Shown here in pieces: positions 1-64,000 of a stretch of DNA of 64,000 bases (the stretch's first letter is position 1; each line of letters begins with the position of its first letter). Source of the DNA: Azonexus fungiphilus (GTDB lineage Bacteria > Pseudomonadota > Gammaproteobacteria > Burkholderiales > Rhodocyclaceae). Position numbers and translations under genes: made by a program. The notes under the pieces were generated by a model, which worked only from the letters and a program-made list of their open reading frames with translations, did no database searches and was not told the origin of the DNA. The DNA is taken from contig NZ_RBXP01000011.1 in NCBI RefSeq assembly GCF_003634965.1, positions 1 to 64,000 of the forward strand, read 5' to 3'.

Positions 1-207
1 ACCGGCACCCACGAAAGCCTGCTCGACGCCAGCCAGTTCATCGCCACGATCGAGAAACGCCAGGGGTTGAAGGTGGCCTGTCCGGAAGAGATCGCTTTCC
101 GCAAGGGGTGGGTAGATGCGGCGCAACTGGAGAAGCTGGCGCAGCCGATGTCGAAAAATCTTTATGGAAAATATCTTTTAGGATTGATAAACGAAAAGAT
201 TTTCTGA
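1..207 (+). CDS. rfbA: Glucose-1-phosphate thymidylyltransferase, C-terminal end (partial)
   Basis: Only the last 68 codons are in the window; the frame is open from base 1 to a TGA at 205-207. The peptide begins TGTHESLLDASQFIATIE and continues with a KxACPEEIAFRKGWV stretch and ends KNLYGKYLLGLI. This is the conserved C-terminus of RfbA/RmlA, which makes dTDP-glucose in dTDP-rhamnose synthesis in the cytoplasm. Its position at the head of a Wzx/Wzy-type polysaccharide cluster fits. GC content falls within the last 50 bases of the gene, so it marks the left border of the AT-rich island. Identification rests on the short C-terminal match only. Confidence 0.75.
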   Translation, partial: TGTHESLLDASQFIATIEKRQGLKVACPEEIAFRKGWVDAAQLEKLAQPMSKNLYGKYLLGLINEKIF

Positions 208-262
208 AAGGTGATCTATAAATTCGGTTGTTTATGGTTATAAATTTTATGCGTCGAGATTA

Positions 263-1498
263 ATGGTCAAAACTATTCTGACTTTGATCGTAGGTATGCT
301 TTCTGGTGCTTTTCTTGTTTTTGCCAATCAAATAATTTTGGCTAAATACACTGAGCCAGAAGAGTTCGGACGGTTATTAACGATATTAGCTCTGCTAAAT
401 TCTGCTTCCCCAATGGTTTCTTTGGGAATTGGTTCTTATATGTTGGAACACAATTCAAAAAGAGGGAGGGGGGTGGGGTATTTAAAGCCAGTGGCGGCGT
501 GCATATTTAATTTTAGTGTCGTTTCATTCTACTTCACCGGATTGATAATTGTGTGGGTGGTTTGGGGTGATGTTTTTATGGTTTTGCTGTTCCTCGTATT
601 ATTTCCTGTTTTGATAATGCAAGGGGGGGTTGGTTTTACATTGCCGTTGTTCCAAATTAACTCCAGATTTAGGGAAATAGCCTATTTTCAGTTTTTGTCG
701 CAATTTGGCAGGCTGCTTTCATCAGTAATTGGTTTAGTATGCTTAGGTAGTTTTTTATTTACCCTGGTCGGTTACTTGTTAAGTGCTGTGCTGGTTTTTT
801 TGTTGAATTTTTCCTTTGTTAAGAGAATCGATGGTTTTGATTATCTGAAAGCACGGAAGATATTTTCAGCTCGAAGGGTGGTTTCAATTTGTACTGGCTC
901 GTTGCCGTTTGCAACGAACGGTTTAATTAATATGCTTCAGGTTCAGTTGCCGACTGTTTTTGTTTCTGTTTTATTCGGTTTTGGTGCAGCTGCGCAGTTT
1001 TCAATTTGCTTTTCAATTTTGCTTGTAGTGTTTATTGTGCCTAATGCTATATATGGTCAATATTTACTTCCCACGCTCCAAAGAATGCAAATTAGCAAAG
1101 GGAGTGCATACAAAAAAATATACTTGTCCAGTATTTTTTTGATGCTCATTCTGGGGGCGCTAGGGGCCTTCATGGTTTTTTACTACTCCAAGCCTATATT
1201 CGAATATTTTTTTGGGGCCAAATACACATTGGCTTCGAATTTAATTACCACCGCAGCGGCGCTTATTCCTGCAAGATATGCTCTAACTGTATTGGGTGCT
1301 TTTTTAATTGCTGAACGAAAAGTATTGTACAAAGTTAAGGCCTCGGTTTATTTGCTGTCAGTACAGATTTTAATGATATTTTTCTCCTCGATTTTTTGGG
1401 GTTTGTCAGAGTTGATTGTGTTGCTTGTTATTTCTGAATATATTCTGCTTTTCGTTTATTTGATGAAAATGCATGTTTTGTTCAAGGTTAAAGATTAA
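263..1498 (+). CDS. wzx: Wzx-type polysaccharide flippase (MATE/PST superfamily)
   Basis: This 411-residue, very hydrophobic protein has about 12 predicted membrane segments spread along its whole length. It opens with LTLIVGMLSGAFLVFANQIILAKY and PEEFGRLL, the usual N-terminal pattern of O-antigen/teichoic acid flippases. By family, it would move undecaprenyl-linked repeat units across the inner membrane. It is AT-rich (about 36% GC by eye), like the next five genes and unlike the rest of the window. The next gene starts 3 bases after its stop, so they are co-transcribed. Sequence drift in this family is large, so the exact substrate cannot be told. The ribosome binding site is weak. Confidence 0.8.
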   Translation: MVKTILTLIVGMLSGAFLVFANQIILAKYTEPEEFGRLLTILALLNSASPMVSLGIGSYMLEHNSKRGRGVGYLKPVAACIFNFSVVSFYFTGLIIVWVVWGDVFMVLLFLVLFPVLIMQGGVGFTLPLFQINSRFREIAYFQFLSQFGRLLSSVIGLVCLGSFLFTLVGYLLSAVLVFLLNFSFVKRIDGFDYLKARKIFSARRVVSICTGSLPFATNGLINMLQVQLPTVFVSVLFGFGAAAQFSICFSILLVVFIVPNAIYGQYLLPTLQRMQISKGSAYKKIYLSSIFLMLILGALGAFMVFYYSKPIFEYFFGAKYTLASNLITTAAALIPARYALTVLGAFLIAERKVLYKVKASVYLLSVQILMIFFSSIFWGLSELIVLLVISEYILLFVYLMKMHVLFKVKD

Positions 1499-1501
1499 AT
1501 T

Positions 1502-2563
1502 ATGAAGAAAGTTGTTATTGTTGGGTACTATGGGAGTAACGTCGGTGATGTTGCAATGTTACAGACATTGGTTTCTCTTTTTTCTGAATATGAAATCGTT
1601 GTTTATACGTATTCTGATAAGATCTGCAAAGCCGTATATGAATTAACCGGTGGTGCTATTCACATAATAACGCAAAATAGAATTTCTACATTTTTTCAGT
1701 TTTTAAAAGATACTAGCACTGCTTCCGCTGTTATGTGGGGAGGAGGGACTTGCTTTATGGACGAAGGGGGAGATGGTGCTATCAAGTATTTTCTCCTGGC
1801 TCGCCTTTTTTGTAAGAAAATTTATTATGTCGGAATCGGAATTGGTAAAACAAAAAAAATTCGAACAAAAATCATACTGGCAGGGGCGTTACTGATAAGT
1901 TCAAAAATATATCTTAGGGAATTTGATGCGGCTAAAAAATTCCCTGGGTTTTATAGAAAAAAAATTAGTTACGTTCCTGACTTGGTTTACAGATACCCTC
2001 TGCTTGTAAATAAAATAAATAATGACTTTTCGAGTAATAGTCTGCTAGTCGCATATCGCAATGTGGAAGACTATTTTGGACGTGCTAAATCAAAAGATTA
2101 TTTGCGAAACTTCTGTAGGGCAATTAATTGCCTTTTTGAGCATGGTGATTTCTCAAAAATCGTGTTAGTTAATACTGATTCAGAGTGCGATTCTGAGGAT
2201 TTGTTTTTTATAGAAAAAAATATTTTTCCGTCGGGCTCGATTGAGATTATATCTATCGACAATGGCATTTCTCGAGTCGTCGAGGAGATATCTAAGGCTT
2301 CATATATTATTACGGCTAGACTTCATGTTGCTTTAATGGCTTTTGCAAACAGTCGAAAATTCTGTTTGCTTAACTACTCTCCGAAAAATGTTAGTTTTTT
2401 GGAGCAGGCTGGAGTAGATGGAGCACTAATTGAATATAGTGATCTTGACGATCCTTGCGTCTTTGTAGATATTCGTAATAAATTTTACGCTTCTAATTTT
2501 GACTTGATTAGTCTTTCGGGTGAGATCGACCGTGTGGTTTCTGAAATTAAGTCTAGCATTTAG
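1502..2563 (+). CDS. Polysaccharide pyruvyl transferase family protein
   Basis: 353 residues. The N-terminal GYYGSNVGDVAML (near residue 8), the MWGGGTCFMDEGGDGAI segment (near 78), the YVGIGIG strand and the late TARLHVALMAFA motif (near 272) are the recognisable signature of the PS_pyruv_trans family (CsaB/WcaK/AmsJ-like). Members transfer pyruvate from PEP to sugar residues as a ketal, giving acidic polysaccharides, in the cytoplasm. Position between flippase and polymerase genes supports decoration of the repeat unit or a related transferase role. Its 3' end overlaps the next gene by 44 bases in another frame. The acceptor sugar is unknown. Confidence 0.8.
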   Translation: MKKVVIVGYYGSNVGDVAMLQTLVSLFSEYEIVVYTYSDKICKAVYELTGGAIHIITQNRISTFFQFLKDTSTASAVMWGGGTCFMDEGGDGAIKYFLLARLFCKKIYYVGIGIGKTKKIRTKIILAGALLISSKIYLREFDAAKKFPGFYRKKISYVPDLVYRYPLLVNKINNDFSSNSLLVAYRNVEDYFGRAKSKDYLRNFCRAINCLFEHGDFSKIVLVNTDSECDSEDLFFIEKNIFPSGSIEIISIDNGISRVVEEISKASYIITARLHVALMAFANSRKFCLLNYSPKNVSFLEQAGVDGALIEYSDLDDPCVFVDIRNKFYASNFDLISLSGEIDRVVSEIKSSI

Positions 2564-3512
2564 TTTTTTTTCATTTTTATTTTCTAATAATCCATCGTTT
2601 GCTCATGAGTTGGATACCTATGTTGTAATTACTAGTGGTCGCTCAGATAGTTTAGAAAGAGTTTTTAGTGATCCTTGCATTTCAGGTGTCACTTTATACG
2701 TAGGTTGGAGCAAGCTACAACCCGAGGAAAATCGATATGACTTTTCAATTTTGAAAAACGCCTTGAATTTGGCGGTGCGCAATAACAAGAAAGTCAATAT
2801 AGGTTTATTAGCCGGTAGATGGGTGCCACAATGGGTTTTTGAAAAACAAATCGAATTTGTAGAATGGGATCATGTTGATAGTTACGTAGAGGATGGAGTT
2901 TCTAGAAAGGCTAAAGCTCCAGTACCGTGGGATAAAAAATATATAGAATATTTCTCTAAGTTTTTATCCGAAGTGAGTTTATTAGTAAATGCTTACGAAA
3001 ATTCTGTTAACTCGATTGCTATAACCGGCGGAAGCAATACGAATGGCTTAGAGGCTAATTTTTATATGCCCATGGTAGCAATCGGTAAGACATCTTTCTC
3101 TTTCTCAAAGTATAGAAATAACTGGGAATACTTGATCGATATGTACGAAAGTTTATTTCCAAGTTTCCCGAAAACCTTTGCTGTTCATGAGCAGTTTTTT
3201 GGATTTCGTGATTCATCTATATCAAAACACTTGGTTGGTTATGGTGTAAAAAAATATGGTAAAAAATTTATACCTCAGGCCTTGGCTTTTACCGAAGAGG
3301 AATGGTTTAAAGAAGGTAACAGCTATGCAGACTTAGTTATTTCAAGACCTGCTGGGAGCGATTTTGTACTTCAGTCTATTCGAGCTTACTCAAAATCCAA
3401 TGATTTTGAGCGGTTTGAGAAAATGAAAAATAAAGCCAAGTTGCTTAATCCTTTGTGGCTTGAAATTTGGCTTGATGACTTCCTTTCTGGATATTATTGT
3501 AAGAGTTATTAA
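2520..3512 (+). CDS. Secreted glycoside-hydrolase-like TIM-barrel protein in polysaccharide cluster
   Basis: Starts at a GTG inside the preceding gene; this start gives a clean signal peptide (RSTVWFLKLSLAFSFF, cleavage near SFAHE). A second GTG at 2532 is also possible. The mature part has the pattern of clan GH-A-like enzymes: GVTLYVGWSKLQPEENRYDFS (near residue 58) resembles the start of a beta-glycosidase barrel, followed by KKVNIGLLAGRWVPQW. I could not fix the two catalytic acids with certainty. Role is inferred: periplasmic trimming or release of the polymer made by the neighbouring genes, as other exopolysaccharide clusters carry glycosidases. At 330 residues the domain is short. The 44-base overlap with the upstream gene suggests translational coupling. 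Confidence 0.55.
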   Translation: MRSTVWFLKLSLAFSFFSFLFSNNPSFAHELDTYVVITSGRSDSLERVFSDPCISGVTLYVGWSKLQPEENRYDFSILKNALNLAVRNNKKVNIGLLAGRWVPQWVFEKQIEFVEWDHVDSYVEDGVSRKAKAPVPWDKKYIEYFSKFLSEVSLLVNAYENSVNSIAITGGSNTNGLEANFYMPMVAIGKTSFSFSKYRNNWEYLIDMYESLFPSFPKTFAVHEQFFGFRDSSISKHLVGYGVKKYGKKFIPQALAFTEEEWFKEGNSYADLVISRPAGSDFVLQSIRAYSKSNDFERFEKMKNKAKLLNPLWLEIWLDDFLSGYYCKSY

Positions 3513-3515
3513 ATA

Positions 3516-4727
3516 ATGATTCTGTTTTTTGCATTTTGTGTTATTTGGTACTCTGTTTCTAGAGGGGATAAAGATCCTTTCAAGCCAGAAATATTTATTA
3601 ATTTGTATTATTTTATAATGGTTGTTTCAGGGCCCATTGTGATTTATCTTTTTTTTCCGGATATCTATCAGGATGGGCTATACGCTGAAGTTCTCGAACT
3701 GCTTTCGATGTCGCTTTTGTGTATGAATATTGGGTTTATTTTATCTGGCTATTGTTTTAATAAACCAAGAGTTTTTTCAAAGGAACTTGTGGATACTCAA
3801 GGTATCCTGCGGCTGGCGCAGATTTTCCTACTTGTTGGGCTTTTTTCAGGTGTGTTTTTTTATCTGCGTGCCGGAAATATTCCTATTATTTCCGATAATA
3901 AAGAAGTTGCTAGAGTTATGGCTCTCTCTGTCTCAGGAAATGGATATTTTCTTTATCTGATGACGTTGGTGATGCCGGCGGTTTCTTTGTGGGCAATAAA
4001 TTGTTTTTCAGATAAAAAAAATAAATCTGTTTATTTTATTGTTGTGCTGGCTACTATTGCCGGTTTGTTTCTGACGGGAACGGGTTCAAGGCGATATATT
4101 ATTTGGATATATGTTTATGTTCTTGTCGTATATCATTATATTGTTCGTCCGTTACCTCTAAGTAAGTTTTTTGCTGTTGGTATTGGAGCATTTGTATTTG
4201 TTGTCTTATTTGAGCTATTTAGAAATCCTTTTAGCGATACTACTGCTGATTTTTATACGGCTGTATTGTATCGGCTTGTTATATTTTCGTCTAATTTGGA
4301 GAAGGTTTTTTCGGCATTCTATTATGGAGGGGAGTTTTTCTATGGGAAGACTTTCTTTATGGATATATTAACTGTTTTGCCGGGAAAGCAGGATGATTAT
4401 CAGTCATGGCTTAAGGAGTATGTTGGGCTTTCATTTGAGGGGTTCGGTATTCCTCCCACCATGGCAGGTGACTTTTATATAAATTTTGGTATGCCAGGAG
4501 TAATTGTTTTGTCATTGGCTTTTGGTTTTTTTGTTCGTTCTGTATATTTTTTCTTGGTTGTGAATAGATTTAGTTACTACTCTGTTTTTGCATACTGCTT
4601 ACTTCTTGAGGTTTTTGTAAAAATGCTCACATCAGGATTATCAGCTCAGTCTATTTCATTAATATGGGTTGCGTTAATTCTTGCTGTTGTTCGTTATTTT
4701 TCGCCATTTCTGAGGAAGTCTCAATGA
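3516..4727 (+). CDS. wzy: Wzy-type oligosaccharide repeat-unit polymerase
   Basis: 403 residues with about ten hydrophobic segments and no soluble enzymatic domain except a periplasmic loop between residues about 270 and 325. The TGTGSRRYIIW stretch before a membrane helix and the overall topology match O-antigen polymerase (Wzy) family members. It would join repeat units on the periplasmic face of the inner membrane. It starts 3 bases after the glycosidase-like gene and its stop overlaps the ATG of the next gene (ATGA at 4724-4727). Wzy proteins share little sequence, so the call depends on topology plus context, but a flippase, pyruvyl transferase and glycosyltransferases surround it. Confidence 0.7.
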   Translation: MILFFAFCVIWYSVSRGDKDPFKPEIFINLYYFIMVVSGPIVIYLFFPDIYQDGLYAEVLELLSMSLLCMNIGFILSGYCFNKPRVFSKELVDTQGILRLAQIFLLVGLFSGVFFYLRAGNIPIISDNKEVARVMALSVSGNGYFLYLMTLVMPAVSLWAINCFSDKKNKSVYFIVVLATIAGLFLTGTGSRRYIIWIYVYVLVVYHYIVRPLPLSKFFAVGIGAFVFVVLFELFRNPFSDTTADFYTAVLYRLVIFSSNLEKVFSAFYYGGEFFYGKTFFMDILTVLPGKQDDYQSWLKEYVGLSFEGFGIPPTMAGDFYINFGMPGVIVLSLAFGFFVRSVYFFLVVNRFSYYSVFAYCLLLEVFVKMLTSGLSAQSISLIWVALILAVVRYFSPFLRKSQ

Positions 4728-5860
4728 AGAGGGTCGCTTTAATAGAGCCTGTTGGTGGGCATGGGGGTATGGATTACTACGATTTTGGCTTGATAATTAA
4801 CCTTGTAAAAAATGGTTGTTATGTCAAGTTATATACATCTGATAATGATCTGTCGTTTGATGGTGCTGCAGGGGTTGATGTCGAAAAATGTTTTATTGGT
4901 GTTTACGGGAAATCTAATAAATTGCTAAGGCTTGTACGGTTCTTTCGAGGATTGTTTCGGGCGTGTGTTGATGCTAGTAATAATAAATTGAAAAATGCAC
5001 ATTTTCAATTTTTTGGTGTTTCTGGTTTGGAGTTGGCTACCGTTATTTTTTCTAGATTTTTTTTCTCGAATATCGTTGTGACTATTCATGATGTTGAGTC
5101 GTTTGCGAATAAACAGAGTTTGTTACTCGACAAGGTTTTCTATCGAATTGTAGATAAAGTGGTTGTGCATAATCGTGTTTGTCGAAACGAAATACTTGAG
5201 AGGGTTCCCGAGGTTTTAAATAGGCTTTCTGTTATACCTCATGGTAATTATCTGGACTCGGATTTTTCATCAATTCCCAGGGAGCTTGCTGTTGCAGAGT
5301 TGGGGGGGGATCCATCTAAAAAAATGGTTTTGTTTTTTGGGCAAATTAAGAAGGTTAAAGGTTTGGATGTTCTGATTCATGCTGTTTCGCATTTGAAATC
5401 ACGTCGTGATGATTTTTCCATTGTTGTTGCGGGCAAGGTTTGGAAAGACGATTTTTCTATTTATCAGGATTTGATAGATAAGCTAGATGTTTCGGATTTC
5501 TTCAAATTAGATATTCGGTATATACCCGACGAAGAGTTGGCTGTTTTTTACTCGGCTGCTTACTGTATTGTTTTGCCGTATAAAAAAATATATCAGAGTG
5601 GTGTTTTGTTGATGGCTATGAGTTTTGGGGTTCCGGTTATCGTTTCTTCTTTGCCGGGTATGTTGGAAGTGGTTGATGATGGTAAGAACGGATTTGTTTT
5701 TGAGTCAGGTAACGCATTGAGTCTTGCTGATAAGATTGATTATGCTTTGAGTAATACTGCTGTTGTTGATGAAGTAAAAGGGTCGGCTCTAAATTTGATG
5801 CGTTTAAATTATTCTTGGGAAGTGGTTGCAAAGGATACGGCGGTGTTATATGTCTCTTAA
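4724..5860 (+). CDS. Glycosyltransferase family 4 protein
   Basis: I use ATG 4724, which overlaps the wzy stop and is preceded by GAGGAAG; a longer frame upstream would only read through wzy. The 378-residue protein begins VALIEPVGGHGGMDYYDFG and has the two-Rossmann GT-B layout. Its C-terminal half carries FFGQIKKVKGLDVLIHAV (about residue 205) and PYKKIYQSGVLLMAMSFGVPVIVSS (about 285), the nucleotide-sugar binding region of GT4. It presumably adds one sugar of the repeat unit at the cytoplasmic membrane; donor and linkage are unknown. AT-rich codon use matches the island. Confidence 0.85.
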   Translation: MKRVALIEPVGGHGGMDYYDFGLIINLVKNGCYVKLYTSDNDLSFDGAAGVDVEKCFIGVYGKSNKLLRLVRFFRGLFRACVDASNNKLKNAHFQFFGVSGLELATVIFSRFFFSNIVVTIHDVESFANKQSLLLDKVFYRIVDKVVVHNRVCRNEILERVPEVLNRLSVIPHGNYLDSDFSSIPRELAVAELGGDPSKKMVLFFGQIKKVKGLDVLIHAVSHLKSRRDDFSIVVAGKVWKDDFSIYQDLIDKLDVSDFFKLDIRYIPDEELAVFYSAAYCIVLPYKKIYQSGVLLMAMSFGVPVIVSSLPGMLEVVDDGKNGFVFESGNALSLADKIDYALSNTAVVDEVKGSALNLMRLNYSWEVVAKDTAVLYVS

Positions 5861-6965
5861 ATGTTTAAATAAAAATAAGACTCTGAGGATTTTAGGAATT
5901 CGAGGTGTCCCGGCTGCGCATGGTGGGTTTGAAACTTTTGCCGAAAGACTATCTCTCTTTCTTGTCTCGCGGGGATGGAATGTTATTGTCTATTGTCAAG
6001 AGGATGGAGTCGGTAAACTCTCAGAGGATTGCTGGAGAGGGGTGCGGCGTGTTCGTATTCCGATAAAACAATCCGGGGCGATTGGTACGATTTTTTTTGA
6101 TTTTAAATCGGTAATTCATGCTCTTCAAAAAAAAGATATTTGCCTCACATTGGGATATAACACAGCTGTTTTTTGTCTTGCTCTTAGAGTTTTTGGTATA
6201 AAAAATATTATTAATATGGATGGTATTGAATGGAAGAGAGCAAAATGGGGGCTGGCTGCTAAATCTTGGTTTTGGATAAATGAGCGATTGGGGTGCTGGA
6301 TTGGTAATCATCTCATTGCTGATCATCCAAAGATAAAGGATCACTTGGCAACTAGAGTACGCTCAAATAAGATTTCAACAATTCCATATGGTGCTGATGA
6401 GTTATCTCTGAATAATTCAGAGGTGCTTCGTGAATTCGGATTGTGTGGGAAAAAATTTTTTACTGTTATAGCAAGGCCGGAGCCGGAAAATTCTCTCCTT
6501 GAAATTGTGAGTGGATTTTCTGATAAAAATAGAGATTGTTTATTAATTGTTCTCGGAAAGTATGATGATAATAATCCTTATCATCGGGCCGTTAGGGGCG
6601 CGGCTGGAGCAGAGGTGGTTTTTTTAGGCGCAATTTACGATAGAAACGTTGTTGATGCTTTGAGATATTATTCTTTGGCTTATATTCATGGCCATCAAGT
6701 TGGAGGAACTAATCCTTCGTTGGTTGAAGCTTTGGGCGCTGCAAACGCTATTATTGCGCATGACAACTTATTTAATAGATGGGTTGCTGGAAATAGTGCT
6801 TTGTATTTTAAAGATTCGGATAGTTTTTCTTGTGTTTTGTCTGAATTTTTGTCGTCACCTGACCTCAGAGAAAAAATGTCTACAGGATCACGTTTGAGAT
6901 TTAAAGAAGATTTTACTTGGGATAGCGTACTTTCGAAGTATGAAGATTTGCTTTCAAAATTCTAG
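5850..6965 (+). CDS. DUF1972-type glycosyltransferase (GT4, rhamnosyltransferase-like)
   Basis: ATG 5850 is preferred over the TTG at 5826; it overlaps the previous gene by 11 bases. The 371-residue protein starts, after a short leader, with LGIRGVPAAHGGFETFAERL, the hallmark of the DUF1972 N-terminal domain found in rhamnosyl- and related transferases. The C-terminal half has VGGTNPSLVEALGAANAIIAHD, the GT4 sugar-nucleotide site with its conserved glutamate. Proximity to rfbA makes dTDP-rhamnose a plausible donor, and GDP-mannose from the next gene is an alternative. This is the last gene with low GC; the next gene, 19 bases on, is GC-rich. Confidence 0.85.
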   Translation: MSLKCLNKNKTLRILGIRGVPAAHGGFETFAERLSLFLVSRGWNVIVYCQEDGVGKLSEDCWRGVRRVRIPIKQSGAIGTIFFDFKSVIHALQKKDICLTLGYNTAVFCLALRVFGIKNIINMDGIEWKRAKWGLAAKSWFWINERLGCWIGNHLIADHPKIKDHLATRVRSNKISTIPYGADELSLNNSEVLREFGLCGKKFFTVIARPEPENSLLEIVSGFSDKNRDCLLIVLGKYDDNNPYHRAVRGAAGAEVVFLGAIYDRNVVDALRYYSLAYIHGHQVGGTNPSLVEALGAANAIIAHDNLFNRWVAGNSALYFKDSDSFSCVLSEFLSSPDLREKMSTGSRLRFKEDFTWDSVLSKYEDLLSKF

Positions 6966-6984
6966 ATTTCTATTGGCGCATTTG

Positions 6985-8430
6985 ATGAACGTTCAACCTT
7001 TGATTCTCTGCGGCGGTTCCGGTACCCGGATGTGGCCGCTTTCCCGTGAGCAATACCCCAAGCAGTTGCTCAACCTGGCCGGTGAGTTGTCGATGTTGCA
7101 GGCGACTGCCTTGCGCTTGCAGGGATTGCCGTTGTCCACGGTCGACCGGCTGAATTCGCCGATTTTGATCGGCAACGAGGAATACCGCTTTTTGATGGCT
7201 GAGCAGTTGCGCCAGGTTGGCGTGGCGCATGGCGGCATGCTGCTTGAGCCTTGCGGGCGCAATACGGCGCCGGCGCTGACGCTGGGTGCCTTGCTGGCGC
7301 GTGCTGGCGGTGACGATCCTGTGCTGGTGATCATGCCGGCGGATCATGTGATCCAGGACGAGGCGGCTTTCCGGGCGGCGGTGGCGCTGGCGGTGCCGCT
7401 GGCCGATGCGGGCAAGCTGGTCACCTTCGGCATTTGTCCGACGGCGCCGGAAACCGGTTACGGCTACATCCGCGTTGGCCAGGCGCTGGGCGAGGGCGCC
7501 AGCCTGGTCGAGCAGTTTGTCGAGAAGCCGGATCAGGCGACGGCACAGGGCTACCTGGATAGCGGTCGTTACCTGTGGAACGGCGGCATTTTCGTGATCA
7601 AGGCGTCGGTCTGGCTGGCCAAGATGGCGCAGTGCCGGCCGGATATCCTGGCGGCGTGCGAGGCGGCGTTTGCCGGCCGGCAGCAGGACATGGATTTCGT
7701 GCGGCCGGACAAGGCGGCGTTCGCGGCCTGCCCGTCGGAGTCGATCGATTATGCGGTGATGGAGCCGTTGACCGCCGCCGGCAGGAATTCCGGCGAGGTC
7801 GCGGTGGTGCCGCTCGATGCCCGCTGGTCGGATGTCGGGGCCTGGAGTGCGCTCTGGGAGATCGGCGACAAGGATGCAGCCGGTAACGTCTTCAAGGGCG
7901 ACGTGCTGGCGGTCGACACCGAAAATTCGCTGGTTTTGACCAGCGGCCGGCTGGTGGCAACGGTCGGGCTGCAGGATGTGGTCGTGGTCGAGACGCCGGA
8001 TGCGATCCTGGTCGCCGACCGCAAGCAGATCCAGAAGGTCAAGGAGGTGGTCGGCCAGCTGAAGGCGGCCGGGCGTTCGGAAACCAACGCGCACCGCAAG
8101 GTGCATCGGCCGTGGGGCTGGTACGACAGCATCGATTGCGGCGCGCGCTTCCAGGTCAAGCGCATCGTGGTCAATCCGGGCGGCGTGCTCTCGCTGCAGA
8201 TGCACCACCACCGCGCCGAGCACTGGATCGTGGTCTCCGGCACGGCGCGGGTGACGCGGGGCGAGGAAACCTTCCTGGTGTCGGAGAACGAATCGACCTA
8301 CATCCCCCTGGGCACCACGCACCGCCTGGAAAACCCGGGCAAGCTGCCGCTCGAGATGATCGAGGTGCAGAGCGGCTCCTACCTGGGCGAGGACGATATC
8401 GTGCGCTTTGAGGATCGGTACGGGCGCTGA
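6985..8430 (+). CDS. manC: Mannose-1-phosphate guanylyltransferase / mannose-6-phosphate isomerase
   Basis: Bifunctional type II enzyme of GDP-mannose synthesis, 481 residues, normal length. The start at ATG 6985 gives VQPLILCGGSGTRMWPLSREQYPKQLL, the nucleotidyl-transfer signature, right at the N-terminus. VIMPADHVI, FVEKPD and YLWNGGIF follow. The C-terminal isomerase cupin (about residues 370-475) shows RPWGWYDSID, VNPGGVLSLQMHHHRAEHWIVVSG and the ENPGKLPLEMIEVQSG tail with metal-binding histidines. It begins 19 bases after the island's last glycosyltransferase yet has the high GC of the host chromosome, so the island probably inserted between native sugar-nucleotide genes. It supplies GDP-mannose for the surface polysaccharide. 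Confidence 0.95.
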   Translation: MNVQPLILCGGSGTRMWPLSREQYPKQLLNLAGELSMLQATALRLQGLPLSTVDRLNSPILIGNEEYRFLMAEQLRQVGVAHGGMLLEPCGRNTAPALTLGALLARAGGDDPVLVIMPADHVIQDEAAFRAAVALAVPLADAGKLVTFGICPTAPETGYGYIRVGQALGEGASLVEQFVEKPDQATAQGYLDSGRYLWNGGIFVIKASVWLAKMAQCRPDILAACEAAFAGRQQDMDFVRPDKAAFAACPSESIDYAVMEPLTAAGRNSGEVAVVPLDARWSDVGAWSALWEIGDKDAAGNVFKGDVLAVDTENSLVLTSGRLVATVGLQDVVVVETPDAILVADRKQIQKVKEVVGQLKAAGRSETNAHRKVHRPWGWYDSIDCGARFQVKRIVVNPGGVLSLQMHHHRAEHWIVVSGTARVTRGEETFLVSENESTYIPLGTTHRLENPGKLPLEMIEVQSGSYLGEDDIVRFEDRYGR

Positions 8431-8434
8431 GTCG

Positions 8435-9238
8435 ATGATCCGTTCAAAGGGCTTTCCGCGTTCTCTGTCTACTGCGCACCTATGGCGGGATGATGTGCTG
8501 CTGAAGTCTCACCATGCGTATCAAAAGGCCAAGGCCGGCGACAAGGATGCTGCGCTTGAATTGGTGGTGGATTTGGCGGTTACCTGGATTAGTGGACTGC
8601 GTGAGAGATTGAAGCCCGGCTTGATCTACGTTTCTCCCCATGCCCAGGAAGCAACTGGCGATAACGCGATTCCGCAAACGCTGGCGGCAGTTTGTGCGAG
8701 CTTCCTGGATGGGGGAGTCGATACGGAAATTGTTCAATCCGATCGTGTCTATCACACAGGGGCTGACCCTATGGAGCGGATGGCTGCGAGAGCACAGTTC
8801 TTCGGCAAGGTAATGCCAGGCGCCGAATATGTGCTGGTCGATGATGTGACCAATCTGGGCGGAACTCTGGCAGAATTATCGAACTATATTCAGGTCCAAG
8901 ACGGTGTGGTCAGGGATGTGGTGGTTCTGGTGAACGCGGGGCGCAGCCCGGCGCTGGTGCCAGAAAGGAAGTTTGTCAGGTTGATCAAGGAGCGGTTTGA
9001 TGAAGAATTCACTGCAACATTCGGCATCGAGCCCGAAGCACTCACCGCCAACGAAGCGCAGTACCTTGTTGGCTTCCAATCAATTGACCAAATCCGAAAT
9101 CGACTCGCTGCAGCAGAGCAAGAAATCGATCGCCGCCTACGTTCAAAAGGAATTGCGCGATCGTCTGAAGAAACATCATCTGGAGCACTTGCTGATCAAG
9201 GCTTGAGTTTGCCTGGCCAAGAGGCCGGGGATCTGTAA
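8435..9238 (+). CDS. Phosphoribosyltransferase-domain protein
   Basis: Starts at ATG 8435, five bases after manC. The 267-residue product has a type I PRTase fold: GLIYVSPHAQEATGDNAIP near residue 70 and the PRPP-binding loop VLVDDVTNLGGTLAEL near residue 140. The C-terminal third (EALTANEAQYLVGF onward) is an extension also seen in PRTase proteins of unknown role, as far as I recall. The substrate base is not evident. GC content is clearly lower than in manC and vanZ, suggesting separate acquisition. From about 9070 the third-position GC bias moves to another frame (see 9000-9206), so the last 50-60 codons may be weakly constrained. Confidence 0.75.
   Translation: MIRSKGFPRSLSTAHLWRDDVLLKSHHAYQKAKAGDKDAALELVVDLAVTWISGLRERLKPGLIYVSPHAQEATGDNAIPQTLAAVCASFLDGGVDTEIVQSDRVYHTGADPMERMAARAQFFGKVMPGAEYVLVDDVTNLGGTLAELSNYIQVQDGVVRDVVVLVNAGRSPALVPERKFVRLIKERFDEEFTATFGIEPEALTANEAQYLVGFQSIDQIRNRLAAAEQEIDRRLRSKGIARSSEETSSGALADQGLSLPGQEAGDL
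9000..9206 (+). CDS. Possible small basic protein nested antiphase in the PRTase gene
   Basis: An ATG-started frame of 68 codons lies wholly inside the 3' part of the phosphoribosyltransferase gene in another phase. Its last 40 residues (LTKSEIDSLQQSKKSIAAYV then QKELRDRLKKHHLEHLLIKA) form a charged helix with natural codon choice. Counting by eye, about two thirds of its third positions from 9072 on are G or C, against about one third in the PRTase frame. The first 23 residues look less protein-like, so the true start may be a TTG near 9069. No family recognised. It could be a real small gene overlapping the end of the PRTase, or chance. Confidence 0.3.
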   Translation: MKNSLQHSASSPKHSPPTKRSTLLASNQLTKSEIDSLQQSKKSIAAYVQKELRDRLKKHHLEHLLIKA

Positions 9239-9246
9239 CCCCATAT

Positions 9247-9288
9247 AACCGCATCATGTCATCGGACATGCTGCGGTTTTTGTTTTTG
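9247..9288 (+). terminator. Rho-independent terminator after the PRTase gene
   Basis: AACCGCATCATGTC and GGACATGCTGCGGTT pair in a 14-15 bp stem with one mismatch and a short ATC loop, followed directly by TTTTTGTTTTTG. It lies 9 bases after the PRTase stop. This is the cleanest intrinsic terminator in the window. Confidence 0.85.
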
Positions 9289-9335
9289 TACAAACCTGAG
9301 AATTTCGATGAACGGCAGACCTTTGCCGGCGGTTA

Positions 9336-9377
9336 CGCCACTGTTCACGGTCGACCGTGAAAATGGCGTTTTTTTTG
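9336..9377 (+). terminator. Second terminator-like hairpin with a GGTCGACC palindrome core
   Basis: An 18-base perfect palindrome at 9344-9361 (TTCACGGTCGACCGTGAA) is flanked by CGCCA on the left and TGGCG on the right, lengthening the stem. T8 follows. It has all parts of an intrinsic terminator and is a member of the dispersed palindrome family also found at 10394, 12772 and 32543. It covers the GTG/ATG codons at 9357/9363, which argues for a downstream start of the vanZ-like gene. Confidence 0.65.
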
Positions 9378-9392
9378 CGTGACAGGGGTTCG

Positions 9393-10382
9393 ATGCCGTT
9401 TCGTTCGTGGTGCTTGATGCTGGCAGCCGTCCTTGCCACCCTGGGGCTGGGCGTGCCGGCGCTGCGCTACCAGGTGCTGGCGGTGCATGCGCCGGGGCTT
9501 GCCGATGCGGGGCTGCGCAAGCTGGGCAATGTCACGGTCGACGCCGTTTCCGGGGGATTTTTGCTGAGCGCGCCGGGCGACGGCAAATCGCGCGGGCTGA
9601 TCTGGCCGCTGCCCTTGCCGGAAGGCAGCCAGGCGGTCCGGGTCGAGGCGCTGGTGACGCTGGCTGCGGTGGGCGAGGGCGATCAGCCCTGGCACCGGGC
9701 GATGCTTTCGGTGCGGTTGATCGACGGCGCCGGCAAGGGGCACGAGCGGGCGGCGCTGATGCGCGGCGGTAGCGGCGTGTTCGCCGTCGACAAGCTGATC
9801 CTGCTGCCGCCCGGCAGCGTCGGCCTGGAAGCCATGGCCCGCCTGCTGCGCGTGGGCGGTGCGCTGACCGTGAGCGATCTGCGCATGTCGCTGCTCGCCG
9901 AGCGGGCCTGGGTGCCGGCCGCGGTGGCGGTGCTGTGGGCGGTCTGGCTGCTGGCTTTTGCGGCCTTGCTGGTGCATTGGTTGCGCACGGCGCGGCAGCG
10001 CTGGTTGCTGGCGCTGGTGTTTGTCGGGGTGCTGGCGGCGGTGGCGATGCCGGGCGCCTGGCGCGATGCGCTGCAGGGCTGGGTGATCGAATGGCTGGGC
10101 GCGTGGGCGCCGCCAACCGGCCAGGGCGGGCTCGCCGATTACGTGCATTTCGCCATGTTTGCCGGTCTCGGTGCGGCGCTGGCGCTGGCCCGGCCGGATT
10201 TGCGCGGCGGCTGGCTGATGGCCGAACTGGCGCTGTTGGCGGTGGCCAGCGAGGTGATCCAGACGCTGGTGCCGGGCCGCGAGGGCGGTTGGCTGGATAT
10301 CGCCCTCGACACTTCGGGCGCGCTGCTCGGCGTGCTGGCGGTGCGCTTGTGGTGGCGCTTCGGCACTCGGGCCGCCGCCTGA
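9393..10382 (+). CDS. VanZ-like family membrane protein
   Basis: I choose ATG 9393 because AGGGG lies 7 bases upstream and the earlier GTG/ATG codons fall inside a terminator hairpin. The 329-residue protein has an N-terminal membrane anchor, an extracytoplasmic beta-rich region (about residues 30-170), then four to five membrane helices. The last third carries the VanZ pattern: YVHFAMFAGLGAALALA, EVIQTLVPGREGGWLDIALDTSGALLG. VanZ proteins alter teicoplanin sensitivity in enterococci, but in proteobacteria their role is unknown; the family often sits beside polysaccharide genes. It is isolated by palindromic repeats on both sides and is probably a single-gene unit. Confidence 0.8.
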   Translation: MPFRSWCLMLAAVLATLGLGVPALRYQVLAVHAPGLADAGLRKLGNVTVDAVSGGFLLSAPGDGKSRGLIWPLPLPEGSQAVRVEALVTLAAVGEGDQPWHRAMLSVRLIDGAGKGHERAALMRGGSGVFAVDKLILLPPGSVGLEAMARLLRVGGALTVSDLRMSLLAERAWVPAAVAVLWAVWLLAFAALLVHWLRTARQRWLLALVFVGVLAAVAMPGAWRDALQGWVIEWLGAWAPPTGQGGLADYVHFAMFAGLGAALALARPDLRGGWLMAELALLAVASEVIQTLVPGREGGWLDIALDTSGALLGVLAVRLWWRFGTRAAA

Positions 10383-10393
10383 TTTTTGGCCGG

Positions 10394-10415
10394 ATTTGAC
10401 GGTCGACCGTCAAAT
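10394..10415. repeat. GGTCGACC-centred palindrome, intergenic copy 2
   Basis: A 22-base perfect palindrome whose half is GACCGTCAAAT reading out from the centre, 12 bases after the vanZ-like stop and preceded by TTTTTGGCC. Its core (ATTTGACGGTC/GACCGTCAAAT) is identical to that of the copy at 12772-12809. It is followed by CAATTT rather than a full T-tract, so it may act as a terminator or as a dispersed palindromic repeat. Confidence 0.7.
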
Positions 10416-10487
10416 TCAGGCAATTTCCGACGCGCTTGATCTATTCTGCATGAACGCGGTTTGCCGCGCTGTCATGGGGGACGTGCG

Positions 10488-12755
10488 ATGAAAAGCTCGG
10501 TCGGAATGAAGGGCGCGGCGGGGGCCGCGGCCTGGCGGGTGCTGGCGGTTCTGTTGCTGCTTGGCGGCTGCGCTTCTCAGGCGCAGCGGGATGATGGCGA
10601 TGCGCGGTGGCTGACCGAAGGCGGCCAGCGAGTGTATGCGCCGCTGGAAGACCCTGCGCTCAGCGAGACGGCGATCCGCCGGGGTAGCGGCGAGCCGGAT
10701 TGGTCGTCACTGCCGCGCAACCGGATCGCGGTGGCCTTGTCCGGCGGCGGCTCGAAGGCGGCGGCGTTTGCCATGGGCGTGCTCGCCGGCCTCGACGATC
10801 TCGATTACTTCGCGCCGGCCAGGGGCGATCCGGCGCTGCCCAAGGTGGCCTTCGTCAGCAGCGTTTCCGGCGGCAGTTATGCGGCCTATTTCCTGGTCTC
10901 GCAGATCGTCGCCAATCGCCGGCTGGGGCCGGCGGGCCAGTTGCCGGGGCGGCGCAGCCACCTCGATTTCCTGTTCCTCGACGGGGTCACCCACACCGCG
11001 CCGGGCGAGGTTTTTGCCGATGGTTTGCGCCAGGCGCCGGCAGCCCTGCCTTTCGGCCGCGATGCGCTGGGCAGCGAACTGTGGGCGGTCGACGGCAGCA
11101 TGGCCAATCGCCAGCAGTCGGTCGTGCGCTGCGCGCAGGATGTGCTGGTGCCGGGCAAATGCTCGGTGTCGGCGACGTCGCAGGAACGCCTGAAAACCTG
11201 GGGCAGCAACCTGGGCATGCTGGTGCCGACCGTGCTGACCCTGCCGCTGCATCATCTGCTCAACAGTGTTTTCGATAGCGGGATCAGCGTCGCACCGACA
11301 CGGCGGATCTACCAGCAGGGCGTCGGCCTGACCTATGGCAGCACGCCGCTGGCCGGCTACCGCGCGCCGACACGCCCGCTGCTCGGCTGGCCGCGCCTGC
11401 CGTGCCCGGCGCCCGGTAGCGAAGTCGCGGCGCAGATGCACGGCTGCTTCGAGAACGAGCGCAGCATCCAGGAAGCGCTGCCGCTCGATTTCGCCGAACT
11501 CAACCAGGCCTGGCGGGAATGGGGCGGCGCCGGCAGCGACGAGCTGCCGTTCTGGGTCATCCAGGCCAGCGCCAGCCGTTACCGCAGCATCGGCGGCTGG
11601 CTGCGCGGCCCCGAGCGCGATGCCTTTGTCGATTCCTTCGAGTTCACGCCGCTGTCCTACGGCTCGCGCCGTTACGGCTTCGTTGCGGCGCCGCATGCCG
11701 GCGTCAGCGTGCTCGACGCGGTGATTGCCTCGGCGGCTTTCTTCGATGCCAACCAGCAGGTTTATCAGCAGCGCTGGCAGTCGATGGGGCTGGGGCTGCT
11801 GCAGCATGGGCTGAACCTCAACTGGGGGCTGGACATTCCCAACTACAACGTGTCCGAGGTGCGCCGCCGCTGGCATCGCTGGCTGCCGCTGCCGATCGCC
11901 TGGCTCGATTCGGCGATCGACAACGCCGGGCGCGAACCGGCGGAGCGGGACCGCAAGCGCTCCGCCTTCATCCGCCTGATCGACGGCGGCAGTTCGGAGA
12001 ATACCGGTGCCGTTGCCGCCTTGCGGCGCGGCATCAAGACCCTGATGATCGTCGATGCGGCGCAGGATAAGGACGGCGAGTTCGGCGACCTGTGCTATCT
12101 CAAGCAGAGCCTGGAGCAGCTCGACGCCGGGAAGGCGGCCGGGCTGTTGCCCTATGGTCAATCCGGCCAGGTCCGGCTGCTGGTGCCCGGCCTGGCGGAT
12201 TTCGACAACGCCTGCGCCAAGGGCAAGCCGAGCTATGCATTGCAAGGCACCGGGCCGGCGGGCGTTCCGGCCTTGCTCGCCTGCCTGACGACACCCGAGA
12301 ACGAAGCGTGCGTTGCGGGGCAGATGCTGGCGCGGATTCTGGTGATCAAGCCGATGCTCGATCTCCAAGGCTTCGCCGGCGAATGGCAGGACGCCGGCCG
12401 GCCGGCCGGCTTTTCGCGCTGCACCCACGGCGGTTTCCTGCATGCCGCCGGGCAGGCGCCGGAAAACTGCGCACAGACGGGCAGCAGCGCCTGCCGCGAG
12501 GCGGTGCCCTGCGAGGTCGGGCGCCTGCTGGTCAATGCCGACGGCGGCTGGCGCAACAGTCCCTTCCCGCAGACCTCGACGGTATCGACCACCGGCAATT
12601 CGAGCGCCACGCTTTATTCGGCCTACCGCGAGCTGGCGCGCATGGCGGTGGTCAATTCGCGGGCGGCGCTGACGGCGGCGGTTGCCGACGATACCCGGTT
12701 TGCGGAGATGGCACGGAAGCAGACCGGGCATTTCAAGTCAGCCCAGGGGCGCTGA
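10488..12755 (+). CDS. Patatin-like phospholipase lipoprotein
   Basis: ATG 10488 gives a 755-residue protein with a lipoprotein signal (AVLLLLGGC, lipidated Cys about residue 25), so it is likely anchored in the outer or inner membrane. The patatin domain shows the oxyanion loop ALSGGGSKAAAFAMGVL (about residue 80), the nucleophile region FVSSVSGGSYAAYF (Ser in SVSGG), and the catalytic Asp region LIDGGSSENTGAVAAL (about 505). The two halves of the Ser-Asp dyad are far apart because of a long insertion (about residues 180-450), longer than usual patatins. Family members are lipid acyl hydrolases. It faces the histidine kinase gene convergently across a 38-base palindrome. Confidence 0.85.
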   Translation: MKSSVGMKGAAGAAAWRVLAVLLLLGGCASQAQRDDGDARWLTEGGQRVYAPLEDPALSETAIRRGSGEPDWSSLPRNRIAVALSGGGSKAAAFAMGVLAGLDDLDYFAPARGDPALPKVAFVSSVSGGSYAAYFLVSQIVANRRLGPAGQLPGRRSHLDFLFLDGVTHTAPGEVFADGLRQAPAALPFGRDALGSELWAVDGSMANRQQSVVRCAQDVLVPGKCSVSATSQERLKTWGSNLGMLVPTVLTLPLHHLLNSVFDSGISVAPTRRIYQQGVGLTYGSTPLAGYRAPTRPLLGWPRLPCPAPGSEVAAQMHGCFENERSIQEALPLDFAELNQAWREWGGAGSDELPFWVIQASASRYRSIGGWLRGPERDAFVDSFEFTPLSYGSRRYGFVAAPHAGVSVLDAVIASAAFFDANQQVYQQRWQSMGLGLLQHGLNLNWGLDIPNYNVSEVRRRWHRWLPLPIAWLDSAIDNAGREPAERDRKRSAFIRLIDGGSSENTGAVAALRRGIKTLMIVDAAQDKDGEFGDLCYLKQSLEQLDAGKAAGLLPYGQSGQVRLLVPGLADFDNACAKGKPSYALQGTGPAGVPALLACLTTPENEACVAGQMLARILVIKPMLDLQGFAGEWQDAGRPAGFSRCTHGGFLHAAGQAPENCAQTGSSACREAVPCEVGRLLVNADGGWRNSPFPQTSTVSTTGNSSATLYSAYRELARMAVVNSRAALTAAVADDTRFAEMARKQTGHFKSAQGR

Positions 12756-12771
12756 CGGTCAACCGCCGTTT

Positions 12772-12809
12772 TTGCCCGAATTTGACGGTCGACCGTCAAA
12801 TTCGGGCAA
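12772..12809. repeat. Perfect 38-base palindrome between convergent genes (GGTCGACC family, copy 3)
   Basis: Every base from 12772 to 12809 pairs with its mirror partner around the centre 12790/12791. The half-site reading out from the centre is GACCGTCAAATTCGGGCAA. It sits 16 bases after the patatin gene and 12 bases before the 3' end of the kinase gene on the other strand. TTTT follows on the plus strand, so it can terminate plus-strand transcription and perhaps also block the opposite strand. It has no spacer loop, which is unusual for a terminator and more like a cruciform or protein-binding repeat. Confidence 0.8.
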
Positions 12810-12821
12810 TTTTGCGGCGCC

Positions 12822-14726
12822 TCAGGCTTTGGCCAGGCGGATTTCGAGGGTGAAGGTGCTGCCCTGGCCGGGCTGGCTGCTGACGCCGATTTCGCCTTGC
12901 ATCATCTGCGCCAGCCGCTGGCTGATCGCCAGGCCGAGGCCGGTGCCGCCGTAGTTGCGGGTGACCGACGAGTCGCCCTGTTCGAAGGCGGTGAACAGCC
13001 GCGGCCGGTCGGCGTCGGCGATGCCGATGCCGGTGTCGCTGACTTCGGCGCGCAGGCGGATCGCGTCGGGGCTGTCGGCGGCGAGCGCGAAGCGCAGCGC
13101 GACGCTGCCGGCAGCGGTGAACTTGATCGCGTTGCCGGTCAGGTTGAGCAGGATCTGGCCGAGCCGCATCGGGTCGCCCCGCAGCGGCAGCGCGGCGAGT
13201 TCCGGGGGCAGTGCGACGCTCAGCGCCAGGCCCTTGGCGTCGGCTTTCGGGCGGGTCAGCGCGAGCAGGTCGGCGACCACCGCATCGAGCGCGAAGGGGA
13301 CGCTTTCCAGCGTCAGCTGCTCTGCTTCGATGCGCGAGATGTCGAGTACGTCGTTGATGATCAGCAGGAGCTTGTCGGCGGCCTGGCCGACCTTGTCGAG
13401 CTGGTCGATCTGCTTGGGGTCGGTGGCCCGCCGCCGGGCCAGCTGGGTCAGGCCCATGATGCCGTGCATCGGCGTGCGCAGTTCATGGCTCATGTTGGCG
13501 AGAAAGGCGCTCTTGGCGCGATTGGCGGCTTCGGCGGCGTCCTTGGCGATCGACAGCGCCTCGGTGCGGGCGCGGACCATGTCTTCGAGATGGTCGCGCT
13601 GGGCGACCACGTCCTGGCGCAGCGCGTCGACCTGGGCCAGGTTGTCGTGGCTTTCGCTCAGGGCGCGGGCCAGCCGCCGGTTGATCCGGTGGATGTAGAG
13701 GGCGACCGCGGTGACGCCGGCGAGCAGGGCGAGGGCGATGTACAGCCGGGTCAGGTCGCGGCCGGCGTCGGCGTCGTAGAGGAAGCCGTCGAGCGGGTAG
13801 TCGGCGGGCAGCAGGCCGAGCCCGGCGTAGGTGTCGGCGATGTGGCGCCAGCGCCCGGGGTTCATGTAGCCGACCTCGATCAGGTCGGTGCGCAGCAGCG
13901 CCGCCATGCGCTGGGCTTCGTGCAGGTAGAAGTCGCGCGGATGGCGCGTCGAGTAGCGGGCGACGATCAGGTCGGCGATTTCTTCGGGATGCTGCATCGC
14001 GTACTGCCAGCCGCGCAGGCTGGCTTCGCGGAAGGCGCGGGCGCGTTGCGGGTGCTCGGCGATCTCGCGTTCGGTGGTGAACAGGTTGTCGCCGTAGAAG
14101 TCGATGCCGCCGGTGCGCGGCGTGAGCACCTGGTAGGCGAAGCCGGCGCGGTCGAGGTAGTAGGGCTCGTTGCTGACGTAGGCCGACATCGCGTCGACGC
14201 GGCCGGCGACCAGGTCGTCGATGTTCTGGCTGTGCGGGAGCAGGCGCAGGTCGTCGGCGGCGAGGCCTTCCTGCTTGAGGTAGGCGATCAGCTCGTCGGA
14301 TTGCGGTTCGATCATGAAGCGCTTGCCGAACAGGTCGTGGATACCTTGCGTGCCCTTGCTCGCCTTGTCCTCGCGGGCAATGATGACGAGCGGCGAATGC
14401 TGGAAGACGACGGCGAGCACGACCACCGGCTGGCCGGTCTTGCGGGCGAGCAGCAGGCTGCTGGTGCCGACGCCGTACTGTGCCTCGCCGCTGACCACCG
14501 CGGCGATCGGATCGACGCCGGGACTGGCTTCGCGCAGTTCGACCTCGAGCCCGGCGTCGCGGTAGTAGCCCTGTTCAAGCGCCGCGTAGTAGCCGGCGAA
14601 CTGGAAGGCGTGCGTCCATTTCAGCTGCAGGGTTACCTTTTCCTGCGCCGAGGCGATGCCGGCCGGCAGGCAGAGCGCGAACAGCAAGGGGAGCAGGCAG
14701 CGACGAAGAATGGATTGGCCGGGCAT
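12822..14726 (-). CDS. Sensor histidine kinase with fused NMT1/THI5-type periplasmic binding domain
   Basis: 634 residues from ATG 14726 (a GTG at 14738 is also possible). After a signal peptide (LLPLLFALCLPAGIASA) comes an NMT1/SsuA-like binding domain of about 290 residues: VTLQLKWTHAFQFAGYYAALEQGYYRDAG, the typical start of thiamine-pyrimidine or sulfonate binding proteins. One membrane helix follows (about 330-350), a coiled linker, then HisKA with the phospho-acceptor in FLANMSHELRTPMHGIMG and HATPase with GNAIKF, DTGIGI and GGTGLGLAI. There is no receiver domain and no response regulator nearby. It would sense a periplasmic small molecule, unknown here, and phosphorylate an unlinked partner. 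Confidence 0.9.
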   Translation of the reverse strand: MPGQSILRRCLLPLLFALCLPAGIASAQEKVTLQLKWTHAFQFAGYYAALEQGYYRDAGLEVELREASPGVDPIAAVVSGEAQYGVGTSSLLLARKTGQPVVVLAVVFQHSPLVIIAREDKASKGTQGIHDLFGKRFMIEPQSDELIAYLKQEGLAADDLRLLPHSQNIDDLVAGRVDAMSAYVSNEPYYLDRAGFAYQVLTPRTGGIDFYGDNLFTTEREIAEHPQRARAFREASLRGWQYAMQHPEEIADLIVARYSTRHPRDFYLHEAQRMAALLRTDLIEVGYMNPGRWRHIADTYAGLGLLPADYPLDGFLYDADAGRDLTRLYIALALLAGVTAVALYIHRINRRLARALSESHDNLAQVDALRQDVVAQRDHLEDMVRARTEALSIAKDAAEAANRAKSAFLANMSHELRTPMHGIMGLTQLARRRATDPKQIDQLDKVGQAADKLLLIINDVLDISRIEAEQLTLESVPFALDAVVADLLALTRPKADAKGLALSVALPPELAALPLRGDPMRLGQILLNLTGNAIKFTAAGSVALRFALAADSPDAIRLRAEVSDTGIGIADADRPRLFTAFEQGDSSVTRNYGGTGLGLAISQRLAQMMQGEIGVSSQPGQGSTFTLEIRLAKA

Positions 14727-14834
14727 CGGAACAGGCACACAGGGAGGGCGTGCTGTCGATTTTACTCAGCGGCGGGGGCTGCGGCCCGTCTTGTCAGGAA
14801 ACGTCAGGATTCGGTGTTGCTTTTCTGGCGTGGC

Positions 14835-14858
14835 GGGGATGCCGGGGGCGGCATCCCC
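14835..14858 (-). terminator. Stem-loop 3' of the UbiH-like gene
   Basis: GGGGATGCC and GGCATCCCC form a perfect 9-bp stem with a 6-base loop, starting about a dozen bases past the stop of the minus-strand hydroxylase gene. No T-tract follows on the minus strand, so this is a weak or factor-aided terminator at best. The rest of the gap 14727-14869 shows nothing else I can name. Confidence 0.35.
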
Positions 14859-14869
14859 GTTGGCCTGGC

Positions 14870-16111
14870 TTACGGCTGGCGGGGCAGGAAGGGCAGCCGC
14901 GGCAGCAGCTGGCGCAGGCTCGGCCGGCCGTCGCCGGTGAGCTGGCGGGTGACGGCGGCGCGGATCGGCGGCAGCAGGTTGGTCAGGCCGACGACGGCTT
15001 CGCGCAGCAGCCGGGCCGGCTGGCGGTCGTCGGTGAACAGCTTGACGACGATGTTGGTGCCGAGATAGATCGGCAGCGTCGTCCGCTCGTGCTCGCGGGC
15101 GTAGGCGGCGAGCGCCCGGCTGTCGCCGAGGTCGCGGCCGGCCTGGCGGGCGGCGGCGAGTTCGCGGGCGAGGACTTCGACGCCGTAGAGGCCGAAGTTG
15201 TAGCCGTGGGCGGTGACCGGGTGCATGCCGACGGCCGAGTCGCCGACCAGGACGAAGCGCGTGGACCAGAAGCGCTGGGCATAGACGGCGACCAGCGGGT
15301 AGGCGTGGCGGCTGCCCGCCTGCTGCATGCGGCCGAGGCGGTGGCCGAAGGCTTCCGAGACGGCGGCGGTGAAATCGGCATCGCTCATCGCCATCAGGTC
15401 GCCGGCCTTGTCGCTGGTGATCGTCCATACTGCCGACGACTGCTTGCCGGACATCGGCAGCATGGCCAGCGTGTGGCCGTGCAGGAAGCATTCGTGGGCG
15501 GTGCCGTCATGGGCGATGTCGTGCGCCATCCGGCAGACGATCGCGGTACGGCCGAAATCGAGCGAGCGGGCGCCGATGCCGGCCATCCGGCGGACGCTGG
15601 AAAAGCGGCTGTCGGCGGCGACGACCAGCGGCGCCGAGAAGCGGCGGCCGTCGGCGAGGCTGACGGTGGCTTCGCGGTCGTTGCGGGCGAGCGCGGTGAC
15701 GCGGGCGTCGCCGCTCAGCGTGATCATCTCGCCGCGTGCCATGGCGCCGGCGTAGCAGGCTTCGCGGATGCGGTGGTTGGGGACCAGCCAGCCGAGCTGC
15801 TCGTGGCCGTCCTCGTTGCCGTCGAACATCAGGTGGCGCGGCGATTCGCCGTTGGTCACCTGGGCCCGGTAGAGCGGTGCGATCTCGTCGGCCGGCAGGC
15901 GCGCCCACAGGCCGAGCTGGGTCATGATGCGGCGGGCGCGATGCGTCATCGCGATGTCGCGGCCGTCTTCCGGCGGCTGCACGAGATCGTCGGCCGGGTT
16001 CTGTTCGAGCACGTGGCTGCGGATGCCGGCGTCGGCCAGCGCGCAGGCCAGGGCCAGGCCGGCCGGGCCGGCGCCGACGATGATTACGTCCGTATTGCTG
16101 GATTCGCTCAC
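14870..16111 (-). CDS. UbiH/UbiM-family FAD-dependent hydroxylase
   Basis: 413 residues from a GTG start with AGGAG a few bases upstream. The N-terminal DVIIVGAGPAGLALACALADAG is the FAD-binding GxGxxG site. The second FAD motif is GDSAVGMHPVTAHGYNFGL (about residue 290), a variant of the UbiH/F/I GDAAHxxHP motif that I associate with UbiM-type enzymes of ubiquinone synthesis. It would hydroxylate a ring position of a ubiquinone precursor, at the membrane, using NAD(P)H and O2. Assignment to one ring position is not possible from sequence. A second possibility is an unrelated aromatic-ring hydroxylase. It follows the cupin gene by 81 bases on the same strand. Confidence 0.75.
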   Translation of the reverse strand: MSESSNTDVIIVGAGPAGLALACALADAGIRSHVLEQNPADDLVQPPEDGRDIAMTHRARRIMTQLGLWARLPADEIAPLYRAQVTNGESPRHLMFDGNEDGHEQLGWLVPNHRIREACYAGAMARGEMITLSGDARVTALARNDREATVSLADGRRFSAPLVVAADSRFSSVRRMAGIGARSLDFGRTAIVCRMAHDIAHDGTAHECFLHGHTLAMLPMSGKQSSAVWTITSDKAGDLMAMSDADFTAAVSEAFGHRLGRMQQAGSRHAYPLVAVYAQRFWSTRFVLVGDSAVGMHPVTAHGYNFGLYGVEVLARELAAARQAGRDLGDSRALAAYAREHERTTLPIYLGTNIVVKLFTDDRQPARLLREAVVGLTNLLPPIRAAVTRQLTGDGRPSLRQLLPRLPFLPRQP

Positions 16112-16192
16112 TGGGTGGCTCCTTGTATGAGGTGGTGCGGCGGGCGCGCCGGGCTCGAAACCGGGAAGTATCTTTGACCCGGTCGCCAGCCG

Positions 16193-16567
16193 TCAATCGT
16201 TGTCGCCAAGCAATTCGGTGTCGGCATGGTCGTAGGCCGGCGAACAGCAGCACAGCAGCTTGAGCGGCGCCTCGCCGACGGCCTCGATGCAGTGCGGCGT
16301 GCCCGGGGGAATGCAGACGGTGTCGCCGGGGCCGACCGTGAACCGGTCGTCGCCGAGCGTCATCCGGCCGCTGCCGGCGGTGATGTGGTAGAGCTCCTCG
16401 GTCAGCCGGTGGCGGTGGCGCTCGGTCCGGCAACCGGGCTGGATGGTTGCTTCGGCCAGGCTTTGCGCGCGGTTGCCGTGCACCGCCGGGTGCATCAGCT
16501 CGCGGATTTCCGAGCCATCCTTGGTGATGTAGGGGACGACGGCGGCGTGCGCCTGCAGCTTGATCAT
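16193..16567 (-). CDS. Small single-domain cupin protein
   Basis: 124 residues. The cupin core is clear: CRTERHRHRLTEELYHITAGSGRMTLG (metal ligands His, His, Glu) followed by VGPGDTVCIPPGTPHCIEAVG (distal His). It could be a small metal-dependent isomerase, dioxygenase or a binding protein; the fold gives no reaction. It lies 31 bases downstream of pelG on the same strand, so it may be read from the pel operon or lead into the UbiH-like gene. It is not one of the canonical seven pel genes. The C-terminus is rich in Cys (LLCCCSP), which is odd for this family. Confidence 0.75.
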   Translation of the reverse strand: MIKLQAHAAVVPYITKDGSEIRELMHPAVHGNRAQSLAEATIQPGCRTERHRHRLTEELYHITAGSGRMTLGDDRFTVGPGDTVCIPPGTPHCIEAVGEAPLKLLCCCSPAYDHADTELLGDND

Positions 16568-16598
16568 CGCGATTCCGGTAGCGGGTTGCGGGGCGGCT

Positions 16599-17972
16599 TC
16601 ACTGTAGCATGAAGGTTTCGTACTCGAGCCGGTTGAGCTGGCGGGTGAGCAGGACCAGGCCGGTGCACAGCGTGATCAGGACCGACAGCGTGAAGCCGTA
16701 GCCGTAGAGCGCGGCGCCGAAGGCCAGCGTGAGGGCGGTCAGGAGCACGTTGAGGACGACGAACTCGAGGCACAGGAAGAGCACGATGCGGCGCTGGTCG
16801 AGGTAGAAGAAGACGTTGAGGATGGCCATCAGGCCGACCTGCAGGCCGGCGCCGATGACCTGGACGTGGAGCAGCGGCAGGTACAGCTCGGAGATGCCGA
16901 GGGCGCGCAGCAGCGCCGGGCCGGCGACGAAAGTGACGAGTACCGCCAGCGTCTGGATCTTGGCGATCTCGCCGAGGCCCTGCTGGATCGAATAGACCAT
17001 CTCGTCGCGCATGCTCTCGATGTACTCGAGCGAGCCGCCGTCGCGGACGGCGTCGTAGAACTTGTCGTAGTACTCGACGAAGTCGGTCTCGATGCGCACC
17101 AGGAAAACCGCCATTCCGGGGATGATCGACAGGTAGGAGAGGAAGACCGGCAGGTCGTAGATCAGCGAGGCCCGCAGGTGGCCGATGATCGGGTCGGAGG
17201 TCGGCGGGAAATACCAGAACATGAACTTGTCGACCCAGATCGCCAGGTTGTAGAGGAAGCCGATGGCGATCAGGCTCGGGTAGAACAGCTTGAAGTCGGC
17301 GAAATCGAAGCGGATCAGCTGCTGCTCGAGGCTGAACTCGCGCACCGTCAGCACCCACATCCCGGCCAGCAGCACGAAGTTGCCGAAGACGAAGCCGCCG
17401 AGCAGGCCTTCGAGGCCGTAGGCGCGCAGCCACAGGGCGCTGATCACGATCAGCGCGTAGGCCAGCGCGAACAGGCCGACGATTGCCTTGTAGCGCTTCA
17501 TCCCGGAGAGCAGGATGGTGAGCACCCAGACGCCGCACATCAGCACGAAGCCGGCCAGCATCAGCAGGCGATACACCAGGCCCTGGCCGGGCAGCAGCAG
17601 GAACAGGCAGAGCGTGCCGACGAGGCCGGCGCCGCCGACGACGATCAGCATCAGGCCGTGCAGGTTGGGCAGGATCACGTCCTTCTTCTTCTCGAACAGG
17701 CGGTCGGAAACGAAGCGGGTGAAGGCGAGCTGGACCAGGCCGGTGAGGATCAGGCTGCTGGCGACCAGGTAGGTGACCGAGGTCTGGAACTGGGTGACCA
17801 GGAAACTGGGGACGACGACGCTGGCACTGAACAGGCCGATCAGCAGGATGCCGACGATCGAGAAGACCCACGGGCCGGAACCGATGATGCCGGCGTAGGC
17901 GTAGGCCTCGATCAGGCCGACCAGGGTGTTCTTGCGCAGCAGGCGGCGCAGTTCGAATCCGATGCCGGCCAT
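16599..17972 (-). CDS. pelG: Pel exopolysaccharide inner-membrane transporter PelG
   Basis: 457 residues, about 12 membrane segments. The N-terminus GIGFELRRLLRKNTLVGLIEAYAYAGIIGSGPW is the conserved start of PelG, a MOP/PST-superfamily protein. In the Pel system PelD, PelE, PelF and PelG form the inner-membrane synthase-export complex that polymerises and moves the cationic GalNAc/GlcNAc (Pel) polymer across the membrane. Its ATG shares one base with the pelF stop, giving tight coupling. It is the last gene of the operon; no clear terminator separates it from the following cupin gene. Confidence 0.95.
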   Translation of the reverse strand: MAGIGFELRRLLRKNTLVGLIEAYAYAGIIGSGPWVFSIVGILLIGLFSASVVVPSFLVTQFQTSVTYLVASSLILTGLVQLAFTRFVSDRLFEKKKDVILPNLHGLMLIVVGGAGLVGTLCLFLLLPGQGLVYRLLMLAGFVLMCGVWVLTILLSGMKRYKAIVGLFALAYALIVISALWLRAYGLEGLLGGFVFGNFVLLAGMWVLTVREFSLEQQLIRFDFADFKLFYPSLIAIGFLYNLAIWVDKFMFWYFPPTSDPIIGHLRASLIYDLPVFLSYLSIIPGMAVFLVRIETDFVEYYDKFYDAVRDGGSLEYIESMRDEMVYSIQQGLGEIAKIQTLAVLVTFVAGPALLRALGISELYLPLLHVQVIGAGLQVGLMAILNVFFYLDQRRIVLFLCLEFVVLNVLLTALTLAFGAALYGYGFTLSVLITLCTGLVLLTRQLNRLEYETFMLQ

Positions 17973-19504
17973 CAGTGCGCTCCGTCGGGGCGGGCGAAGG
18001 CGCCTTCGTAGACCTGGCGGTAGCTGCCGAACATCAGGTCGTCGGTGTAGTAGCGCTCGACCCGGCGGATGCCGGCTTCGCTCGCCGCCTGCCAGGCCTG
18101 CGTGTCGCCGAGCAGTTCGAGGGCGGCATCGGCGAGGCCCTGCGGGTCGGCGATCTTGACGACGCGACCGGAGATGCCGAGGGCGCGGTCAGCGTCGTCG
18201 AGTCCCTCGATCAGCTGGCGGCAGGAGCCGACGTCGGTGGAGACGGTCGGCACGCCGGCCGCGTAGCCTTCGAGGATGACCAGCGGCAGCGCCTCGCTGA
18301 TCGACGAGAGGATGGTCAGGCCGATCTTCGGCAGCAGCGCCTCGACCTTCTGGAAGCCGAGGAAGCGGACGTGGTTTTCCAGGCCGAGGCTGCGCACCAG
18401 GTCGTGGCATTCCTGCGCGTAGGCCTGGTCTTCGTCTTCCGGGCCGGCGATCCAGCCTTCGGCGTCGGGCATCCGGTTGACTACCCGGCGCATCGCCCGG
18501 ATGAAGGTCTTGATGTCCTTGATCGGCACGACCCGGCCGATCAGGCACAGCACCGGCGGCGGCGTGGCCGGGCGCAGCGCGCGCAGCGGCGCGAAGCGGG
18601 CGAGGCTGATGCCGTTGGGGATGTTGCGCGTGCGTTCGGCGGCGGCGCCGTCGGCGACCTGGCGCAGGCGGTTGCTCTCGTAGAGGGCGATGATCGGGTC
18701 GGCGGCGTCGTAGCAGAAGCGGCCGAGCCATTCGAAGAAGCCCATCCACATCTTGCGGAAGTAGGAGAGTTCGGTCGGGTCGCGCTGGAAGACGTTGCGG
18801 TTGTCGCGGATCCACTCACTCTTGAACAGGTCGATCTTGCGTTCCTTGGTGTAGATGCCGTGCTCGGAAAGGACCAGCGGCAGGCCGCGCGACTGGTGCA
18901 GCAGGGCGCCGAGGAAGCCGGCGTAGCCGGTCGAGACCGAATGCAGGATGCGCACCGGGATCAGGTTGCGGGCGATGTGCGCCAGCGTCCACAGCGGCTG
19001 GTGCATGATGCGCACGGTCCAGAAATAGTCGACGAAGGACGGGTCCGAGCAGTAGCGCCGGTAGTGGTCGCAGATGATTTCCCAGGCGGCTTCGCTGTGC
19101 AGGAAGTCTTCCAGCGTCAGGCGGCCGCCCGGCAGCATCTCGCGGGCGATCTCGCGGAAGGCGGCGAGCGCCTCGGCCGGCGCCGAGCCGTGCAGCAGCT
19201 TGTCGTGCATGGCCGCCGACAGCCGGAAGGCCTGGGCGTCGCCGGCGCGCGCCGCCGGCTCGAAGACGGTGTCGATCGCGTCGTAGAGGAAATACTCCTC
19301 GAAATGGACGACATTGGCCGGCAGTTCGTACTTGGGCTGGTCGTAGTCCTCGCGGCGGCTGCCGAGGAAGACGATGGCGAAACGGTATTCGGGGTAGGCG
19401 CGGATGATCTGGTTGACCCAGCTCGAGACGCCGCCGCTGACGTAGGGGAAGGTGCCCTCGAGCAGCAGCGCGATGTCGGCCTGGTCGGCGGTCGGGAAGG
19501 TCAT
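17972..19504 (-). CDS. pelF: Pel polysaccharide glycosyltransferase PelF (GT4)
   Basis: 510 residues, full length. It begins DIALLLEGTFPYVSGGVSSWVNQIIRAYPEYRFAIVFLGS, the diagnostic PelF N-terminus. The C-terminal GT-B domain has VLCLIGRVVPIKDIKTFIRAM (about residue 300) and the ISEALPLVILEGYAAGVPTVSTDVG donor-binding segment. PelF is the cytosolic synthase that uses UDP-GalNAc (and probably UDP-GlcNAc) to build Pel. Its start overlaps the pelE stop by 4 bases (ATGA) and its stop overlaps pelG by one base. Confidence 0.96.
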   Translation of the reverse strand: MTFPTADQADIALLLEGTFPYVSGGVSSWVNQIIRAYPEYRFAIVFLGSRREDYDQPKYELPANVVHFEEYFLYDAIDTVFEPAARAGDAQAFRLSAAMHDKLLHGSAPAEALAAFREIAREMLPGGRLTLEDFLHSEAAWEIICDHYRRYCSDPSFVDYFWTVRIMHQPLWTLAHIARNLIPVRILHSVSTGYAGFLGALLHQSRGLPLVLSEHGIYTKERKIDLFKSEWIRDNRNVFQRDPTELSYFRKMWMGFFEWLGRFCYDAADPIIALYESNRLRQVADGAAAERTRNIPNGISLARFAPLRALRPATPPPVLCLIGRVVPIKDIKTFIRAMRRVVNRMPDAEGWIAGPEDEDQAYAQECHDLVRSLGLENHVRFLGFQKVEALLPKIGLTILSSISEALPLVILEGYAAGVPTVSTDVGSCRQLIEGLDDADRALGISGRVVKIADPQGLADAALELLGDTQAWQAASEAGIRRVERYYTDDLMFGSYRQVYEGAFARPDGAH

Positions 19505-20505
19505 CGGGCGTTGGTCCAGTAGTCGATCACCGGGCGCAGGCGCGGCAGCGAGGCCCAGTTCGCGAGTTCGTTCATGAGGCGGGCGGTGGTCGCGAAATCG
19601 CGTCGCGCGAAGCCGAGTTCGGCCTGGTAGGGCAGCACCCGGGTCGCCGGCAGGCCGAGTTCGAGGGCCCGGCGGTAGGCGCGGTCGGCGCCGTCGAGGT
19701 CGCCGGTTTCGTGCAGCAGTCTGCCCAGGCGCAGTTGCAGCGCGGCGTTGTCGGGCGCCGCGGCGAGCACGATCTGGCAGTAGCGGCGCGATTCGGCGAT
19801 GGCGTAGTCGCGCAGGTCGCCTTGCGCCAGCTCCTGGTAGACGAGTTCCCAGTAGAGGTCGGAGAGGCGCTGGGTGACGTCGAGGCGGGCGCGGCTGTCG
19901 CCGGCCGGCAGTTCGGCGAGCGCCTTCAGTTCCTCGTCGATGGCGCGGTTGATGCGTTTTTCCTGGTTGTCGAGCATGCCGTAGGCGAGCAGCCGGATGT
20001 CTTCGCTCGGGTCGCTCAGGACATCGCGCAGGAGCGGCGTCGAGACTCGGCCGGAGACGTACTGGAGGGCGGTCATCGCGCCGATGCGGGCGTTGATCGG
20101 GACGGCGCTGTTGCCGAGGAAGGAGCGCAGCCCGGATTGGCGGAAGCCGGCTTGCGGCCGCTGGTGCGGATCGAAGGCCGGCAGCTGCAGCGATTCGAAG
20201 GCCGGCCGGGCTTGCGGCGAGCGATAGACGCGGAGCAGCAGGGTGCCGACGGCAACGCCGACGAAACCGGCGATGGGCACGCCGTAGCAGCAGGCAGCCA
20301 TCAGCAGCAACAGCCGCAGGCGCTGGCGCGGCGGGCCGGCGGGCAGCAGCGCGGCGGTGGCGGCGGCGAGCAGCAGGCTGGCGCCGAGGTGCACGAGCAG
20401 GTACCAGGCCAGGCGCTGGTCGGCGCCGCCGTCGATCAGGAGGACGCCGCTCCAGGCGCCGATCTCGAGCAGCAGCGCGGAGAGGCCGAGCTTGAGGCTA
20501 GCCAT
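19501..20505 (-). CDS. pelE: Pel assembly protein PelE (membrane-anchored TPR protein)
   Basis: 334 residues. Two to three hydrophobic helices occupy the first 100 residues (LVHLGASLLLAAATAALL and IAGFVGVAVGTLLLRVY). A helical cytosolic part follows with tetratricopeptide-like repeats: ALQLRLGRLLHETGDLDGADRAYRRALELGLP is a clear TPR. PelE links PelD and PelF in the inner membrane complex. The ATG lies within the last codons of pelD (8-base overlap) and the stop overlaps pelF, so PelD-PelE-PelF-PelG are translationally coupled. Position and architecture make the assignment firm although PelE sequences diverge a lot. Confidence 0.92.
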   Translation of the reverse strand: MASLKLGLSALLLEIGAWSGVLLIDGGADQRLAWYLLVHLGASLLLAAATAALLPAGPPRQRLRLLLLMAACCYGVPIAGFVGVAVGTLLLRVYRSPQARPAFESLQLPAFDPHQRPQAGFRQSGLRSFLGNSAVPINARIGAMTALQYVSGRVSTPLLRDVLSDPSEDIRLLAYGMLDNQEKRINRAIDEELKALAELPAGDSRARLDVTQRLSDLYWELVYQELAQGDLRDYAIAESRRYCQIVLAAAPDNAALQLRLGRLLHETGDLDGADRAYRRALELGLPATRVLPYQAELGFARRDFATTARLMNELANWASLPRLRPVIDYWTNAR

Positions 20506-21895
20506 CGGCCAGCTCCTGGATGCGCTTGAGCACGCTCAGCGGGGCGTCGGCCTGCAGCGGCAGGATGTGCGGGAAGACGCCGAGTTCGGCGAGGCTGCCG
20601 GCGGACTTCTGCTTCGCCCAAGCTTCCAGGCGGGCCAGGTAGCCTTCGGCGGTGGAGGCATCGCCGAGCGGCATCATCGTCGCCAGGACCATTTTTTCCG
20701 GGCCGGCACACAGCCAGTGCTCGTCGAGGGCGCGCTTCATCCGCATCAGCTGGACCGGCAGGTCGGCATCGACGGCGCGCGGCAGCAGTTCGAGGGCGAC
20801 GACGATGCTGCCGATGCCGGTGCTGCGCCGCAGGTGCCACAGGCGCTGCGCCTCGAAGGCGAATTCCGGCGGGCAGGTCGGCAGCTCGCGGCAGACCGGT
20901 TCGGCCAGCGCATGTACGGCGAGGCCGTCGGTGTAGTAGCCGAGCAGCAGGTTGATGGTCTGCAGGGTTTCGTCCTGGAGCGAGAAGAATGGCAGCTCTT
21001 CGACGGTCAACAGGCCGTAAACGTCATTATTCAGGTTGATCAGCGGGGCCGCGATCAGGTAGCGGGTCTGCGCCTGCTGCTCGGCCTGGACCTGGGTGAT
21101 GTGGCAGAGCGCCTGGCTGCGCAGTGCCTGTTCGATCATCGGGTCGTCGGCGACCAGGGCGCCGGTGCTGCCGATGCTGGCCAGCGGCTGGCCGCTGACC
21201 TGTTCGTCGACGACGCGGTAGAGGCTGGCGCTTTCCAGCTGGCAGTACTGGGCCAGCAGGCGCAGCAGGGTCTGCGCGCCGTGGGCGTCGTCGCGGTTGT
21301 TGCCGAGGCCGCGCAAGGTCAGCAGCGCGTCGCGCATCGACATCGGGCGGCTGATCAGGTCCTGCTCGAGGCGGTCGTGCGAGAGGCGGAGCAGGTAGTA
21401 CTGGCGGGTCAGGTGCTCGAGCCGCTGGTCGAGGTAGATCTGCACCGTCTCGGCCCGGCGGGTGCGGGCCAGCCACAGGCTGGAGAACTCGCCGACGAGC
21501 ATGACCAGGATCAGCCCACCGAGGAAGTACAGCTTGGGGAAGGCGTCGTAGTGGCCGACGTTGAGCAGCAGCCAGGCGCCGAGCAGGATGCCGGCGCCGC
21601 CAAGCCCGGCCAGCGGGCCGTAGCGCAGGGCGAGGATGATCGGCGCGAACCAGCTCCACGGGAAGCTGGCATTGACGCAGAGCGGATCGCCCGGATTGAG
21701 CAGGAAACCGAGGCCGACGGTGAGCAGCGGCAGGAGCAGGATCTCGGCGCCGGCGGCGACCGGGCTGACGCTGGTCGAGGTCAGCTTGCCGAGCGCGGTG
21801 CCGGTCAGCGAGGCTTCGTCGCGCGCCGGCTGCGCCGGGTCGAGCGCGCCGCCCTGGTCGTGGCGGAAGCCGCCGGAGAATGGCCCGGAGGTCAT
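20498..21895 (-). CDS. pelD: c-di-GMP-binding Pel regulator PelD
   Basis: 465 residues: about four N-terminal membrane helices (about 48-140), a GAF domain (about 170-320) and a C-terminal degenerate GGDEF domain that lacks the catalytic motif. In the last domain RALD at about residues 388-391 matches the RxxD inhibitory-site motif by which PelD of Pseudomonas binds c-di-GMP, in the same relative position. PelD therefore should gate the PelDEFG synthase complex on c-di-GMP level. It starts 16 bases after pelC. The c-di-GMP binding in this organism is inferred from the motif. Confidence 0.95.
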   Translation of the reverse strand: MTSGPFSGGFRHDQGGALDPAQPARDEASLTGTALGKLTSTSVSPVAAGAEILLLPLLTVGLGFLLNPGDPLCVNASFPWSWFAPIILALRYGPLAGLGGAGILLGAWLLLNVGHYDAFPKLYFLGGLILVMLVGEFSSLWLARTRRAETVQIYLDQRLEHLTRQYYLLRLSHDRLEQDLISRPMSMRDALLTLRGLGNNRDDAHGAQTLLRLLAQYCQLESASLYRVVDEQVSGQPLASIGSTGALVADDPMIEQALRSQALCHITQVQAEQQAQTRYLIAAPLINLNNDVYGLLTVEELPFFSLQDETLQTINLLLGYYTDGLAVHALAEPVCRELPTCPPEFAFEAQRLWHLRRSTGIGSIVVALELLPRAVDADLPVQLMRMKRALDEHWLCAGPEKMVLATMMPLGDASTAEGYLARLEAWAKQKSAGSLAELGVFPHILPLQADAPLSVLKRIQELADG

Positions 21896-21911
21896 GCCTG
21901 GCGATCCGGCT

Positions 21912-22463
21912 TCAGCGGGCGCCGGCGAGGCCGGTCGACAGCAGGTCGCGGATCAGCTGCTGGGCCACCGCCGAGAGTGCCTCGCGGCTCCACCCGGTCT
22001 TGCCGCCGGTGCCGCTCCACAGCGTGTCGCCGCTGGCGACGTCGATGATCTGCAGGGTGACGCCGGCGGCCGGCTCGCCGTCGACGCCGACCTTGTAGCG
22101 CCATTCGTCGACGGCACCGGTCAGCGCGTAGCGGGCACCCTGCTGGCGGGCCCAGGCGAGGGCGTCTTCCTGCAGCTTCTGCTCGCTGCCCTCGAACAGC
22201 GCGTCCTGCTGGCTGGCCAGCGGGTAGCGCTTGACCCGGCTGAGGCCCTTGGTGCGCAGCAGGGCTTCGGCGATCGATTCGGCGCGCTGGCCGGCGAGCG
22301 GCGTCTCGGTGTGGTTGGCAAACGGCAGGACCACCCAGGCGGCCTGGGGTTCGAGCGTCGGCGCGCTGCCGCGGTCGATGGTCGAGCAGGCGGCGAGGAG
22401 CACGGCGAGGCTGCCGATGAACAGGGTGCGCAGGCTGCGCAGGCGAGAGTGGCGATGGGTCAT
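21912..22463 (-). CDS. pelC: Pel outer-membrane lipoprotein PelC
   Basis: 183 residues with a lipoprotein signal (LFIGSLAVLLAAC, Cys about residue 26). The mature part starts WVVLPFANHTETPLAGQRAESIAEALLRTKG and ends with ISxxLLSTG-like helix, the compact alpha/beta fold of PelC. PelC forms a periplasmic ring of 12 subunits under the PelB pore and funnels the cationic polymer through an acidic surface. It lies 24 bases after pelB and 16 before pelD. Confidence 0.93.
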   Translation of the reverse strand: MTHRHSRLRSLRTLFIGSLAVLLAACSTIDRGSAPTLEPQAAWVVLPFANHTETPLAGQRAESIAEALLRTKGLSRVKRYPLASQQDALFEGSEQKLQEDALAWARQQGARYALTGAVDEWRYKVGVDGEPAAGVTLQIIDVASGDTLWSGTGGKTGWSREALSAVAQQLIRDLLSTGLAGAR

Positions 22464-22487
22464 GGTCGTTCCCCGTTGGGTTGAAGG

Positions 22488-25400
22488 TCAGTAATGAAGT
22501 CGGTAGGTGAGCCGCATGTCGCGGACCGGTGCGTTGGTCTGGGTGCCGGCCTTGCCGTAGCCTAGGCTGAAGGCCAGGTGGTCGGCGCCGAGCAGGCTGC
22601 CGGCGAGGCCGAGGCGGAGGTCGTAGCCGCTGCCGAGTTCGCTGTGCCAGGTGCGGGCGATGCTGGCGAACGGGCGCGTGGCGCGGGTGTATTCGCGTTC
22701 GTGGCGGACGTCGGTGGACAGGCGGATGCCGTAGAAGCTGAAATCGTCGGGCAGGTAGTAGTCGGCGGCCGGCGGCTGGTTGTCGCCGGGCGAGACGAAA
22801 TCGGCCGGGAACAGCCGGGCGATGCGGGCGTCGCGGGCGCTGAAACCGCTGAAGTCGTCGACCCGGCTGAAGTCGTGTTTCGACCAGAAGGCGCTGAATT
22901 CGAGGTCGCGGGCTTCCTGGCGATAGGTGTGGGCGTAGGTCAGCGCGGTCTGGCGACCGCTGCCGACGCGGGCGCCGCTCTGCAGCTGGTAGCGTTCCTG
23001 GCTGTGCTCGAGCAGCAACTGGTCCATCCGCGTCGGGCGGTAGCGCAGGCTGACGAAGGCCCGGTCCTTCATGCCGGCGACCCGTAGCGGCTGGCTTTCC
23101 TGGCTGGGCAGGTCGCTGCCCAGGCCGATGCGCAGCGACAGGCGGTCGTCGATGCGCTGCTCGTGTTCGATCGCGAGCGGCGTGTAGGCGGCGAAGCTCT
23201 CCCGCCGGTCGATGCGGAAAACCGTCTCGCCGTCGGCATGGCGCCAGTTCAGGCGGGTGCTGAGCAGGGTTTCGTCGGGAACGGCACGCATCACTTCCGG
23301 CTTCTTGACCTCGCGCTGGATGCGCCCCCAGTCGATGTCGAGCGCCAGCCGCGGATTGATTGCCAGGTGCCAGCTGGCGCTGCCCTCGCGTTCCTCGATC
23401 GAGTCGAGGTCGGTGCTGGCCAGCGCGACGCCGCCGTGGTTGCTGAAGGCAAGCAGGGTTTCGGTGAGCTGCAGGTGGGTCGGGTTGTCGTCGGTCTGGT
23501 CGGTCTGCGCCTCGAAGCCGGCGCTTTGCGCCAGGCGCAGGTCGTCGACGGCGCGCGCCGCGTTGACGCGGTCGTAGCGGGGCAGGCGCTCGTCGAACGT
23601 TGCCAGCAGTTGGCCGATCGCCGGTGTGTCGCGCTCGGCCAGGGCGACGGTGATCTCGGCCCAGAGCGGTCGGTTGGCGCGGTTGCTGCGGGTCCTGGCG
23701 TACTGGTGATGAAGGAAGGCGCGCTCGGCGCTGTACTCGGCGTGGTCCTGCAGCCAGCCGATCGCGGTTTCGGCGGCGGCGTTGGAAAAGCTGTCGCGGT
23801 CGCTGCGGTCGAGGCGCAGCAGTTCGCCCAGGACCTCGCGCGCCGGGTCGCCCGGGCGCTGGGTCAGCATCAGCCGGGTGCGGGCGATGCGCCGGGCTTC
23901 GTCGAGGCCTTCCTCGGTCAGCCAGCGCTGGCGCGCCTGGCGCAGGCCGTCGTTGCCCCGGCTGCGCTGCCATTCCTCGGAGAGCAGCAGGCGGCGCAGG
24001 CGCCAGGCGAGCTCCGACTGCTGGTTCTGGTCGAGGGCATCGGCGTAGTTCATCATCCACAGCAGGTCGTCGCGGTGGGCGGCGGCGCGCGGTGTCAGGT
24101 AGCGCTGCAGCGCGACCTGGGGCAGCGACAGCGCCTGGTAGCTGGAAGCCAGTGCGTCGTGCAGCGCCGGGTTGCGCGCCCAGCTGCGTTCGTGCGTGGC
24201 CAGCAGCTTGCGCAGCGAGGCCGCGTCGTTGCCGTCGATGAACAGCCAGAGCAGTGCCTGTTGCAGGTCGGCGGCATCGGGGGCCAGGCGCAGGCCGGCT
24301 TCGAAATTGCGACGGGCGAGCGCGAACTGGCCGATGTTCTGCTGGTAGGTGCCGGCCAGGCGCAGGAAGATCGGCTGCGTCTGCAGCGGCTTCAGCGCGT
24401 GGCGGCTGGCGTCGGGCGCGGTGTCGATCCGCGCCAGCAACTGGCCGATTTCCGGCCAGCGGTTGCGGGCGCTGTACAGCGTCATCGCCTGGATCAGGTA
24501 GCGCGGCTCGTCGAACTTGTCCCAGGCATGCGCCGACACGCGTGCCGCCTCGAGCGGCGCGGCGAGCTGGAGCAGGCGGATCAGGGCGTCGTAATCGCCG
24601 GCCTCGGCCTTGTCGGCGTCGACCAGGCGGCGGAAGGCGTCGATCGCCTGGGCGTCGCGCTGGTGCAGTTCGGCGAGCTGGCCGTGCAGGCGCCAGTATT
24701 CGATTTCTTCCTCGCTGGCGGTGCCGGCGCGTTCCCGGGCGCGCTCCAGCCAGGCCAGGCTTTCGCTGCGCTGGCCGCGGATCAGCAGCATCACCGCGAC
24801 GCGCAGGGCGCGTGCCGGCGTCAGCTGGGCCGGGTCGGCGAACAGCCGCTCCCAGGCGGCCAGCGCGACCTCGGTGTCGCCGGCGCGCTCGGCCAGTTCG
24901 GCGAGCAGTTCGATGATTTCCGGCTTCGGCTGGCGCTGGCTGAGGCCCTGCAGGTAGGCGATGGCCGGCGCCGGCGTGCCCAGCCGCTCGTAGGCCGCGA
25001 CCAGTTCGCGGATCAGGCGCAGGTCGGCCGGCTGGCGACCGATCTGGTATTGCAGTGCGGGAATCAGCGCGGCATCGTCGAACAGCGACGGCGCCAGGCG
25101 CAGCACCGCCTGCCAGGCTTCGTCGCCGTGCCCGGCGTGGGCCAGCTTGACCCAGTTGGCGAGCGCCACCTGCGGCCGCGCCGTCCACTCCGAGACGCGC
25201 GCCAGCCGTTCGCGCCAGGCCGCGTCCTCGGGGACCTGGCGGACCGCCGAGTCGGCGACCTGCCAGGCATCCTCGAGCTTGCGATTCTCGAGGAAGACCT
25301 CGTAGCCGAGGGTGTAGATGCGGTCGTCGAAGGCGATCCCGGGGCCGCGCGCGGTGCCGGCCGACGATGCATTGCGGAAGCTGCCTTCGCCCCAGGCGCG

Positions 25401-26303
25401 GGCGATTTCGAGGGCGCGCCATTGCTGCATCAGGGCCTGCTTGAGCAGCCGCCGGACGTAGCGGTCGGCGATGTCGGGACGGCCGGCGGCACGGGCCAGC
25501 CGGGTCATCAGCAGCAGGGTTTCCTGGTCGTCGGCAAGGGGGCCGATCTCGCGTTCGCCGGTTTCGATCGCCTGCTGCAGCAGGTTGCCGGATTGCAGCG
25601 TGCGCAGCGCCGAATGGAAATGTCGGCGGGCCAGCGCGGGGTCGGCAGTGCTGGCGCGGGCCAGCAGGTAGAGTTCGGCGCTGCCCTGGTAGTCGCCGTT
25701 GGCCAGCGACTTGCCGGCGGCGCGTTCGTACAGCCGGGCAGCCGCAGCCGGATTGTCGAGGCGCTGGCCGATGGCCTTGAACAGCCCGGCGCCGACGGTC
25801 GGCTGGCCGAGCTGGTAGGCCTTGCTGGCCAGTTCGATCTGCTGCTCGACGGCCAGGGGCATCGCGGCGAGCGCCTGCAGTTGCGCCAGCAGGCGGTTGC
25901 GCATCGCCTCGCGCGCCGGTCCGGCCGGCAGGAAGCGGTATTCGCGTTCATTCAGTTCCCATTCGACCCAGTGCGCTTCCTGGCGCACCGCCGCATCGCT
26001 GGTGGCGAGCGCCGGTTGCAGCGTCGCCCGGGCTTCCGCGGGCTTGCCCATCTCCGCCTGGCGGCGGGCGAGCAGCAGCCGCAGCCTGGGGTTTTCCGGG
26101 TCGCTGCGCAGCAGGTTGGCGAGGTAGGCGGCCGACAGCTCGGTGTCGGGCATTTCGGTCAGCCGCCGCTCGAGGTCGGTGCGCGGATAGAGCAGGAACA
26201 GCGCCAGGCCGACGATCGCCGCGAGCAGGACGATCAGCCAGAGCGGTGCGAGCAGCGGGCGTTCAGCGGGCCGGGCAGAGGAGCTGGATCTGTGCGGCAG
26301 CAT
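22488..26303 (-). CDS. pelB: Pel outer-membrane porin with TPR scaffold, PelB
   Basis: I use ATG 26303, which overlaps the end of pelA by 41 bases; a longer frame upstream is pelA in another phase. The 1271-residue protein has an N-terminal membrane helix (LLAPLWLIVLLAAIVGLALFLLY), then about 800 residues of TPR-type helical repeats, and a C-terminal beta-barrel of about 300 residues ending with alternating hydrophobic residues and a terminal tyrosine (MRLTYRLHY), the outer-membrane barrel signature. PelB spans the envelope: the TPRs bind the PelA deacetylase/hydrolase and the barrel exports the polymer. It is slightly longer than the about 1190-residue Pseudomonas protein. Confidence 0.95.
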   Translation of the reverse strand: MLPHRSSSSARPAERPLLAPLWLIVLLAAIVGLALFLLYPRTDLERRLTEMPDTELSAAYLANLLRSDPENPRLRLLLARRQAEMGKPAEARATLQPALATSDAAVRQEAHWVEWELNEREYRFLPAGPAREAMRNRLLAQLQALAAMPLAVEQQIELASKAYQLGQPTVGAGLFKAIGQRLDNPAAAARLYERAAGKSLANGDYQGSAELYLLARASTADPALARRHFHSALRTLQSGNLLQQAIETGEREIGPLADDQETLLLMTRLARAAGRPDIADRYVRRLLKQALMQQWRALEIARAWGEGSFRNASSAGTARGPGIAFDDRIYTLGYEVFLENRKLEDAWQVADSAVRQVPEDAAWRERLARVSEWTARPQVALANWVKLAHAGHGDEAWQAVLRLAPSLFDDAALIPALQYQIGRQPADLRLIRELVAAYERLGTPAPAIAYLQGLSQRQPKPEIIELLAELAERAGDTEVALAAWERLFADPAQLTPARALRVAVMLLIRGQRSESLAWLERARERAGTASEEEIEYWRLHGQLAELHQRDAQAIDAFRRLVDADKAEAGDYDALIRLLQLAAPLEAARVSAHAWDKFDEPRYLIQAMTLYSARNRWPEIGQLLARIDTAPDASRHALKPLQTQPIFLRLAGTYQQNIGQFALARRNFEAGLRLAPDAADLQQALLWLFIDGNDAASLRKLLATHERSWARNPALHDALASSYQALSLPQVALQRYLTPRAAAHRDDLLWMMNYADALDQNQQSELAWRLRRLLLSEEWQRSRGNDGLRQARQRWLTEEGLDEARRIARTRLMLTQRPGDPAREVLGELLRLDRSDRDSFSNAAAETAIGWLQDHAEYSAERAFLHHQYARTRSNRANRPLWAEITVALAERDTPAIGQLLATFDERLPRYDRVNAARAVDDLRLAQSAGFEAQTDQTDDNPTHLQLTETLLAFSNHGGVALASTDLDSIEEREGSASWHLAINPRLALDIDWGRIQREVKKPEVMRAVPDETLLSTRLNWRHADGETVFRIDRRESFAAYTPLAIEHEQRIDDRLSLRIGLGSDLPSQESQPLRVAGMKDRAFVSLRYRPTRMDQLLLEHSQERYQLQSGARVGSGRQTALTYAHTYRQEARDLEFSAFWSKHDFSRVDDFSGFSARDARIARLFPADFVSPGDNQPPAADYYLPDDFSFYGIRLSTDVRHEREYTRATRPFASIARTWHSELGSGYDLRLGLAGSLLGADHLAFSLGYGKAGTQTNAPVRDMRLTYRLHY

Positions 26304-29031
26304 GGGCGAGGCGGAATTCCTGGACGGCGGTGTCGCCGTGGCGGACGCTACGGTGCGGGGCGAGGCTGCGGCCGTCGGCGCGCACCTGGCAGGCCTGGCT
26401 GTCGGCCAGGCTGAATTCGATCGGTACATGCCCCTTGAGGGCGAAGCCGAGCCCGCCCGGGCCGTTCTGGTGGCCGGCGATGCGGGCGTTGGCGTCGTAC
26501 AGGCGGGGCGTCCTGGCGGCGTCGGCGGCGACGGCAAAGCGGGCGCTGGCGCCGGTGAGGTGGATGTAGCTGCCTTCCGGTCCGGGGTTGTGGCCGATCA
26601 CGCCCTGCGCATCGGCCAGGCGGGGCGGCGCGCCGTTCCAGCGCAGCGTGCGCAGTTCGCCGTTGCCGCGGAACAGCCAGCCGTGCTGGTCGCGGGCGAT
26701 GGCGATGGCGTGGAAATCCTGGACCTTGCGGATGAATTCCGAGGCGAAGACCGGATGCAGGGCCTGCGTCCTGGTCCAGGCAAAGGCCTTGTGCACGGCG
26801 GTGAGGCCGGCGCGCTTGCTGGCCGAATAGGTGTGGTAGTAGATGTCGACCGGCTTCAGGCGACGCGGCGAGCCGGTCATCTCGAAGGATTCGATGACCC
26901 GCTCGTAGCCGTAGTAGGGGCCGCGCCACAGGTTGGTGTAGATGTTCTCGTTGGTGATCGGGGCATAGACCTGCAGGTGGCCGTCCTTCTCGATGCCGTG
27001 CGCACCGACCGCGGTCAGGCTCGGGTTGTTGCGGGTGATCGAGGTGTCGCCGCCGTTGAGGTTGAGGTAGCCGGCATTTTCGACGACGCGCAGGGCTTCG
27101 GCGTCGGGCGCGGTGTCGCCCGACCAGAGCAGGATGCTGACCGGCTTTCCGGGGGGCGCCAGGCGTTCGCGGATGTAGTCGATCGAGCCAATGATTTCGC
27201 GCACCGGATCGTAGCGGTAGTTGGGAACGTCGAGCTGGTAGATGCCTTCCTCGCGATTGCGGTTCTTGCTCAGTCCGCTGACGTTGCGGTCCCAGATGAA
27301 GGGGTGGGCGTAGGTGTGGCTGGCGATCTCGACGTGCGGCAGGCGGAAGATGCGGCGGGCGATGTCCTCGAGCGCCGGGCTCAGTTTCGGGAACAGTCCG
27401 TGCGGCGCGGTCTCGGCTTCGATCACCGAGATCGTCATCGGCGTCTTGTAGCGTTCGACGATCTCGGTGAGCAGGACTTCGGCGGCGAGCGGGCTGCCCG
27501 GCAGCTCGGCGAGCGAGGGAAAGCCGTCGCCATCGACATGCGAGAAGAAGAGGCGGCGGCCGTTCTCGGTGGTGACGTCGGGCACCGGGATCTCCGGCAG
27601 GCGCAGGCTGGCCTTGAGGAAGGCGAAGGGATCGATGACCCAGCGCGCCTGGTCGGAGCCGGGAATCTCGACCAGGGCGAAGGGGTCGAGGATGAAGCCG
27701 CCCCAGGGCAGCAGCGCGCCGGCGAGGTATTCCTGGCGGTCGGCGGCGCGCACGGTCAACAGCGGATTTCCGGCATTTTCCGTGGCCATGAACAGCGGCA
27801 GGTCGCTGCGGTTGGGCAGCGGCGGCGCTTCGAAACCGAGCATCGGATGCTGGCGGGCGACGCTCAGCGGCAGGCGGATGTTGTCGCCGGCGAGGCGCAG
27901 GCCGAGGCGGGCGGCAAAGGCGCGATCGAGCTGGAAGCCCGGGTCGCCGATGATCGCCAGCGGCAGCTGCCGCTCGAGGATGCCGGCCAGCCAGCGCGCC
28001 AGCGGCCGATGGCGGGCCGGCGCGATGCCGCCCGAGAACCAGGTGACGATGCCGGCGTAGCGGTCGGGCAGGATGCCTGCCGGCAGTTCCCGGGCGACGT
28101 CGGCGTACTCGGCGATGTAGCCGAGGTGGTTGAGCGGCATCTGCAGGAAGCGGTGGGCGTTGGTGTAGTTGAGTGCCGGCGATTCGCTGCTGTCGTAGAC
28201 CAGCAGCACCCGGCGCGGCATCACTTCGATGCTGCCGATGCCGATTCGTTCGAGGGCGCCGTCGCTGACCCAGGGAATGAAGCCGAGTGCGGCGATGCGT
28301 GCGGCCGTGTCGCGGGTCAGCGCGCGGTCGTGCGGCGCCACGTAGTCGATGGCGAGGATGTCGAGGCCGTCGCGCTGGCGGATCGTCTGCAACTGGCCGA
28401 GCAGCCATTCGCGGTCACCGGCGGGGATTTCGCGGTAGCGCCCGCTGCCGGCGTCCCAGCCGCGGAAGAGCGATTCGGCGGCAACCATGCGGATCTTGTC
28501 GCGCACCGCCGGAACGATCTCGAAGCCGCGGTTGAGGATCAACTGGATGCCGGGAAAGCGTCGGTGCAGCGTCTCGATGACCCGGATCAGGCCCTGCTGC
28601 TGGGCGGCTTCGTCGAACTGGCGGGCGAGGCGGTAGGAATCGAGGGTGTCGAGGAAGAAGCCGCGATAACCCTTTTCCCACAGCGGCGCGACGACCTTTT
28701 CGGCGAAGAAGGCCGGCCACGCGGCCGGCGTCTGGTCGATCACCTCGGAGCCCCAGTCGCGGTTGCGGGCCATTTTCCAGGCCGCCGGGATGTCCTTGTA
28801 GTAGCTGCGGCTGGCCTGCACCTCGGCCACCGAAACGTAGGCGTAGAGTTCGCCGCCGACCTGGCGGAAGGCGCGCGGATCGTGTCCGTGGCCGGCTTCG
28901 ACGACGACGATGTCGAAGTTGCGGAACTCCTGCAGCGGAATCGCCTGGCCGTAGTACAGGGCGACGCTGGGGGCGGCCTGGACCAGGGCGGCGCTGCAGA
29001 GGAAGAGGAAAAACGCGAGTAGGCGGTGCAA
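26263..29031 (-). CDS. pelA: Pel polysaccharide deacetylase/glycoside hydrolase PelA
   Basis: The best start is a TTG at 29031, which yields a signal peptide (LHRLLAFFLFLCSAALVQA) and a 922-residue protein close to the usual 948; no ATG or good ribosome site exists upstream. The N-terminal hydrolase domain (GH166) has VALYYGQAIPLQEFRNFDIVVVE and FFLDTLDSYRLARQFDEAAQ. The middle carries the polysaccharide deacetylase site: FSHVDGDGF with the metal Asp and SHTYAHPFIW with HxxxH. PelA partly deacetylates Pel in the periplasm, needed for export, and can cleave it. First gene of the operon; the weak start may limit expression. Confidence 0.93.
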   Translation of the reverse strand: MHRLLAFFLFLCSAALVQAAPSVALYYGQAIPLQEFRNFDIVVVEAGHGHDPRAFRQVGGELYAYVSVAEVQASRSYYKDIPAAWKMARNRDWGSEVIDQTPAAWPAFFAEKVVAPLWEKGYRGFFLDTLDSYRLARQFDEAAQQQGLIRVIETLHRRFPGIQLILNRGFEIVPAVRDKIRMVAAESLFRGWDAGSGRYREIPAGDREWLLGQLQTIRQRDGLDILAIDYVAPHDRALTRDTAARIAALGFIPWVSDGALERIGIGSIEVMPRRVLLVYDSSESPALNYTNAHRFLQMPLNHLGYIAEYADVARELPAGILPDRYAGIVTWFSGGIAPARHRPLARWLAGILERQLPLAIIGDPGFQLDRAFAARLGLRLAGDNIRLPLSVARQHPMLGFEAPPLPNRSDLPLFMATENAGNPLLTVRAADRQEYLAGALLPWGGFILDPFALVEIPGSDQARWVIDPFAFLKASLRLPEIPVPDVTTENGRRLFFSHVDGDGFPSLAELPGSPLAAEVLLTEIVERYKTPMTISVIEAETAPHGLFPKLSPALEDIARRIFRLPHVEIASHTYAHPFIWDRNVSGLSKNRNREEGIYQLDVPNYRYDPVREIIGSIDYIRERLAPPGKPVSILLWSGDTAPDAEALRVVENAGYLNLNGGDTSITRNNPSLTAVGAHGIEKDGHLQVYAPITNENIYTNLWRGPYYGYERVIESFEMTGSPRRLKPVDIYYHTYSASKRAGLTAVHKAFAWTRTQALHPVFASEFIRKVQDFHAIAIARDQHGWLFRGNGELRTLRWNGAPPRLADAQGVIGHNPGPEGSYIHLTGASARFAVAADAARTPRLYDANARIAGHQNGPGGLGFALKGHVPIEFSLADSQACQVRADGRSLAPHRSVRHGDTAVQEFRLAHAAAQIQLLCPAR

Positions 29032-29118
29032 AACGTGGGTTGGCTGGGGCCGCAATCGAACGACTATAAAAGCTGGAGACGCTTCTGCCAAGCCGTTTCG
29101 TGTGTGTTTTTGTGTTGC

Positions 29119-29134
29119 CGGGTTAACAAACCCG
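29119..29134 (-). terminator. Stem-loop between lplT and pelA
   Basis: CGGGTT and AACCCG form a 6-bp stem with a 4-base loop, 16 bases after the lplT stop on the minus strand. No T-tract follows. It may end lplT transcription or leave partial read-through into pel; the remaining 29032-29118 bases should hold the pelA leader and promoter, but I could not pick a convincing -35/-10 pair. Confidence 0.35.
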
Positions 29135-29150
29135 CACACTGGCGCCGCAA

Positions 29151-30413
29151 TCAGTGCGCCGTGTCGTCGAGGTGGGCGACGTCGTCGCGGTCGCGCTGGT
29201 TGGCCAGATGACGTTCGCGGATCAGGTACATGATGCCGCTGACGAACAGGCCGAACAGCGTCAGTACCCAGTAGATCGACAGGTCGGCGCGGATCATCGC
29301 GTAGTAGAGGCCGGTCATCACCAGGATCGACAGGTTCTCGTTGAAGTTCTGCACGGCGATCGAATGGCCGGCGCCCATCAGGATGTGGCCGCGATGCTGG
29401 AGCAGCGCGTTCATCGGCACGACGAAGAAGCCGGACAGGCCGCCGATCAGGATCAGCAGCGGTACCGCCAGCCACATGTCGTGCACGAAGTTCATGATCA
29501 GCACGATGATGCCCATGGCGATGCCGAGCGGAATCACCCGCACCGACTTGCGCAGCGTCACGAACTTGGCGGCGACGATCGCGCCGCCGGCGACGCCGAA
29601 GGCGACGACGCCCTGGAGCATCGACGATTTCGACAGGTCGAGGCCGAGGGCGACCTCGGACCACTTGATGACGATGAATTGCAGCGTCGCGCCGGCGCCC
29701 CAGAACAGCGTCGTCACGGCCAGCGAGATCTGGCCGAGGCGGTCGCGCCAGAGCAGTTCGACGCAGTGCTTGAATTCGTGCAGCAGGTAGAAGGGGTTCT
29801 TCTTCAGCGGCTTGTGATCGACGCCGGTATCGGGAACGTAGAGGTTGAAGATGGCGGCGATCAGGTAGAGCAGGGCGACGATGCCGATGGCCATCTCGCC
29901 CGGCGTGTCGATGCCGGTGTCGATCACCGGGAAGTCGAAGGCAAGCAGGTGGCCGGAGACGGCCGGCTGGATCAGCGTGCCGCCGATGACCACGCCGAGG
30001 ATGATGGCGCCGACGGTGAGGCCCTCGATCCAGCCGTTGGCGACGACCAGCAGACGGTGCGGCAGGTATTCGGTGAGGATGCCGTACTTGGCCGGCGAGT
30101 AGGCGGCGGCGCCGAGGCCGACGACGGCGTAGGCAGCGAGCGGATGGACGTGGAGGAACATCAGGCCGCAGCCGAAGATCTTGATGCTGTTGCTGATCAG
30201 CATGACCCGGCCCTTGGCCATCGAATCGGCGAAGGCGCCGACGAAGGCGGCGAGGACGACGTAGGAGAGGGTGAAGCAGGTCTTGAGCAGCGGTTCGTAT
30301 TCGGCCGGCGCCTGCATGTCACGCAGCGCCGCGATGGCGGCGATGAGCAGGGCGTTGTCGGCCAGCGCGGAAAAAAACTGCGCGGCCATGATGATGTAGA
30401 AGCCGAACGGCAC
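29151..30413 (-). CDS. lplT: Lysophospholipid transporter LplT (MFS)
   Basis: 420 residues with about 12 membrane helices. The N-terminus FYIIMAAQFFSALADNALLIAAIA and the GLGAAAYSPAKYGILTEYLP segment (about residues 100-120) are diagnostic of LplT, which flips lyso-phospholipids across the inner membrane for re-acylation. In enterics it pairs with aas; no aas gene is here. It precedes pelA by 120 bases on the same strand, which could be simple neighbourhood. ATG 30413 is the start. Confidence 0.93.
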   Translation of the reverse strand: MPFGFYIIMAAQFFSALADNALLIAAIAALRDMQAPAEYEPLLKTCFTLSYVVLAAFVGAFADSMAKGRVMLISNSIKIFGCGLMFLHVHPLAAYAVVGLGAAAYSPAKYGILTEYLPHRLLVVANGWIEGLTVGAIILGVVIGGTLIQPAVSGHLLAFDFPVIDTGIDTPGEMAIGIVALLYLIAAIFNLYVPDTGVDHKPLKKNPFYLLHEFKHCVELLWRDRLGQISLAVTTLFWGAGATLQFIVIKWSEVALGLDLSKSSMLQGVVAFGVAGGAIVAAKFVTLRKSVRVIPLGIAMGIIVLIMNFVHDMWLAVPLLILIGGLSGFFVVPMNALLQHRGHILMGAGHSIAVQNFNENLSILVMTGLYYAMIRADLSIYWVLTLFGLFVSGIMYLIRERHLANQRDRDDVAHLDDTAH

Positions 30414-30452
30414 GAAGCTTGTCTCTCTCGGTCGTATGTTTATTACTTTGGG

Positions 30453-30468
30453 CGTGGTTTATACCACG
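30453..30468. promoter_or_regulatory. Inverted repeat upstream of lplT
   Basis: CGTGGT-TTAT-ACCACG, a 6-bp inverted repeat with a 4-base AT spacer, lies 40 bases before the lplT start in the gap between hpaR and lplT. It could be an operator for lplT or a small hairpin. No matching copy was noticed elsewhere in the window. Confidence 0.35.
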
Positions 30469-30563
30469 GATTGCCATTGGCCCGTAACGCCCGAGTGTGG
30501 CGTGCCGACTTTACCGGGGGATGACAGGCGCAGGCCCGACGAGGTCGCGACAGGCGGGCCTTT

Positions 30564-31052
30564 TCAGGGCGGATTCTTGCCGCTCCAGTCCTTCTTGGGC
30601 GGCAGCCTGACCTGGGCGATCGGTCCGCGCTCGGCGGCGATGACCTTGTCCATCAGTTCGTAGAGTTCCTGGATCAGTTCGGCACCGAAGGCATTCTCGA
30701 TGATCCGGTACTGTTCGACGATCAGCGGGCCGAGTTCGGCGACCAGCCTTTCGGCCTTCGGGGTCATGCGCACGATCACCCGGCGCTGGTCCTCTTCCAT
30801 GCGCGTCCTCGTCACCAGGTGCATGTCTTCCATGCGCGAGAGGACGCCGGTCAGGCTGGGGCTGAGGATCTGGCAGATCTCGCAGATCTCGCGCGGCTCG
30901 AGTTGCTCGTGTTCGCCGATGGCGCGCAGGATGCGCCACTGTTGTTCGGTCAGCCCGAAATGGCCGATGATCGGGCGGAAATGGCAGAGCAGTTCTTCCC
31001 GGGCTCGCAGGAAAAGCTGGGGCAGGTTGCGATAGGCAAGTTTGCGAGTCAT
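30564..31052 (-). CDS. hpaR: MarR-family repressor of homoprotocatechuate degradation, HpaR
   Basis: ATG 31052 gives 162 residues, normal for the family; a TTG at 31088 is less likely. RKLAYRNLPQLFLRAREELLCHFRPIIGHFGLTEQQWRILRAI and the winged-helix segment ILSPSLTGVLSRMEDMHLVTRTRMEEDQRRVIVRMT are those of HpaR. HpaR represses the hpa meta-cleavage operon and is released by the aromatic substrate. It is divergent from hpaA, and a perfect 14-base palindrome lies 51-65 bases upstream of its ATG. Similar sequences occur before dmpK, dctP and the 52.5-kb MFS gene, which defines its likely regulon here. Confidence 0.9.
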   Translation of the reverse strand: MTRKLAYRNLPQLFLRAREELLCHFRPIIGHFGLTEQQWRILRAIGEHEQLEPREICEICQILSPSLTGVLSRMEDMHLVTRTRMEEDQRRVIVRMTPKAERLVAELGPLIVEQYRIIENAFGAELIQELYELMDKVIAAERGPIAQVRLPPKKDWSGKNPP

Positions 31053-31088
31053 GGTCGGTGATCCGGCGTCAGTGTCGAGTAATGTCAA

Positions 31089-31129
31089 AGTCGGTATTTA
31101 ATGGTTAATATATTAACAAAATGCCGACT
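31089..31129. promoter_or_regulatory. hpaR-hpaA intergenic operator (site A) with nested dyads
   Basis: The inner element 31104-31117 is a perfect palindrome, GTTAATATATTAAC. An outer imperfect inverted repeat (AGTCGGTATTT at 31089 and its partner AAATGCCGACT ending at 31129) nearly shares its centre. The AT-rich core contrasts with flanking DNA of over 60% GC. It sits between the divergent starts of hpaR and hpaA and is the best candidate for the HpaR auto-regulatory operator. Binding is inferred from position, symmetry and reuse of the core elsewhere. Confidence 0.65.
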
Positions 31130-31209
31130 GACTCCGGAAGATTTTGCAACCGGTTGGTGGTGATGGCCGTCTGCTCCTGTTGGAGTACTCTTCGAGCTTC
31201 CTTCTTTCC

Positions 31210-32133
31210 ATGAGCAACATCCTGACAATGGCAGTGCAGGCGATACCCGATATCCACATCGGCCGGGTCTATGATCAGCGGGACCCGGAGTGCGAGATCC
31301 ACTACGAAACCTTCAGCCGCCTGGCCGACTTCTTCGGTCGCAACACGCCGCCGCACCGGCATTATTCGTTCTTCCAGGTGCACCTGCTGACCAGCGGCAG
31401 CATCCGCCTCAACCTCGACGGCAGGATGTACTACGGCGCGGCGCCCCTGGTCATCTTCACGCCGCCGACGGTGCCGCATTCCTTCTATTCGGAAGCCGAT
31501 ACCGACGGCCATGTGCTGACCCTGCGCCAGGAGGTGGTGCGCCGCTGGTACAAGGCGATGCCCGGGCAATGGCCGGAGAACCTGCTGCGCGAACCGGTCT
31601 GCCTCGAACTCGGCGGTTTGGCGGGGGCCGCCGCCGACGATCTTGCCGCGCTGCTGGCACTGGTCGATCTGCTGCAGAAGGAATATGCCGGCGAGGCCCG
31701 CGGTCATCAGGCCTTGCTGCTGGCGCTGGGCGAGGGCATCTTCATCCAGCTCGGCCGCCTGCTGCTGGCGGGCGGGCCGGCCGGCGGGCAGCGCGTCGAG
31801 CGCTCCGAGGATCTGCGCGTCTTCCTCAATTTCTGCGACCTGGTCGAATCGCATTTCCGCGACCACCTGACCCTGGGGGAATACGCCCAGCGCTTGTCGG
31901 TGACCGAGGCGCGCCTCAACGACATTTGCCGCCGGATGGCCGGTCGACCGTCGAAGGAACTGGTGCACGAGCGACTGTTGCAGGAAGCGCGTCGTCTGCT
32001 CCGCTATTCGGCGGTCCCGGTCACCGAGATCTGCTATCAGCTCGGTTTCGCCGATCCGGCCTATTTTTCGCGCTTCTTCGCCAAGCGCACCGGCGTGCCG
32101 CCGAGCCAGTACCGGCGCGAGGGGCAGGGGTGA
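31210..32133 (+). CDS. hpaA: AraC-family activator of 4-hydroxyphenylacetate catabolism, HpaA-like
   Basis: ATG 31210 gives 307 residues. The N-terminal cupin-type sensing domain has RNTPPHRHYSFFQVHLLTSGSIRLNLDGRMYYGAAPLVIFTPPTVPHSF, matching HpaA, which senses 4-hydroxyphenylacetate. The C-terminus has two helix-turn-helix motifs of AraC type: LTLGEYAQRLSVTEARLNDIC and VPVTEICYQLGFADPAYFSRFFAKRTGVPPSQYR. In enterics hpaA activates hpaBC, the flavin hydroxylase. Here the first downstream gene is instead dmpK, 129 bases away on the same strand, suggesting that HpaA activates the diiron monooxygenase. No clear ribosome site precedes the ATG; ATG 31228 is an alternative. Confidence 0.85.
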   Translation: MSNILTMAVQAIPDIHIGRVYDQRDPECEIHYETFSRLADFFGRNTPPHRHYSFFQVHLLTSGSIRLNLDGRMYYGAAPLVIFTPPTVPHSFYSEADTDGHVLTLRQEVVRRWYKAMPGQWPENLLREPVCLELGGLAGAAADDLAALLALVDLLQKEYAGEARGHQALLLALGEGIFIQLGRLLLAGGPAGGQRVERSEDLRVFLNFCDLVESHFRDHLTLGEYAQRLSVTEARLNDICRRMAGRPSKELVHERLLQEARRLLRYSAVPVTEICYQLGFADPAYFSRFFAKRTGVPPSQYRREGQG

Positions 32134-32186
32134 TTCCCGGGCTTGCGTTACGAAAAGTACAAGTCATTTCCCCAAATGTCCATTAA

Positions 32187-32198
32187 TTAATATCTTAG
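32187..32198 (+). promoter_or_regulatory. HpaR-type operator candidate in front of dmpK (site B)
   Basis: TTAATATCTTAG differs from the palindromic core of site A (TTAATATATTAA) at two positions. It lies 64 bases before the dmpK start in a short AT-rich patch between hpaA and dmpK. I see no sigma-54 -24/-12 box here, unlike DmpR-controlled phenol hydroxylase operons, and no strong sigma-70 pair either. Confidence 0.5.
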
Positions 32199-32262
32199 TA
32201 AAAGTTCTAATCTCCCTCACCAGAGAGCTGCGGCAACGCAGTCGACAAGCGAGGAGAGAGAC

Positions 32263-32526
32263 ATGGCGACAGCCAACTTCGATATCACGCGCAAGTTCGT
32301 GCGCGTCATGCGCACCCGGCCGAACGGCCTGATCGAGTTCGAGTTCGCGGTTGGCGACCCCGACGTTGCCGTCGAGCTGGTCATGCCGCAGGCGGCTTTC
32401 GACGAGTTCTGCGCCGCCAATCACGTCGAGCGCGTCAGTGCCGGGACGGCTCCCTTCGATGCCGACGCCGCCGACGCCGACTTCCACTGGAACCTGCACC
32501 AGGCGACGCACCAGCGTTTCCGCTGA
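32263..32526 (+). CDS. dmpK: Diiron phenol-type hydroxylase, assembly subunit DmpK
   Basis: 87 residues with AGGAGAG a few bases before the ATG. FDITRKFVRVMRTRPNGLIEFEFAVGDP and FCAANHVERV are typical of DmpK/PhK/TomA0. In known systems DmpK is not part of the active enzyme but helps insert iron into the oxygenase, and lies first in the operon as here. A GGTCGACC palindrome follows between this gene and dmpL. First gene of dmpKLMNOP, directly downstream of hpaA. Confidence 0.9.
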   Translation: MATANFDITRKFVRVMRTRPNGLIEFEFAVGDPDVAVELVMPQAAFDEFCAANHVERVSAGTAPFDADAADADFHWNLHQATHQRFR

Positions 32527-32542
32527 CGGTTTTTGGCCTTTG

Positions 32543-32560
32543 CGGACGGTCGACCGTCCG
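32543..32560. repeat. GGTCGACC-centred palindrome between dmpK and dmpL (copy 4)
   Basis: An 18-base perfect palindrome (CGGACGGTCGACCGTCCG) in the 61-base gap between dmpK and dmpL, preceded by GTTTTTGGCC as at the copies at 10394 and 12772, and followed a few bases later by GATTTTT. In RNA it would form a 9-bp stem. It may act as a partial terminator or processing hairpin that sets DmpK apart from the other subunits. Confidence 0.7.
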
Positions 32561-32587
32561 TTTCGACGATTTTTCAGGAGACAAGAC

Positions 32588-33580
32588 ATGGCAATCGATT
32601 TGAGGACGGTCAGCATCACCCCGCTGCGCCAGACCTTCGGCCACCTGGCCCGGCGCATGGGCGCGGACAAGCCCGCCTCGCGCTACATGGAAGCGACGAT
32701 GGACCTGCAGCCGGTCGAGAACTACCACTATCGCCCGACCTGGGAGCCGCAGTACGAGATCTTCGACACCCGCCGCACCGCGATCACGATGAAGGACTGG
32801 TACGCGCTCAAGGATCCGCGCCAGTACTACTACGGCGCCTGGACGCTGGCGCGCGGCAAGATGCAGGAAGTCGCCGAGGGCGATTTCGACCTGGTCGACG
32901 AACTCGGCCTGGCCGCCGCCTATCCGGCCGCCGGCAAGGAGCAGGCGCTCAAGGTCTTCCTGCCGCTGCGCCATGTCGCCTGGGCCTCGAACCTGAACAA
33001 GGCTTTCGTGTCGTCCTACGGCTACGGCATCGCCATTTCGCAGGCCACCTGCTACGCCTCGATGGACCAGCTCGGCGTCGCCCAGTACGTCAGCCGCCTC
33101 GGCCTCGCCTGCAACGACCTCGACGCGCTGGCCGCGGCCAAGACGGCCTGGCTGGAAGGCGCCGAGTGGCAGGAGCTGCGCCGCTACGTCGAGGACCTGA
33201 TGGTCGAGAAGGACTGGTTCGAAGTCCTCGTCGCCCAGGACTTCGCCCTCGAGGGCCTGCTCTATCCGCTGATCTACGAGCGCTTCAACGAAAAGCTCAA
33301 CGCCGACTACAGCCCGGTGTTCTCGATGCTGACGCGCTTCCAGCGCGAATGGTTCGGCGAGACCAGCAAGTGGCTGGATGCCGTGCTCAAGGCCACCGCT
33401 GCCGACAACCCGGAAAACAAGGCGCAGCTCGCCGCCTGGATCGGCAAGTGGCGCGAGCGCGCCCTGGTCGCCCTCAAGCCGGTGGCCGTGCTCGCCTTCG
33501 GCGACGAAGCCGAGGCCATCCTCGGCGAGCTGGCCGACAACCTGAATGCCCGCGCCGCCAAGGCCGGCATCGCCCTGTAA
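32588..33580 (+). CDS. dmpL: Diiron phenol-type hydroxylase, oxygenase beta subunit DmpL
   Basis: ATG 32588 is preceded by CAGGAGAC. 330 residues, the usual size. The sequence RYMEATMDLQPVENYHYRPTWEPQYEIFDTRRTAITMKDWYALKDPRQYYYGAW is the conserved N-terminal part of the beta subunit. It has the same ferritin-like helical fold as the catalytic subunit but no iron ligands, and forms the (alpha-beta-gamma)2 oxygenase with DmpN and DmpO. Ten bases separate it from dmpM. Confidence 0.93.
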   Translation: MAIDLRTVSITPLRQTFGHLARRMGADKPASRYMEATMDLQPVENYHYRPTWEPQYEIFDTRRTAITMKDWYALKDPRQYYYGAWTLARGKMQEVAEGDFDLVDELGLAAAYPAAGKEQALKVFLPLRHVAWASNLNKAFVSSYGYGIAISQATCYASMDQLGVAQYVSRLGLACNDLDALAAAKTAWLEGAEWQELRRYVEDLMVEKDWFEVLVAQDFALEGLLYPLIYERFNEKLNADYSPVFSMLTRFQREWFGETSKWLDAVLKATAADNPENKAQLAAWIGKWRERALVALKPVAVLAFGDEAEAILGELADNLNARAAKAGIAL

Positions 33581-33590
33581 AGGAAATCGC

Positions 33591-33860
33591 ATGTCCAACG
33601 CCTTCATCGCCTTCCAGAAGAACGAAGAATCCCGCTGCATCGTCGAAGCCATCCTCGAGGACAACCCGAACGCCATGGTCGACGACCAGCCGTCGATGGT
33701 GAAGATCGACGTGCCCAACCGCCTGGTCATCAAGCGCGAGACCGTCGAGGAAAAGATGGGTCGCAGCTTCGACCTGCAGGAACTGCAGTTGCACCTGATC
33801 ACCATCTCCGGTCACCTCGACGAGACCGACGACGAATTCACCCTGAGCTGGAATTCCTGA
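33591..33860 (+). CDS. dmpM: Diiron phenol-type hydroxylase, regulatory (effector) protein DmpM
   Basis: 89 residues from ATG 33591 (AAAGGAAATC upstream). NAFIAFQKNEESRCIVEAILEDNPNAMVDDQPSMVKIDVPNRLVI is the classic start of the cofactor-free coupling protein family (DmpM, TmoD, MmoB). It binds the oxygenase next to the diiron site and controls substrate access and electron use. It contains one Cys and no cofactor motifs, as expected. Twenty-five bases to dmpN. Confidence 0.93.
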   Translation: MSNAFIAFQKNEESRCIVEAILEDNPNAMVDDQPSMVKIDVPNRLVIKRETVEEKMGRSFDLQELQLHLITISGHLDETDDEFTLSWNS

Positions 33861-33885
33861 TTCCGGCCGCCAAGGAGAGAACACC

Positions 33886-35430
33886 ATGGATATGAAAGTC
33901 GCCAAGAAGCTCGGCCTCAAGGAGCGCTACACCCTGATGACCCGCGATCTCGCGTGGGACACGACCTACCAGCCGATGGACAAGGTTTTCCCGCAGACCG
34001 CCTACGAGGGCATCAAGATCCACGACTGGGACAAGTGGGAAGATCCCTTCCGCCTGACCATGGACGCCTACTGGAAGTACCAGGCCGAGAAGGAGCGCAA
34101 GCTGTACGCCATCCTCGATGGCTTCAACCAGAACAACGGCCACCTGTCGGTCACCGATGCGCGCTACATGAACGTGCTCAAGCTCTTCCTCGGCTCGACG
34201 CCGCCGCTGGAGCTGATGGCCGCGCGCGGCTTCTCGATGATGGGCCGCCACATGCAGGGCGCTGGTCCGCGCGTCGCCTGCCAGATGCAGGCGGTCGACG
34301 AGTACCGTCACTTCCAGACGCAGATCCACTCGATCTCGAACTACAACAAGTACTACAACGGGATGGACGAGTTCGCCCACCAGCAATCCCGCATGTGGTA
34401 CCTGTCGGACGGCAAGTCCTTCTTCGACGACGCGATCACCGCCGGCCCGTTCGAATTCATGGTCGCCATCGGCTTCGCCTTCGAATACGTGCTGACCAAC
34501 ATCCTGTTCGTGCCGTTCATCTCCGGTGCCGCCTACAACGGCGACATGGCGGCGATGACCGTCGGCTTCTCGGCGCAGTCCGACGAAGCGCGTCACATGA
34601 CGCTCGGCCTCGAATGCATCAAGTTCATGCTCGAGCAGGACCCGGACAACCTGCCCATCGTCCAGCGCTGGATCGACAAATGGACTTGGCGCGGCACGCG
34701 CAAGCTCGCTTCGGTCGGCATGATGATGGATTACATGCTGCCCAAGCGCATCATGAGCTTCAAGGAAGCCTGGGAAATGTACGTCGAGGAAAACGGCGGC
34801 GCGCTGTTCAAGGACCTCGCCCGCTACGGCATCACCATTCCGAAGTGCTTCGGCCAGACCATCGAGGAAAAGGAACACGTCACCCACCAGTCGTGGATCG
34901 GTTTCTACATGAAGCCGCAGGCGACGCCCTTCCACACCTGGATCCCGACGCCGGACGAAATGGACTGGCTGTCCGAGAAGTACCCCAACACCTTCGACAA
35001 GTACTACCGTCCGGTGCTCGAGTACCTCGATGCCCAGGAAAAGGCCGGCAACCGCTTCGACAACAAGACCGCGCCGATGAACTGCCAGGTCTGCGTCAGC
35101 ACCATCAAGTTCAACGAACCGGGCGACCCGATGGAGATGTGTTTCCGCGAGTCGACCTATCAGGGAGAGAAATTCCACTTCTGCTCCGATCATTGCCAGG
35201 AAATCTTCGACAACGAGCCGGAGAAGTACATCCAGACCTTCATCTCCTCGCACCAGGTGCTGCAGGGCAACTGCGAGCCGGACGGCACCGACGTCAATGC
35301 CGCCGACTTCAAGCCGGGCCAGAACATGCTCGACTACTGGAAGCTCGACAAGCGCGCGCTTGGCGACTTCAACGGTTCCGAGGACCAGAAGAACTTTGCC
35401 GCCTGGCGCGAACAGGCCACCAAGAACTGA
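33886..35430 (+). CDS. dmpN: Diiron phenol-type hydroxylase, catalytic oxygenase alpha subunit DmpN
   Basis: 514 residues. All six expected iron ligands are present: Glu109 (PPLEL), Glu139 and His142 (VDEYRHF), Glu200 (FAFEYV), Glu234 and His237 (SDEARHM), spaced as in toluene/o-xylene monooxygenase. A YHS-type segment (CQVCVSTIKF ... MCFRES ... FHFCSDHC) closes the protein, as in other phenol hydroxylases. The active site adds one oxygen atom of O2 to a phenolic ring, ortho to the hydroxyl. In this cluster the expected substrate is 4-hydroxyphenylacetate rather than phenol, because all downstream genes handle carboxymethyl-substituted catechols. Substrate choice is inferred from context only. 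Confidence 0.95.
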   Translation: MDMKVAKKLGLKERYTLMTRDLAWDTTYQPMDKVFPQTAYEGIKIHDWDKWEDPFRLTMDAYWKYQAEKERKLYAILDGFNQNNGHLSVTDARYMNVLKLFLGSTPPLELMAARGFSMMGRHMQGAGPRVACQMQAVDEYRHFQTQIHSISNYNKYYNGMDEFAHQQSRMWYLSDGKSFFDDAITAGPFEFMVAIGFAFEYVLTNILFVPFISGAAYNGDMAAMTVGFSAQSDEARHMTLGLECIKFMLEQDPDNLPIVQRWIDKWTWRGTRKLASVGMMMDYMLPKRIMSFKEAWEMYVEENGGALFKDLARYGITIPKCFGQTIEEKEHVTHQSWIGFYMKPQATPFHTWIPTPDEMDWLSEKYPNTFDKYYRPVLEYLDAQEKAGNRFDNKTAPMNCQVCVSTIKFNEPGDPMEMCFRESTYQGEKFHFCSDHCQEIFDNEPEKYIQTFISSHQVLQGNCEPDGTDVNAADFKPGQNMLDYWKLDKRALGDFNGSEDQKNFAAWREQATKN

Positions 35431-35440
35431 GGAGACAGCC

Positions 35441-35803
35441 ATGAGCCACCTGAAAACCCTGGCCCCGTACGAGGTCAAGTCGCGCGACGCGGTCGAGAAC
35501 TACAAGGGCAAGCAGTTGCTGTACATCAACTGGGAACGTCACCGCATGTTCTCGCGTCCCTTCGTGCTGGCGCTGCCGCCGGAAACCCCGTTCTCGGTGA
35601 TCGTCGACCAGTACATGACCGACTGCTTCAGCTACCACCCGGACTGGAAACAGATCGACTGGAACACGGTCGTCTGGCAGAACGGCAACACGCCGTTCAC
35701 GCCGGATCGCAACAAGAGCCTCAAGGAAAACGGCATCGGCCACAAGGACCTGATCCGCTTCCGCACGCCGGGCCTCGATGGCATCGCCGGTACCGGCTAC
35801 TAA
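35441..35803 (+). CDS. dmpO: Diiron phenol-type hydroxylase, oxygenase gamma subunit DmpO
   Basis: 120 residues from ATG 35441 with GGAGAC upstream. LAPYEVKSRDAVENYKGKQLLYINWERHRMFSRPFVLALPPETPFSVIVDQYM and the tail IRFRTPGLDGIAGTGY are conserved in DmpO/PhO. The subunit binds the outside of the alpha-beta core and stabilises the oxygenase. It starts 10 bases after dmpN. A GC-rich hairpin lies in the 63-base gap before dmpP. Confidence 0.93.
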   Translation: MSHLKTLAPYEVKSRDAVENYKGKQLLYINWERHRMFSRPFVLALPPETPFSVIVDQYMTDCFSYHPDWKQIDWNTVVWQNGNTPFTPDRNKSLKENGIGHKDLIRFRTPGLDGIAGTGY

Positions 35804-35816
35804 CAACAAGCAGGGC

Positions 35817-35836
35817 ACCGCGCCGGCAGGCGCGGT
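35817..35836 (+). other. GC-rich hairpin between dmpO and dmpP
   Basis: ACCGCGCC-GGCA-GGCGCGGT is a perfect 8-bp stem with a 4-base loop, 13 bases after dmpO and about 30 before dmpP. No T-tract follows, so it is more likely an mRNA-stability or attenuation hairpin that lowers reductase level relative to the oxygenase than a terminator. Confidence 0.5.
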
Positions 35837-35866
35837 AGCCCGCATTGACCCCGCGGAGACAAGAAC

Positions 35867-36922
35867 ATGAGCTATGAACTGAGCATCGAGCCGCTCGGCC
35901 GGACCATCGAGGTCGAAGACGGCCAGACCATCCTCGACGCCGCGCTGCGCGCCGGCATCTACCTGCCGCATGCCTGCGGCCAGGGCTACTGCGCCACCTG
36001 CAAGGTTTGCATCACCGACGGCGAAGTCGACCACCAGAACTCCTCCAGCTTCGCGCTGATGGACTACGAGCGCGAAGAGGGCAAGGCGCTGGCCTGCTGC
36101 GCCACGCTCGAAGCCGACACCGCGATCGAAGTCGAGATGGAAATCGACGAAGACGCGCGCGACATTCCGGTCAAGGACTTCCCGGGCGTGGTCAGCCGCA
36201 TCGAGAACCTGACGCCGACCATCAAGGGCATCTGGCTCAAGCTCGACGAGGCGCTCGATTTTCAGGCCGGCCAGTACGTCAATTTCAACCTGCCGAACGA
36301 TCTGGGCCACCGCGCCTTTTCGCTCGCCAATTCGCCGTCGACCGGTGACGAGATCGAACTGAACATCCGCATCGTCCCCGGCGGCGTCGGCACGACCTGG
36401 ATCCACAACGAACTCAAGGTCGGCGACCGGATCACCGTCTCCGGCCCCTACGGCCGCTTCTTCGTGCACAAGTCGGCCAAGGTGCCGTCCCTGTTCATGG
36501 CCGGCGGCTCCGGCCTGTCCAGCCCACGTTCGATGATTCTCGATCTGCTGGAAGAGGGCAGCGAACTGCCGATCACGCTGGTCTACGGCGCGCGCAACCA
36601 GGGCGAGCTCTACTACCACCAGGAATTCCTCGACCTGGCCGCGAAACGTCCCAATTTCACCTATGTCCCGGCCCTTAACGACGAGCCGGCCGACAGCGGC
36701 TGGAGCGGCTTCCGCGGCTTCGTCCACGACGCCGCCAAGGCGCATTTCGACAACGACTTCCGCGGCCACAAGGCCTACCTGTGCGGGCCGCCGGTGATGA
36801 TCGAAGCCTGCATCACCACCCTGATGCAGGGCCGCCTGTTCGAGCGCGACATCTACACCGAGAAGTTCTTCTCGGCCGCCGACGCCCAGCAGATCCGCAG
36901 CCCGCTGTTCAAGCGCGTCTGA
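35867..36922 (+). CDS. dmpP: Diiron phenol-type hydroxylase, NADH reductase DmpP
   Basis: 351 residues. The N-terminal plant-type [2Fe-2S] domain has HACGQGYCATCKVC (C-x4-C-x2-C) and the fourth Cys in LACCATL, about residues 41-82. The FAD-binding domain follows (HRAFSLANSP, about 150) and then the NAD domain (FMAGGSGLSSPRSMI, CGPPVMIEACI, about 210-310). It passes electrons from NADH to the diiron site. It is the last gene of the hydroxylase operon; a strong stem-loop follows and the TRAP transporter has its own promoter. Confidence 0.95.
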   Translation: MSYELSIEPLGRTIEVEDGQTILDAALRAGIYLPHACGQGYCATCKVCITDGEVDHQNSSSFALMDYEREEGKALACCATLEADTAIEVEMEIDEDARDIPVKDFPGVVSRIENLTPTIKGIWLKLDEALDFQAGQYVNFNLPNDLGHRAFSLANSPSTGDEIELNIRIVPGGVGTTWIHNELKVGDRITVSGPYGRFFVHKSAKVPSLFMAGGSGLSSPRSMILDLLEEGSELPITLVYGARNQGELYYHQEFLDLAAKRPNFTYVPALNDEPADSGWSGFRGFVHDAAKAHFDNDFRGHKAYLCGPPVMIEACITTLMQGRLFERDIYTEKFFSAADAQQIRSPLFKRV

Positions 36923-36927
36923 GGCCG

Positions 36928-36951
36928 TGCCGGGCGCGAACGTGCCCGGCA
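36928..36951 (+). terminator. Stem-loop after dmpP
   Basis: TGCCGGGC and GCCCGGCA form a perfect 8-bp GC-rich stem with an 8-base loop, 5 bases after the dmpP stop. AATAATCAC follows rather than a T-tract, so termination may be partial. It separates the hydroxylase genes from the TRAP transporter, which has a good promoter of its own 30 bases later. Confidence 0.5.
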
Positions 36952-36981
36952 ATAATCACAACGATAAATGCGTTGCACCTG

Positions 36982-37010
36982 TTGACTCACTAACATAGTA
37001 GTGATTTAAT
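36982..37010 (+). promoter_or_regulatory. Sigma-70-type promoter of the TRAP/hpa operon
   Basis: TTGACT at 36982-36987, a 17-base spacer and TTTAAT at 37005-37010 form the best -35/-10 pair I saw in the window. The dctP start is 57 bases downstream of the -10 box. Two HpaR-type operator candidates lie inside and just after it, the arrangement expected for repression by blocking RNA polymerase. Confidence 0.65.
36990..37001 (+). promoter_or_regulatory. HpaR-type operator candidate in the TRAP promoter spacer (site C1)
   Basis: CTAACATAGTAG matches the shared pattern YTAAYATNKTAR and lies between the -35 and -10 boxes. The flanks extend the symmetry (CACTA ... TAGTG at 36988-37003). Occupancy would exclude RNA polymerase. 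Confidence 0.5.
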
Positions 37011-37017
37011 TTGATCA

Positions 37018-37029
37018 CTAACATGTTAA
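37018..37029 (+). promoter_or_regulatory. HpaR-type operator candidate near the TRAP transcription start (site C2)
   Basis: CTAACATGTTAA, palindromic except for its end bases, starts 8 bases after the -10 box and so overlaps the likely transcription start. Its centre is 28 bases from that of site C1, just under three helical turns. Confidence 0.55.
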
Positions 37030-37066
37030 TAAACGTGGCACGACCACACTGAAGAGGAGATGTCGA

Positions 37067-38089
37067 ATGAACTACCGTCACATTGCTGCCGCTGGCGTGT
37101 TTGCTGCAGTCGCTCTGTCTGCGCAGGCTCAGGAAGTCACCTTCAAGATCGCGCACTTCCTGCCTTCGGCCGCGCCGACCCAGCAGAAGGTGTTGCAACC
37201 CTGGTGCGATGAAATGGGCAAGCTTTCCAACAATCGCATCAAGTGCCAGTTCTATCCGGCCATGCAGCTCGGTGGTACGCCGGCCCAGCTGGCCGACCAG
37301 GTCAAGAACGGCGTGGCCGACGTGGTGTGGACCGGTCCGGGCTATTCCGCCGGTCGTTTCCCGGCGATCGAGGCATTCGAGCTGCCGTTCATGGTCAAGG
37401 ATGCGAGTTCGAGCTCGAAGGCGCTGTGGAAGTACTACCAGCAGCACGCCCAGCAGGAATTCGCCGCCTACAAGGTGCTTGCCTTCCATACCGACGGCGG
37501 CCAGGCCGTGCATACCTCGAAGCGCGAAGTGGCCGGCCTGACCGGTTTCTCGGGTCTCAAGCTGCGCACCTCGACCCGCGTTGGCGCCAAGACCCTGGCC
37601 GCGCTCGGCGGGCAGCCGGTGGCCATGCCGCCGGCCCAGGTGACCGAAGCGATCGCCAAGGGCGTGGTCGATGGTTCGCTTGGTGCCTGGGAGCTGGTCT
37701 ATCCGACCAAGCTGTCCGAGGTCACGAAGTTCCATGCTCAGCCGGCCGAGGGCGTCGCCTACCCGACCGCCACCGTGCTCACCGTGCTGATGAACAAGCA
37801 GAAGTACGAGTCGCTGCCGGCCGATCTCAAGGCGATCGTCGACAAGACCACGGGTGAAGTCATGGTCGGCAAGTTCGGTGCGATGTTCGACGAGGTCGCT
37901 GCCGATACCAAGAAGCGCATCGCCGCCCAGGGCAACAAGATCACCACCTTCAGCGCGACCCAGGTCGAGGCGATGAAGCGTGCCACCGACTCGGTCGATG
38001 AGGAGTGGGCAAAGCAGGTCGGTGAAAAGGGGCTGGACGGCCACAAGCTGATCGCTGCCGCCCGCGAACTCACGGCAACCGGCAAGTAA
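37067..38089 (+). CDS. dctP: TRAP transporter substrate-binding protein DctP
   Basis: 340 residues with a signal peptide (AAAGVFAAVALSAQA, cleavage before QEVTFK). The mature protein follows the DctP fold: VTFKIAHFLPSAAPTQQKVLQPWCDEM, MQLGGTPAQLADQVKNGVADVVW, GLKLRTSTRVGAKTLAALGGQPVAMPPAQVTEAIAKGVVDG; the Arg in LKLRT is the usual carboxylate ligand. It is a periplasmic receptor handing its ligand to DctQM. Location between hydroxylase and hpa genes suggests an aromatic acid such as 4-hydroxyphenylacetate. A paralogue lies at 50571-51608. Confidence 0.93.
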   Translation: MNYRHIAAAGVFAAVALSAQAQEVTFKIAHFLPSAAPTQQKVLQPWCDEMGKLSNNRIKCQFYPAMQLGGTPAQLADQVKNGVADVVWTGPGYSAGRFPAIEAFELPFMVKDASSSSKALWKYYQQHAQQEFAAYKVLAFHTDGGQAVHTSKREVAGLTGFSGLKLRTSTRVGAKTLAALGGQPVAMPPAQVTEAIAKGVVDGSLGAWELVYPTKLSEVTKFHAQPAEGVAYPTATVLTVLMNKQKYESLPADLKAIVDKTTGEVMVGKFGAMFDEVAADTKKRIAAQGNKITTFSATQVEAMKRATDSVDEEWAKQVGEKGLDGHKLIAAARELTATGK

Positions 38090-38116
38090 CGGCATTTCAG
38101 GCAACAGGGGTTAGTC

Positions 38117-38659
38117 ATGCAAGATCCGATGGGCATACCGCATGAACTGGTGGAGCACGACAAGGTCGAGCACTACCTGATCATGGCGGGCAAGGCGATG
38201 GCGATTTCCGGCGGCATGTTGTTCGTCGCCCTGATCGCCATGTCGCTGGTCTCGATCATCGGCCGCAAGCTCGGTTTCGGCTCGGTCAATGGCGATATCG
38301 AACTGATGCAGGCCGGCACGGCTGTCGCAGCGACGGCTTTCCTGCCGTACTGCACGCTGCTCGGCGAGCACATCAAGGTCGACTTCTTCACCGAGAACAT
38401 GCGCGACTCCCTGAAACACCTGATCGACGGCGTCGCCGAGCTGGTGCTCGGTGGCGTCGCCGTTCTGCTGGTCTGGCGGACGACGCTGTCCGCCATCTCG
38501 ATCTACGAGTCGGGGGAGGTGACGACCCTGGTCTCGCTGCCGCTGTGGATTCCGACTGCGCTGCTGATTCCCGGCATCGCGTTGATGGCTGTCTGCGCCT
38601 TTTATCGTGCCTATGCCTCGTTTCATCCGGGCAAGCGCGTTCCGGAGATGAAAGCATGA
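38117..38659 (+). CDS. dctQ: TRAP transporter small membrane subunit DctQ
   Basis: 180 residues with four hydrophobic segments (about 28-50, 70-85, 107-125, 148-167), the DctQ layout. The first helix is followed by IIGRKLGFGSVNGDIELMQAGTAVAATAFLPYCTLLGEHIKVDFF, conserved in the family. It pairs with DctM in the inner membrane for Na+-driven uptake. It starts 27 bases after dctP, and its stop overlaps the dctM start (ATGA at 38656-38659). Confidence 0.92.
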   Translation: MQDPMGIPHELVEHDKVEHYLIMAGKAMAISGGMLFVALIAMSLVSIIGRKLGFGSVNGDIELMQAGTAVAATAFLPYCTLLGEHIKVDFFTENMRDSLKHLIDGVAELVLGGVAVLLVWRTTLSAISIYESGEVTTLVSLPLWIPTALLIPGIALMAVCAFYRAYASFHPGKRVPEMKA

Positions 38660-39984
38660 GTGGTACCACGATCGGCCTGATCGGCTTCGGCGCCTTGCTG
38701 GCGATGCTGGCGGTGCGTGTGCATATTGCAATTGCGATGTTCATCACGGGGGCCGGCATCTATCTGGTGATCAACCAGGGCGAAACCGCGTCCCTGTTGT
38801 ACACCCTGAACAACCTGGTCTATGCCCGGGTTTCGAATTACGACCTGGCGGTGATTCCGCTGTTCATCCTGATGGGCCAGTTTGCCACCCATGGCGGCTT
38901 GTCGAAGGCGCTTTTCCGTGCCGCCAGCACCCTCATCGGGCACTGGCGCGGTGGCCTGGCGATGGCCTCGACGGCAGCCTGTGCGGCCTTCGGCGCGATC
39001 TGCGGTTCCTCGCTGGCGACCGCCGCGACGATGGGGCGGGTGGCCTTGCCCGAACTCAAGGAACACGGCTATTCCGGCAAGCTGTCGACGGCAACGCTGG
39101 CCGCCTCGGGAACCCTCGGCATCATGATTCCGCCGTCGGTGCCGCTGGTCATCTACGCCGTGCTGACCCAGGAGTCGATCGGCAAGCTGTTTGTCGCCGC
39201 CGTTGTCCCGGGCGTCATTGCCGCCCTCGGCTACATGCTGGTCATCGCCCTTGTCGTCCGGCGCGACCCGGCTGCCGGGCCGGCCGGGAAGCGCGCGCCG
39301 TTCGCCGAGATGCTCAAGGCGCAGGTCAACATCATTCCCGTCCTCCTCGTCTTCCTGGTGGTCATCGTCGGCATCTACGGCGGCTGGGCGAATCCGACCG
39401 AAGCGGCGTCGATCGGCGCCGCCGCCTGCGGATTGATCGCGGCGCTGACCGGCGGCATGCGTTTCAAGGACTTCCTGGAGAGCGTCTATGGCACGGCGCA
39501 CGCCACCGGCATGATCTTCATGGTCCTGATCGGTGCCGACCTGCTCAATTCCAGCCTGGCCCTGTCGCAGATGCCGACCGAACTGGCGACCTGGGTGCAG
39601 CAGAGCGGCCTGCCGGCACTGCTGGTGCTGACCGCGATCATCGTCATCTACGTCGTGCTCGGCTGCGTGATGGATTCGCTGGCGATGATCCTGCTGACCA
39701 TCCCGATTTTCTACCCGATGGTGATGGGCCTCGATTTCTTCGGCATGCCGGTTGAGGACAAGTCCATCTGGTTCGGCATTCTCGCGCTGATGGTCGTCGA
39801 AATCGGCCTGGTCACGCCGCCGATGGGCATGAACCTCTACGTGGTGAACAAGCAGGCGAGGGAAGTGCCGATGCGCGAGACCATCGCCGGCGTGCTGCCT
39901 TTCCTGGCCTCCGACTTCATCCGTATCGTCGCCCTCGTGTTTTTCCCTGTCATGTGTCTCGGCCTGGTCCACTGGATCGGCTGA
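38656..39984 (+). CDS. dctM: TRAP transporter large permease DctM
   Basis: ATG 38656 is chosen because it overlaps the dctQ stop; longer frames only read through dctQ. 442 residues and about 12 hydrophobic segments. FGAICGSSLATAATMGRVALPELKEHGYSGKLSTATLAASGTLGIMIPPSVPLVIYAVLTQESIGKLFVAAVVPG is the signature core of DctM, with the helix-hairpin that binds Na+ and substrate. It is the ion-coupled transport channel. A short 15-base gap leads to hpaG1, so uptake and breakdown genes are one operon. Confidence 0.95.
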   Translation: MSGTTIGLIGFGALLAMLAVRVHIAIAMFITGAGIYLVINQGETASLLYTLNNLVYARVSNYDLAVIPLFILMGQFATHGGLSKALFRAASTLIGHWRGGLAMASTAACAAFGAICGSSLATAATMGRVALPELKEHGYSGKLSTATLAASGTLGIMIPPSVPLVIYAVLTQESIGKLFVAAVVPGVIAALGYMLVIALVVRRDPAAGPAGKRAPFAEMLKAQVNIIPVLLVFLVVIVGIYGGWANPTEAASIGAAACGLIAALTGGMRFKDFLESVYGTAHATGMIFMVLIGADLLNSSLALSQMPTELATWVQQSGLPALLVLTAIIVIYVVLGCVMDSLAMILLTIPIFYPMVMGLDFFGMPVEDKSIWFGILALMVVEIGLVTPPMGMNLYVVNKQAREVPMRETIAGVLPFLASDFIRIVALVFFPVMCLGLVHWIG

Positions 39985-39999
39985 GCGGAGTTCGCAACA

Positions 40000-40650
40000 A
40001 TGATCAACGCTTTCCCCCGCGGCACGGTCTATGGCGTCATCCTCAACGACGCCGTCTCCGTGCATCGAATCGGCTCGCTCGAGGAGGCGCCCTACAAGGG
40101 CGCGCCGCAAGCTCCCGTGCTTTATCTCAAGCCGGCGAATACCCGCTGCGCCTGCGCTGCGACGACCACGGTCAACCTGCCGCCAGCGGCAAAAACGGTC
40201 GAGGTCGCCGCGACCGTCGGCCTGGTGATCGGTTGTGCCGCCGCCCGGCTGCAGGCCGACCAGGCACTGGCCCACGTTGCCGGCCTGGTGCTCGCCGCCG
40301 ACCTCAGCCTGCCGCACGCCAGCTACTACCGGCCGGCGATCCGCGAGAAATGCTTCGACGGCTCGCTGCCGCTGTCCGAGGTCAAGCCGCTGGTCGACAT
40401 CGCCGGCCTGATCCTGGTTACCGAGATCGACGGCGCCGTCGTTGACCGGCGTCCGCTCGACGACCTGATCCGGCCGCCGGCGCAGTTGCTGGCCGACGTC
40501 TCGGAATGGATGACCCTGAACGCCGGCGACGTGCTGCTCGTCGGCGTGCGCTACCAGGCGCCCCAGGCCGGGATCGGCAGTACCGTCCGCATCAGCGCCG
40601 AAGGCCTGGGCAGCCTGCATTTCACGATTGCCGAAGGAGTCGCCGCATGA
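40000..40650 (+). CDS. hpaG1: Homoprotocatechuate pathway decarboxylase/isomerase, N-terminal half (HpaG1)
   Basis: 216 residues, fumarylacetoacetate-hydrolase fold. FPRGTVYGVILNDAVSV, PVLYLKPANTRCACAATTTVN and PLSEVKPLVDIAGLILVTEIDGAVVDRR correspond to the first half of the fused enterobacterial HpaG. Together with HpaG2 it decarboxylates 5-oxo-pent-3-ene-1,2,5-tricarboxylate and isomerises the product to 2-oxo-hept-4-ene-1,7-dioate. In this organism the two halves are separate genes overlapping by 4 bases, instead of one fused protein. The metal-site Glu residues seem less complete in this half than in HpaG2. Confidence 0.85.
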   Translation: MINAFPRGTVYGVILNDAVSVHRIGSLEEAPYKGAPQAPVLYLKPANTRCACAATTTVNLPPAAKTVEVAATVGLVIGCAAARLQADQALAHVAGLVLAADLSLPHASYYRPAIREKCFDGSLPLSEVKPLVDIAGLILVTEIDGAVVDRRPLDDLIRPPAQLLADVSEWMTLNAGDVLLVGVRYQAPQAGIGSTVRISAEGLGSLHFTIAEGVAA

Positions 40651-41408
40651 AGCACGGTCGTATCAGTTACAACGGCGCCGTCCATCAGGTCACCGAAGAC
40701 AGCGGCCGTGTCCGTCTTGCTGACGGTCGACTGCTCCAGGAGGGCGATTTCCAGTGGCTGCCGCCGGTCGAAGTCGGCACCGTCTTCGCGCTCGGCCTGA
40801 ATTACGCCGACCACGCCAGGGAACTTGCCTTCAAGGCGCCGGAAGTGCCGCTCGTCTTTCTCAAGGGGCCGAACACCATCACCGGCCACAACGCCAAGAC
40901 GCGCCGCCCGGCCGACGCCACCTACATGCACTACGAGTGCGAGCTGGCCGTGGTCATCGGCAAGACCGGCAAGAACGTCGCCAAGGCCGACGCCATGGAC
41001 ATCGTCGCCGGCTACACCGTGGCCAACGACTACGCCATCCGCGACTACCTCGAGAACTATTACCGGCCTAACCTGCGCGTCAAGAACCGCGATGCCTGCA
41101 CGCCGCTCGGCCCGTGGCTGGTCGATGCCGCCGATCTGCCGAATCCGGGCGCGCTCAAGCTGAGCACCCGCGTCAACGGCAAGACGACGCAGGAAGGCAC
41201 GACCGCCGACATGATCTTCGACATCCCGACCCTGATCGAATATCTGTCGTCCTTCATGACCCTGAATCCGGGCGACGTGATCCTGACCGGCACGCCGGAA
41301 GGCCTGGCCGACGTCAAGCCGGGCGATGTCATCGAAACCGAAGTCGAAAACATCTGCTGTCTGGTCAACACCATCGTCGACGACCAGACCTGGTTCGCCC
41401 CCGTTTAA
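40647..41408 (+). CDS. hpaG2: Homoprotocatechuate pathway decarboxylase/isomerase, C-terminal half (HpaG2)
   Basis: 253 residues from ATG 40647, overlapping the hpaG1 stop. FALGLNYADHARELAFKAPEVPLVFLKGPNTITG, MHYECELAVVIGKTGKNV (metal-binding Glu residues), GYTVANDYAIRDYLENYYRPN and MTLNPGDVILTGTPEGLADVKPGD are the full FAH-family motif series of HpaG2. It acts after HpaE on 5-oxo-pent-3-ene-1,2,5-tricarboxylate. Sixteen bases separate it from hpaE. Confidence 0.93.
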   Translation: MKHGRISYNGAVHQVTEDSGRVRLADGRLLQEGDFQWLPPVEVGTVFALGLNYADHARELAFKAPEVPLVFLKGPNTITGHNAKTRRPADATYMHYECELAVVIGKTGKNVAKADAMDIVAGYTVANDYAIRDYLENYYRPNLRVKNRDACTPLGPWLVDAADLPNPGALKLSTRVNGKTTQEGTTADMIFDIPTLIEYLSSFMTLNPGDVILTGTPEGLADVKPGDVIETEVENICCLVNTIVDDQTWFAPV

Positions 41409-41424
41409 AGAAAGCGAGAACCCC

Positions 41425-42879
41425 ATGATCAAGCACATCATCAACGGCCAGAAGGTCGACAGCAAGGAGACCTTCGAAACGGTCAATCCGGCAACCGGCG
41501 AAGTGATCGACACCGTCGCCAGCGGCGGCGAAGCCGAGGTCAATGCCGCCGTTGCGGCAGCCAAGGCGGCCTTCCCGGGCTGGGCCGCGACGCCGGTCAA
41601 GGAACGCGCCCGCCTGGTGCGCAAGCTGGGCGAGCTGATCGCCGCCAATGTCGAGCCGATTGCCGACATGGAAACCGCCGATACCGGCCAGGTCACCTAT
41701 CAGACCAAGAAGGTGCTGGTGCCGCGTGCCTCCGACAACTTCAACTACTTCGCCGAGCTGATCCAGCACATGCACGGCGAAACCTACGATTCCGACACCG
41801 GCCACCTCAACTACACGCTGTGGCAGCCGGTCGGCGTCTGCGCGCTGATCTCGCCGTGGAACGTGCCGTTCATGACCGCGACCTGGAAGACTGCGCCCTG
41901 CCTGGCCTTCGGCAACACCGCCGTGCTCAAGATGTCCGAGCTGTCGCCGCTGACCGCCAACCGCCTCGGCGAACTGGCGCTCGAAGCCGGCATCCCGCCG
42001 GGCGTCTTCAACGTCGTCCATGGTTTCGGCAACACCGCCGGCGAGCCGCTGGTCGCCCACCCGGACGTGCGTTCGATCTCCTTCACCGGCTCGACCGCGA
42101 CCGGCAACCGCATCGTCAAGTCGGCCGGCCTGAAGAAGTTCTCGATGGAGCTGGGCGGCAAGTCGCCCTTCATCATCTTCGACGACGCCGACTACGAACG
42201 CGCCCTCGACGCCGCCATCTTCATGATCTTCTCGAATAATGGGGAACGGTGCACTGCCGGTTCGCGGATCATCGTCCAGGCCGGCATCTACGACAAGTTC
42301 GTCGCTGATTTCGCCGCCCGCGCCGCCAGGATCAAGGTCGGCGACCCGACCGACATGAGCACCATCATTGGTCCGATGATCTCCAGGGGGCATCAGGAAA
42401 AGGTCAATTACTACATCGAACTGGGCAAGCAGGAAGGCGCCGAAGTCGTCTTCGGCGGCGGTACGCCGGTGGTCGACGACAAGTTCAGGAACGGCTTCTG
42501 GGTCCAGCCGACGGTGTTCGCCGGCGTCGACAACAAGATGCGCATCGCCCAGGAAGAAATCTTCGGGCCGGTGCCTTGCATCATCCGCTTCAAGACCGAA
42601 GAAGAGGCGATCCAGATCGCCAACGACACCATCTACGGCCTCTCGTCCTACCTGTGGACCAACAACACCGGTCGCGCCATCCGTCTGGCCAAAGCCATCG
42701 AGTCCGGCATGACCTTCGTCAACAGCCAGAACGTCCGCGACCTGCGCCAGCCCTTCGGCGGTTCCAAAGCCTCCGGCACCGGCCGCGAAGGCAACCACTA
42801 CAGCTACGAAGTGTTCTGCGAAGCCAAGAACATCGCCGTCTCCTACGGCAGCCATCACATTCCGCGTTGGGGAGTCTAA
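41425..42879 (+). CDS. hpaE: 5-carboxymethyl-2-hydroxymuconate semialdehyde dehydrogenase
   Basis: ATG 41425 gives 484 residues, the usual HpaE length. Aldehyde dehydrogenase motifs are in place: ALISPWNVPFMTATWK, SFTGSTATGN, MELGGKSPFIIFDDADYERA (catalytic Glu) and NNGERCTAGSR (catalytic Cys). The KxxIKHIINGQ-like N-terminus and the end NIAVSYGSHHIPRWGV are characteristic of HpaE. It oxidises the ring-cleavage aldehyde with NAD+. It lies between hpaG2 and hpaD1, two bases from the latter. Confidence 0.95.
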   Translation: MIKHIINGQKVDSKETFETVNPATGEVIDTVASGGEAEVNAAVAAAKAAFPGWAATPVKERARLVRKLGELIAANVEPIADMETADTGQVTYQTKKVLVPRASDNFNYFAELIQHMHGETYDSDTGHLNYTLWQPVGVCALISPWNVPFMTATWKTAPCLAFGNTAVLKMSELSPLTANRLGELALEAGIPPGVFNVVHGFGNTAGEPLVAHPDVRSISFTGSTATGNRIVKSAGLKKFSMELGGKSPFIIFDDADYERALDAAIFMIFSNNGERCTAGSRIIVQAGIYDKFVADFAARAARIKVGDPTDMSTIIGPMISRGHQEKVNYYIELGKQEGAEVVFGGGTPVVDDKFRNGFWVQPTVFAGVDNKMRIAQEEIFGPVPCIIRFKTEEEAIQIANDTIYGLSSYLWTNNTGRAIRLAKAIESGMTFVNSQNVRDLRQPFGGSKASGTGREGNHYSYEVFCEAKNIAVSYGSHHIPRWGV

Positions 42880-42881
42880 TC

Positions 42882-43730
42882 ATGGGCAAACTCGCACTCG
42901 CCGCCAAGATCACGCACGTGCCGTCAATGTACCTGTCGGAACTCGACGGGCCGCACAAGGGCTGCCGCCAGGCCGCCATCGACGGGCACAAGGAGATCGC
43001 CCGTCGCATGCGTGAACTGAACGTCGACACCATCGTCGTCTTCGACACGCACTGGCTGGTCAATTCCGGCTACCACATCAACTGTGCGCCGAGCTGGGAG
43101 GGCATCTACACCTCCAACGAGCTGCCGCACTTCATCAAGAACATGCCCTTTGCCTATGAAGGCAGCCCGGCGCTCGGCCATGCCATCGCCGCGACGGCGA
43201 CCGCCGCCGGCGTGCATACCCGCGCCCACGACGCGACCAGCCTGGCGCTCGAGTACGGCACCCTGGTGCCGATGCGCTACATGAACGAGGACAAGAAGTT
43301 CAAGGTGGTGTCCATCTCGGCGCTGTGTACGGTGCATGACCTGGCCGATTCCATCGAACTGGGCCGCGCCGTGCGCAAGGCAATCGAGGAAAAATTCGAC
43401 GGCACCGTCGCCGTGCTTGCCTCCGGCTCGCTGTCGCACCGCTTCGCCCAGAACGGCACCGCCGACCAGTTCCTGCACAAGGTCTGGGATCCATTCCTGG
43501 AAAGCGTCGACCACCACGTCGTCGAACTGTGGAAGAACGGCGACTGGAAGACCTTCTGCGGCATGTTGCCGGAGTACGCGGTCAAGTGCCACGGCGAAGG
43601 CATGATGCACGACACCGCGATGCTGCTCGGCGTGCTCGGCGCCGAGGACTACCAGGGCAAGGCCGAAGTGGTCACGCCGTATTTCGGTTCGTCCGGCACC
43701 GGCCAGATCAACGTCGTATTCCCCGTCTAA
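42882..43730 (+). CDS. hpaD: 3,4-dihydroxyphenylacetate 2,3-dioxygenase, copy 1
   Basis: 282 residues from ATG 42882; longer frames read through hpaE. The N-terminus GKLALAAKITHVPSMYLSEL and TIVVFDTHWLVNSGYHINC are nearly those I recall for E. coli HpaD. This type III extradiol enzyme (LigB fold) needs His residues in THVPS, DTHWL and LPHF, plus the SGSLSHRF histidine; all are present. It opens the homoprotocatechuate ring to 5-carboxymethyl-2-hydroxymuconate semialdehyde. A diverged second copy follows after 64 bases. This copy matches the classical protein best at its N-terminus and less in the 215-240 region. Confidence 0.93.
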   Translation: MGKLALAAKITHVPSMYLSELDGPHKGCRQAAIDGHKEIARRMRELNVDTIVVFDTHWLVNSGYHINCAPSWEGIYTSNELPHFIKNMPFAYEGSPALGHAIAATATAAGVHTRAHDATSLALEYGTLVPMRYMNEDKKFKVVSISALCTVHDLADSIELGRAVRKAIEEKFDGTVAVLASGSLSHRFAQNGTADQFLHKVWDPFLESVDHHVVELWKNGDWKTFCGMLPEYAVKCHGEGMMHDTAMLLGVLGAEDYQGKAEVVTPYFGSSGTGQINVVFPV

Positions 43731-43794
43731 GAGCGAAAAGCCACGGTCACCCCCCGACAGAGCCTGAAATTCCAACATCAAGGGAGACAAACTC

Positions 43795-44643
43795 ATGGGT
43801 GAAATCGTCATGGCCATCAAGTGCACGCACGTGCCGTCGATGCTGATTTCCGAACAGCCGGGGCCGGCCCACGGCTGCCGCCAGGCCGCCATCGATGCCG
43901 AGCGCGAGCTGGGACGTCGCGCGCTCGAGCTGGGGGTCGATACCTTCGTCGTGTTCGACACGCACTGGCTGGTGAACGCCGGCTATCACATCAACAACAA
44001 CGCGGTGCACAAGGGCAACTACACCAGCCACGAGTTCCCGCACTTCATCCAGGACCTGCCTTACGAGTTCCCGGGCAACCCGGAACTGGGCGACCTGATC
44101 GCCGAGGAAGCCACGGCCATGGGCGTCAAGACGCGCGCGCACCGGGTGCCGTCGCTCGACCTCGAATACGGCACCATCCTGCCGATGCGCTACATGAACC
44201 CGGAAGGCAGGATCAAGGTCGTCTCGATCGCCGGCTGGAGCACCTTCGGCTCGCTGGAAGAGTCGCGCATCCTCGGCGAAGCGCTGGCCAAGGCCGTTGC
44301 CCGCAGCAACAGCAAGGTCGCCATCGTCGCTTCCGGCTCGATGTCGCACCAGATCTGGGAAAACCGCCTGGTCGAGGAGGGGTTCAACACGATCAGCCGC
44401 GAGTTCAACAAGCAGGTCGACCTGCGCGCCCTGCAACTCTGGGAAGAAGGCCAGTGGGCCACCTTCCTGCGCATGCTGCCCGAATACGCCGAGTACTGCA
44501 CCGGCGAAGGCAAGATGCACGACACCGCCATGCTGTTCGGCGCGCTGGGCTGGGACAAGTACGAAGGCAAGGCCGAAATCGTCTGCCCGTATTTCGAAAG
44601 CTCGGGTACCGGCCAGGTCGTGGTCAGCCTGCCGGTTGCCTGA
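43795..44643 (+). CDS. 3,4-dihydroxyphenylacetate 2,3-dioxygenase paralogue, copy 2
   Basis: 282 residues, exactly the length of copy 1, with AGGGAGAC upstream. The shared frame (TKCTHVPSM-like start, FDTHWLVNAGYHIN, FPHFIQDLPYEF, LEYGTILPMRYMN, ASGSMSHQIWENR, GKMHDTAMLFGALGWDKYEGKAE) keeps all catalytic histidines, so both copies should be active. In the region around residue 200 (FNTISREFNKQVDLRALQLW) it looks closer to classical HpaD than copy 1 does, whereas its N-terminus is more diverged. It may form a mixed complex with copy 1 or take another substituted catechol. Confidence 0.88.
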   Translation: MGEIVMAIKCTHVPSMLISEQPGPAHGCRQAAIDAERELGRRALELGVDTFVVFDTHWLVNAGYHINNNAVHKGNYTSHEFPHFIQDLPYEFPGNPELGDLIAEEATAMGVKTRAHRVPSLDLEYGTILPMRYMNPEGRIKVVSIAGWSTFGSLEESRILGEALAKAVARSNSKVAIVASGSMSHQIWENRLVEEGFNTISREFNKQVDLRALQLWEEGQWATFLRMLPEYAEYCTGEGKMHDTAMLFGALGWDKYEGKAEIVCPYFESSGTGQVVVSLPVA

Positions 44644-44662
44644 AACATACGAGGAGCAAGGA

Positions 44663-45055
44663 ATGCCCCACCTGATCTTTGAAATCACCGCCAACCTGGA
44701 TACGCCGGAAAGCGACGTGCCGAGCCTGTTGATGAAGGCCAACCAGGTGCTGATCGACCAGGGCGGGGTGTTCCCGACCGGCGGTATCCGCTCCCGCGCC
44801 ATCTGGCTGCGCGACTACTGTGTCGCCGATGGCGTTGCCGACGACGCTTTCGTCCACGTCACGCTGAAGATCGGCGCCGGTCGCTCGGAAGACGCCAAGA
44901 AGAAGGCCGGCGACGCGCTGTTCGCGATGATCTGCGACCACTTCGCCGCCGTTTACGCCAGACGCACGCTGGCGCTGTCGATGGAAATCGTCGAGTTCAG
45001 CGAGTCCGGCACGTGGAAGCAGAACAACATCCACGCCCGCTACAAGAAAACCTAA
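44663..45055 (+). CDS. hpaF: 5-carboxymethyl-2-hydroxymuconate delta-isomerase
   Basis: 130 residues from ATG 44663 with GAGGAGCAAG upstream. PHLIFEITANLDTP starts with the catalytic Pro1 (after Met removal) of the tautomerase superfamily; FPTGGIRSRAIWLRDYCVADG and FVHVTLKIGAGRS are HpaF/CHMI motifs with the conserved Arg pair. It isomerises 5-carboxymethyl-2-hydroxymuconate to the oxo form used by HpaG. Twenty-one bases to hpaH. Confidence 0.93.
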   Translation: MPHLIFEITANLDTPESDVPSLLMKANQVLIDQGGVFPTGGIRSRAIWLRDYCVADGVADDAFVHVTLKIGAGRSEDAKKKAGDALFAMICDHFAAVYARRTLALSMEIVEFSESGTWKQNNIHARYKKT

Positions 45056-45076
45056 CCCCAGCAAGAGGTAACAACA

Positions 45077-45880
45077 ATGCTCAGCCAGGACATCATCGAA
45101 GCCGCCGCCCGCCGTCTGCACGAGGCCGAAAAGACCCGCCGCCCGGTGCGCCAGATTTCGCTCGATCACCCGGAGATCACCATTCCCGATGCCTATGCGA
45201 TCCAGAAGGCCTGGGTCGGGATGAAGCTGGCCGAGGGCCAGAAGGTCGTCGGCCACAAGATCGGCCTGACTTCGCGCGCCATGCAGATGTCGTCGCAGAT
45301 CGACGAACCCGATTTCGGCACCTTGCTCGACGAGATGGTGTACAAGGATGCAGCCGAGATTCCGGTCGAGCGCTTCATCGACCCGATGGTCGAGGTCGAG
45401 CTTGCCTTCATCCTCAAGGATCGCCTGGAAGGCGACCAGGTCAGCATCTTCGACGTGCTGTCGGCGACCGACTACGTGACGCCGGCGATCGAGATCATCG
45501 ATGCCCGCTGCCACCGCATCGATCCGGAAACGAAGCGGCCGCGCAAGGTCATGGACACCATCTCGGACAATGCCGCCAACGTCGGCATCATCCTCGGCGG
45601 GCGCCCGGTCAAGCCGCTCGATTTCGACCTGCGCTGGGTGTCGGCCTTGCTCTACCGCAACGGCATCATCGAGGAAACCGGCGTTGCCGCTGGCGTGCTC
45701 AACCACCCGGCCAACGGCATTTCCTGGCTGGCGAAGAAGTTCGCGCCGCACGGCGTGGCGCTCGAACCGGGGCAGATCATCCTGGCTGGCTCGTTCACCC
45801 GTCCGGTCAAGGTCGCCAAGGGCGACACCTTCCATGCCGATTATGGCCAGCTGGGCAACATCAGCTGCCGTTTTGTCTGA
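45077..45880 (+). CDS. hpaH: 2-oxo-hept-4-ene-1,7-dioate hydratase
   Basis: 267 residues, same as the E. coli enzyme. [58 protein letters not shown] and [16 protein letters not shown] carry the Mg-binding Glu residues of the FAH-like hydratase family. It adds water to give 4-hydroxy-2-oxo-heptane-1,7-dioate. It is followed 16 bases later by hpaI, the aldolase for that product. Confidence 0.94.
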
Positions 45881-45896
45881 TTTGGAGGCGTCGACC

Positions 45897-46694
45897 GTGA
45901 ACATGCCCCGCAACACCTTCAAGCGCGCGCTCGCCGCCGGCGACACGCAGATCGGCCTGTTCCTCGGCCTGGCCAACGCCTACACCGCCGAGATCGTCGC
46001 CACCACCGGCTTCGACTGGCTGCTGATCGACGGCGAGCACGGTCCGAACGACCTGCGTTCGATCATCGACCAGCTGCAGGCGCTGGCGCCGTACCCGGTC
46101 AAGCCGGTCGTGCGCACCGTCGACCACGACGTCGCCCGCATCAAGCAGCTGCTCGACGGCGGCGCCCAGACGCTGATGGTGCCGATGGTCGAAACCGCCG
46201 CCCAGGCCGAGCAGCTGGTGCGTGCCATGCGCTATCCGCCGCACGGCATCCGCGGTGTCGGTACGGCGATGGCCCGCGCCGCGCGCTGGAACGGCGTCGA
46301 AGGTTACTTTGCGCACGCCGACGAGGAAATGTGCCTGATCGTGCAGATTGAATCGACCACCGGCCTGGCCGGCCTCGACGACATCCTCAAGGTCGAGGGC
46401 GTCGATGCGGTGTTCATCGGCCCGTCCGATCTCGCCGCCTCGATGGGCCATCTCGGCAATCCGGGCCATGCCGAGGTCAAGGCAGCGGTTAACGCCGCAA
46501 TTGGCAGGATTTCCGCCGCCGGCAAGGCGGCCGGCGTGTTCTCGGCCGACCCGGCGGCCGCCGAAGCCTACCGCCAGATCGGCGCCAGCTTCCTGCTGGT
46601 CGGCGTCGATGCCTTGCTGCTGCGCAATTCCGCGGTCGCCCTGGCCGACAAATTCAAGCAGGCGGAATCCGGCAAGACCGGCGCCGCCTACTAA
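45897..46694 (+). CDS. hpaI: 4-hydroxy-2-oxo-heptane-1,7-dioate aldolase
   Basis: 265 residues from GTG 45897, chosen because GGAGG sits 8 bases before it; the ATG at 45903 would be 14 bases away. Class II (metal) aldolase of the HpcH/HpaI family: GLFLGLANAYTAEIVATTGFDWLLIDGEHGPND (catalytic His), MVPMVETAAQAEQLV, IVQIESTTGLAGLDDILKVEGVDAVFIGPSDLAASMG (metal Glu/Asp). It splits the substrate to pyruvate and succinate semialdehyde; the next gene oxidises the latter. Confidence 0.95.
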   Translation: MNMPRNTFKRALAAGDTQIGLFLGLANAYTAEIVATTGFDWLLIDGEHGPNDLRSIIDQLQALAPYPVKPVVRTVDHDVARIKQLLDGGAQTLMVPMVETAAQAEQLVRAMRYPPHGIRGVGTAMARAARWNGVEGYFAHADEEMCLIVQIESTTGLAGLDDILKVEGVDAVFIGPSDLAASMGHLGNPGHAEVKAAVNAAIGRISAAGKAAGVFSADPAAAEAYRQIGASFLLVGVDALLLRNSAVALADKFKQAESGKTGAAY

Positions 46695-46715
46695 AAATCC
46701 ATAGGAGAACAGCTC

Positions 46716-48170
<1,455 letters not shown>

Positions 48171-49382
48171 TTGACCGGCAACCTCGCAACCCTGCCCCGG
48201 GAGGGCCGTCTCGTTCTCCTGCTCGGGGCGCTGGTGGCCTTCGGGCCACTGGCCATCGATCTTTACCTGCCGGCCTTGCCGGCGATCGCAGCGGGGTTGT
48301 CAGCGACGCCGGAAGCCGTGCAGTTGTCGATCACCGTCTTCCTTGCCGGTTTCGCCCTGGGCATGCTGTTCTACGGTCCGATTTCCGATCGTTACGGGCG
48401 GCGGAAGGTGATGCTCACCGGCATTTCCCTGTTCGTCCTGGCCAGCCTGGCCTGCATGCTGGCGACTTCGGCGGAACAGCTGATTGCCGCGCGCTTTATC
48501 CAGGCGCTGGGCGGCGGGGCCGCTTCGGTGCTGGCGCGGGCAGTCCTGCGCGACGTTTACGCCCCGGCCGAGGCGATCCGCAAGCTGTCCTTGATGGCGA
48601 TGGTGACGGCCATCGCGCCCTTGCTGGCCCCCTTGCTGGGTAGCCAGTTGCTGGCCTGTTTCGGCTGGCGCGGTACCTTTGCGGCCATCCTGCTCTGGGG
48701 CTTGTCGAGTTTGCTGATTGTCTGGTTCCGGCTGCCGGAAACCCTGCCACCCGAGCGGCGCGGCGAACTGTCGCTGGGCCGCTCCTTCGCCATCTATGGC
48801 AGTCTGCTCCTCGATCCGGTGGCCATCGGCCTGTTGCTGGCCGGCGGCATGTCCTTCGCGGCGATGTTTGCCTACATCACCGGCAGTCCGTTCTACTTCA
48901 TTGACTTGCACAAGTTCACGCCGCTGGCTTTCAGCCTGCTTTTTGCAGTCAATGCGCTGGGTATTTTCGCCGCCAACTATGTCAACAGTCGCCTGGTCAA
49001 GCGCCAGGGAGCGTCGGTGATGGCTGGTGTCGGTAGCGGTGTCGGCCTGCTCGGCGCGACGCTGCTCTGGGTGGCGAGCGGTGTCGCCGAGGCGGTGCCC
49101 GGGGTCGTCGTCGGCTTGTTCATCGTGGTCAGCATGACCGGACTGCTTGGCGCCAACTGTGTCGGCTTGCTGATGGCCCGCTATCCGAACAACGCCGGTG
49201 CGGCAGCGGCCATGTTCGTGGCCGGCCAGTTCGGGCTGGGGATGCTTTCCAGTGCAACCATCAGCCACCTGGGCGATCAGACGGGACAGACCATGGCGCT
49301 GGTTGTCCTGGCGACATCCGCGCTGTCTTTGGCTGGTTGGTTCCTGTTTCGCTGGTTCGAGATGCGGGGGCGAACTGGCTGA
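48171..49382 (+). CDS. Bcr/CflA-family MFS transporter
   Basis: 403 residues, 12 membrane helices, starting at a TTG directly after the gabD stop. FGPLAIDLYLPALPAIAAGLSATPEAVQLSITVFLAGFALGMLFYGPISDRYGRRKV is the family signature (Bcr/CflA, proton-driven efflux). ARFIQALGGGAASVLARAVLRDVY is the second conserved loop. Because it is fused in transcription to the catabolic operon it may relieve build-up of aromatic acids or import one, but the family is best known for drug efflux. The substrate is unknown. The weak start suggests lower expression than gabD. Confidence 0.85.
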   Translation: MTGNLATLPREGRLVLLLGALVAFGPLAIDLYLPALPAIAAGLSATPEAVQLSITVFLAGFALGMLFYGPISDRYGRRKVMLTGISLFVLASLACMLATSAEQLIAARFIQALGGGAASVLARAVLRDVYAPAEAIRKLSLMAMVTAIAPLLAPLLGSQLLACFGWRGTFAAILLWGLSSLLIVWFRLPETLPPERRGELSLGRSFAIYGSLLLDPVAIGLLLAGGMSFAAMFAYITGSPFYFIDLHKFTPLAFSLLFAVNALGIFAANYVNSRLVKRQGASVMAGVGSGVGLLGATLLWVASGVAEAVPGVVVGLFIVVSMTGLLGANCVGLLMARYPNNAGAAAAMFVAGQFGLGMLSSATISHLGDQTGQTMALVVLATSALSLAGWFLFRWFEMRGRTG

Positions 49383-49406
49383 GCGGGTCTTCCTTTTGGA
49401 GTTGGT

Positions 49407-50450
49407 ATGAACGCGATTTCAAGCCCTGAAGCGGATGCCCTGATGGCCATGGAAACGCGGCACCTGGGATGGCGTGCCGAAAACGCACTGCGCGGTGTCG
49501 ACAATGCCCTGGCCTGCCGGGATGTCGATGAGGCCTCGCTGCGGCTGTCCAGCGTCTATAACACCAACCGCCTGCGTCTGGCCGGTCATGCCAAGGACTT
49601 TCGCATGCGCATGCGGCGCTCGCAGCTCGGTCGGCTGGGACTGGCGACACTGTCGTTTGGTGCCGAGGTCGATATCGACCAGGCCGGTGACCGCCCCTTC
49701 GTTCTGGTGACGACCCAGATCAGCGGCTTTTCCCGGGTCACGACGCCCGACGGCTCGGCGGCAGGTGGGCGCGGCTTTGTTGTCATCGATTCGGCCGGGC
49801 AGCCGGTGAGCAAGCGTTTCAGCGGTGATAGCGAGCGCTGCAACGTGCGTATCGATCAGGCGGTGCTCGACGCCAAATGTGCCGCCTTGCTGGATCGTCC
49901 GCTTGACCGCCCATTGCGCTTTTCGCCGTTCGGCGCCAATGGCGGCCCGGCCCGGCAACGCTGGATCGGCATGCTGCAAATGTTGCTGGGCTATGTTGGT
50001 GGCGCCCAGCAAGCCCTGCTCGAGCCGATCGTCCACAATCTGGAAGAATCGGTTCTCCTCCATCTCCTGCTTGAGCACGAACATACCTACAGCGATGCCT
50101 TGCGTAATCCCTGCCGCGCATTGGCGCCGCGTCATGTCAGGCGGGCGGAGGACTACATTCGCAGCCACGCCCGGCAAGCCCTGACCCTGGAGTCGATTGC
50201 TGCCGCCGTCGGTTGCAGCGTGCGTTCGCTGAGCGAGGGATTTCGTCAGGCGCGCGGCATGACGCCGATGAACTTCCTGCGTCAGGTGCGTCTTGACGGG
50301 GTACGGGCGGATCTCGCGAATGCGCTCCCGGGCAAGGGGGTCTCCGAGTTGGCGCTGGATTGGGGCTTCAATCACCTGGGGCGCTTTGCCACCGAGTATC
50401 GGCGCTGTTTTGGCGAATCGCCGTCGGATACCCGGCGGCGTTGCCGCTGA
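49407..50450 (+). CDS. AraC-family regulator with AraC-binding-like N-terminal domain
   Basis: 347 residues. The N-terminal 200 residues fit the AraC_binding_2 type found in regulators of aromatic catabolism (RMRRSQLGRLGLATLSFGAEVDIDQAGDRPFVLVTTQISG), distinct from HpaA. The C-terminus has two HTH motifs: LTLESIAAAVGCSVRSLSEGFRQARGMTPMNFLRQVRLDG and VSELALDWGFNHLGRFATEYRRCFGESPSDTRRR. A direct repeat of AraC-operator type starts 10 bases after its stop, ahead of the second TRAP binding protein, which is its likely target. Inducer unknown. Confidence 0.88.
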   Translation: MNAISSPEADALMAMETRHLGWRAENALRGVDNALACRDVDEASLRLSSVYNTNRLRLAGHAKDFRMRMRRSQLGRLGLATLSFGAEVDIDQAGDRPFVLVTTQISGFSRVTTPDGSAAGGRGFVVIDSAGQPVSKRFSGDSERCNVRIDQAVLDAKCAALLDRPLDRPLRFSPFGANGGPARQRWIGMLQMLLGYVGGAQQALLEPIVHNLEESVLLHLLLEHEHTYSDALRNPCRALAPRHVRRAEDYIRSHARQALTLESIAAAVGCSVRSLSEGFRQARGMTPMNFLRQVRLDGVRADLANALPGKGVSELALDWGFNHLGRFATEYRRCFGESPSDTRRRCR

Positions 50451-50459
50451 AACAAATTT

Positions 50460-50494
50460 CCGGAAACGGATAGTCGTTGCCGGATACGGATAGT
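50460..50494 (+). promoter_or_regulatory. Direct repeat, probable AraC-type operator before dctP2
   Basis: CCGGAAACGGATAGT at 50460-50474 and CCGGATACGGATAGT at 50480-50494 match at 14 of 15 positions with a 20-base period, two helical turns. Such tandem half-sites are typical for AraC-family activators. It lies between the araC gene and dctP2, 77 bases before the latter's start. Confidence 0.6.
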
Positions 50495-50570
50495 AGCGGG
50501 GGAGGGGGCTCCCTAAGATTTGCCCGTGGGCTTTCGGCCCATCGTGCAAACAATACAACAGGAGACCCCG

Positions 50571-51608
50571 ATGAAAACGCTGAAGATCCGCGGCCAGGTT
50601 CTGGCCGCTCTGGCATTGCTGACCACGCAATCGGCCATGGCACAGGAGGTGACTTTCAAGATTGCCCACTTCCTGCCTGGCGTTGCCGCCACCCAGAAAG
50701 CCGTGCTGCAACCCTGGTGCGATGAAATGGGGCAGCTGTCGAATGGCCGGATCAAGTGCCAGTTCTACCCCTCCATGCAACTTGGCGGTACTCCCGCCCA
50801 GCTTGCCGATCAGGTCAAGAATGGTGTCGCCGACATCGTCTGGACAGCGCCTGGCTACAGCGCCGGCCGTTTCCCCAGGACCGAAGCGCTTGAATTGCCT
50901 GGCGTGTTGCCGTTGGGCGGCTTGAGCGGCGGCCGTGCCGCCTGGGAATTTTACGGACAGCACCTGCAGACCGAATACAAGGACTACAAGGTGCTGGCCA
51001 TGCACGGTGACGGTGGGATGAATATTCATACCGCCAAAAAACCGCTGAATTCAGCGGCTGATTTCAAGGGTATCAAGCTGCGTTCGCCGAACCGCACCAT
51101 TGCCCGCAGCCTGACGGCGCTTGGGGCAACGCCCGTCGCCATGCCGCCGGCCCAGGTCACCGAAGCGATTGCCAAGGGGGTCGTCGACGGTGCCTCGGCG
51201 GTCTGGGAGGTCCTGCTGCCGACCAAGCTCGACGAGGTGACGAAATATCACTTCGAGACCCCGGCGGAGCGTCCGGTGATGGGCGCAACCATCCTGGTGG
51301 TGTTGATGAACAAGCAGAAATACGAGTCCCTGCCAGCCGACCTCAAGGCCATTGTCGACAAGACCTCCGGCCTGCCGCTGGTCGAGCGCTACGGCAAGGT
51401 CTGGGATGAAGCCGCGGTTGCCGCACGCAACAAGGTCAAGGCGGCGGGGCATGTGGTGACGGTGGTTTCCGGCAGCAACTACGATGCCATCCTGAAACAG
51501 CTCGAAGTGGTCGAGAAGGAATGGCTGGCCGATGCCAAAAGCAAAAACATCGATGGTGAAGCGCTACTTGCGGCTGCCCGTGAAGCTGCCCGCAAGCAGT
51601 CACGTTGA
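50571..51608 (+). CDS. Second TRAP substrate-binding protein (orphan DctP paralogue)
   Basis: 345 residues from ATG 50571 with AGGAG upstream; signal peptide to QSAMA, mature start QEVTFKIAHF as in the first DctP. Long shared runs (VLQPWCDEMG, RIKCQFYP, MQLGGTPAQLADQVKNGVAD, AMPPAQVTEAIAKGVVDG, LMNKQKYESLPADLKAIVDK) show recent duplication. The middle part that lines the pocket differs (LPGVLPLGGLSGGRAAWEFY against LPFMVKDASSSSKALWKYY), so another ligand is likely. No dctQM genes are beside it; it probably feeds the membrane subunits at 38117-39984. Confidence 0.9.
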   Translation: MKTLKIRGQVLAALALLTTQSAMAQEVTFKIAHFLPGVAATQKAVLQPWCDEMGQLSNGRIKCQFYPSMQLGGTPAQLADQVKNGVADIVWTAPGYSAGRFPRTEALELPGVLPLGGLSGGRAAWEFYGQHLQTEYKDYKVLAMHGDGGMNIHTAKKPLNSAADFKGIKLRSPNRTIARSLTALGATPVAMPPAQVTEAIAKGVVDGASAVWEVLLPTKLDEVTKYHFETPAERPVMGATILVVLMNKQKYESLPADLKAIVDKTSGLPLVERYGKVWDEAAVAARNKVKAAGHVVTVVSGSNYDAILKQLEVVEKEWLADAKSKNIDGEALLAAAREAARKQSR

Positions 51609-51641
51609 TCTCCGGGTATCCGGATTTACAGGAATAAGCCA

Positions 51642-52412
51642 ATGAATTCTCAAGGAAAGTACTACGACCAACCGCAGCGTTTCGCCAAGGAAGAATGGGA
51701 CGCGCGCGTCAAGCTGGCCGGCGTCTATCGCATTTTTGCCTATCTCGGCTGGGATGAGCTGATCTACAACCACATCTCCCTGCGCGTGCCGGGCCCGGAC
51801 AAGCATTTCCTGATCAACCCGTTCGGCCTGCACTACAAGGATGTCTGCGCTTCCAACCTGGTCAAGGTCGATATCAAGGGCAACATCATCGGCCACTCGG
51901 ACTGGCCGATCAATCCGGCCGGTTTCACCTTCCATTCGGCGATCCACGACAAGGTGGCGGAAGGCCACTGCGTGATGCACGTGCATACGACGCCGACACA
52001 GGCGGTGTGCTGCCTGAAGGACGGGCTGTCGTACAGCAACTTCTACGCCGCCCAGCTCTACGGCAAGATCGCCTGGCACGAGTTCGAGGGGATTACCGTC
52101 CATCTCGACGAAGGCGAACGCATCCTCGCCAGTGCCGGCAACAAGCCGCTGCTGATGCTGCGCAACCATGGTCCGGTGGTGATCGGTTCGACGCTGGCCC
52201 AGGCGTTTTCGCTGATGTGGCTGATCAACCGCGCCTGTGAAGTCCAGCTGGCCTCGCAATCGATGGGGGCGGTGAAGGAAATTCCCGAGTCGGTGCTCAA
52301 CAAATGCGTTGCCGATTCGCTCAACTTCGATCCGAAGTACGGTGCCGGCGAGGACGCGCTGGCAGCACTGACCCGGATCATCGACCGGCTCGATCCGTCG
52401 TACCGCTACTGA
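51642..52412 (+). CDS. Class II aldolase/adducin family protein
   Basis: 256 residues. Zinc ligands of the family are visible: HCVMHVHTTPTQAV (two His) and MLRNHGPVVIG (third His), with FNHISLRVPGPDKHFLINPFG-like N-terminal substrate loop. Members include fuculose aldolases, sugar epimerases, and decarboxylases or aldolases for small hydroxy-acids. The substrate cannot be told. It lies 33 bases after dctP2, so the imported compound and this enzyme are likely linked. A hairpin lies 5 bases after its stop. Confidence 0.85.
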   Translation: MNSQGKYYDQPQRFAKEEWDARVKLAGVYRIFAYLGWDELIYNHISLRVPGPDKHFLINPFGLHYKDVCASNLVKVDIKGNIIGHSDWPINPAGFTFHSAIHDKVAEGHCVMHVHTTPTQAVCCLKDGLSYSNFYAAQLYGKIAWHEFEGITVHLDEGERILASAGNKPLLMLRNHGPVVIGSTLAQAFSLMWLINRACEVQLASQSMGAVKEIPESVLNKCVADSLNFDPKYGAGEDALAALTRIIDRLDPSYRY

Positions 52413-52417
52413 AACAG

Positions 52418-52449
52418 GCAAACGACAGGCTTTCACGCTTGTCGTTTGC
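52418..52449 (+). terminator. Stem-loop after the class II aldolase gene
   Basis: GCAAACGACAGGC and GCTTGTCGTTTGC form a 13-bp stem (one G-U pair) with a 6-base loop, 5 bases after the stop. AGAGACG follows and no T-tract, so it is a strong hairpin but not a textbook intrinsic terminator. Confidence 0.55.
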
Positions 52450-52472
52450 AGAGACGCATGACAGGAATTATA

Positions 52473-52484
52473 TTAATATATTAG
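52473..52484 (+). promoter_or_regulatory. HpaR-type operator candidate before the 52.5-kb MFS gene (site D)
   Basis: TTAATATATTAG differs by one base from the core of site A in the hpaR-hpaA gap and lies in a short AT-rich patch 58-82 bases before the MFS gene. It ties the MFS-GlcG pair to the same regulon as the hydroxylase and TRAP operons. Confidence 0.5.
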
Positions 52485-52554
52485 TAATCTTCGCCTTGGC
52501 ATTGCCGACTGCTCACGTTAACTTCCGGGTTTGACTTTGATTCGTGCTTTCACA

Positions 52555-53781
52555 ATGCCTGCGGGCATCCGGGCGCTGGCCCACCCCAACTTCCGCCGGT
52601 ATTTCGCCGGTCAGGCGATCTCCATCCTCGGCTCCTGGATCCAGCAGGTGGCCTTGTCCTGGCTGGTCTATCGCCTGACCGGGTCGGCCGCGTTGCTGGG
52701 CGTCACGGCCTTTTGCGGCCTGATTCCGCAACTGCTGGTCGGTCCGCTGGCCGGAGCCTGGATCGACAAGCACGACAAGCGGCGCTGGCTGCTCGTGGTG
52801 CAGGGGCTGATGGCGGTGCAGGCTTTCGTTCTCGCCTGGCTGACCTGGGCCGCGTGGATCAACCCGGCGTTCATCATCGCGATGGCGTTGCTTCTCGGGA
52901 CGCTGAGCGCCTTCGACACGCCGCTGCGGCAATCGCTGATCGGCAGCTTCGTCGGCAGCCGCGACGACCTGCCCAATGCGCTGGCGCTCAACGCGATGCT
53001 GTTCAATGCCGGGCGTTTCGTCGGGCCGCCGGTGGCCGGCGTGCTGCTCGGGCTGACCTCGGAAGCCGCCTGCTTTGCACTCAACGGCATTTCCTTTCTC
53101 GCGCTGATCGTCGGCTTGCTGCGTATCCGCGGCGTGCCGCCGCCGCGCGCCCGGGGCTCGGTCGGCGAGGTCTTTCGCGAAGGGCTGCGCTACGCCTGGC
53201 AGACCTGGCATGTGCGCATGCTGATCCTGACCCTGATCGTCCTCAACCTGACGGCTTCGACCTATGCCGTCCTCTTGCCGGTATTCGCCCGCGATGTCTT
53301 TGCCGGCGATGCGACGACGCTCGGCTGGTTGTGGGGGGCGGCCGGTTGCGGCGCTTTCCTGTCCACGCTTTTCCTGGCGACGCGCAAGGCCGGGGCGGCA
53401 CTGGTTTCGGCAGTCGCTGCCGGCGTCCTGATCAGCGCCGTCTCGATGCTGCTGTTCGCGCTCGGTGCCTGGCTGCCGCTGGCGCTCGCCGCCATGGTCG
53501 GGCTTGGTTTCGGGATATCGGTCTGCAATGTCGGCATCAACATGATCCTCCAGAGTTCGGCGCCGGATGCCTTGCGCGGGCGGATCGTCTCGTTCTTCAC
53601 CTCGGCGCGTTTCGGCTTCGATGCGCTTGGCGGCTTGCTTGCCGGCTTCGTCGCCAGCAGCTTCGGCGCCGCCGCCACCTTGCTCGCCGAAGGCGCTGTG
53701 CTGCTGCTTTTCGTCCTTGTCCTGTTCGCCCGGCGCCAGCGCCTGCGCGAGCAGCTGTCTGCCGTCCGGGAGGAACAATGA
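52555..53781 (+). CDS. MFS transporter (EntS/MFS_3-like)
   Basis: 408 residues from ATG 52555 (a TTG at 52531 would add eight residues). Twelve helices; FRRYFAGQAISILGSWIQQVALSWLVYRLTGSAALLGV and LAGAWIDKHDKRRWLLVVQGLMA are the start of the enterobactin-exporter-like MFS_3 family. These are mostly exporters. It is preceded by an HpaR-type operator candidate, so it may export an aromatic intermediate. Its stop overlaps the next ATG by 4 bases. Confidence 0.82.
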   Translation: MPAGIRALAHPNFRRYFAGQAISILGSWIQQVALSWLVYRLTGSAALLGVTAFCGLIPQLLVGPLAGAWIDKHDKRRWLLVVQGLMAVQAFVLAWLTWAAWINPAFIIAMALLLGTLSAFDTPLRQSLIGSFVGSRDDLPNALALNAMLFNAGRFVGPPVAGVLLGLTSEAACFALNGISFLALIVGLLRIRGVPPPRARGSVGEVFREGLRYAWQTWHVRMLILTLIVLNLTASTYAVLLPVFARDVFAGDATTLGWLWGAAGCGAFLSTLFLATRKAGAALVSAVAAGVLISAVSMLLFALGAWLPLALAAMVGLGFGISVCNVGINMILQSSAPDALRGRIVSFFTSARFGFDALGGLLAGFVASSFGAAATLLAEGAVLLLFVLVLFARRQRLREQLSAVREEQ

Positions 53782-54197
53782 AACTGGATTCGATCGCTTC
53801 GGTGGCGCTGGCGACGGCCAGCGAGATCGTCGAGCGCGCCCTGGTCGCGGCCGACGCCGCCGGCGTTCCGGTCTGCGTGGCCGTGGTGGACCGGGCTGGC
53901 TTGCCGCTGGTCTTCAAGCGCCAGCAGGGGGCGCCGCTGCACAGCATCGACATCGCCCTCGACAAGGCTTATACGGCGGTCAGCTTCGGCCGGCCGACCG
54001 CTGCCTGGGATGCGCGGCTGGCCCAGGCCGGCGATCTGTTGCGCCATGGCCTGATGCAGCGCGACCGTTTCGTCGGTTTCGGCGGCGGCTTGCCGATCCT
54101 CCACGATGGTCGCTGCGTTGGCGGCATCGGCATATCGGGCGGCAGCGAGGCCCAGGATGTCGCTTTCGCCGAGGCTGCCCTGAGCGGGGTGTCGTGA
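53778..54197 (+). CDS. GlcG/HbpS family protein
   Basis: 139 residues from ATG 53778, with GGAGG a few bases upstream, overlapping the MFS stop. The domain ([92 protein letters not shown]) is the whole GlcG/HbpS fold. Members bind heme or sit in operons for hydroxy-acid and aromatic use, role mostly unknown. Full length, cytoplasmic here (no signal peptide). Confidence 0.88.
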
Positions 54198-54249
54198 GCT
54201 ACCGGCGCACCCGCATCGCTACCCACCCCTTCACTTCACGGAGCCCGAC

Positions 54250-55431
54250 ATGCTGTACGGCGAACATTCCACCGATGCCCTGATGCACATCACCCAGCGT
54301 CCCGAACTGGTTTTCGAACGCGGCGAGGGGTCCTGGCTGCACGATCATCAGGGCAAGTCCTATCTCGACTTCGTCCAGGGCTGGGCGGTCAATTGCCTCG
54401 GGCACTGTCCGCCGGAAATCGTCGGCGCGCTGACTGCCCAGGCCGGCAAGCTGATCAATCCCAGCCCGGCCTTCTACAACGCGCCGATGATCGAGCTGGC
54501 CGATCTGCTCTGTGCCAATTCCTGCTTCGATCGCGTTTTCTTCGCCAATACCGGTGCCGAAGCCAACGAAGGGGCGATCAAGCTGGCCCGCAAATGGGGG
54601 CAACTGCATCGCCAGGGCGCCTACGAGATCGTCACCTTCGACCATTCCTTCCACGGGCGCACGCTGGCGACCATGTCCGCCTCCGGCAAGGCTGGCTGGG
54701 ACAGGCTGTTCGCGCCCCAGGTCGAGGGCTTTCCCAAAGCCATCTACAACGACATCGGTTCGGTCGAGGCGCTGATCGGGCCGAATACCGTGGCAGTGAT
54801 GCTCGAGCCGGTCCAGGGCGAGGGCGGTGTCATCCCGGCCGAGGTCGAGTTCCTGCGGGCCTTGCGGCGCCTGACCGAAGCCCGGGGCATCCTGCTCATC
54901 GTCGACGAGGTGCAGACCGGCGTCGGCCGCACCGGCAAGCTCTTCGCCTATCAGCACGCCGGCATCGAGCCGGACATCATGACCCTGGGCAAGGGCATCG
55001 GCGGTGGCGTTCCGCTCGCCGCACTGCTGGCGCGCGAGGCTGTCTGCTGCTTCGTTCCCGGCGACCAGGGCGGAACCTATAACGGCAATCCGCTGATGAC
55101 TGCGGTCGGTGTGGCGGTGCTCCGGCGCATCCTGGCGCCGGGTTTCCTCGACGAGGTCGAGCGCCTCGCGGCTTACCTGTCGGAGCGGTTGCGCGAACTG
55201 GCGGCTCGTCATCACCTGGTCGGCGAGCGCGGCAGCGGTCTGCTGCGTGCGCTGATCCTCGATGACGAACGCGGTCCGGAACTCGTGCGCCGGGCCCTGC
55301 AACTGGCGCCGCAGGGGCTGCTGCTGAACTCGCCGCGCCCGAACCTGCTGCGTTTCATGCCGGCACTGAACGTCAGCCTTGCCGAAATCGACCTGATGAT
55401 CGCGCATCTCGACGCCTTGCTTGCGCGCTGA
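54250..55431 (+). CDS. argD: Class III aminotransferase, acetylornithine transaminase-like
   Basis: 393 residues. [111 protein letters not shown] (PLP Lys in LGKG) are subgroup II aminotransferase motifs and fit ArgD/AstC. It would make N-acetylornithine in arginine synthesis, but related omega-amino acid transaminases look alike. It stands alone between the catabolic region and a LysR gene, and has the host GC content. Confidence 0.85.
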
Positions 55432-55551
55432 GCGGATTTTCCGGGGGCTGCGCCTTGGCGCTGCCACCCGGGCCGAAAATACACGTCGTTACGCGGCAAG
55501 CCTGCCGAGTGTGGTTGAATATCGCTCTTCCCGAATCCAGGAGCGTTTCCC

Positions 55552-56454
55552 ATGGCTGACCGGCGTTTGCAGGTGTTTCATGCGGTTGCCAAGCACCTCA
55601 GCTTCACCCGTGCGGCCGACGCGCTGTTCATGACCCAGCCGGCGGTGACCTTCCAGATCAAGCAGCTGGAAGAGCAGTACAGCACGCGGCTGTTCGAGCG
55701 CCGTCACGGCAGCATCGCGCTGACGCCGGCGGGCGAGCTGGTGCTCGAATACGCGCAGAAGATCCTCGCCCTTTCCGACGAGATGGACACCCGCGTCGGC
55801 GAGCTCACCGGCGAGATGCGCGGGCCGCTGCTGGTCGGCGCCAGCACGACGATCGCCGAATTCATGCTGCCGCGCGTGCTCGGCGAGTTCAACGCGCTCT
55901 ACCCGCAGGTGCGGGCGCGGCTGATCGTCGCCAATTCGGAGAGCATCGAGAGCCGGGTAGCCGAGCACAGCCTCGACCTCGGCCTGATCGAGGCGCCGGC
56001 CAAGCTGTCCGGGTTGAGCAGCCAGATCTGCTGCGAGGACGAGCTGCAGGTGGTCTGCGTGCCCGATTACCCGCTGGCCGAATTCCAGACGCTGAAGCCG
56101 GGCGATCTCGCCGACTACGAATTCATCTCGCGCGAACCGGGTTCCGGCACGCGCGAGATCACCGACGCCTATTTCCGCGATCACGGCATTCCGCCCGAGT
56201 CGCTCAAGACGCAGATGGAGCTGGGCAGCCCGGAAGCGCTCAAGGGCGTGGTGTCCACCGGCCTCGGCTTCGCCATCGTCTCGCGTGCCGTCGTCGCCAA
56301 GGAAACCCGGCTCGGCGAACTGCTCGGCATCCGCCTCGACCCGCCGCTCAAGCGCAGCCTCTACCTGGTGCATCCGCAGGACCGTTTCCAGTCGAAGCTG
56401 CTGACGACTTTCATCGATTTCGCCCGTCGCAAACTCAAGGAACAGGCTGCATGA
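55552..56454 (+). CDS. LysR-family transcriptional regulator
   Basis: 300 residues with CAGGAGCG before the ATG. N-terminal winged HTH: LQVFHAVAKHLSFTRAADALFMTQPAVTFQIKQLEEQYSTRLFERRHGSIALTPAG. The C-terminal inducer domain resembles CysB/CbbR-like proteins (LLVGASTTIAEFMLPRVLGEFNALYPQV, REPGSGTREITDAYF). It overlaps the alr start (ATGA), so it is read together with alr and radA rather than divergently from a target, which is unusual for LysR genes. Target unknown; sulfur or nitrogen metabolism is possible. Confidence 0.88.
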   Translation: MADRRLQVFHAVAKHLSFTRAADALFMTQPAVTFQIKQLEEQYSTRLFERRHGSIALTPAGELVLEYAQKILALSDEMDTRVGELTGEMRGPLLVGASTTIAEFMLPRVLGEFNALYPQVRARLIVANSESIESRVAEHSLDLGLIEAPAKLSGLSSQICCEDELQVVCVPDYPLAEFQTLKPGDLADYEFISREPGSGTREITDAYFRDHGIPPESLKTQMELGSPEALKGVVSTGLGFAIVSRAVVAKETRLGELLGIRLDPPLKRSLYLVHPQDRFQSKLLTTFIDFARRKLKEQAA

Positions 56455-57545
56455 AGACTTCCCGACCGATCCGCGCCCGCATCCGGCCAGCGGCCATTCT
56501 TGCCAATTACCGCAGCGCCAAGGCCTGCGCGCCCGACGCCTGGGCCTGGGCGGTGGTCAAGGCCGATGCCTACGGCCACGGCCAGCTGCGCGCCGTCGAG
56601 GCGCTGCGCCACGAGGCCGACGGCTTCGCGCTGCTCGAATGCGAAAACGCGGTGCTCCTGCGCGAGCACGGCGTGCGCCAGCCGATCCTGCTGCTCGAGG
56701 GCATCTTCGGCGAGGCCGATGCCCGCCGCGTCGTCGACTACGGCCTGCACAGCGCCGTCCATTGCCGCGAGCAGATCGAGATGCTCGCCGCACACGCCCG
56801 CGCCGACCGGCCGCTCAGCCTCTACCTGAAGATCAACAGCGGCATGAACCGCCTCGGCTTCGACGCGGCGACGCTGCCGCAGGCCTGGGAAAGCCTGAAG
56901 AAGATCCCGGCGCTCAACCTGACGCTGATGACCCATTTCGCCGAAGCCGACGGCGCGCGCGGCGTGCTCTGGCAGCTCGAGCGCTTCAAGGCGCTGGCCG
57001 GCGACTGGCACGGTCCGGTCAGCCTCGGCAACTCCGCCGCCATCCTGCGCCATCCACTGGCGCATGGCGACTGGGTGCGGCCGGGGATCATGCTCTACGG
57101 CGCCAGCCCGTTCGCCGACCAGAGCGCCGCCGAATTCGGGCTGCAGCCGGCGATGAGCCTGGAAAGCCGGATCATCGGCGTGCAGTCGATCGCTGCCGGC
57201 GAACGCGTCGGCTACGGCGGCACCTTCACCGCCGAGCAGCCGATGCGCATCGGTATCGTCGCCTGCGGCTACGCCGACGGCTACCCGCGCTCGGCGCCGA
57301 GCGGTACGCCGATCGCCGTCGCCGGCAAGCTGACGCGCACCGTCGGCCGGGTCTCGATGGACATGCTCGCCTGCGACCTCACCGACATTCCCGACGCCGG
57401 CATCGACAGTCCGGTGACGCTGTGGGGCCCGGGCGAAGCCGGTCATGTCCCGGCCGACGCGGTGGCCGCCGCCGCCGGCACGATTTCCTACGAACTGTTC
57501 TGCGCCGTCGCGCCGCGCGTGCCGGTCACGGTCGACGGGCAATAA
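56451..57545 (+). CDS. alr: Alanine racemase
   Basis: 364 residues. PLP-lysine motif WAVVKADAYGHG (Lys about residue 34), LYLKINSGMNRLGF, SLGNSAAILRHP, VRPGIMLYGASP, and the second catalytic residue Tyr in RVGYGGTFTAEQ. It converts L-alanine to D-alanine for peptidoglycan. It overlaps the preceding lysR gene by 4 bases, and radA begins at the base after its stop. Confidence 0.95.
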   Translation: MKTSRPIRARIRPAAILANYRSAKACAPDAWAWAVVKADAYGHGQLRAVEALRHEADGFALLECENAVLLREHGVRQPILLLEGIFGEADARRVVDYGLHSAVHCREQIEMLAAHARADRPLSLYLKINSGMNRLGFDAATLPQAWESLKKIPALNLTLMTHFAEADGARGVLWQLERFKALAGDWHGPVSLGNSAAILRHPLAHGDWVRPGIMLYGASPFADQSAAEFGLQPAMSLESRIIGVQSIAAGERVGYGGTFTAEQPMRIGIVACGYADGYPRSAPSGTPIAVAGKLTRTVGRVSMDMLACDLTDIPDAGIDSPVTLWGPGEAGHVPADAVAAAAGTISYELFCAVAPRVPVTVDGQ

Positions 57546-58904
57546 ATGGCAAAAACCAAGACCCAGTACAGTTGCACCGAATGCGGCGCGACCAGCCCGA
57601 AATGGCAGGGCCAGTGCCCCGGCTGCAACGCCTGGAACACGCTGGTCGAGAGCATCGCCGAGCAACCCGGCAAGCACCGCTTCGAGGCGCTGGCGCCGGC
57701 GGCGAAACTGCAGAACCTGGCCGACATCGAAGCGCGTGAGGCCGACCGCATCCCGACCGGCATCGGCGAGTTCGACCGGGCGCTCGGCGGCGGCCTGGTC
57801 GCCGGCGGCGTCGTGCTGATCGGCGGCGATCCCGGCATCGGCAAGAGCACGCTGCTGCTGCAGGCGCTGGCCCACCTGTCGCAGGCGCACAAGGTGATCT
57901 ACGTCACCGGCGAGGAGTCCGGCCAGCAGGTCGCGCTGCGTGCCCGTCGCCTCAATGTCGATAGCGGCAGCCTGCCGCTGATGGCCGAGATCAACCTGGA
58001 ACGCATCCTCGCCACGCTGCAGGCGGAAAAGCCGCAGGTGGCGGTGATCGATTCGATTCAGACGCTGTGGTCGGACCAGCTCTCCAGCGCCCCGGGCTCG
58101 GTCGCCCAGGTGCGCGAATGCGCGGCGCAGCTGACGCGGCTGGCCAAGCAGGCCGGCATCACCGTCATCCTGGTCGGCCACGTGACCAAGGAAGGCGCGC
58201 TGGCCGGACCGCGCGTGCTCGAACACGTCGTCGATACCGTGCTCTATTTCGAGGGCGACACGCATTCGAGCTTCCGCCTGGTGCGCGCGGTCAAGAACCG
58301 TTTCGGCGCGGTCAACGAGCTCGGCGTCTTCGCGATGACCGAGAGCGGCCTCAAGGGTGTCAGCAATCCGTCGGCGATGTTCCTGTCGCAGCACGGCCAG
58401 GAAGTCGCCGGCTCGTGCGTGATGGTGACGCAGGAGGGGACGCGGCCGCTGCTGGTGGAAATCCAGGCGCTGGTCGACACCGCGCACGGCAACCCGCGTC
58501 GGCTGACCGTCGGCCTCGATGCGCAGCGACTGGCGATGTTGCTGGCGGTGCTGCACCGCCACGCCGGCATCGTCTGCTTCGACCAGGACGTCTTCGTCAA
58601 CGCCGTCGGCGGGGTCAAGATCGGCGAGCCGGCGGGTGATCTGGCGGTGATCATGGCGATCACGTCTTCATTGAAAAACAAGGCATTGCCAGAGAAACTT
58701 ATAGTATTTGGTGAAGTTGGTCTGGCGGGTGAAATCCGCCCCGCGCCGCGCGGCCAGGAGCGTTTGAAGGAGGCCGCCAAGCTCGGCTTCACCCGCGCCC
58801 TGATCCCCGAGGCCAACCGGCCGCGGCAGGCGATCCCGGGCATGGAAGTGATCGCCGTGCGCCGCGTCGAGGAAGCGGTGCAGCGTATCCGGGAGCTGCA
58901 GTGA
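57546..58904 (+). CDS. radA: DNA repair protein RadA
   Basis: 452 residues, full length. The N-terminal C4 zinc finger (CTECGATSPKWQGQCPGC), Walker A (GGDPGIGKSTLLLQAL), the RadA-specific VKNRFGAVNELGVF (KNRFG) motif, and a C-terminal Lon-protease-like domain (LVEIQALVDTAHGNPRRLTVGLDAQRLAMLLAVLHRHAG) are all present. RadA is a helicase-like motor that processes recombination branches. A short AT-rich patch (58665-58735) with unusual codons lies in the last domain, encoding conserved residues (ALPEKLIVFGEVGLAGEI). Its stop overlaps the GTG of the next gene. Confidence 0.96.
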   Translation: MAKTKTQYSCTECGATSPKWQGQCPGCNAWNTLVESIAEQPGKHRFEALAPAAKLQNLADIEAREADRIPTGIGEFDRALGGGLVAGGVVLIGGDPGIGKSTLLLQALAHLSQAHKVIYVTGEESGQQVALRARRLNVDSGSLPLMAEINLERILATLQAEKPQVAVIDSIQTLWSDQLSSAPGSVAQVRECAAQLTRLAKQAGITVILVGHVTKEGALAGPRVLEHVVDTVLYFEGDTHSSFRLVRAVKNRFGAVNELGVFAMTESGLKGVSNPSAMFLSQHGQEVAGSCVMVTQEGTRPLLVEIQALVDTAHGNPRRLTVGLDAQRLAMLLAVLHRHAGIVCFDQDVFVNAVGGVKIGEPAGDLAVIMAITSSLKNKALPEKLIVFGEVGLAGEIRPAPRGQERLKEAAKLGFTRALIPEANRPRQAIPGMEVIAVRRVEEAVQRIRELQ

Positions 58905-61381
58905 ACCTGACGCTGGCCTGGCGCATGCTGCGCCGCGAACTGCGCGGCGGCGAGCTGCGCCTGCTTTTCGCGGCGCTGACCATCGCCGTCGCCGCGGTCA
59001 GCGCCGTCGGTTTTCTCGCCGACCGGGTCGGCCGGGGGCTTGAGGGGGAGGCGCGGCAGATGCTCGGCGCCGACCTGGTGGTCGCCGCCGACCAGCCGCT
59101 GCCGGCCGAACTCGCCGCCGAGGCCGGGCGCCGCGGCCTGCGCACGACGCAGACGCTGGTTTTTCCGAGCATGGTGTTCGCCAACGGCCGGGCGCAACTG
59201 GTCGAGATCAAGGCGGTCGGCGCCGGCTACCCGCTGCGCGGCCGCCTGCACAGCGCCGCCGCACCGGGGCAGCCGGATCTGACGGTCGACGGCGGTCCGC
59301 AGCCAAAAACCGCCTGGGCCGACGAGCGCCTGTTCGGCCTGCTTGCGCTTGAACCCGGCGCGCCGCTCGGTATCGGCCAGCTGCAGTTGCCGGTGAGCGC
59401 CGTGCTCACCCGCGAACCCGACCGCAGCTTCAACGTTTTCGCGATGCAGCCGCGCCTGCTGATGCACCTCGACGACATCGCCGGCAGCGGCCTGATCCAG
59501 TTCGGCGCGCGCGTCCGCTACCGCCTGCTGGTCGCCGGCGAGGCGGCGGCGCTGGCGCAATGGCGGGCCTGGGCCGAGCCGCGGCTGGGGCGCGGGCAGC
59601 GCCTCGAAGGCATCGAAAACGCTCGCCCGGAAATCCGCAACGCGCTCGACAAGGCGCAGCGCTTTCTGGGCCTGGCGACGCTGTTGACCGTGATCCTCTC
59701 GGCCATCGCCGTGGCGCTCGCCGCCCGTCGCTACATGCAGCGCCACCTCGACGCCTGCGCCGTGCTGCGCTGCCTGGGCATGACCCAGGGGCGGCTGCTG
59801 CGCCTGCATGCGCTCTCTTTCGTCGGGCTGGCAGCGCTGGCCGCGGCGCTCGGCGCTGGCCTCGGCTTTGCCGCGCATTTCGCGCTGGTCTCGGCAATGG
59901 CCGGGCTGATCGCCGGCGAGCTGCCGCTGCCGGGCGCCGGCCCGCTCGGCGAAGGGGCGCTGGTCGCCGGCGTGCTGCTCTTCGGCTTCGCGCTGCCGCC
60001 GCTGCTGCAACTGGCGCGGGTGCCGACCTTGCGCGTGCTGCGCCGCGAGCTCGGGCCGCCGGCGCCGCTGGCCGTGCTCGGCTACGCCTTCGGCTTTGCG
60101 CTGCTTGCCATGCTGATCGTCCGCGCCGCCGGCGACCTGCGCCTCGGTCTGTTCGCCGTCGCCGGCTTCAGCGGCGCGCTGGCGCTGTTCTGGGGGCTCG
60201 CCTGGAGCGCTGTCCGCATCGCCGGCCGGCTGCGCGGCGGCGCCGGCTTCGGCTGGCGCCAGGGACTGGCGACGCTGGCCCGGCACGGCGCCGCCAACAC
60301 GCTGAAGATCGTGGCGCTGGGCATCGGCCTGATGGCCTTGCTGCTGCTCGGCGTGACCCGGCTCGAACTGGTCGATGCCTGGCAGAAATCGCTGCCGGCC
60401 GATGCGCCCAACCGTTTCGTCATCAACATCCAGCCCGAGCAGCGCCAGGCGCTGGCCGACTGGCTGGCCGGGCAGGGCATCGCCGCCGAGCTGGCGCCGA
60501 TGGTGCGGGCACGGCTGCTCAGGATCAACGAACGCCCGGTCAGTGCCGCCGACTTTCCCGACGACGAGCGCGCCCAGCGCCTGGTCGAGCGCGAGTTCAA
60601 CCTGTCGTGGCGGCGCGAACTGCCGGCCGGCAACGAGATCGCCGGTGGCCGCTGGTTTGCCGGTCCGGGCCAGGAAGCCTCGGTCGAGGCCGGGCTGGCG
60701 AAGACGCTCGGCATCGGGCTCGGCGACCGCCTGCTGTTCAGCGTCGCCGGTGTCGAGAAGAGCGTCGCGGTGACCAGCCTGCGCCGCCTTGACTGGGATT
60801 CGATGCGCGTCAATTTCTTCGTCCTGACGCCGCCCGGCGTGCTCGACGACGCGCCGGCCAGCTACATCACCAGCTTCCACCTGCCGGCCGAGCGGCGTCA
60901 GGCGGCGGCGCAACTGGTCGAAGCCTTTCCCAACCTGACGGTGATCGACATCGACGCCGTGCTGGCGCAGATCCAGGGCGTCGTCGGCCAAGTCGTCGGC
61001 GCCGTCCAGCTGGTTTTCCTGTTCACCCTCGCCGCCGGCGCCGTCGTCCTCTATGCGGCTTTCCTGTCGGCAATCGACGAGCGGCGCTTCGAACTGGCGG
61101 TGATGCGCGCGCTCGGCGCCCGCCGCGAGCAATTGCGCGGCGCCTTGCTGGTCGAACTGGCGGCGGTCGGCGGGCTCGCCGGCCTGATCGCCGCGCTCGG
61201 CGCGGCGGCGGTCGGGCAACTGCTGGCACGCCAGGTGTTCGAGCTGGCGCCCGAGTTTTCGCTGGCGTCGCCGCTGCTCGCCGCCCTCGGCTGCGCGCTG
61301 GCGACAACCCTGGCCGGCTGGCTGGGCATGCGTCGTCTGCTCGCCGTACCGCCGCTGGCGGCCTTGCGCCAGGGCGCCTAA
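58901..61381 (+). CDS. FtsX-like ABC transporter permease (YbbP type)
   Basis: 826 residues from a GTG overlapping the radA stop. Architecture: one N-terminal helix, a MacB-like periplasmic domain (about 45-240), three helices with an FtsX core (about 255-340), further helices in the middle, a second periplasmic domain (about 520-700) and three C-terminal helices ending with TLAGWLGMRRLLAVPPLAALRQGA. This is the double-FtsX YbbP layout. Its ATPase partner (YbbA) is not adjacent; upstream is radA. Function in lipid or peptide handling is suspected for the family but not shown. Its stop overlaps by 4 bases the end of the convergent gene. Confidence 0.87.
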   Translation: MNLTLAWRMLRRELRGGELRLLFAALTIAVAAVSAVGFLADRVGRGLEGEARQMLGADLVVAADQPLPAELAAEAGRRGLRTTQTLVFPSMVFANGRAQLVEIKAVGAGYPLRGRLHSAAAPGQPDLTVDGGPQPKTAWADERLFGLLALEPGAPLGIGQLQLPVSAVLTREPDRSFNVFAMQPRLLMHLDDIAGSGLIQFGARVRYRLLVAGEAAALAQWRAWAEPRLGRGQRLEGIENARPEIRNALDKAQRFLGLATLLTVILSAIAVALAARRYMQRHLDACAVLRCLGMTQGRLLRLHALSFVGLAALAAALGAGLGFAAHFALVSAMAGLIAGELPLPGAGPLGEGALVAGVLLFGFALPPLLQLARVPTLRVLRRELGPPAPLAVLGYAFGFALLAMLIVRAAGDLRLGLFAVAGFSGALALFWGLAWSAVRIAGRLRGGAGFGWRQGLATLARHGAANTLKIVALGIGLMALLLLGVTRLELVDAWQKSLPADAPNRFVINIQPEQRQALADWLAGQGIAAELAPMVRARLLRINERPVSAADFPDDERAQRLVEREFNLSWRRELPAGNEIAGGRWFAGPGQEASVEAGLAKTLGIGLGDRLLFSVAGVEKSVAVTSLRRLDWDSMRVNFFVLTPPGVLDDAPASYITSFHLPAERRQAAAQLVEAFPNLTVIDIDAVLAQIQGVVGQVVGAVQLVFLFTLAAGAVVLYAAFLSAIDERRFELAVMRALGARREQLRGALLVELAAVGGLAGLIAALGAAAVGQLLARQVFELAPEFSLASPLLAALGCALATTLAGWLGMRRLLAVPPLAALRQGA

Positions 61382-61776
61382 AGCAGAAGTTCGACCAGGT
61401 TGCGCCCGGCTTCGCGACGGTAGTGCAGCTCGCGGCTCATGCCGCGGAGCAGGCTCAGGCCGAGGCCACCGACGTTGTCGCCGGGGGCCTCCGGCAGGGG
61501 GGCGGCGAGCGGGTCGAAGGGCGGGGCGGCGTCGCTGTAATGCAGGCGCAGGCCGTCGGCGGCGCGCGACAGCGACAGCCGCACCGGGGCGCCGGTTTTT
61601 CCCGAAAATCCGTGGTCGACCGTGTTGATGAACAGTTCCTCGGCGAACAGCTGCAGGCGCAGCGCGTCGTCGGCGGCGACCGCCAGTTGCGTGCAGGCAA
61701 CGGCGAGCCCGGCGAGCAGCTCGGGCAGCGCGGCGTGGCACGCGGCCACCGAAATTTCCGTAGAATGGTCGGTCAT
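61378..61776 (-). CDS. Anti-sigma-type (GHKL) serine kinase/ATP-binding protein
   Basis: 132 residues from ATG 61776. The fold matches HATPase_c_2 (RsbW/SpoIIAB-like): LQLFAEELFINTVDHGFSGKTGAPVRLSLSRAADGL gives the N-box Glu/Asn, APPFDPLAAPLPEA the Asp-containing box, and NVGGLGLSLLRGMSRELHYRREAGRNLVEL the G-box. Such proteins bind or phosphorylate a STAS partner in partner-switching control, opposed by a SpoIIE phosphatase such as the one at 62825-64000. No STAS gene is in view. It converges on the permease gene (4-base stop overlap), and its start is 22 bases from the divergent fecR-like gene. Confidence 0.82.
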   Translation of the reverse strand: MTDHSTEISVAACHAALPELLAGLAVACTQLAVAADDALRLQLFAEELFINTVDHGFSGKTGAPVRLSLSRAADGLRLHYSDAAPPFDPLAAPLPEAPGDNVGGLGLSLLRGMSRELHYRREAGRNLVELLL

Positions 61777-61798
61777 GACAATGGGAGGGTTCGAGGCG

Positions 61799-62257
61799 AT
61801 GATTAAATCACAACGGGCGCCGGCTTTGCTGCTCGCCGGCATGGCTTTCTGCCTGGGCGCACAGGCTGCCGAGCTTGCCGGCATGGTCAAGACGAGCAGC
61901 GGCCAGGCGGTCATCGAGCGTGGCAGCGAGCGGCTGCCGGCCAGCATCGGCAGCCAGGTTTTCGTCGACGACAAGCTGCGTACCGGCAGCGACGGTGCGG
62001 TTGGCGTCACCTTGCGCGACAACACCTTGCTTTCGGCCGGGCCGAATTCGCTGATCGTCGTCGACAAGTTCGCCTTCGACAGCTCGACGCTGGCCGGCCG
62101 GATGTCGGTCGGCGTACGCAAGGGCACCCTGTCGGTGGCGACCGGCAAGATCGCCAAGCAGTCGCCGGAGTCGGTCGATTTCCACACGCCGACCTCGGTC
62201 CTTGGTGTGCGCGGTACCGAATTCGTCGTCGAAGTCAGCGGAGGCCGCGATGAATAA
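61799..62257 (+). CDS. FecR-domain secreted protein
   Basis: 152 residues from ATG 61799, with GGGAGGG about 9 bases upstream. Signal peptide ALLLAGMAFCLGAQA, then the FecR domain: AGMVKTSSGQAVIERGSERLPASIGSQVFVDDKLRTGSDGAVGVTLRDNTLLSAGPNSLIVVDKF and the closing SVDFHTPTSVLGVRGTEFVVEV. Unlike the iron-citrate anti-sigma FecR it has no N-terminal cytosolic part, so it is a soluble periplasmic protein of the kind often next to CHASE2 sensors. It overlaps the ompA-like lipoprotein gene by 8 bases. Confidence 0.88.
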   Translation: MIKSQRAPALLLAGMAFCLGAQAAELAGMVKTSSGQAVIERGSERLPASIGSQVFVDDKLRTGSDGAVGVTLRDNTLLSAGPNSLIVVDKFAFDSSTLAGRMSVGVRKGTLSVATGKIAKQSPESVDFHTPTSVLGVRGTEFVVEVSGGRDE

Positions 62258-62828
62258 GCCGCTTGCCCTGCTTGCCGTCCTGCTGCTTGCCGGCTGTGCC
62301 AGCGAGCGCGTCGTCCTGCTGCCCTCGGCCGATGGCCGGCCGTCCGGCGTCGTCGTGCGCGATGCCGGCGGCGAGCAGGTGCTTGACCAGCCCTATGCGG
62401 CGACGGTCCGCCGGCTCGGCAGCCTTCGCGGCTACCAGTCCGACGCCGCCGAGGTCGAAGCGCGTTACGGCCAGACGCTGCGCGCGATGCCGCAGCGCCC
62501 GGTCAGCTACACGCTGTATTTCGAGCCGGGCGGCGACAAGCTGACCGCTGCCTCGGCCGCCGAGTTCGCCAACATCAAGCGCGACATCGCGGCGCGTGCC
62601 GCCGCCGAGATCATGGTCATCGGCCATACCGACCGCGTCGGTGCGGCGGCGGCCAACGATGCGCTGTCGGCCAAGCGCGCCCAGGCGGTACGCGAGCAAC
62701 TGGCAGGCGAAGGCGTGCCGGTCGAGAAGATGGAAGTGGCCGGTCGTGGCGAGCGCGAACCGCTGGTGCCGACTGCCGACGAAGTCGACGAGCCGCGCAA
62801 CCGGCGCGTCGAGATCAGCATCCGCTAG
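62250..62828 (+). CDS. OmpA-family peptidoglycan-binding lipoprotein
   Basis: 192 residues from ATG 62250. Lipoprotein signal LALLAVLLLAGC (Cys about 16). The C-terminal OmpA domain (about 85-190) has YTLYFEPGGDKLTAASAAEFANIKRDIAARAAAEIMVIGHTDRVGAAAANDALSAKRAQAVREQL and the peptidoglycan-diaminopimelate site NRRVEISIR. It anchors the outer membrane to the wall or senses envelope state. It is coupled to the FecR gene and converges on the SpoIIE gene with a 4-base stop overlap. Confidence 0.88.
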   Translation: MNKPLALLAVLLLAGCASERVVLLPSADGRPSGVVVRDAGGEQVLDQPYAATVRRLGSLRGYQSDAAEVEARYGQTLRAMPQRPVSYTLYFEPGGDKLTAASAAEFANIKRDIAARAAAEIMVIGHTDRVGAAAANDALSAKRAQAVREQLAGEGVPVEKMEVAGRGEREPLVPTADEVDEPRNRRVEISIR

Positions 62829-64000
62829 GCGCCGTCCCAGCGCAGCAGCAGCAGCGTCAGGTCGTCGGCCGGCGCGGCGCCGGCCTCGAATTCGCGGACC
62901 TTGTCGCGGATTGCCCGGCACAGGGCGTCGGGCGCGGCTTCCGGCAGCGCTGCCAGGCAGGTGGCCAGGCGCTCGCCGCCGAACAACGCGTCGCCGCTGC
63001 CGGCTTCGCTGACGCCGTCGGTGAACAGGCAGAGCAGGTCGCCGGCTTGCAGTTGCAGGCGGGCGGTGGCGTAGGGATAGTCGCCGAGCGCGCACAGTGG
63101 CGGCCCGGCCACGGCTGCGGTGTCGATCCGCGCAACCCGGCCGGCGCGGCGCAACAGCGGCGCATCGTGGCCGGCGCAGGCGTAGTCGAGCGTGCCACGG
63201 TCGACGTCGAGAATGCCGATGAAAGCGGTGACGAACAGAAAGGCCGGGTTTTCCCGGCTGAGTTCGCCCTCGATGTCGCGGACCGCCGCGGCGAGATCGC
63301 CATGGCGGCGCAGCAGCGTGCTGCCCAGGGTTTTCGAGATGGCCATGAACAGGCTGGCCGGCACGCCCTTGCCTGAAACGTCGCCGATGGCGATGCACAA
63401 GCGCTGCCGGTCGAGCATGAAGCAGTCGTAGTAGTCGCCGCCGACGGCCAGCGCCGGTTCGAGCAGGGCGCCGACGGCGAAGCGGCTTTCGCCGGCGAAG
63501 CGTTGTCCGGGGTCGGGCAGCAGTCCCATCTGGATGCGCCGGGCGGCGTCGAGTTCGCCGGCAACGCGGGCGGCCTCTTCGCGGCTCCGCTGGAGGTGGC
63601 GCTCGGCGGCACGCCGGCGGGCGTCGGCGGCGATCAGCGTGTTGCCGAGCAGGGCCATGAAGACCGGGCCGAGCAGCAGCGTCACCGAGGCGCCGTCGAA
63701 CAGCCAGCGGCCGGCGAGGAAGGCGGCGTAGCCGCCACCGACCATGAGCAGGCCGAGCAGGCTGAACGAGAACACCGCGTAGCGCGGGCGCAGCGCCGGC
63801 ACCGCGGCGATCAGCAGCAGGCCGCCGGCGAGCAGCGCCCCGGTCTCGAGCAGCGGCAGCCAGGCCGGACGGCGCAGGGCAGTGCCGGCGAGCAGGCTTT
63901 CGATCACCTGGGCATGCACGTCGACGCCGGGCAGGCTGTCGCCGAGCGGACTGACGACCCGGTCCTGGAGCCCGATGCTGTTGAAGCCGACGATGACGAA
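62825..64000 (-). CDS. CHASE2-SpoIIE serine phosphatase, partial (5' end outside window)
   Basis: The frame is open to the right edge. The first visible residues, VGFNSIGLQDRVVSPLGDSL then PGVDVHAQVIESLLAG, are the end of a CHASE2 extracellular sensing domain. Three membrane helices follow (LLETGALLAGGLLLIAAV, YAVFSFSLLGLLMVGGGYAAF, VTLLLGPVFMALLGNTLIAA), a coiled coil (RRRAAERHLQRSREEAARV), and a PP2C/SpoIIE phosphatase: GGDYYDCFMLDRQRLCIAIGDVSGKGVPASLFMA and LLCLFTDGVSEA with the metal Asp residues. It likely dephosphorylates a STAS anti-anti-sigma factor, the counter-player of the kinase at 61378-61776. Confidence 0.9.
   Translation of the reverse strand, partial: FVIVGFNSIGLQDRVVSPLGDSLPGVDVHAQVIESLLAGTALRRPAWLPLLETGALLAGGLLLIAAVPALRPRYAVFSFSLLGLLMVGGGYAAFLAGRWLFDGASVTLLLGPVFMALLGNTLIAADARRRAAERHLQRSREEAARVAGELDAARRIQMGLLPDPGQRFAGESRFAVGALLEPALAVGGDYYDCFMLDRQRLCIAIGDVSGKGVPASLFMAISKTLGSTLLRRHGDLAAAVRDIEGELSRENPAFLFVTAFIGILDVDRGTLDYACAGHDAPLLRRAGRVARIDTAAVAGPPLCALGDYPYATARLQLQAGDLLCLFTDGVSEAGSGDALFGGERLATCLAALPEAAPDALCRAIRDKVREFEAGAAPADDLTLLLLRWDGA

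Follow-up and report, generated by a model that had tools for sequence, protein, structure and literature searches.

The hpa locus

The window, that is, the whole stretch of 64,000 nucleotides of DNA that was analysed, is placed by named relatives in Dechloromonas/Azonexus, and its host is a soil and water bacterium. It carries a cluster of genes in the order hpaG1, hpaG2, hpaE, hpaD copy 1, hpaD copy 2, hpaF, hpaH, hpaI and a gabD-like gene, within which two hpaD genes lie in tandem. These genes, and a regulator upstream of them, are as follows.

30564..31088, reverse strand: hpaR regulator (TIGR02337, above the cut-off)
40000..40650, forward strand: hpaG1-like gene, decarboxylase/isomerase N-terminal type (191.3 bits, below the cut-off of 228.65)
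40647..41408, forward strand: hpaG2, decarboxylase/isomerase C-terminal type (curated profile match)
41425..42879, forward strand: hpaE (TIGR02299, 722.5 bits)
42882..43730, forward strand: hpaD copy 1, LigB-type 3,4-dihydroxyphenylacetate (homoprotocatechuate) 2,3-dioxygenase, 282 aa, of the E. coli/Acinetobacter-side lineage, with His152 kept
43731..43794, forward strand: intergenic gap of 64 bases between the two copies, containing the ribosome-binding-like stretch GGGAG
43795..44643, forward strand: hpaD copy 2, LigB-type HpaD of a second lineage, 282 aa, with all catalytic residues kept; remodelled positions are Ser149, Phe151 and Gly152 in a loop and Val276 (position 277 of copy 1)
44663..45055, forward strand: hpaF, CHM Delta-isomerase (130.2 bits, below the cut-off of 215)
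45077..45880, forward strand: hpaH, 2-oxo-hept-4-ene-1,7-dioate hydratase (curated profile match)
45903..46694, forward strand: hpaI, 4-hydroxy-2-oxoheptanedioate aldolase (361.8 bits, slightly below the cut-off of 368.8)
46716..48170, forward strand: gabD-like succinate-semialdehyde dehydrogenase (TIGR01780, above the cut-off)

The curated scores of hpaG1, hpaF and hpaI fall below their cut-offs, yet these models are the best matches of the three genes. Copy 1 begins 2 bases after the end of hpaE, and the distance from copy 2 to hpaF is 19 bases. Within the 64-base gap between the copies no match to a promoter or terminator was found. The genome has one additional LigB match, which is on the same contig and outside the pair. 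Genes of a TRAP transporter (matching a DctP-type binding protein and a DctM-type permease) lie upstream of the hpa genes at 37067-39984 of the window, and a second, related TRAP binding protein lies downstream of them at 50520-51608.

Both copies are HpaD

Both proteins match the NCBIfam model TIGR02298 (HpaD_Fe), copy 1 with 482.7 bits and copy 2 with 456.3 bits against a cut-off of 315.95, and both also match Pfam LigB; they are 54% identical to each other. Both stand in the context of an hpa meta-cleavage operon, with hpaG1, G2, E, F, H and I surrounding them. The residues named for P. aeruginosa DHPAO in the available text of PMC5291488 are His12, His57, Glu239, Tyr125 and His186. These five catalytic or second-sphere residues (copy 1 numbering) occur in both copies and in 77 of 77 copy-1-type and 83 of 83 copy-2-type distinct sequences; for this and the other residue counts, rows cut by contig ends, containing stops or identical to another row were removed beforehand. 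The AlphaFold model of copy 2 has a mean pLDDT of 94.5, and its best PDB match is A. baumannii DHPAO (8iq8; TM 0.98). Hence, by every sequence and model test applied, both proteins are HpaD, and the earlier note's description of two tandem 282-residue extradiol enzymes with all catalytic histidines is borne out by the open reading frames, by the TIGR02298 and LigB matches and by the residue set. Three other residues, Cys149, His152 and Asn277, are widely conserved though outside the formal TIGR02298 definition; copy 1 has all of them and copy 2 none.

The same note had remarked that each copy resembles classical HpaD best in a different part, and comparison with E. coli HpaD bears this out: over residues 1-90, copy 1 is identical at 70 of 90 positions versus 53 of 90 for copy 2, and over residues 195-240, copy 1 is identical at 20 of 46 versus 27 of 46 for copy 2. 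(Overall, 187 of 281 positions match in copy 1 and 157 of 281 in copy 2.) A chimeric origin is not needed to account for this, since a 'KVWDP'-like loop after the catalytic His is common to 28 of the 77 copy-1-type sequences (by pattern); it is found in 0 of the 83 copy-2-type sequences. Lineage is the likely reason for the regional pattern.

Two separate lineages

The phylogeny that the earlier note had proposed was run with other pairs included (99 rows in the main tree, thinned at 93% identity) and places the copies in two separate lineages: the copy 1 group and the copy 2 group, each comprising Dechloromonas, Zoogloea and genome G469, form clades with support of 100/99. A tree constrained to unite the two groups is worse by 162 log-likelihood units (AU p 1.3e-42), by which a recent tandem duplication within the genus is rejected; the copies are not each other's closest relatives. 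On the copy 1 side of the tree are E. coli HpaD, Erwinia HpaD and 8iq8; on the copy 2 side are Ruegeria HpaD, Vibrio HpaD and one of two Oceanospirillaceae sets. The identity of copy 2 to the majority of its relatives in Oceanospirillaceae and Vibrionaceae is 60-66%, versus 54% to the copy 1 next to it. (The copy-2-type set consists of the best 80 of 160 relatives with copy 2 as the query, and the copy 2 side is sampled more densely.) The tree indicates that the copies are old, separate lineages and not the result of recent copying; the copy 2 lineage was probably brought beside copy 1 by gene transfer.

A single clean split of all HpaD into two groups is not what the tree gives: the core groups are firm, but support for the exact branch between the sides falls to 57/2 when Roseateles and Shinella proteins are labelled copy-1-type (in two quick trees without these labels it is 98 and 100). 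One Shinella plasmid (L185, 5001-9281) carries a LigB-type HpaD and a second protein annotated hpaD, near a pyridoxal-dependent decarboxylase gene; this second protein forms an extreme branch of the tree, with 10 changes per column, and may be an unrelated type of extradiol enzyme.

Retention of the pair and selection

Within the genus, HpaD was found in 27 of 76 genomes, and all 27 of these yield two matches, one of which is partial in four genomes (G239, G247, G254 and G259). Wider searches, whose genome draws overlap, found HpaD in 14 of 199 genomes of the family (9 of these with a single HpaD), 32 of 399 of the order (23 single), 4 of 369 of the class (1 single) and 22 of 398 of the phylum (19 single); outside the genus, most HpaD-bearing genomes carry one HpaD. 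Adjacent pairs with one gene of each lineage do occur there, namely in a Zoogloea MAG (L089), in G469 (L178), in two Leeiaceae genomes (L117 and L171, which are one genome, and L170) and in G065 (L168). The Leeiaceae pairs, which are found in two of the three genomes of that family, have the reversed gene order, as does the G065 pair, which is split by a contig end. In Oceanospirillaceae, 16 loci have one HpaD of each lineage about 3-7 kb apart.

Genes of either type also occur alone: a copy-1-type gene is the sole HpaD in nine genomes of the same family, and a copy-2-type gene is the sole HpaD in G1118 and G1302. In the hpa clusters of Vibrio, the sole HpaD gene within about 20 kb is of the copy-2 type, and these single-gene clusters suggest that the copy-2-type lineage can probably use homoprotocatechuate.

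For the Dechloromonas/Zoogloea/G469 group, dN/dS is 0.142 for copy 1 (136 pairs among 17 sequences of 846 bases, copies of other lengths being excluded) and 0.074 for copy 2 (150 sampled pairs among 27 sequences). Purifying selection acts on both copies, with greater strength on copy 2, and neither is decaying.

Remodelled positions in copy 2

When 24 orthologues of copy 2 and 27 of copy 1 are set against the other HpaD sampled (54 sequences of the copy-1 type and 60 of the copy-2 type), six fixed changes specific to copy 2 emerge (G35A, L128I, V129L, C149S, H152G and N277V in copy 1 numbering), at positions that are 95-100% conserved in those other HpaD. Five positions (N79H, L81F, F188I, C226L and L249F) separate the lineages as such.

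Residue 152 is His in 77 of 77 copy-1-type sequences. Among copy-2-type sequences, all 26 with a copy-1-type gene as immediate neighbour have Gly there (Phe151 in 24, Trp151 in 2); these are related sequences that represent two lineages, the Dechloromonas group and Leeiaceae. His is found in all 16 whose partner lies at some distance in the locus and in 40 of the 41 for which no partner was seen in it. The exception, L092, has Ala152 and no partner on its 5.1 kb contig. Overall, His152 is kept in 56 of 57 non-adjacent copy-2-type sequences, and pairwise alignment agrees with these counts. The G065 copy, which is partial and stands outside the count of 26, has Phe151-Ser152. In the tree, loss of His152 falls in two lineages within the copy 2 side: the Dechloromonas group with L092, and Leeiaceae with G065.

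Eight non-adjacent, copy-2-scoring sequences collected later are divided: L182, L195, L199 and L201 have His152, and L197, L200, L202 and L205 lack it. A strict link between pairing and loss of His152 is weakened by the latter four, as it is by L092. The neighbour of L202 is an hpaE-like gene, and the surroundings of L205 include hpaE-, hpaG- and hpaH-like genes; no hpa neighbours of L197 and L200 were found within 18 kb.

Two HpaD-like genes at 8567-9412 of L208 and 8659-9504 of L209 exceed the family cut-off and lack His152, and a search of 18 kb found no hpa neighbour for them; they are possibly of another substrate class.

In the model of copy 2, residues 150-153 form a loop connecting a strand (141-149) to a helix (154-169). 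In the aminophenol dioxygenase of Micromonospora (M. rosaria), a loop, N184-Y188, lies near the active site, shields it and alters access to it, according to the available text of PMC10470539. When this enzyme is aligned to copy 2, its residues 183-186 are an insertion just before residue 148 and its residues 187-190 pair with 148-151. Given this alignment and the strand and helix limits of the model, residues 149-152 of copy 2 probably lie in or beside an active-site loop.

The diiron hydroxylase and its co-occurrence with the pair

Between hpaR and the hpa cluster the window encodes a second enzyme of relevance.

32588..36922, forward strand: phenol-hydroxylase-type multicomponent diiron monooxygenase, five subunit genes
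32588-33580, forward strand: beta subunit
33591-33860, forward strand: effector
33886-35430, forward strand: alpha subunit
35441-35803, forward strand: DmpO-like protein
35867-36922, forward strand: reductase

The best solved-structure matches of alpha and beta are phenol hydroxylase PhN and PhL. Of the 27 genus genomes with the pair, 26 have an alpha that is at least 92% identical (the other, G239, is 85% complete); it also occurs in three genus genomes without HpaD, one of them with a partial copy; the Fisher p for co-occurrence of alpha and the pair within the genus is 6e-16, a value that ignores the relatedness of the genomes. HpaB_N exceeds its cut-off in only two of the 27 genus genomes with the pair, so that, most simply, the diiron enzyme would do the job of HpaBC in Dechloromonas.

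Outside the genus, the roughly 10 kb flanking the pairs of Leeiaceae and G469 yielded no hydroxylase, but it is present elsewhere in all three genomes: whole-genome search found alpha in G469 (92%) and in the Leeiaceae genomes G329 (90%) and G372 (88%), each with all five diiron subunit genes together, at distances from the pair of about 36-43 kb in the two Leeiaceae and 2.6 Mb in G469. In the Zoogloea MAG, alpha (90%) adjoins the pair. G065 has partial relatives of alpha only (77 and 63%). Of the nine same-family genomes with a single copy-1-type gene, G184 has alpha (87%) beside its hpa genes; in six others the relatives of alpha do not exceed 69%, and the remaining two lack any. Taken together, 29 of the 31 whole genomes that have an HpaD pair contain alpha (at least 88%), versus 1 of 9 single-HpaD genomes (G184, 87%), a comparison that is limited on the single-HpaD side to the same family and whose counts are not independent, the genomes being related. 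The recurrence of the hydroxylase with pairs of two lineages is the best hint that it may also supply what copy 2 cleaves. Coupling between a second HpaD and the hydroxylase is not strict: in G184 (94% complete) the hydroxylase occurs together with a single HpaD, which shows that one HpaD can suffice with it, and G065 has only the distant partial relatives.

Several observations on neighbouring genes may be added. The alpha subunits of Leeiaceae and G469 are 88-92% identical to that of the window, against about 64-66% (Leeiaceae) and 84% (G469) for copy 2; the diiron hydroxylase was probably exchanged between families. Pfam scans of the neighbours in other loci did not find the ring hydroxylase of canonical clusters. 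In a Dechloromonas relative (G062), about 5 kb past the diiron hydroxylase on the hpa cluster side, an aromatic amine dehydrogenase heavy chain is encoded (L216, 8282-9439; 311.8 bits versus 148 for methylamine dehydrogenase). Pfam matches to aromatic amine dehydrogenase (E <= 1.5e-43) occur in 18 of the 27 pair genomes and in two others, and none was found in the window's genome; hence the pair does not need the dehydrogenase, and its assignment to an aromatic amine pathway was set aside.

Interpretation

It is an evenly balanced judgement that copy 1 is an ordinary homoprotocatechuate dioxygenase and that copy 2 is its remodelled but active partner, acting on a related catechol. A changed substrate is, in our best reading, ranked first among the explanations, ahead of oxygen-related or kinetic isoenzymes, then mixed oligomers and finally redundancy. 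According to this preferred explanation, one hpa operon would encode two separate, catalytically competent extradiol dioxygenases, of which copy 1 would be the ordinary homoprotocatechuate 2,3-dioxygenase, and copy 2 a member of an old second HpaD lineage, placed beside copy 1 probably via gene transfer. Copy 2 would have been changed at V129L, C149S, V151F, H152G and N277V, its iron ligands and second-sphere residues being left unchanged. We infer that the loop sets side-chain recognition and that the substrate differs: copy 2 would most likely open a related catechol with a side chain suited to a pocket that is wider and less polar, that catechol perhaps being made by the accompanying phenol-hydroxylase-type enzyme, and its product would pass to the same downstream Hpa enzymes.

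P. aeruginosa DHPAO, in the available text of PMC5291488, acts on 3,4-dihydroxyphenylpropionate at 2.6% and on 3,4-dihydroxybenzoate at 0.002% of its rate; such selectivity suggests that there is room for a second enzyme beside the canonical one. The downstream hpa genes are single copies belonging to the homoprotocatechuate pathway, which would limit how different a second substrate can be. The earlier note had suggested that one copy may accept another catechol, made by the diiron hydroxylase. This is supported indirectly, by the fixed loop changes, the retained catalytic set, purifying selection and the presence of the hydroxylase in 29 of 31 pair genomes; against it, G184 has the hydroxylase with a single HpaD. 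The finding of the hydroxylase in three genomes by whole-genome search slightly raises the probability that the substrate has changed.

Somewhat more tentatively, a little short of an even call, copy 2 may represent a new substrate class of LigB-type HpaD, in which His152 would have been lost at least twice independently (to Gly or Ser, with an aromatic residue at 151) beside a canonical HpaD, and in which two catechols would feed one lower pathway; the same diiron enzyme would supply the second catechol in Dechloromonas and Leeiaceae and would replace HpaBC in Dechloromonas.

The explanation that survives best after a changed substrate, though it is unlikely, is that both copies cleave homoprotocatechuate as isoenzymes, for example for high and low oxygen, with the loop tuning the affinity for oxygen or substrate. 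Dechloromonas are facultative denitrifiers, the two copies share one operon and the same downstream enzymes, and the lone copy-2-type genes of the Vibrio hpa clusters come from a lineage that can probably use homoprotocatechuate. Yet in those loci His152 is retained by the copy-2-type enzymes and Asn277 by nearly all of them, whereas the copy-2-type enzymes of the Dechloromonas group have neither.

Less probable still is a mixed tetramer of copy 1 and copy 2, one subunit shaping or regulating the other, although the genes are adjacent, of equal length and in one operon, two HpaD matches are present in every HpaD-bearing genus genome, and aminophenol dioxygenases, which share the fold, are heteromeric. 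(For P. aeruginosa DHPAO, the available text of PMC5291488 gives subunits of 30 kDa and a native mass of 112 kDa.) Against such a tetramer, each type occurs alone, copy-1-type in the nine same-family genomes and copy-2-type in G1118 and G1302. Moreover, both copies keep full catalytic sets, unlike the AmnAB alpha subunit, which has no full set; a heteromer of the AmnAB type would have one subunit without an iron site, and here all ligands are in both copies.

That copy 2 provides only redundancy or gene dosage, without a role of its own, is very improbable despite the shared curated family model and fold, for it is not a recent duplicate in the tree, is present in 27 of 27 genomes with a dN/dS below that of copy 1, and has fixed changes common to 24 distinct orthologues.

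Relation to known systems

Both copies resemble the LigB-type HpaD/HpcB/DHPAO enzymes of E. coli C, P. aeruginosa and A. baumannii (8iq8) in fold, length, metal ligands, Tyr125, His186 and position in the hpa operon; the E. coli C operon, however, has one hpaD, and copy 2 lacks the His152, Cys149 and Asn277 that copy 1, E. coli HpaD and 8iq8 all have. 2-Aminophenol 1,6-dioxygenase, AmnA/AmnB (3vsg, 7txy, 8ihg), likewise has the same fold and two related subunits, but its iron site is in the beta subunit (available text of PMC10470539), whereas both copies here keep all ligands.

Among systems with two HpaD, the Oceanospirillaceae pairs (such as L093, L104 and L122) also have one of each lineage per genome; there, however, the genes are non-adjacent and the copy-2-type gene keeps His152 (16 of 16). 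P. putida CSV86 has two hpaD genes in its genome, but these are on different contigs, and so non-adjacent, in the available text of PMC3901652. The pairs of Leeiaceae (L117/L171 and L170) and of G065 (L168) are alike in having one gene per lineage and in having lost His152 (to Gly, Gly and Ser), and the Leeiaceae genomes G329 and G372 share the same diiron hydroxylase; they differ in that the copy-2-type gene comes first and position 277 keeps Asn. No report of this tandem hpaD pair was found in the literature searched, which covered few subscription papers, and the paper that links Dechloromonas with homoprotocatechuate there names the genus only in a figure legend.

Significance

If the two copies are oxygen isoenzymes, they would exemplify a bacterium that maintains a pair of ring-cleavage enzymes suited to different oxygen levels. 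Should copy 2 turn out to have a new substrate, residues 149-152 and 277 would be a short list of positions setting side-chain choice in LigB-type catechol dioxygenases; annotation would also have to be corrected, inasmuch as one database name would cover two jobs and TIGR02298 would need splitting. In that case, too, the co-occurrence of the hydroxylase with pairs of two lineages would point to a catabolic module that is undescribed in the literature searched.
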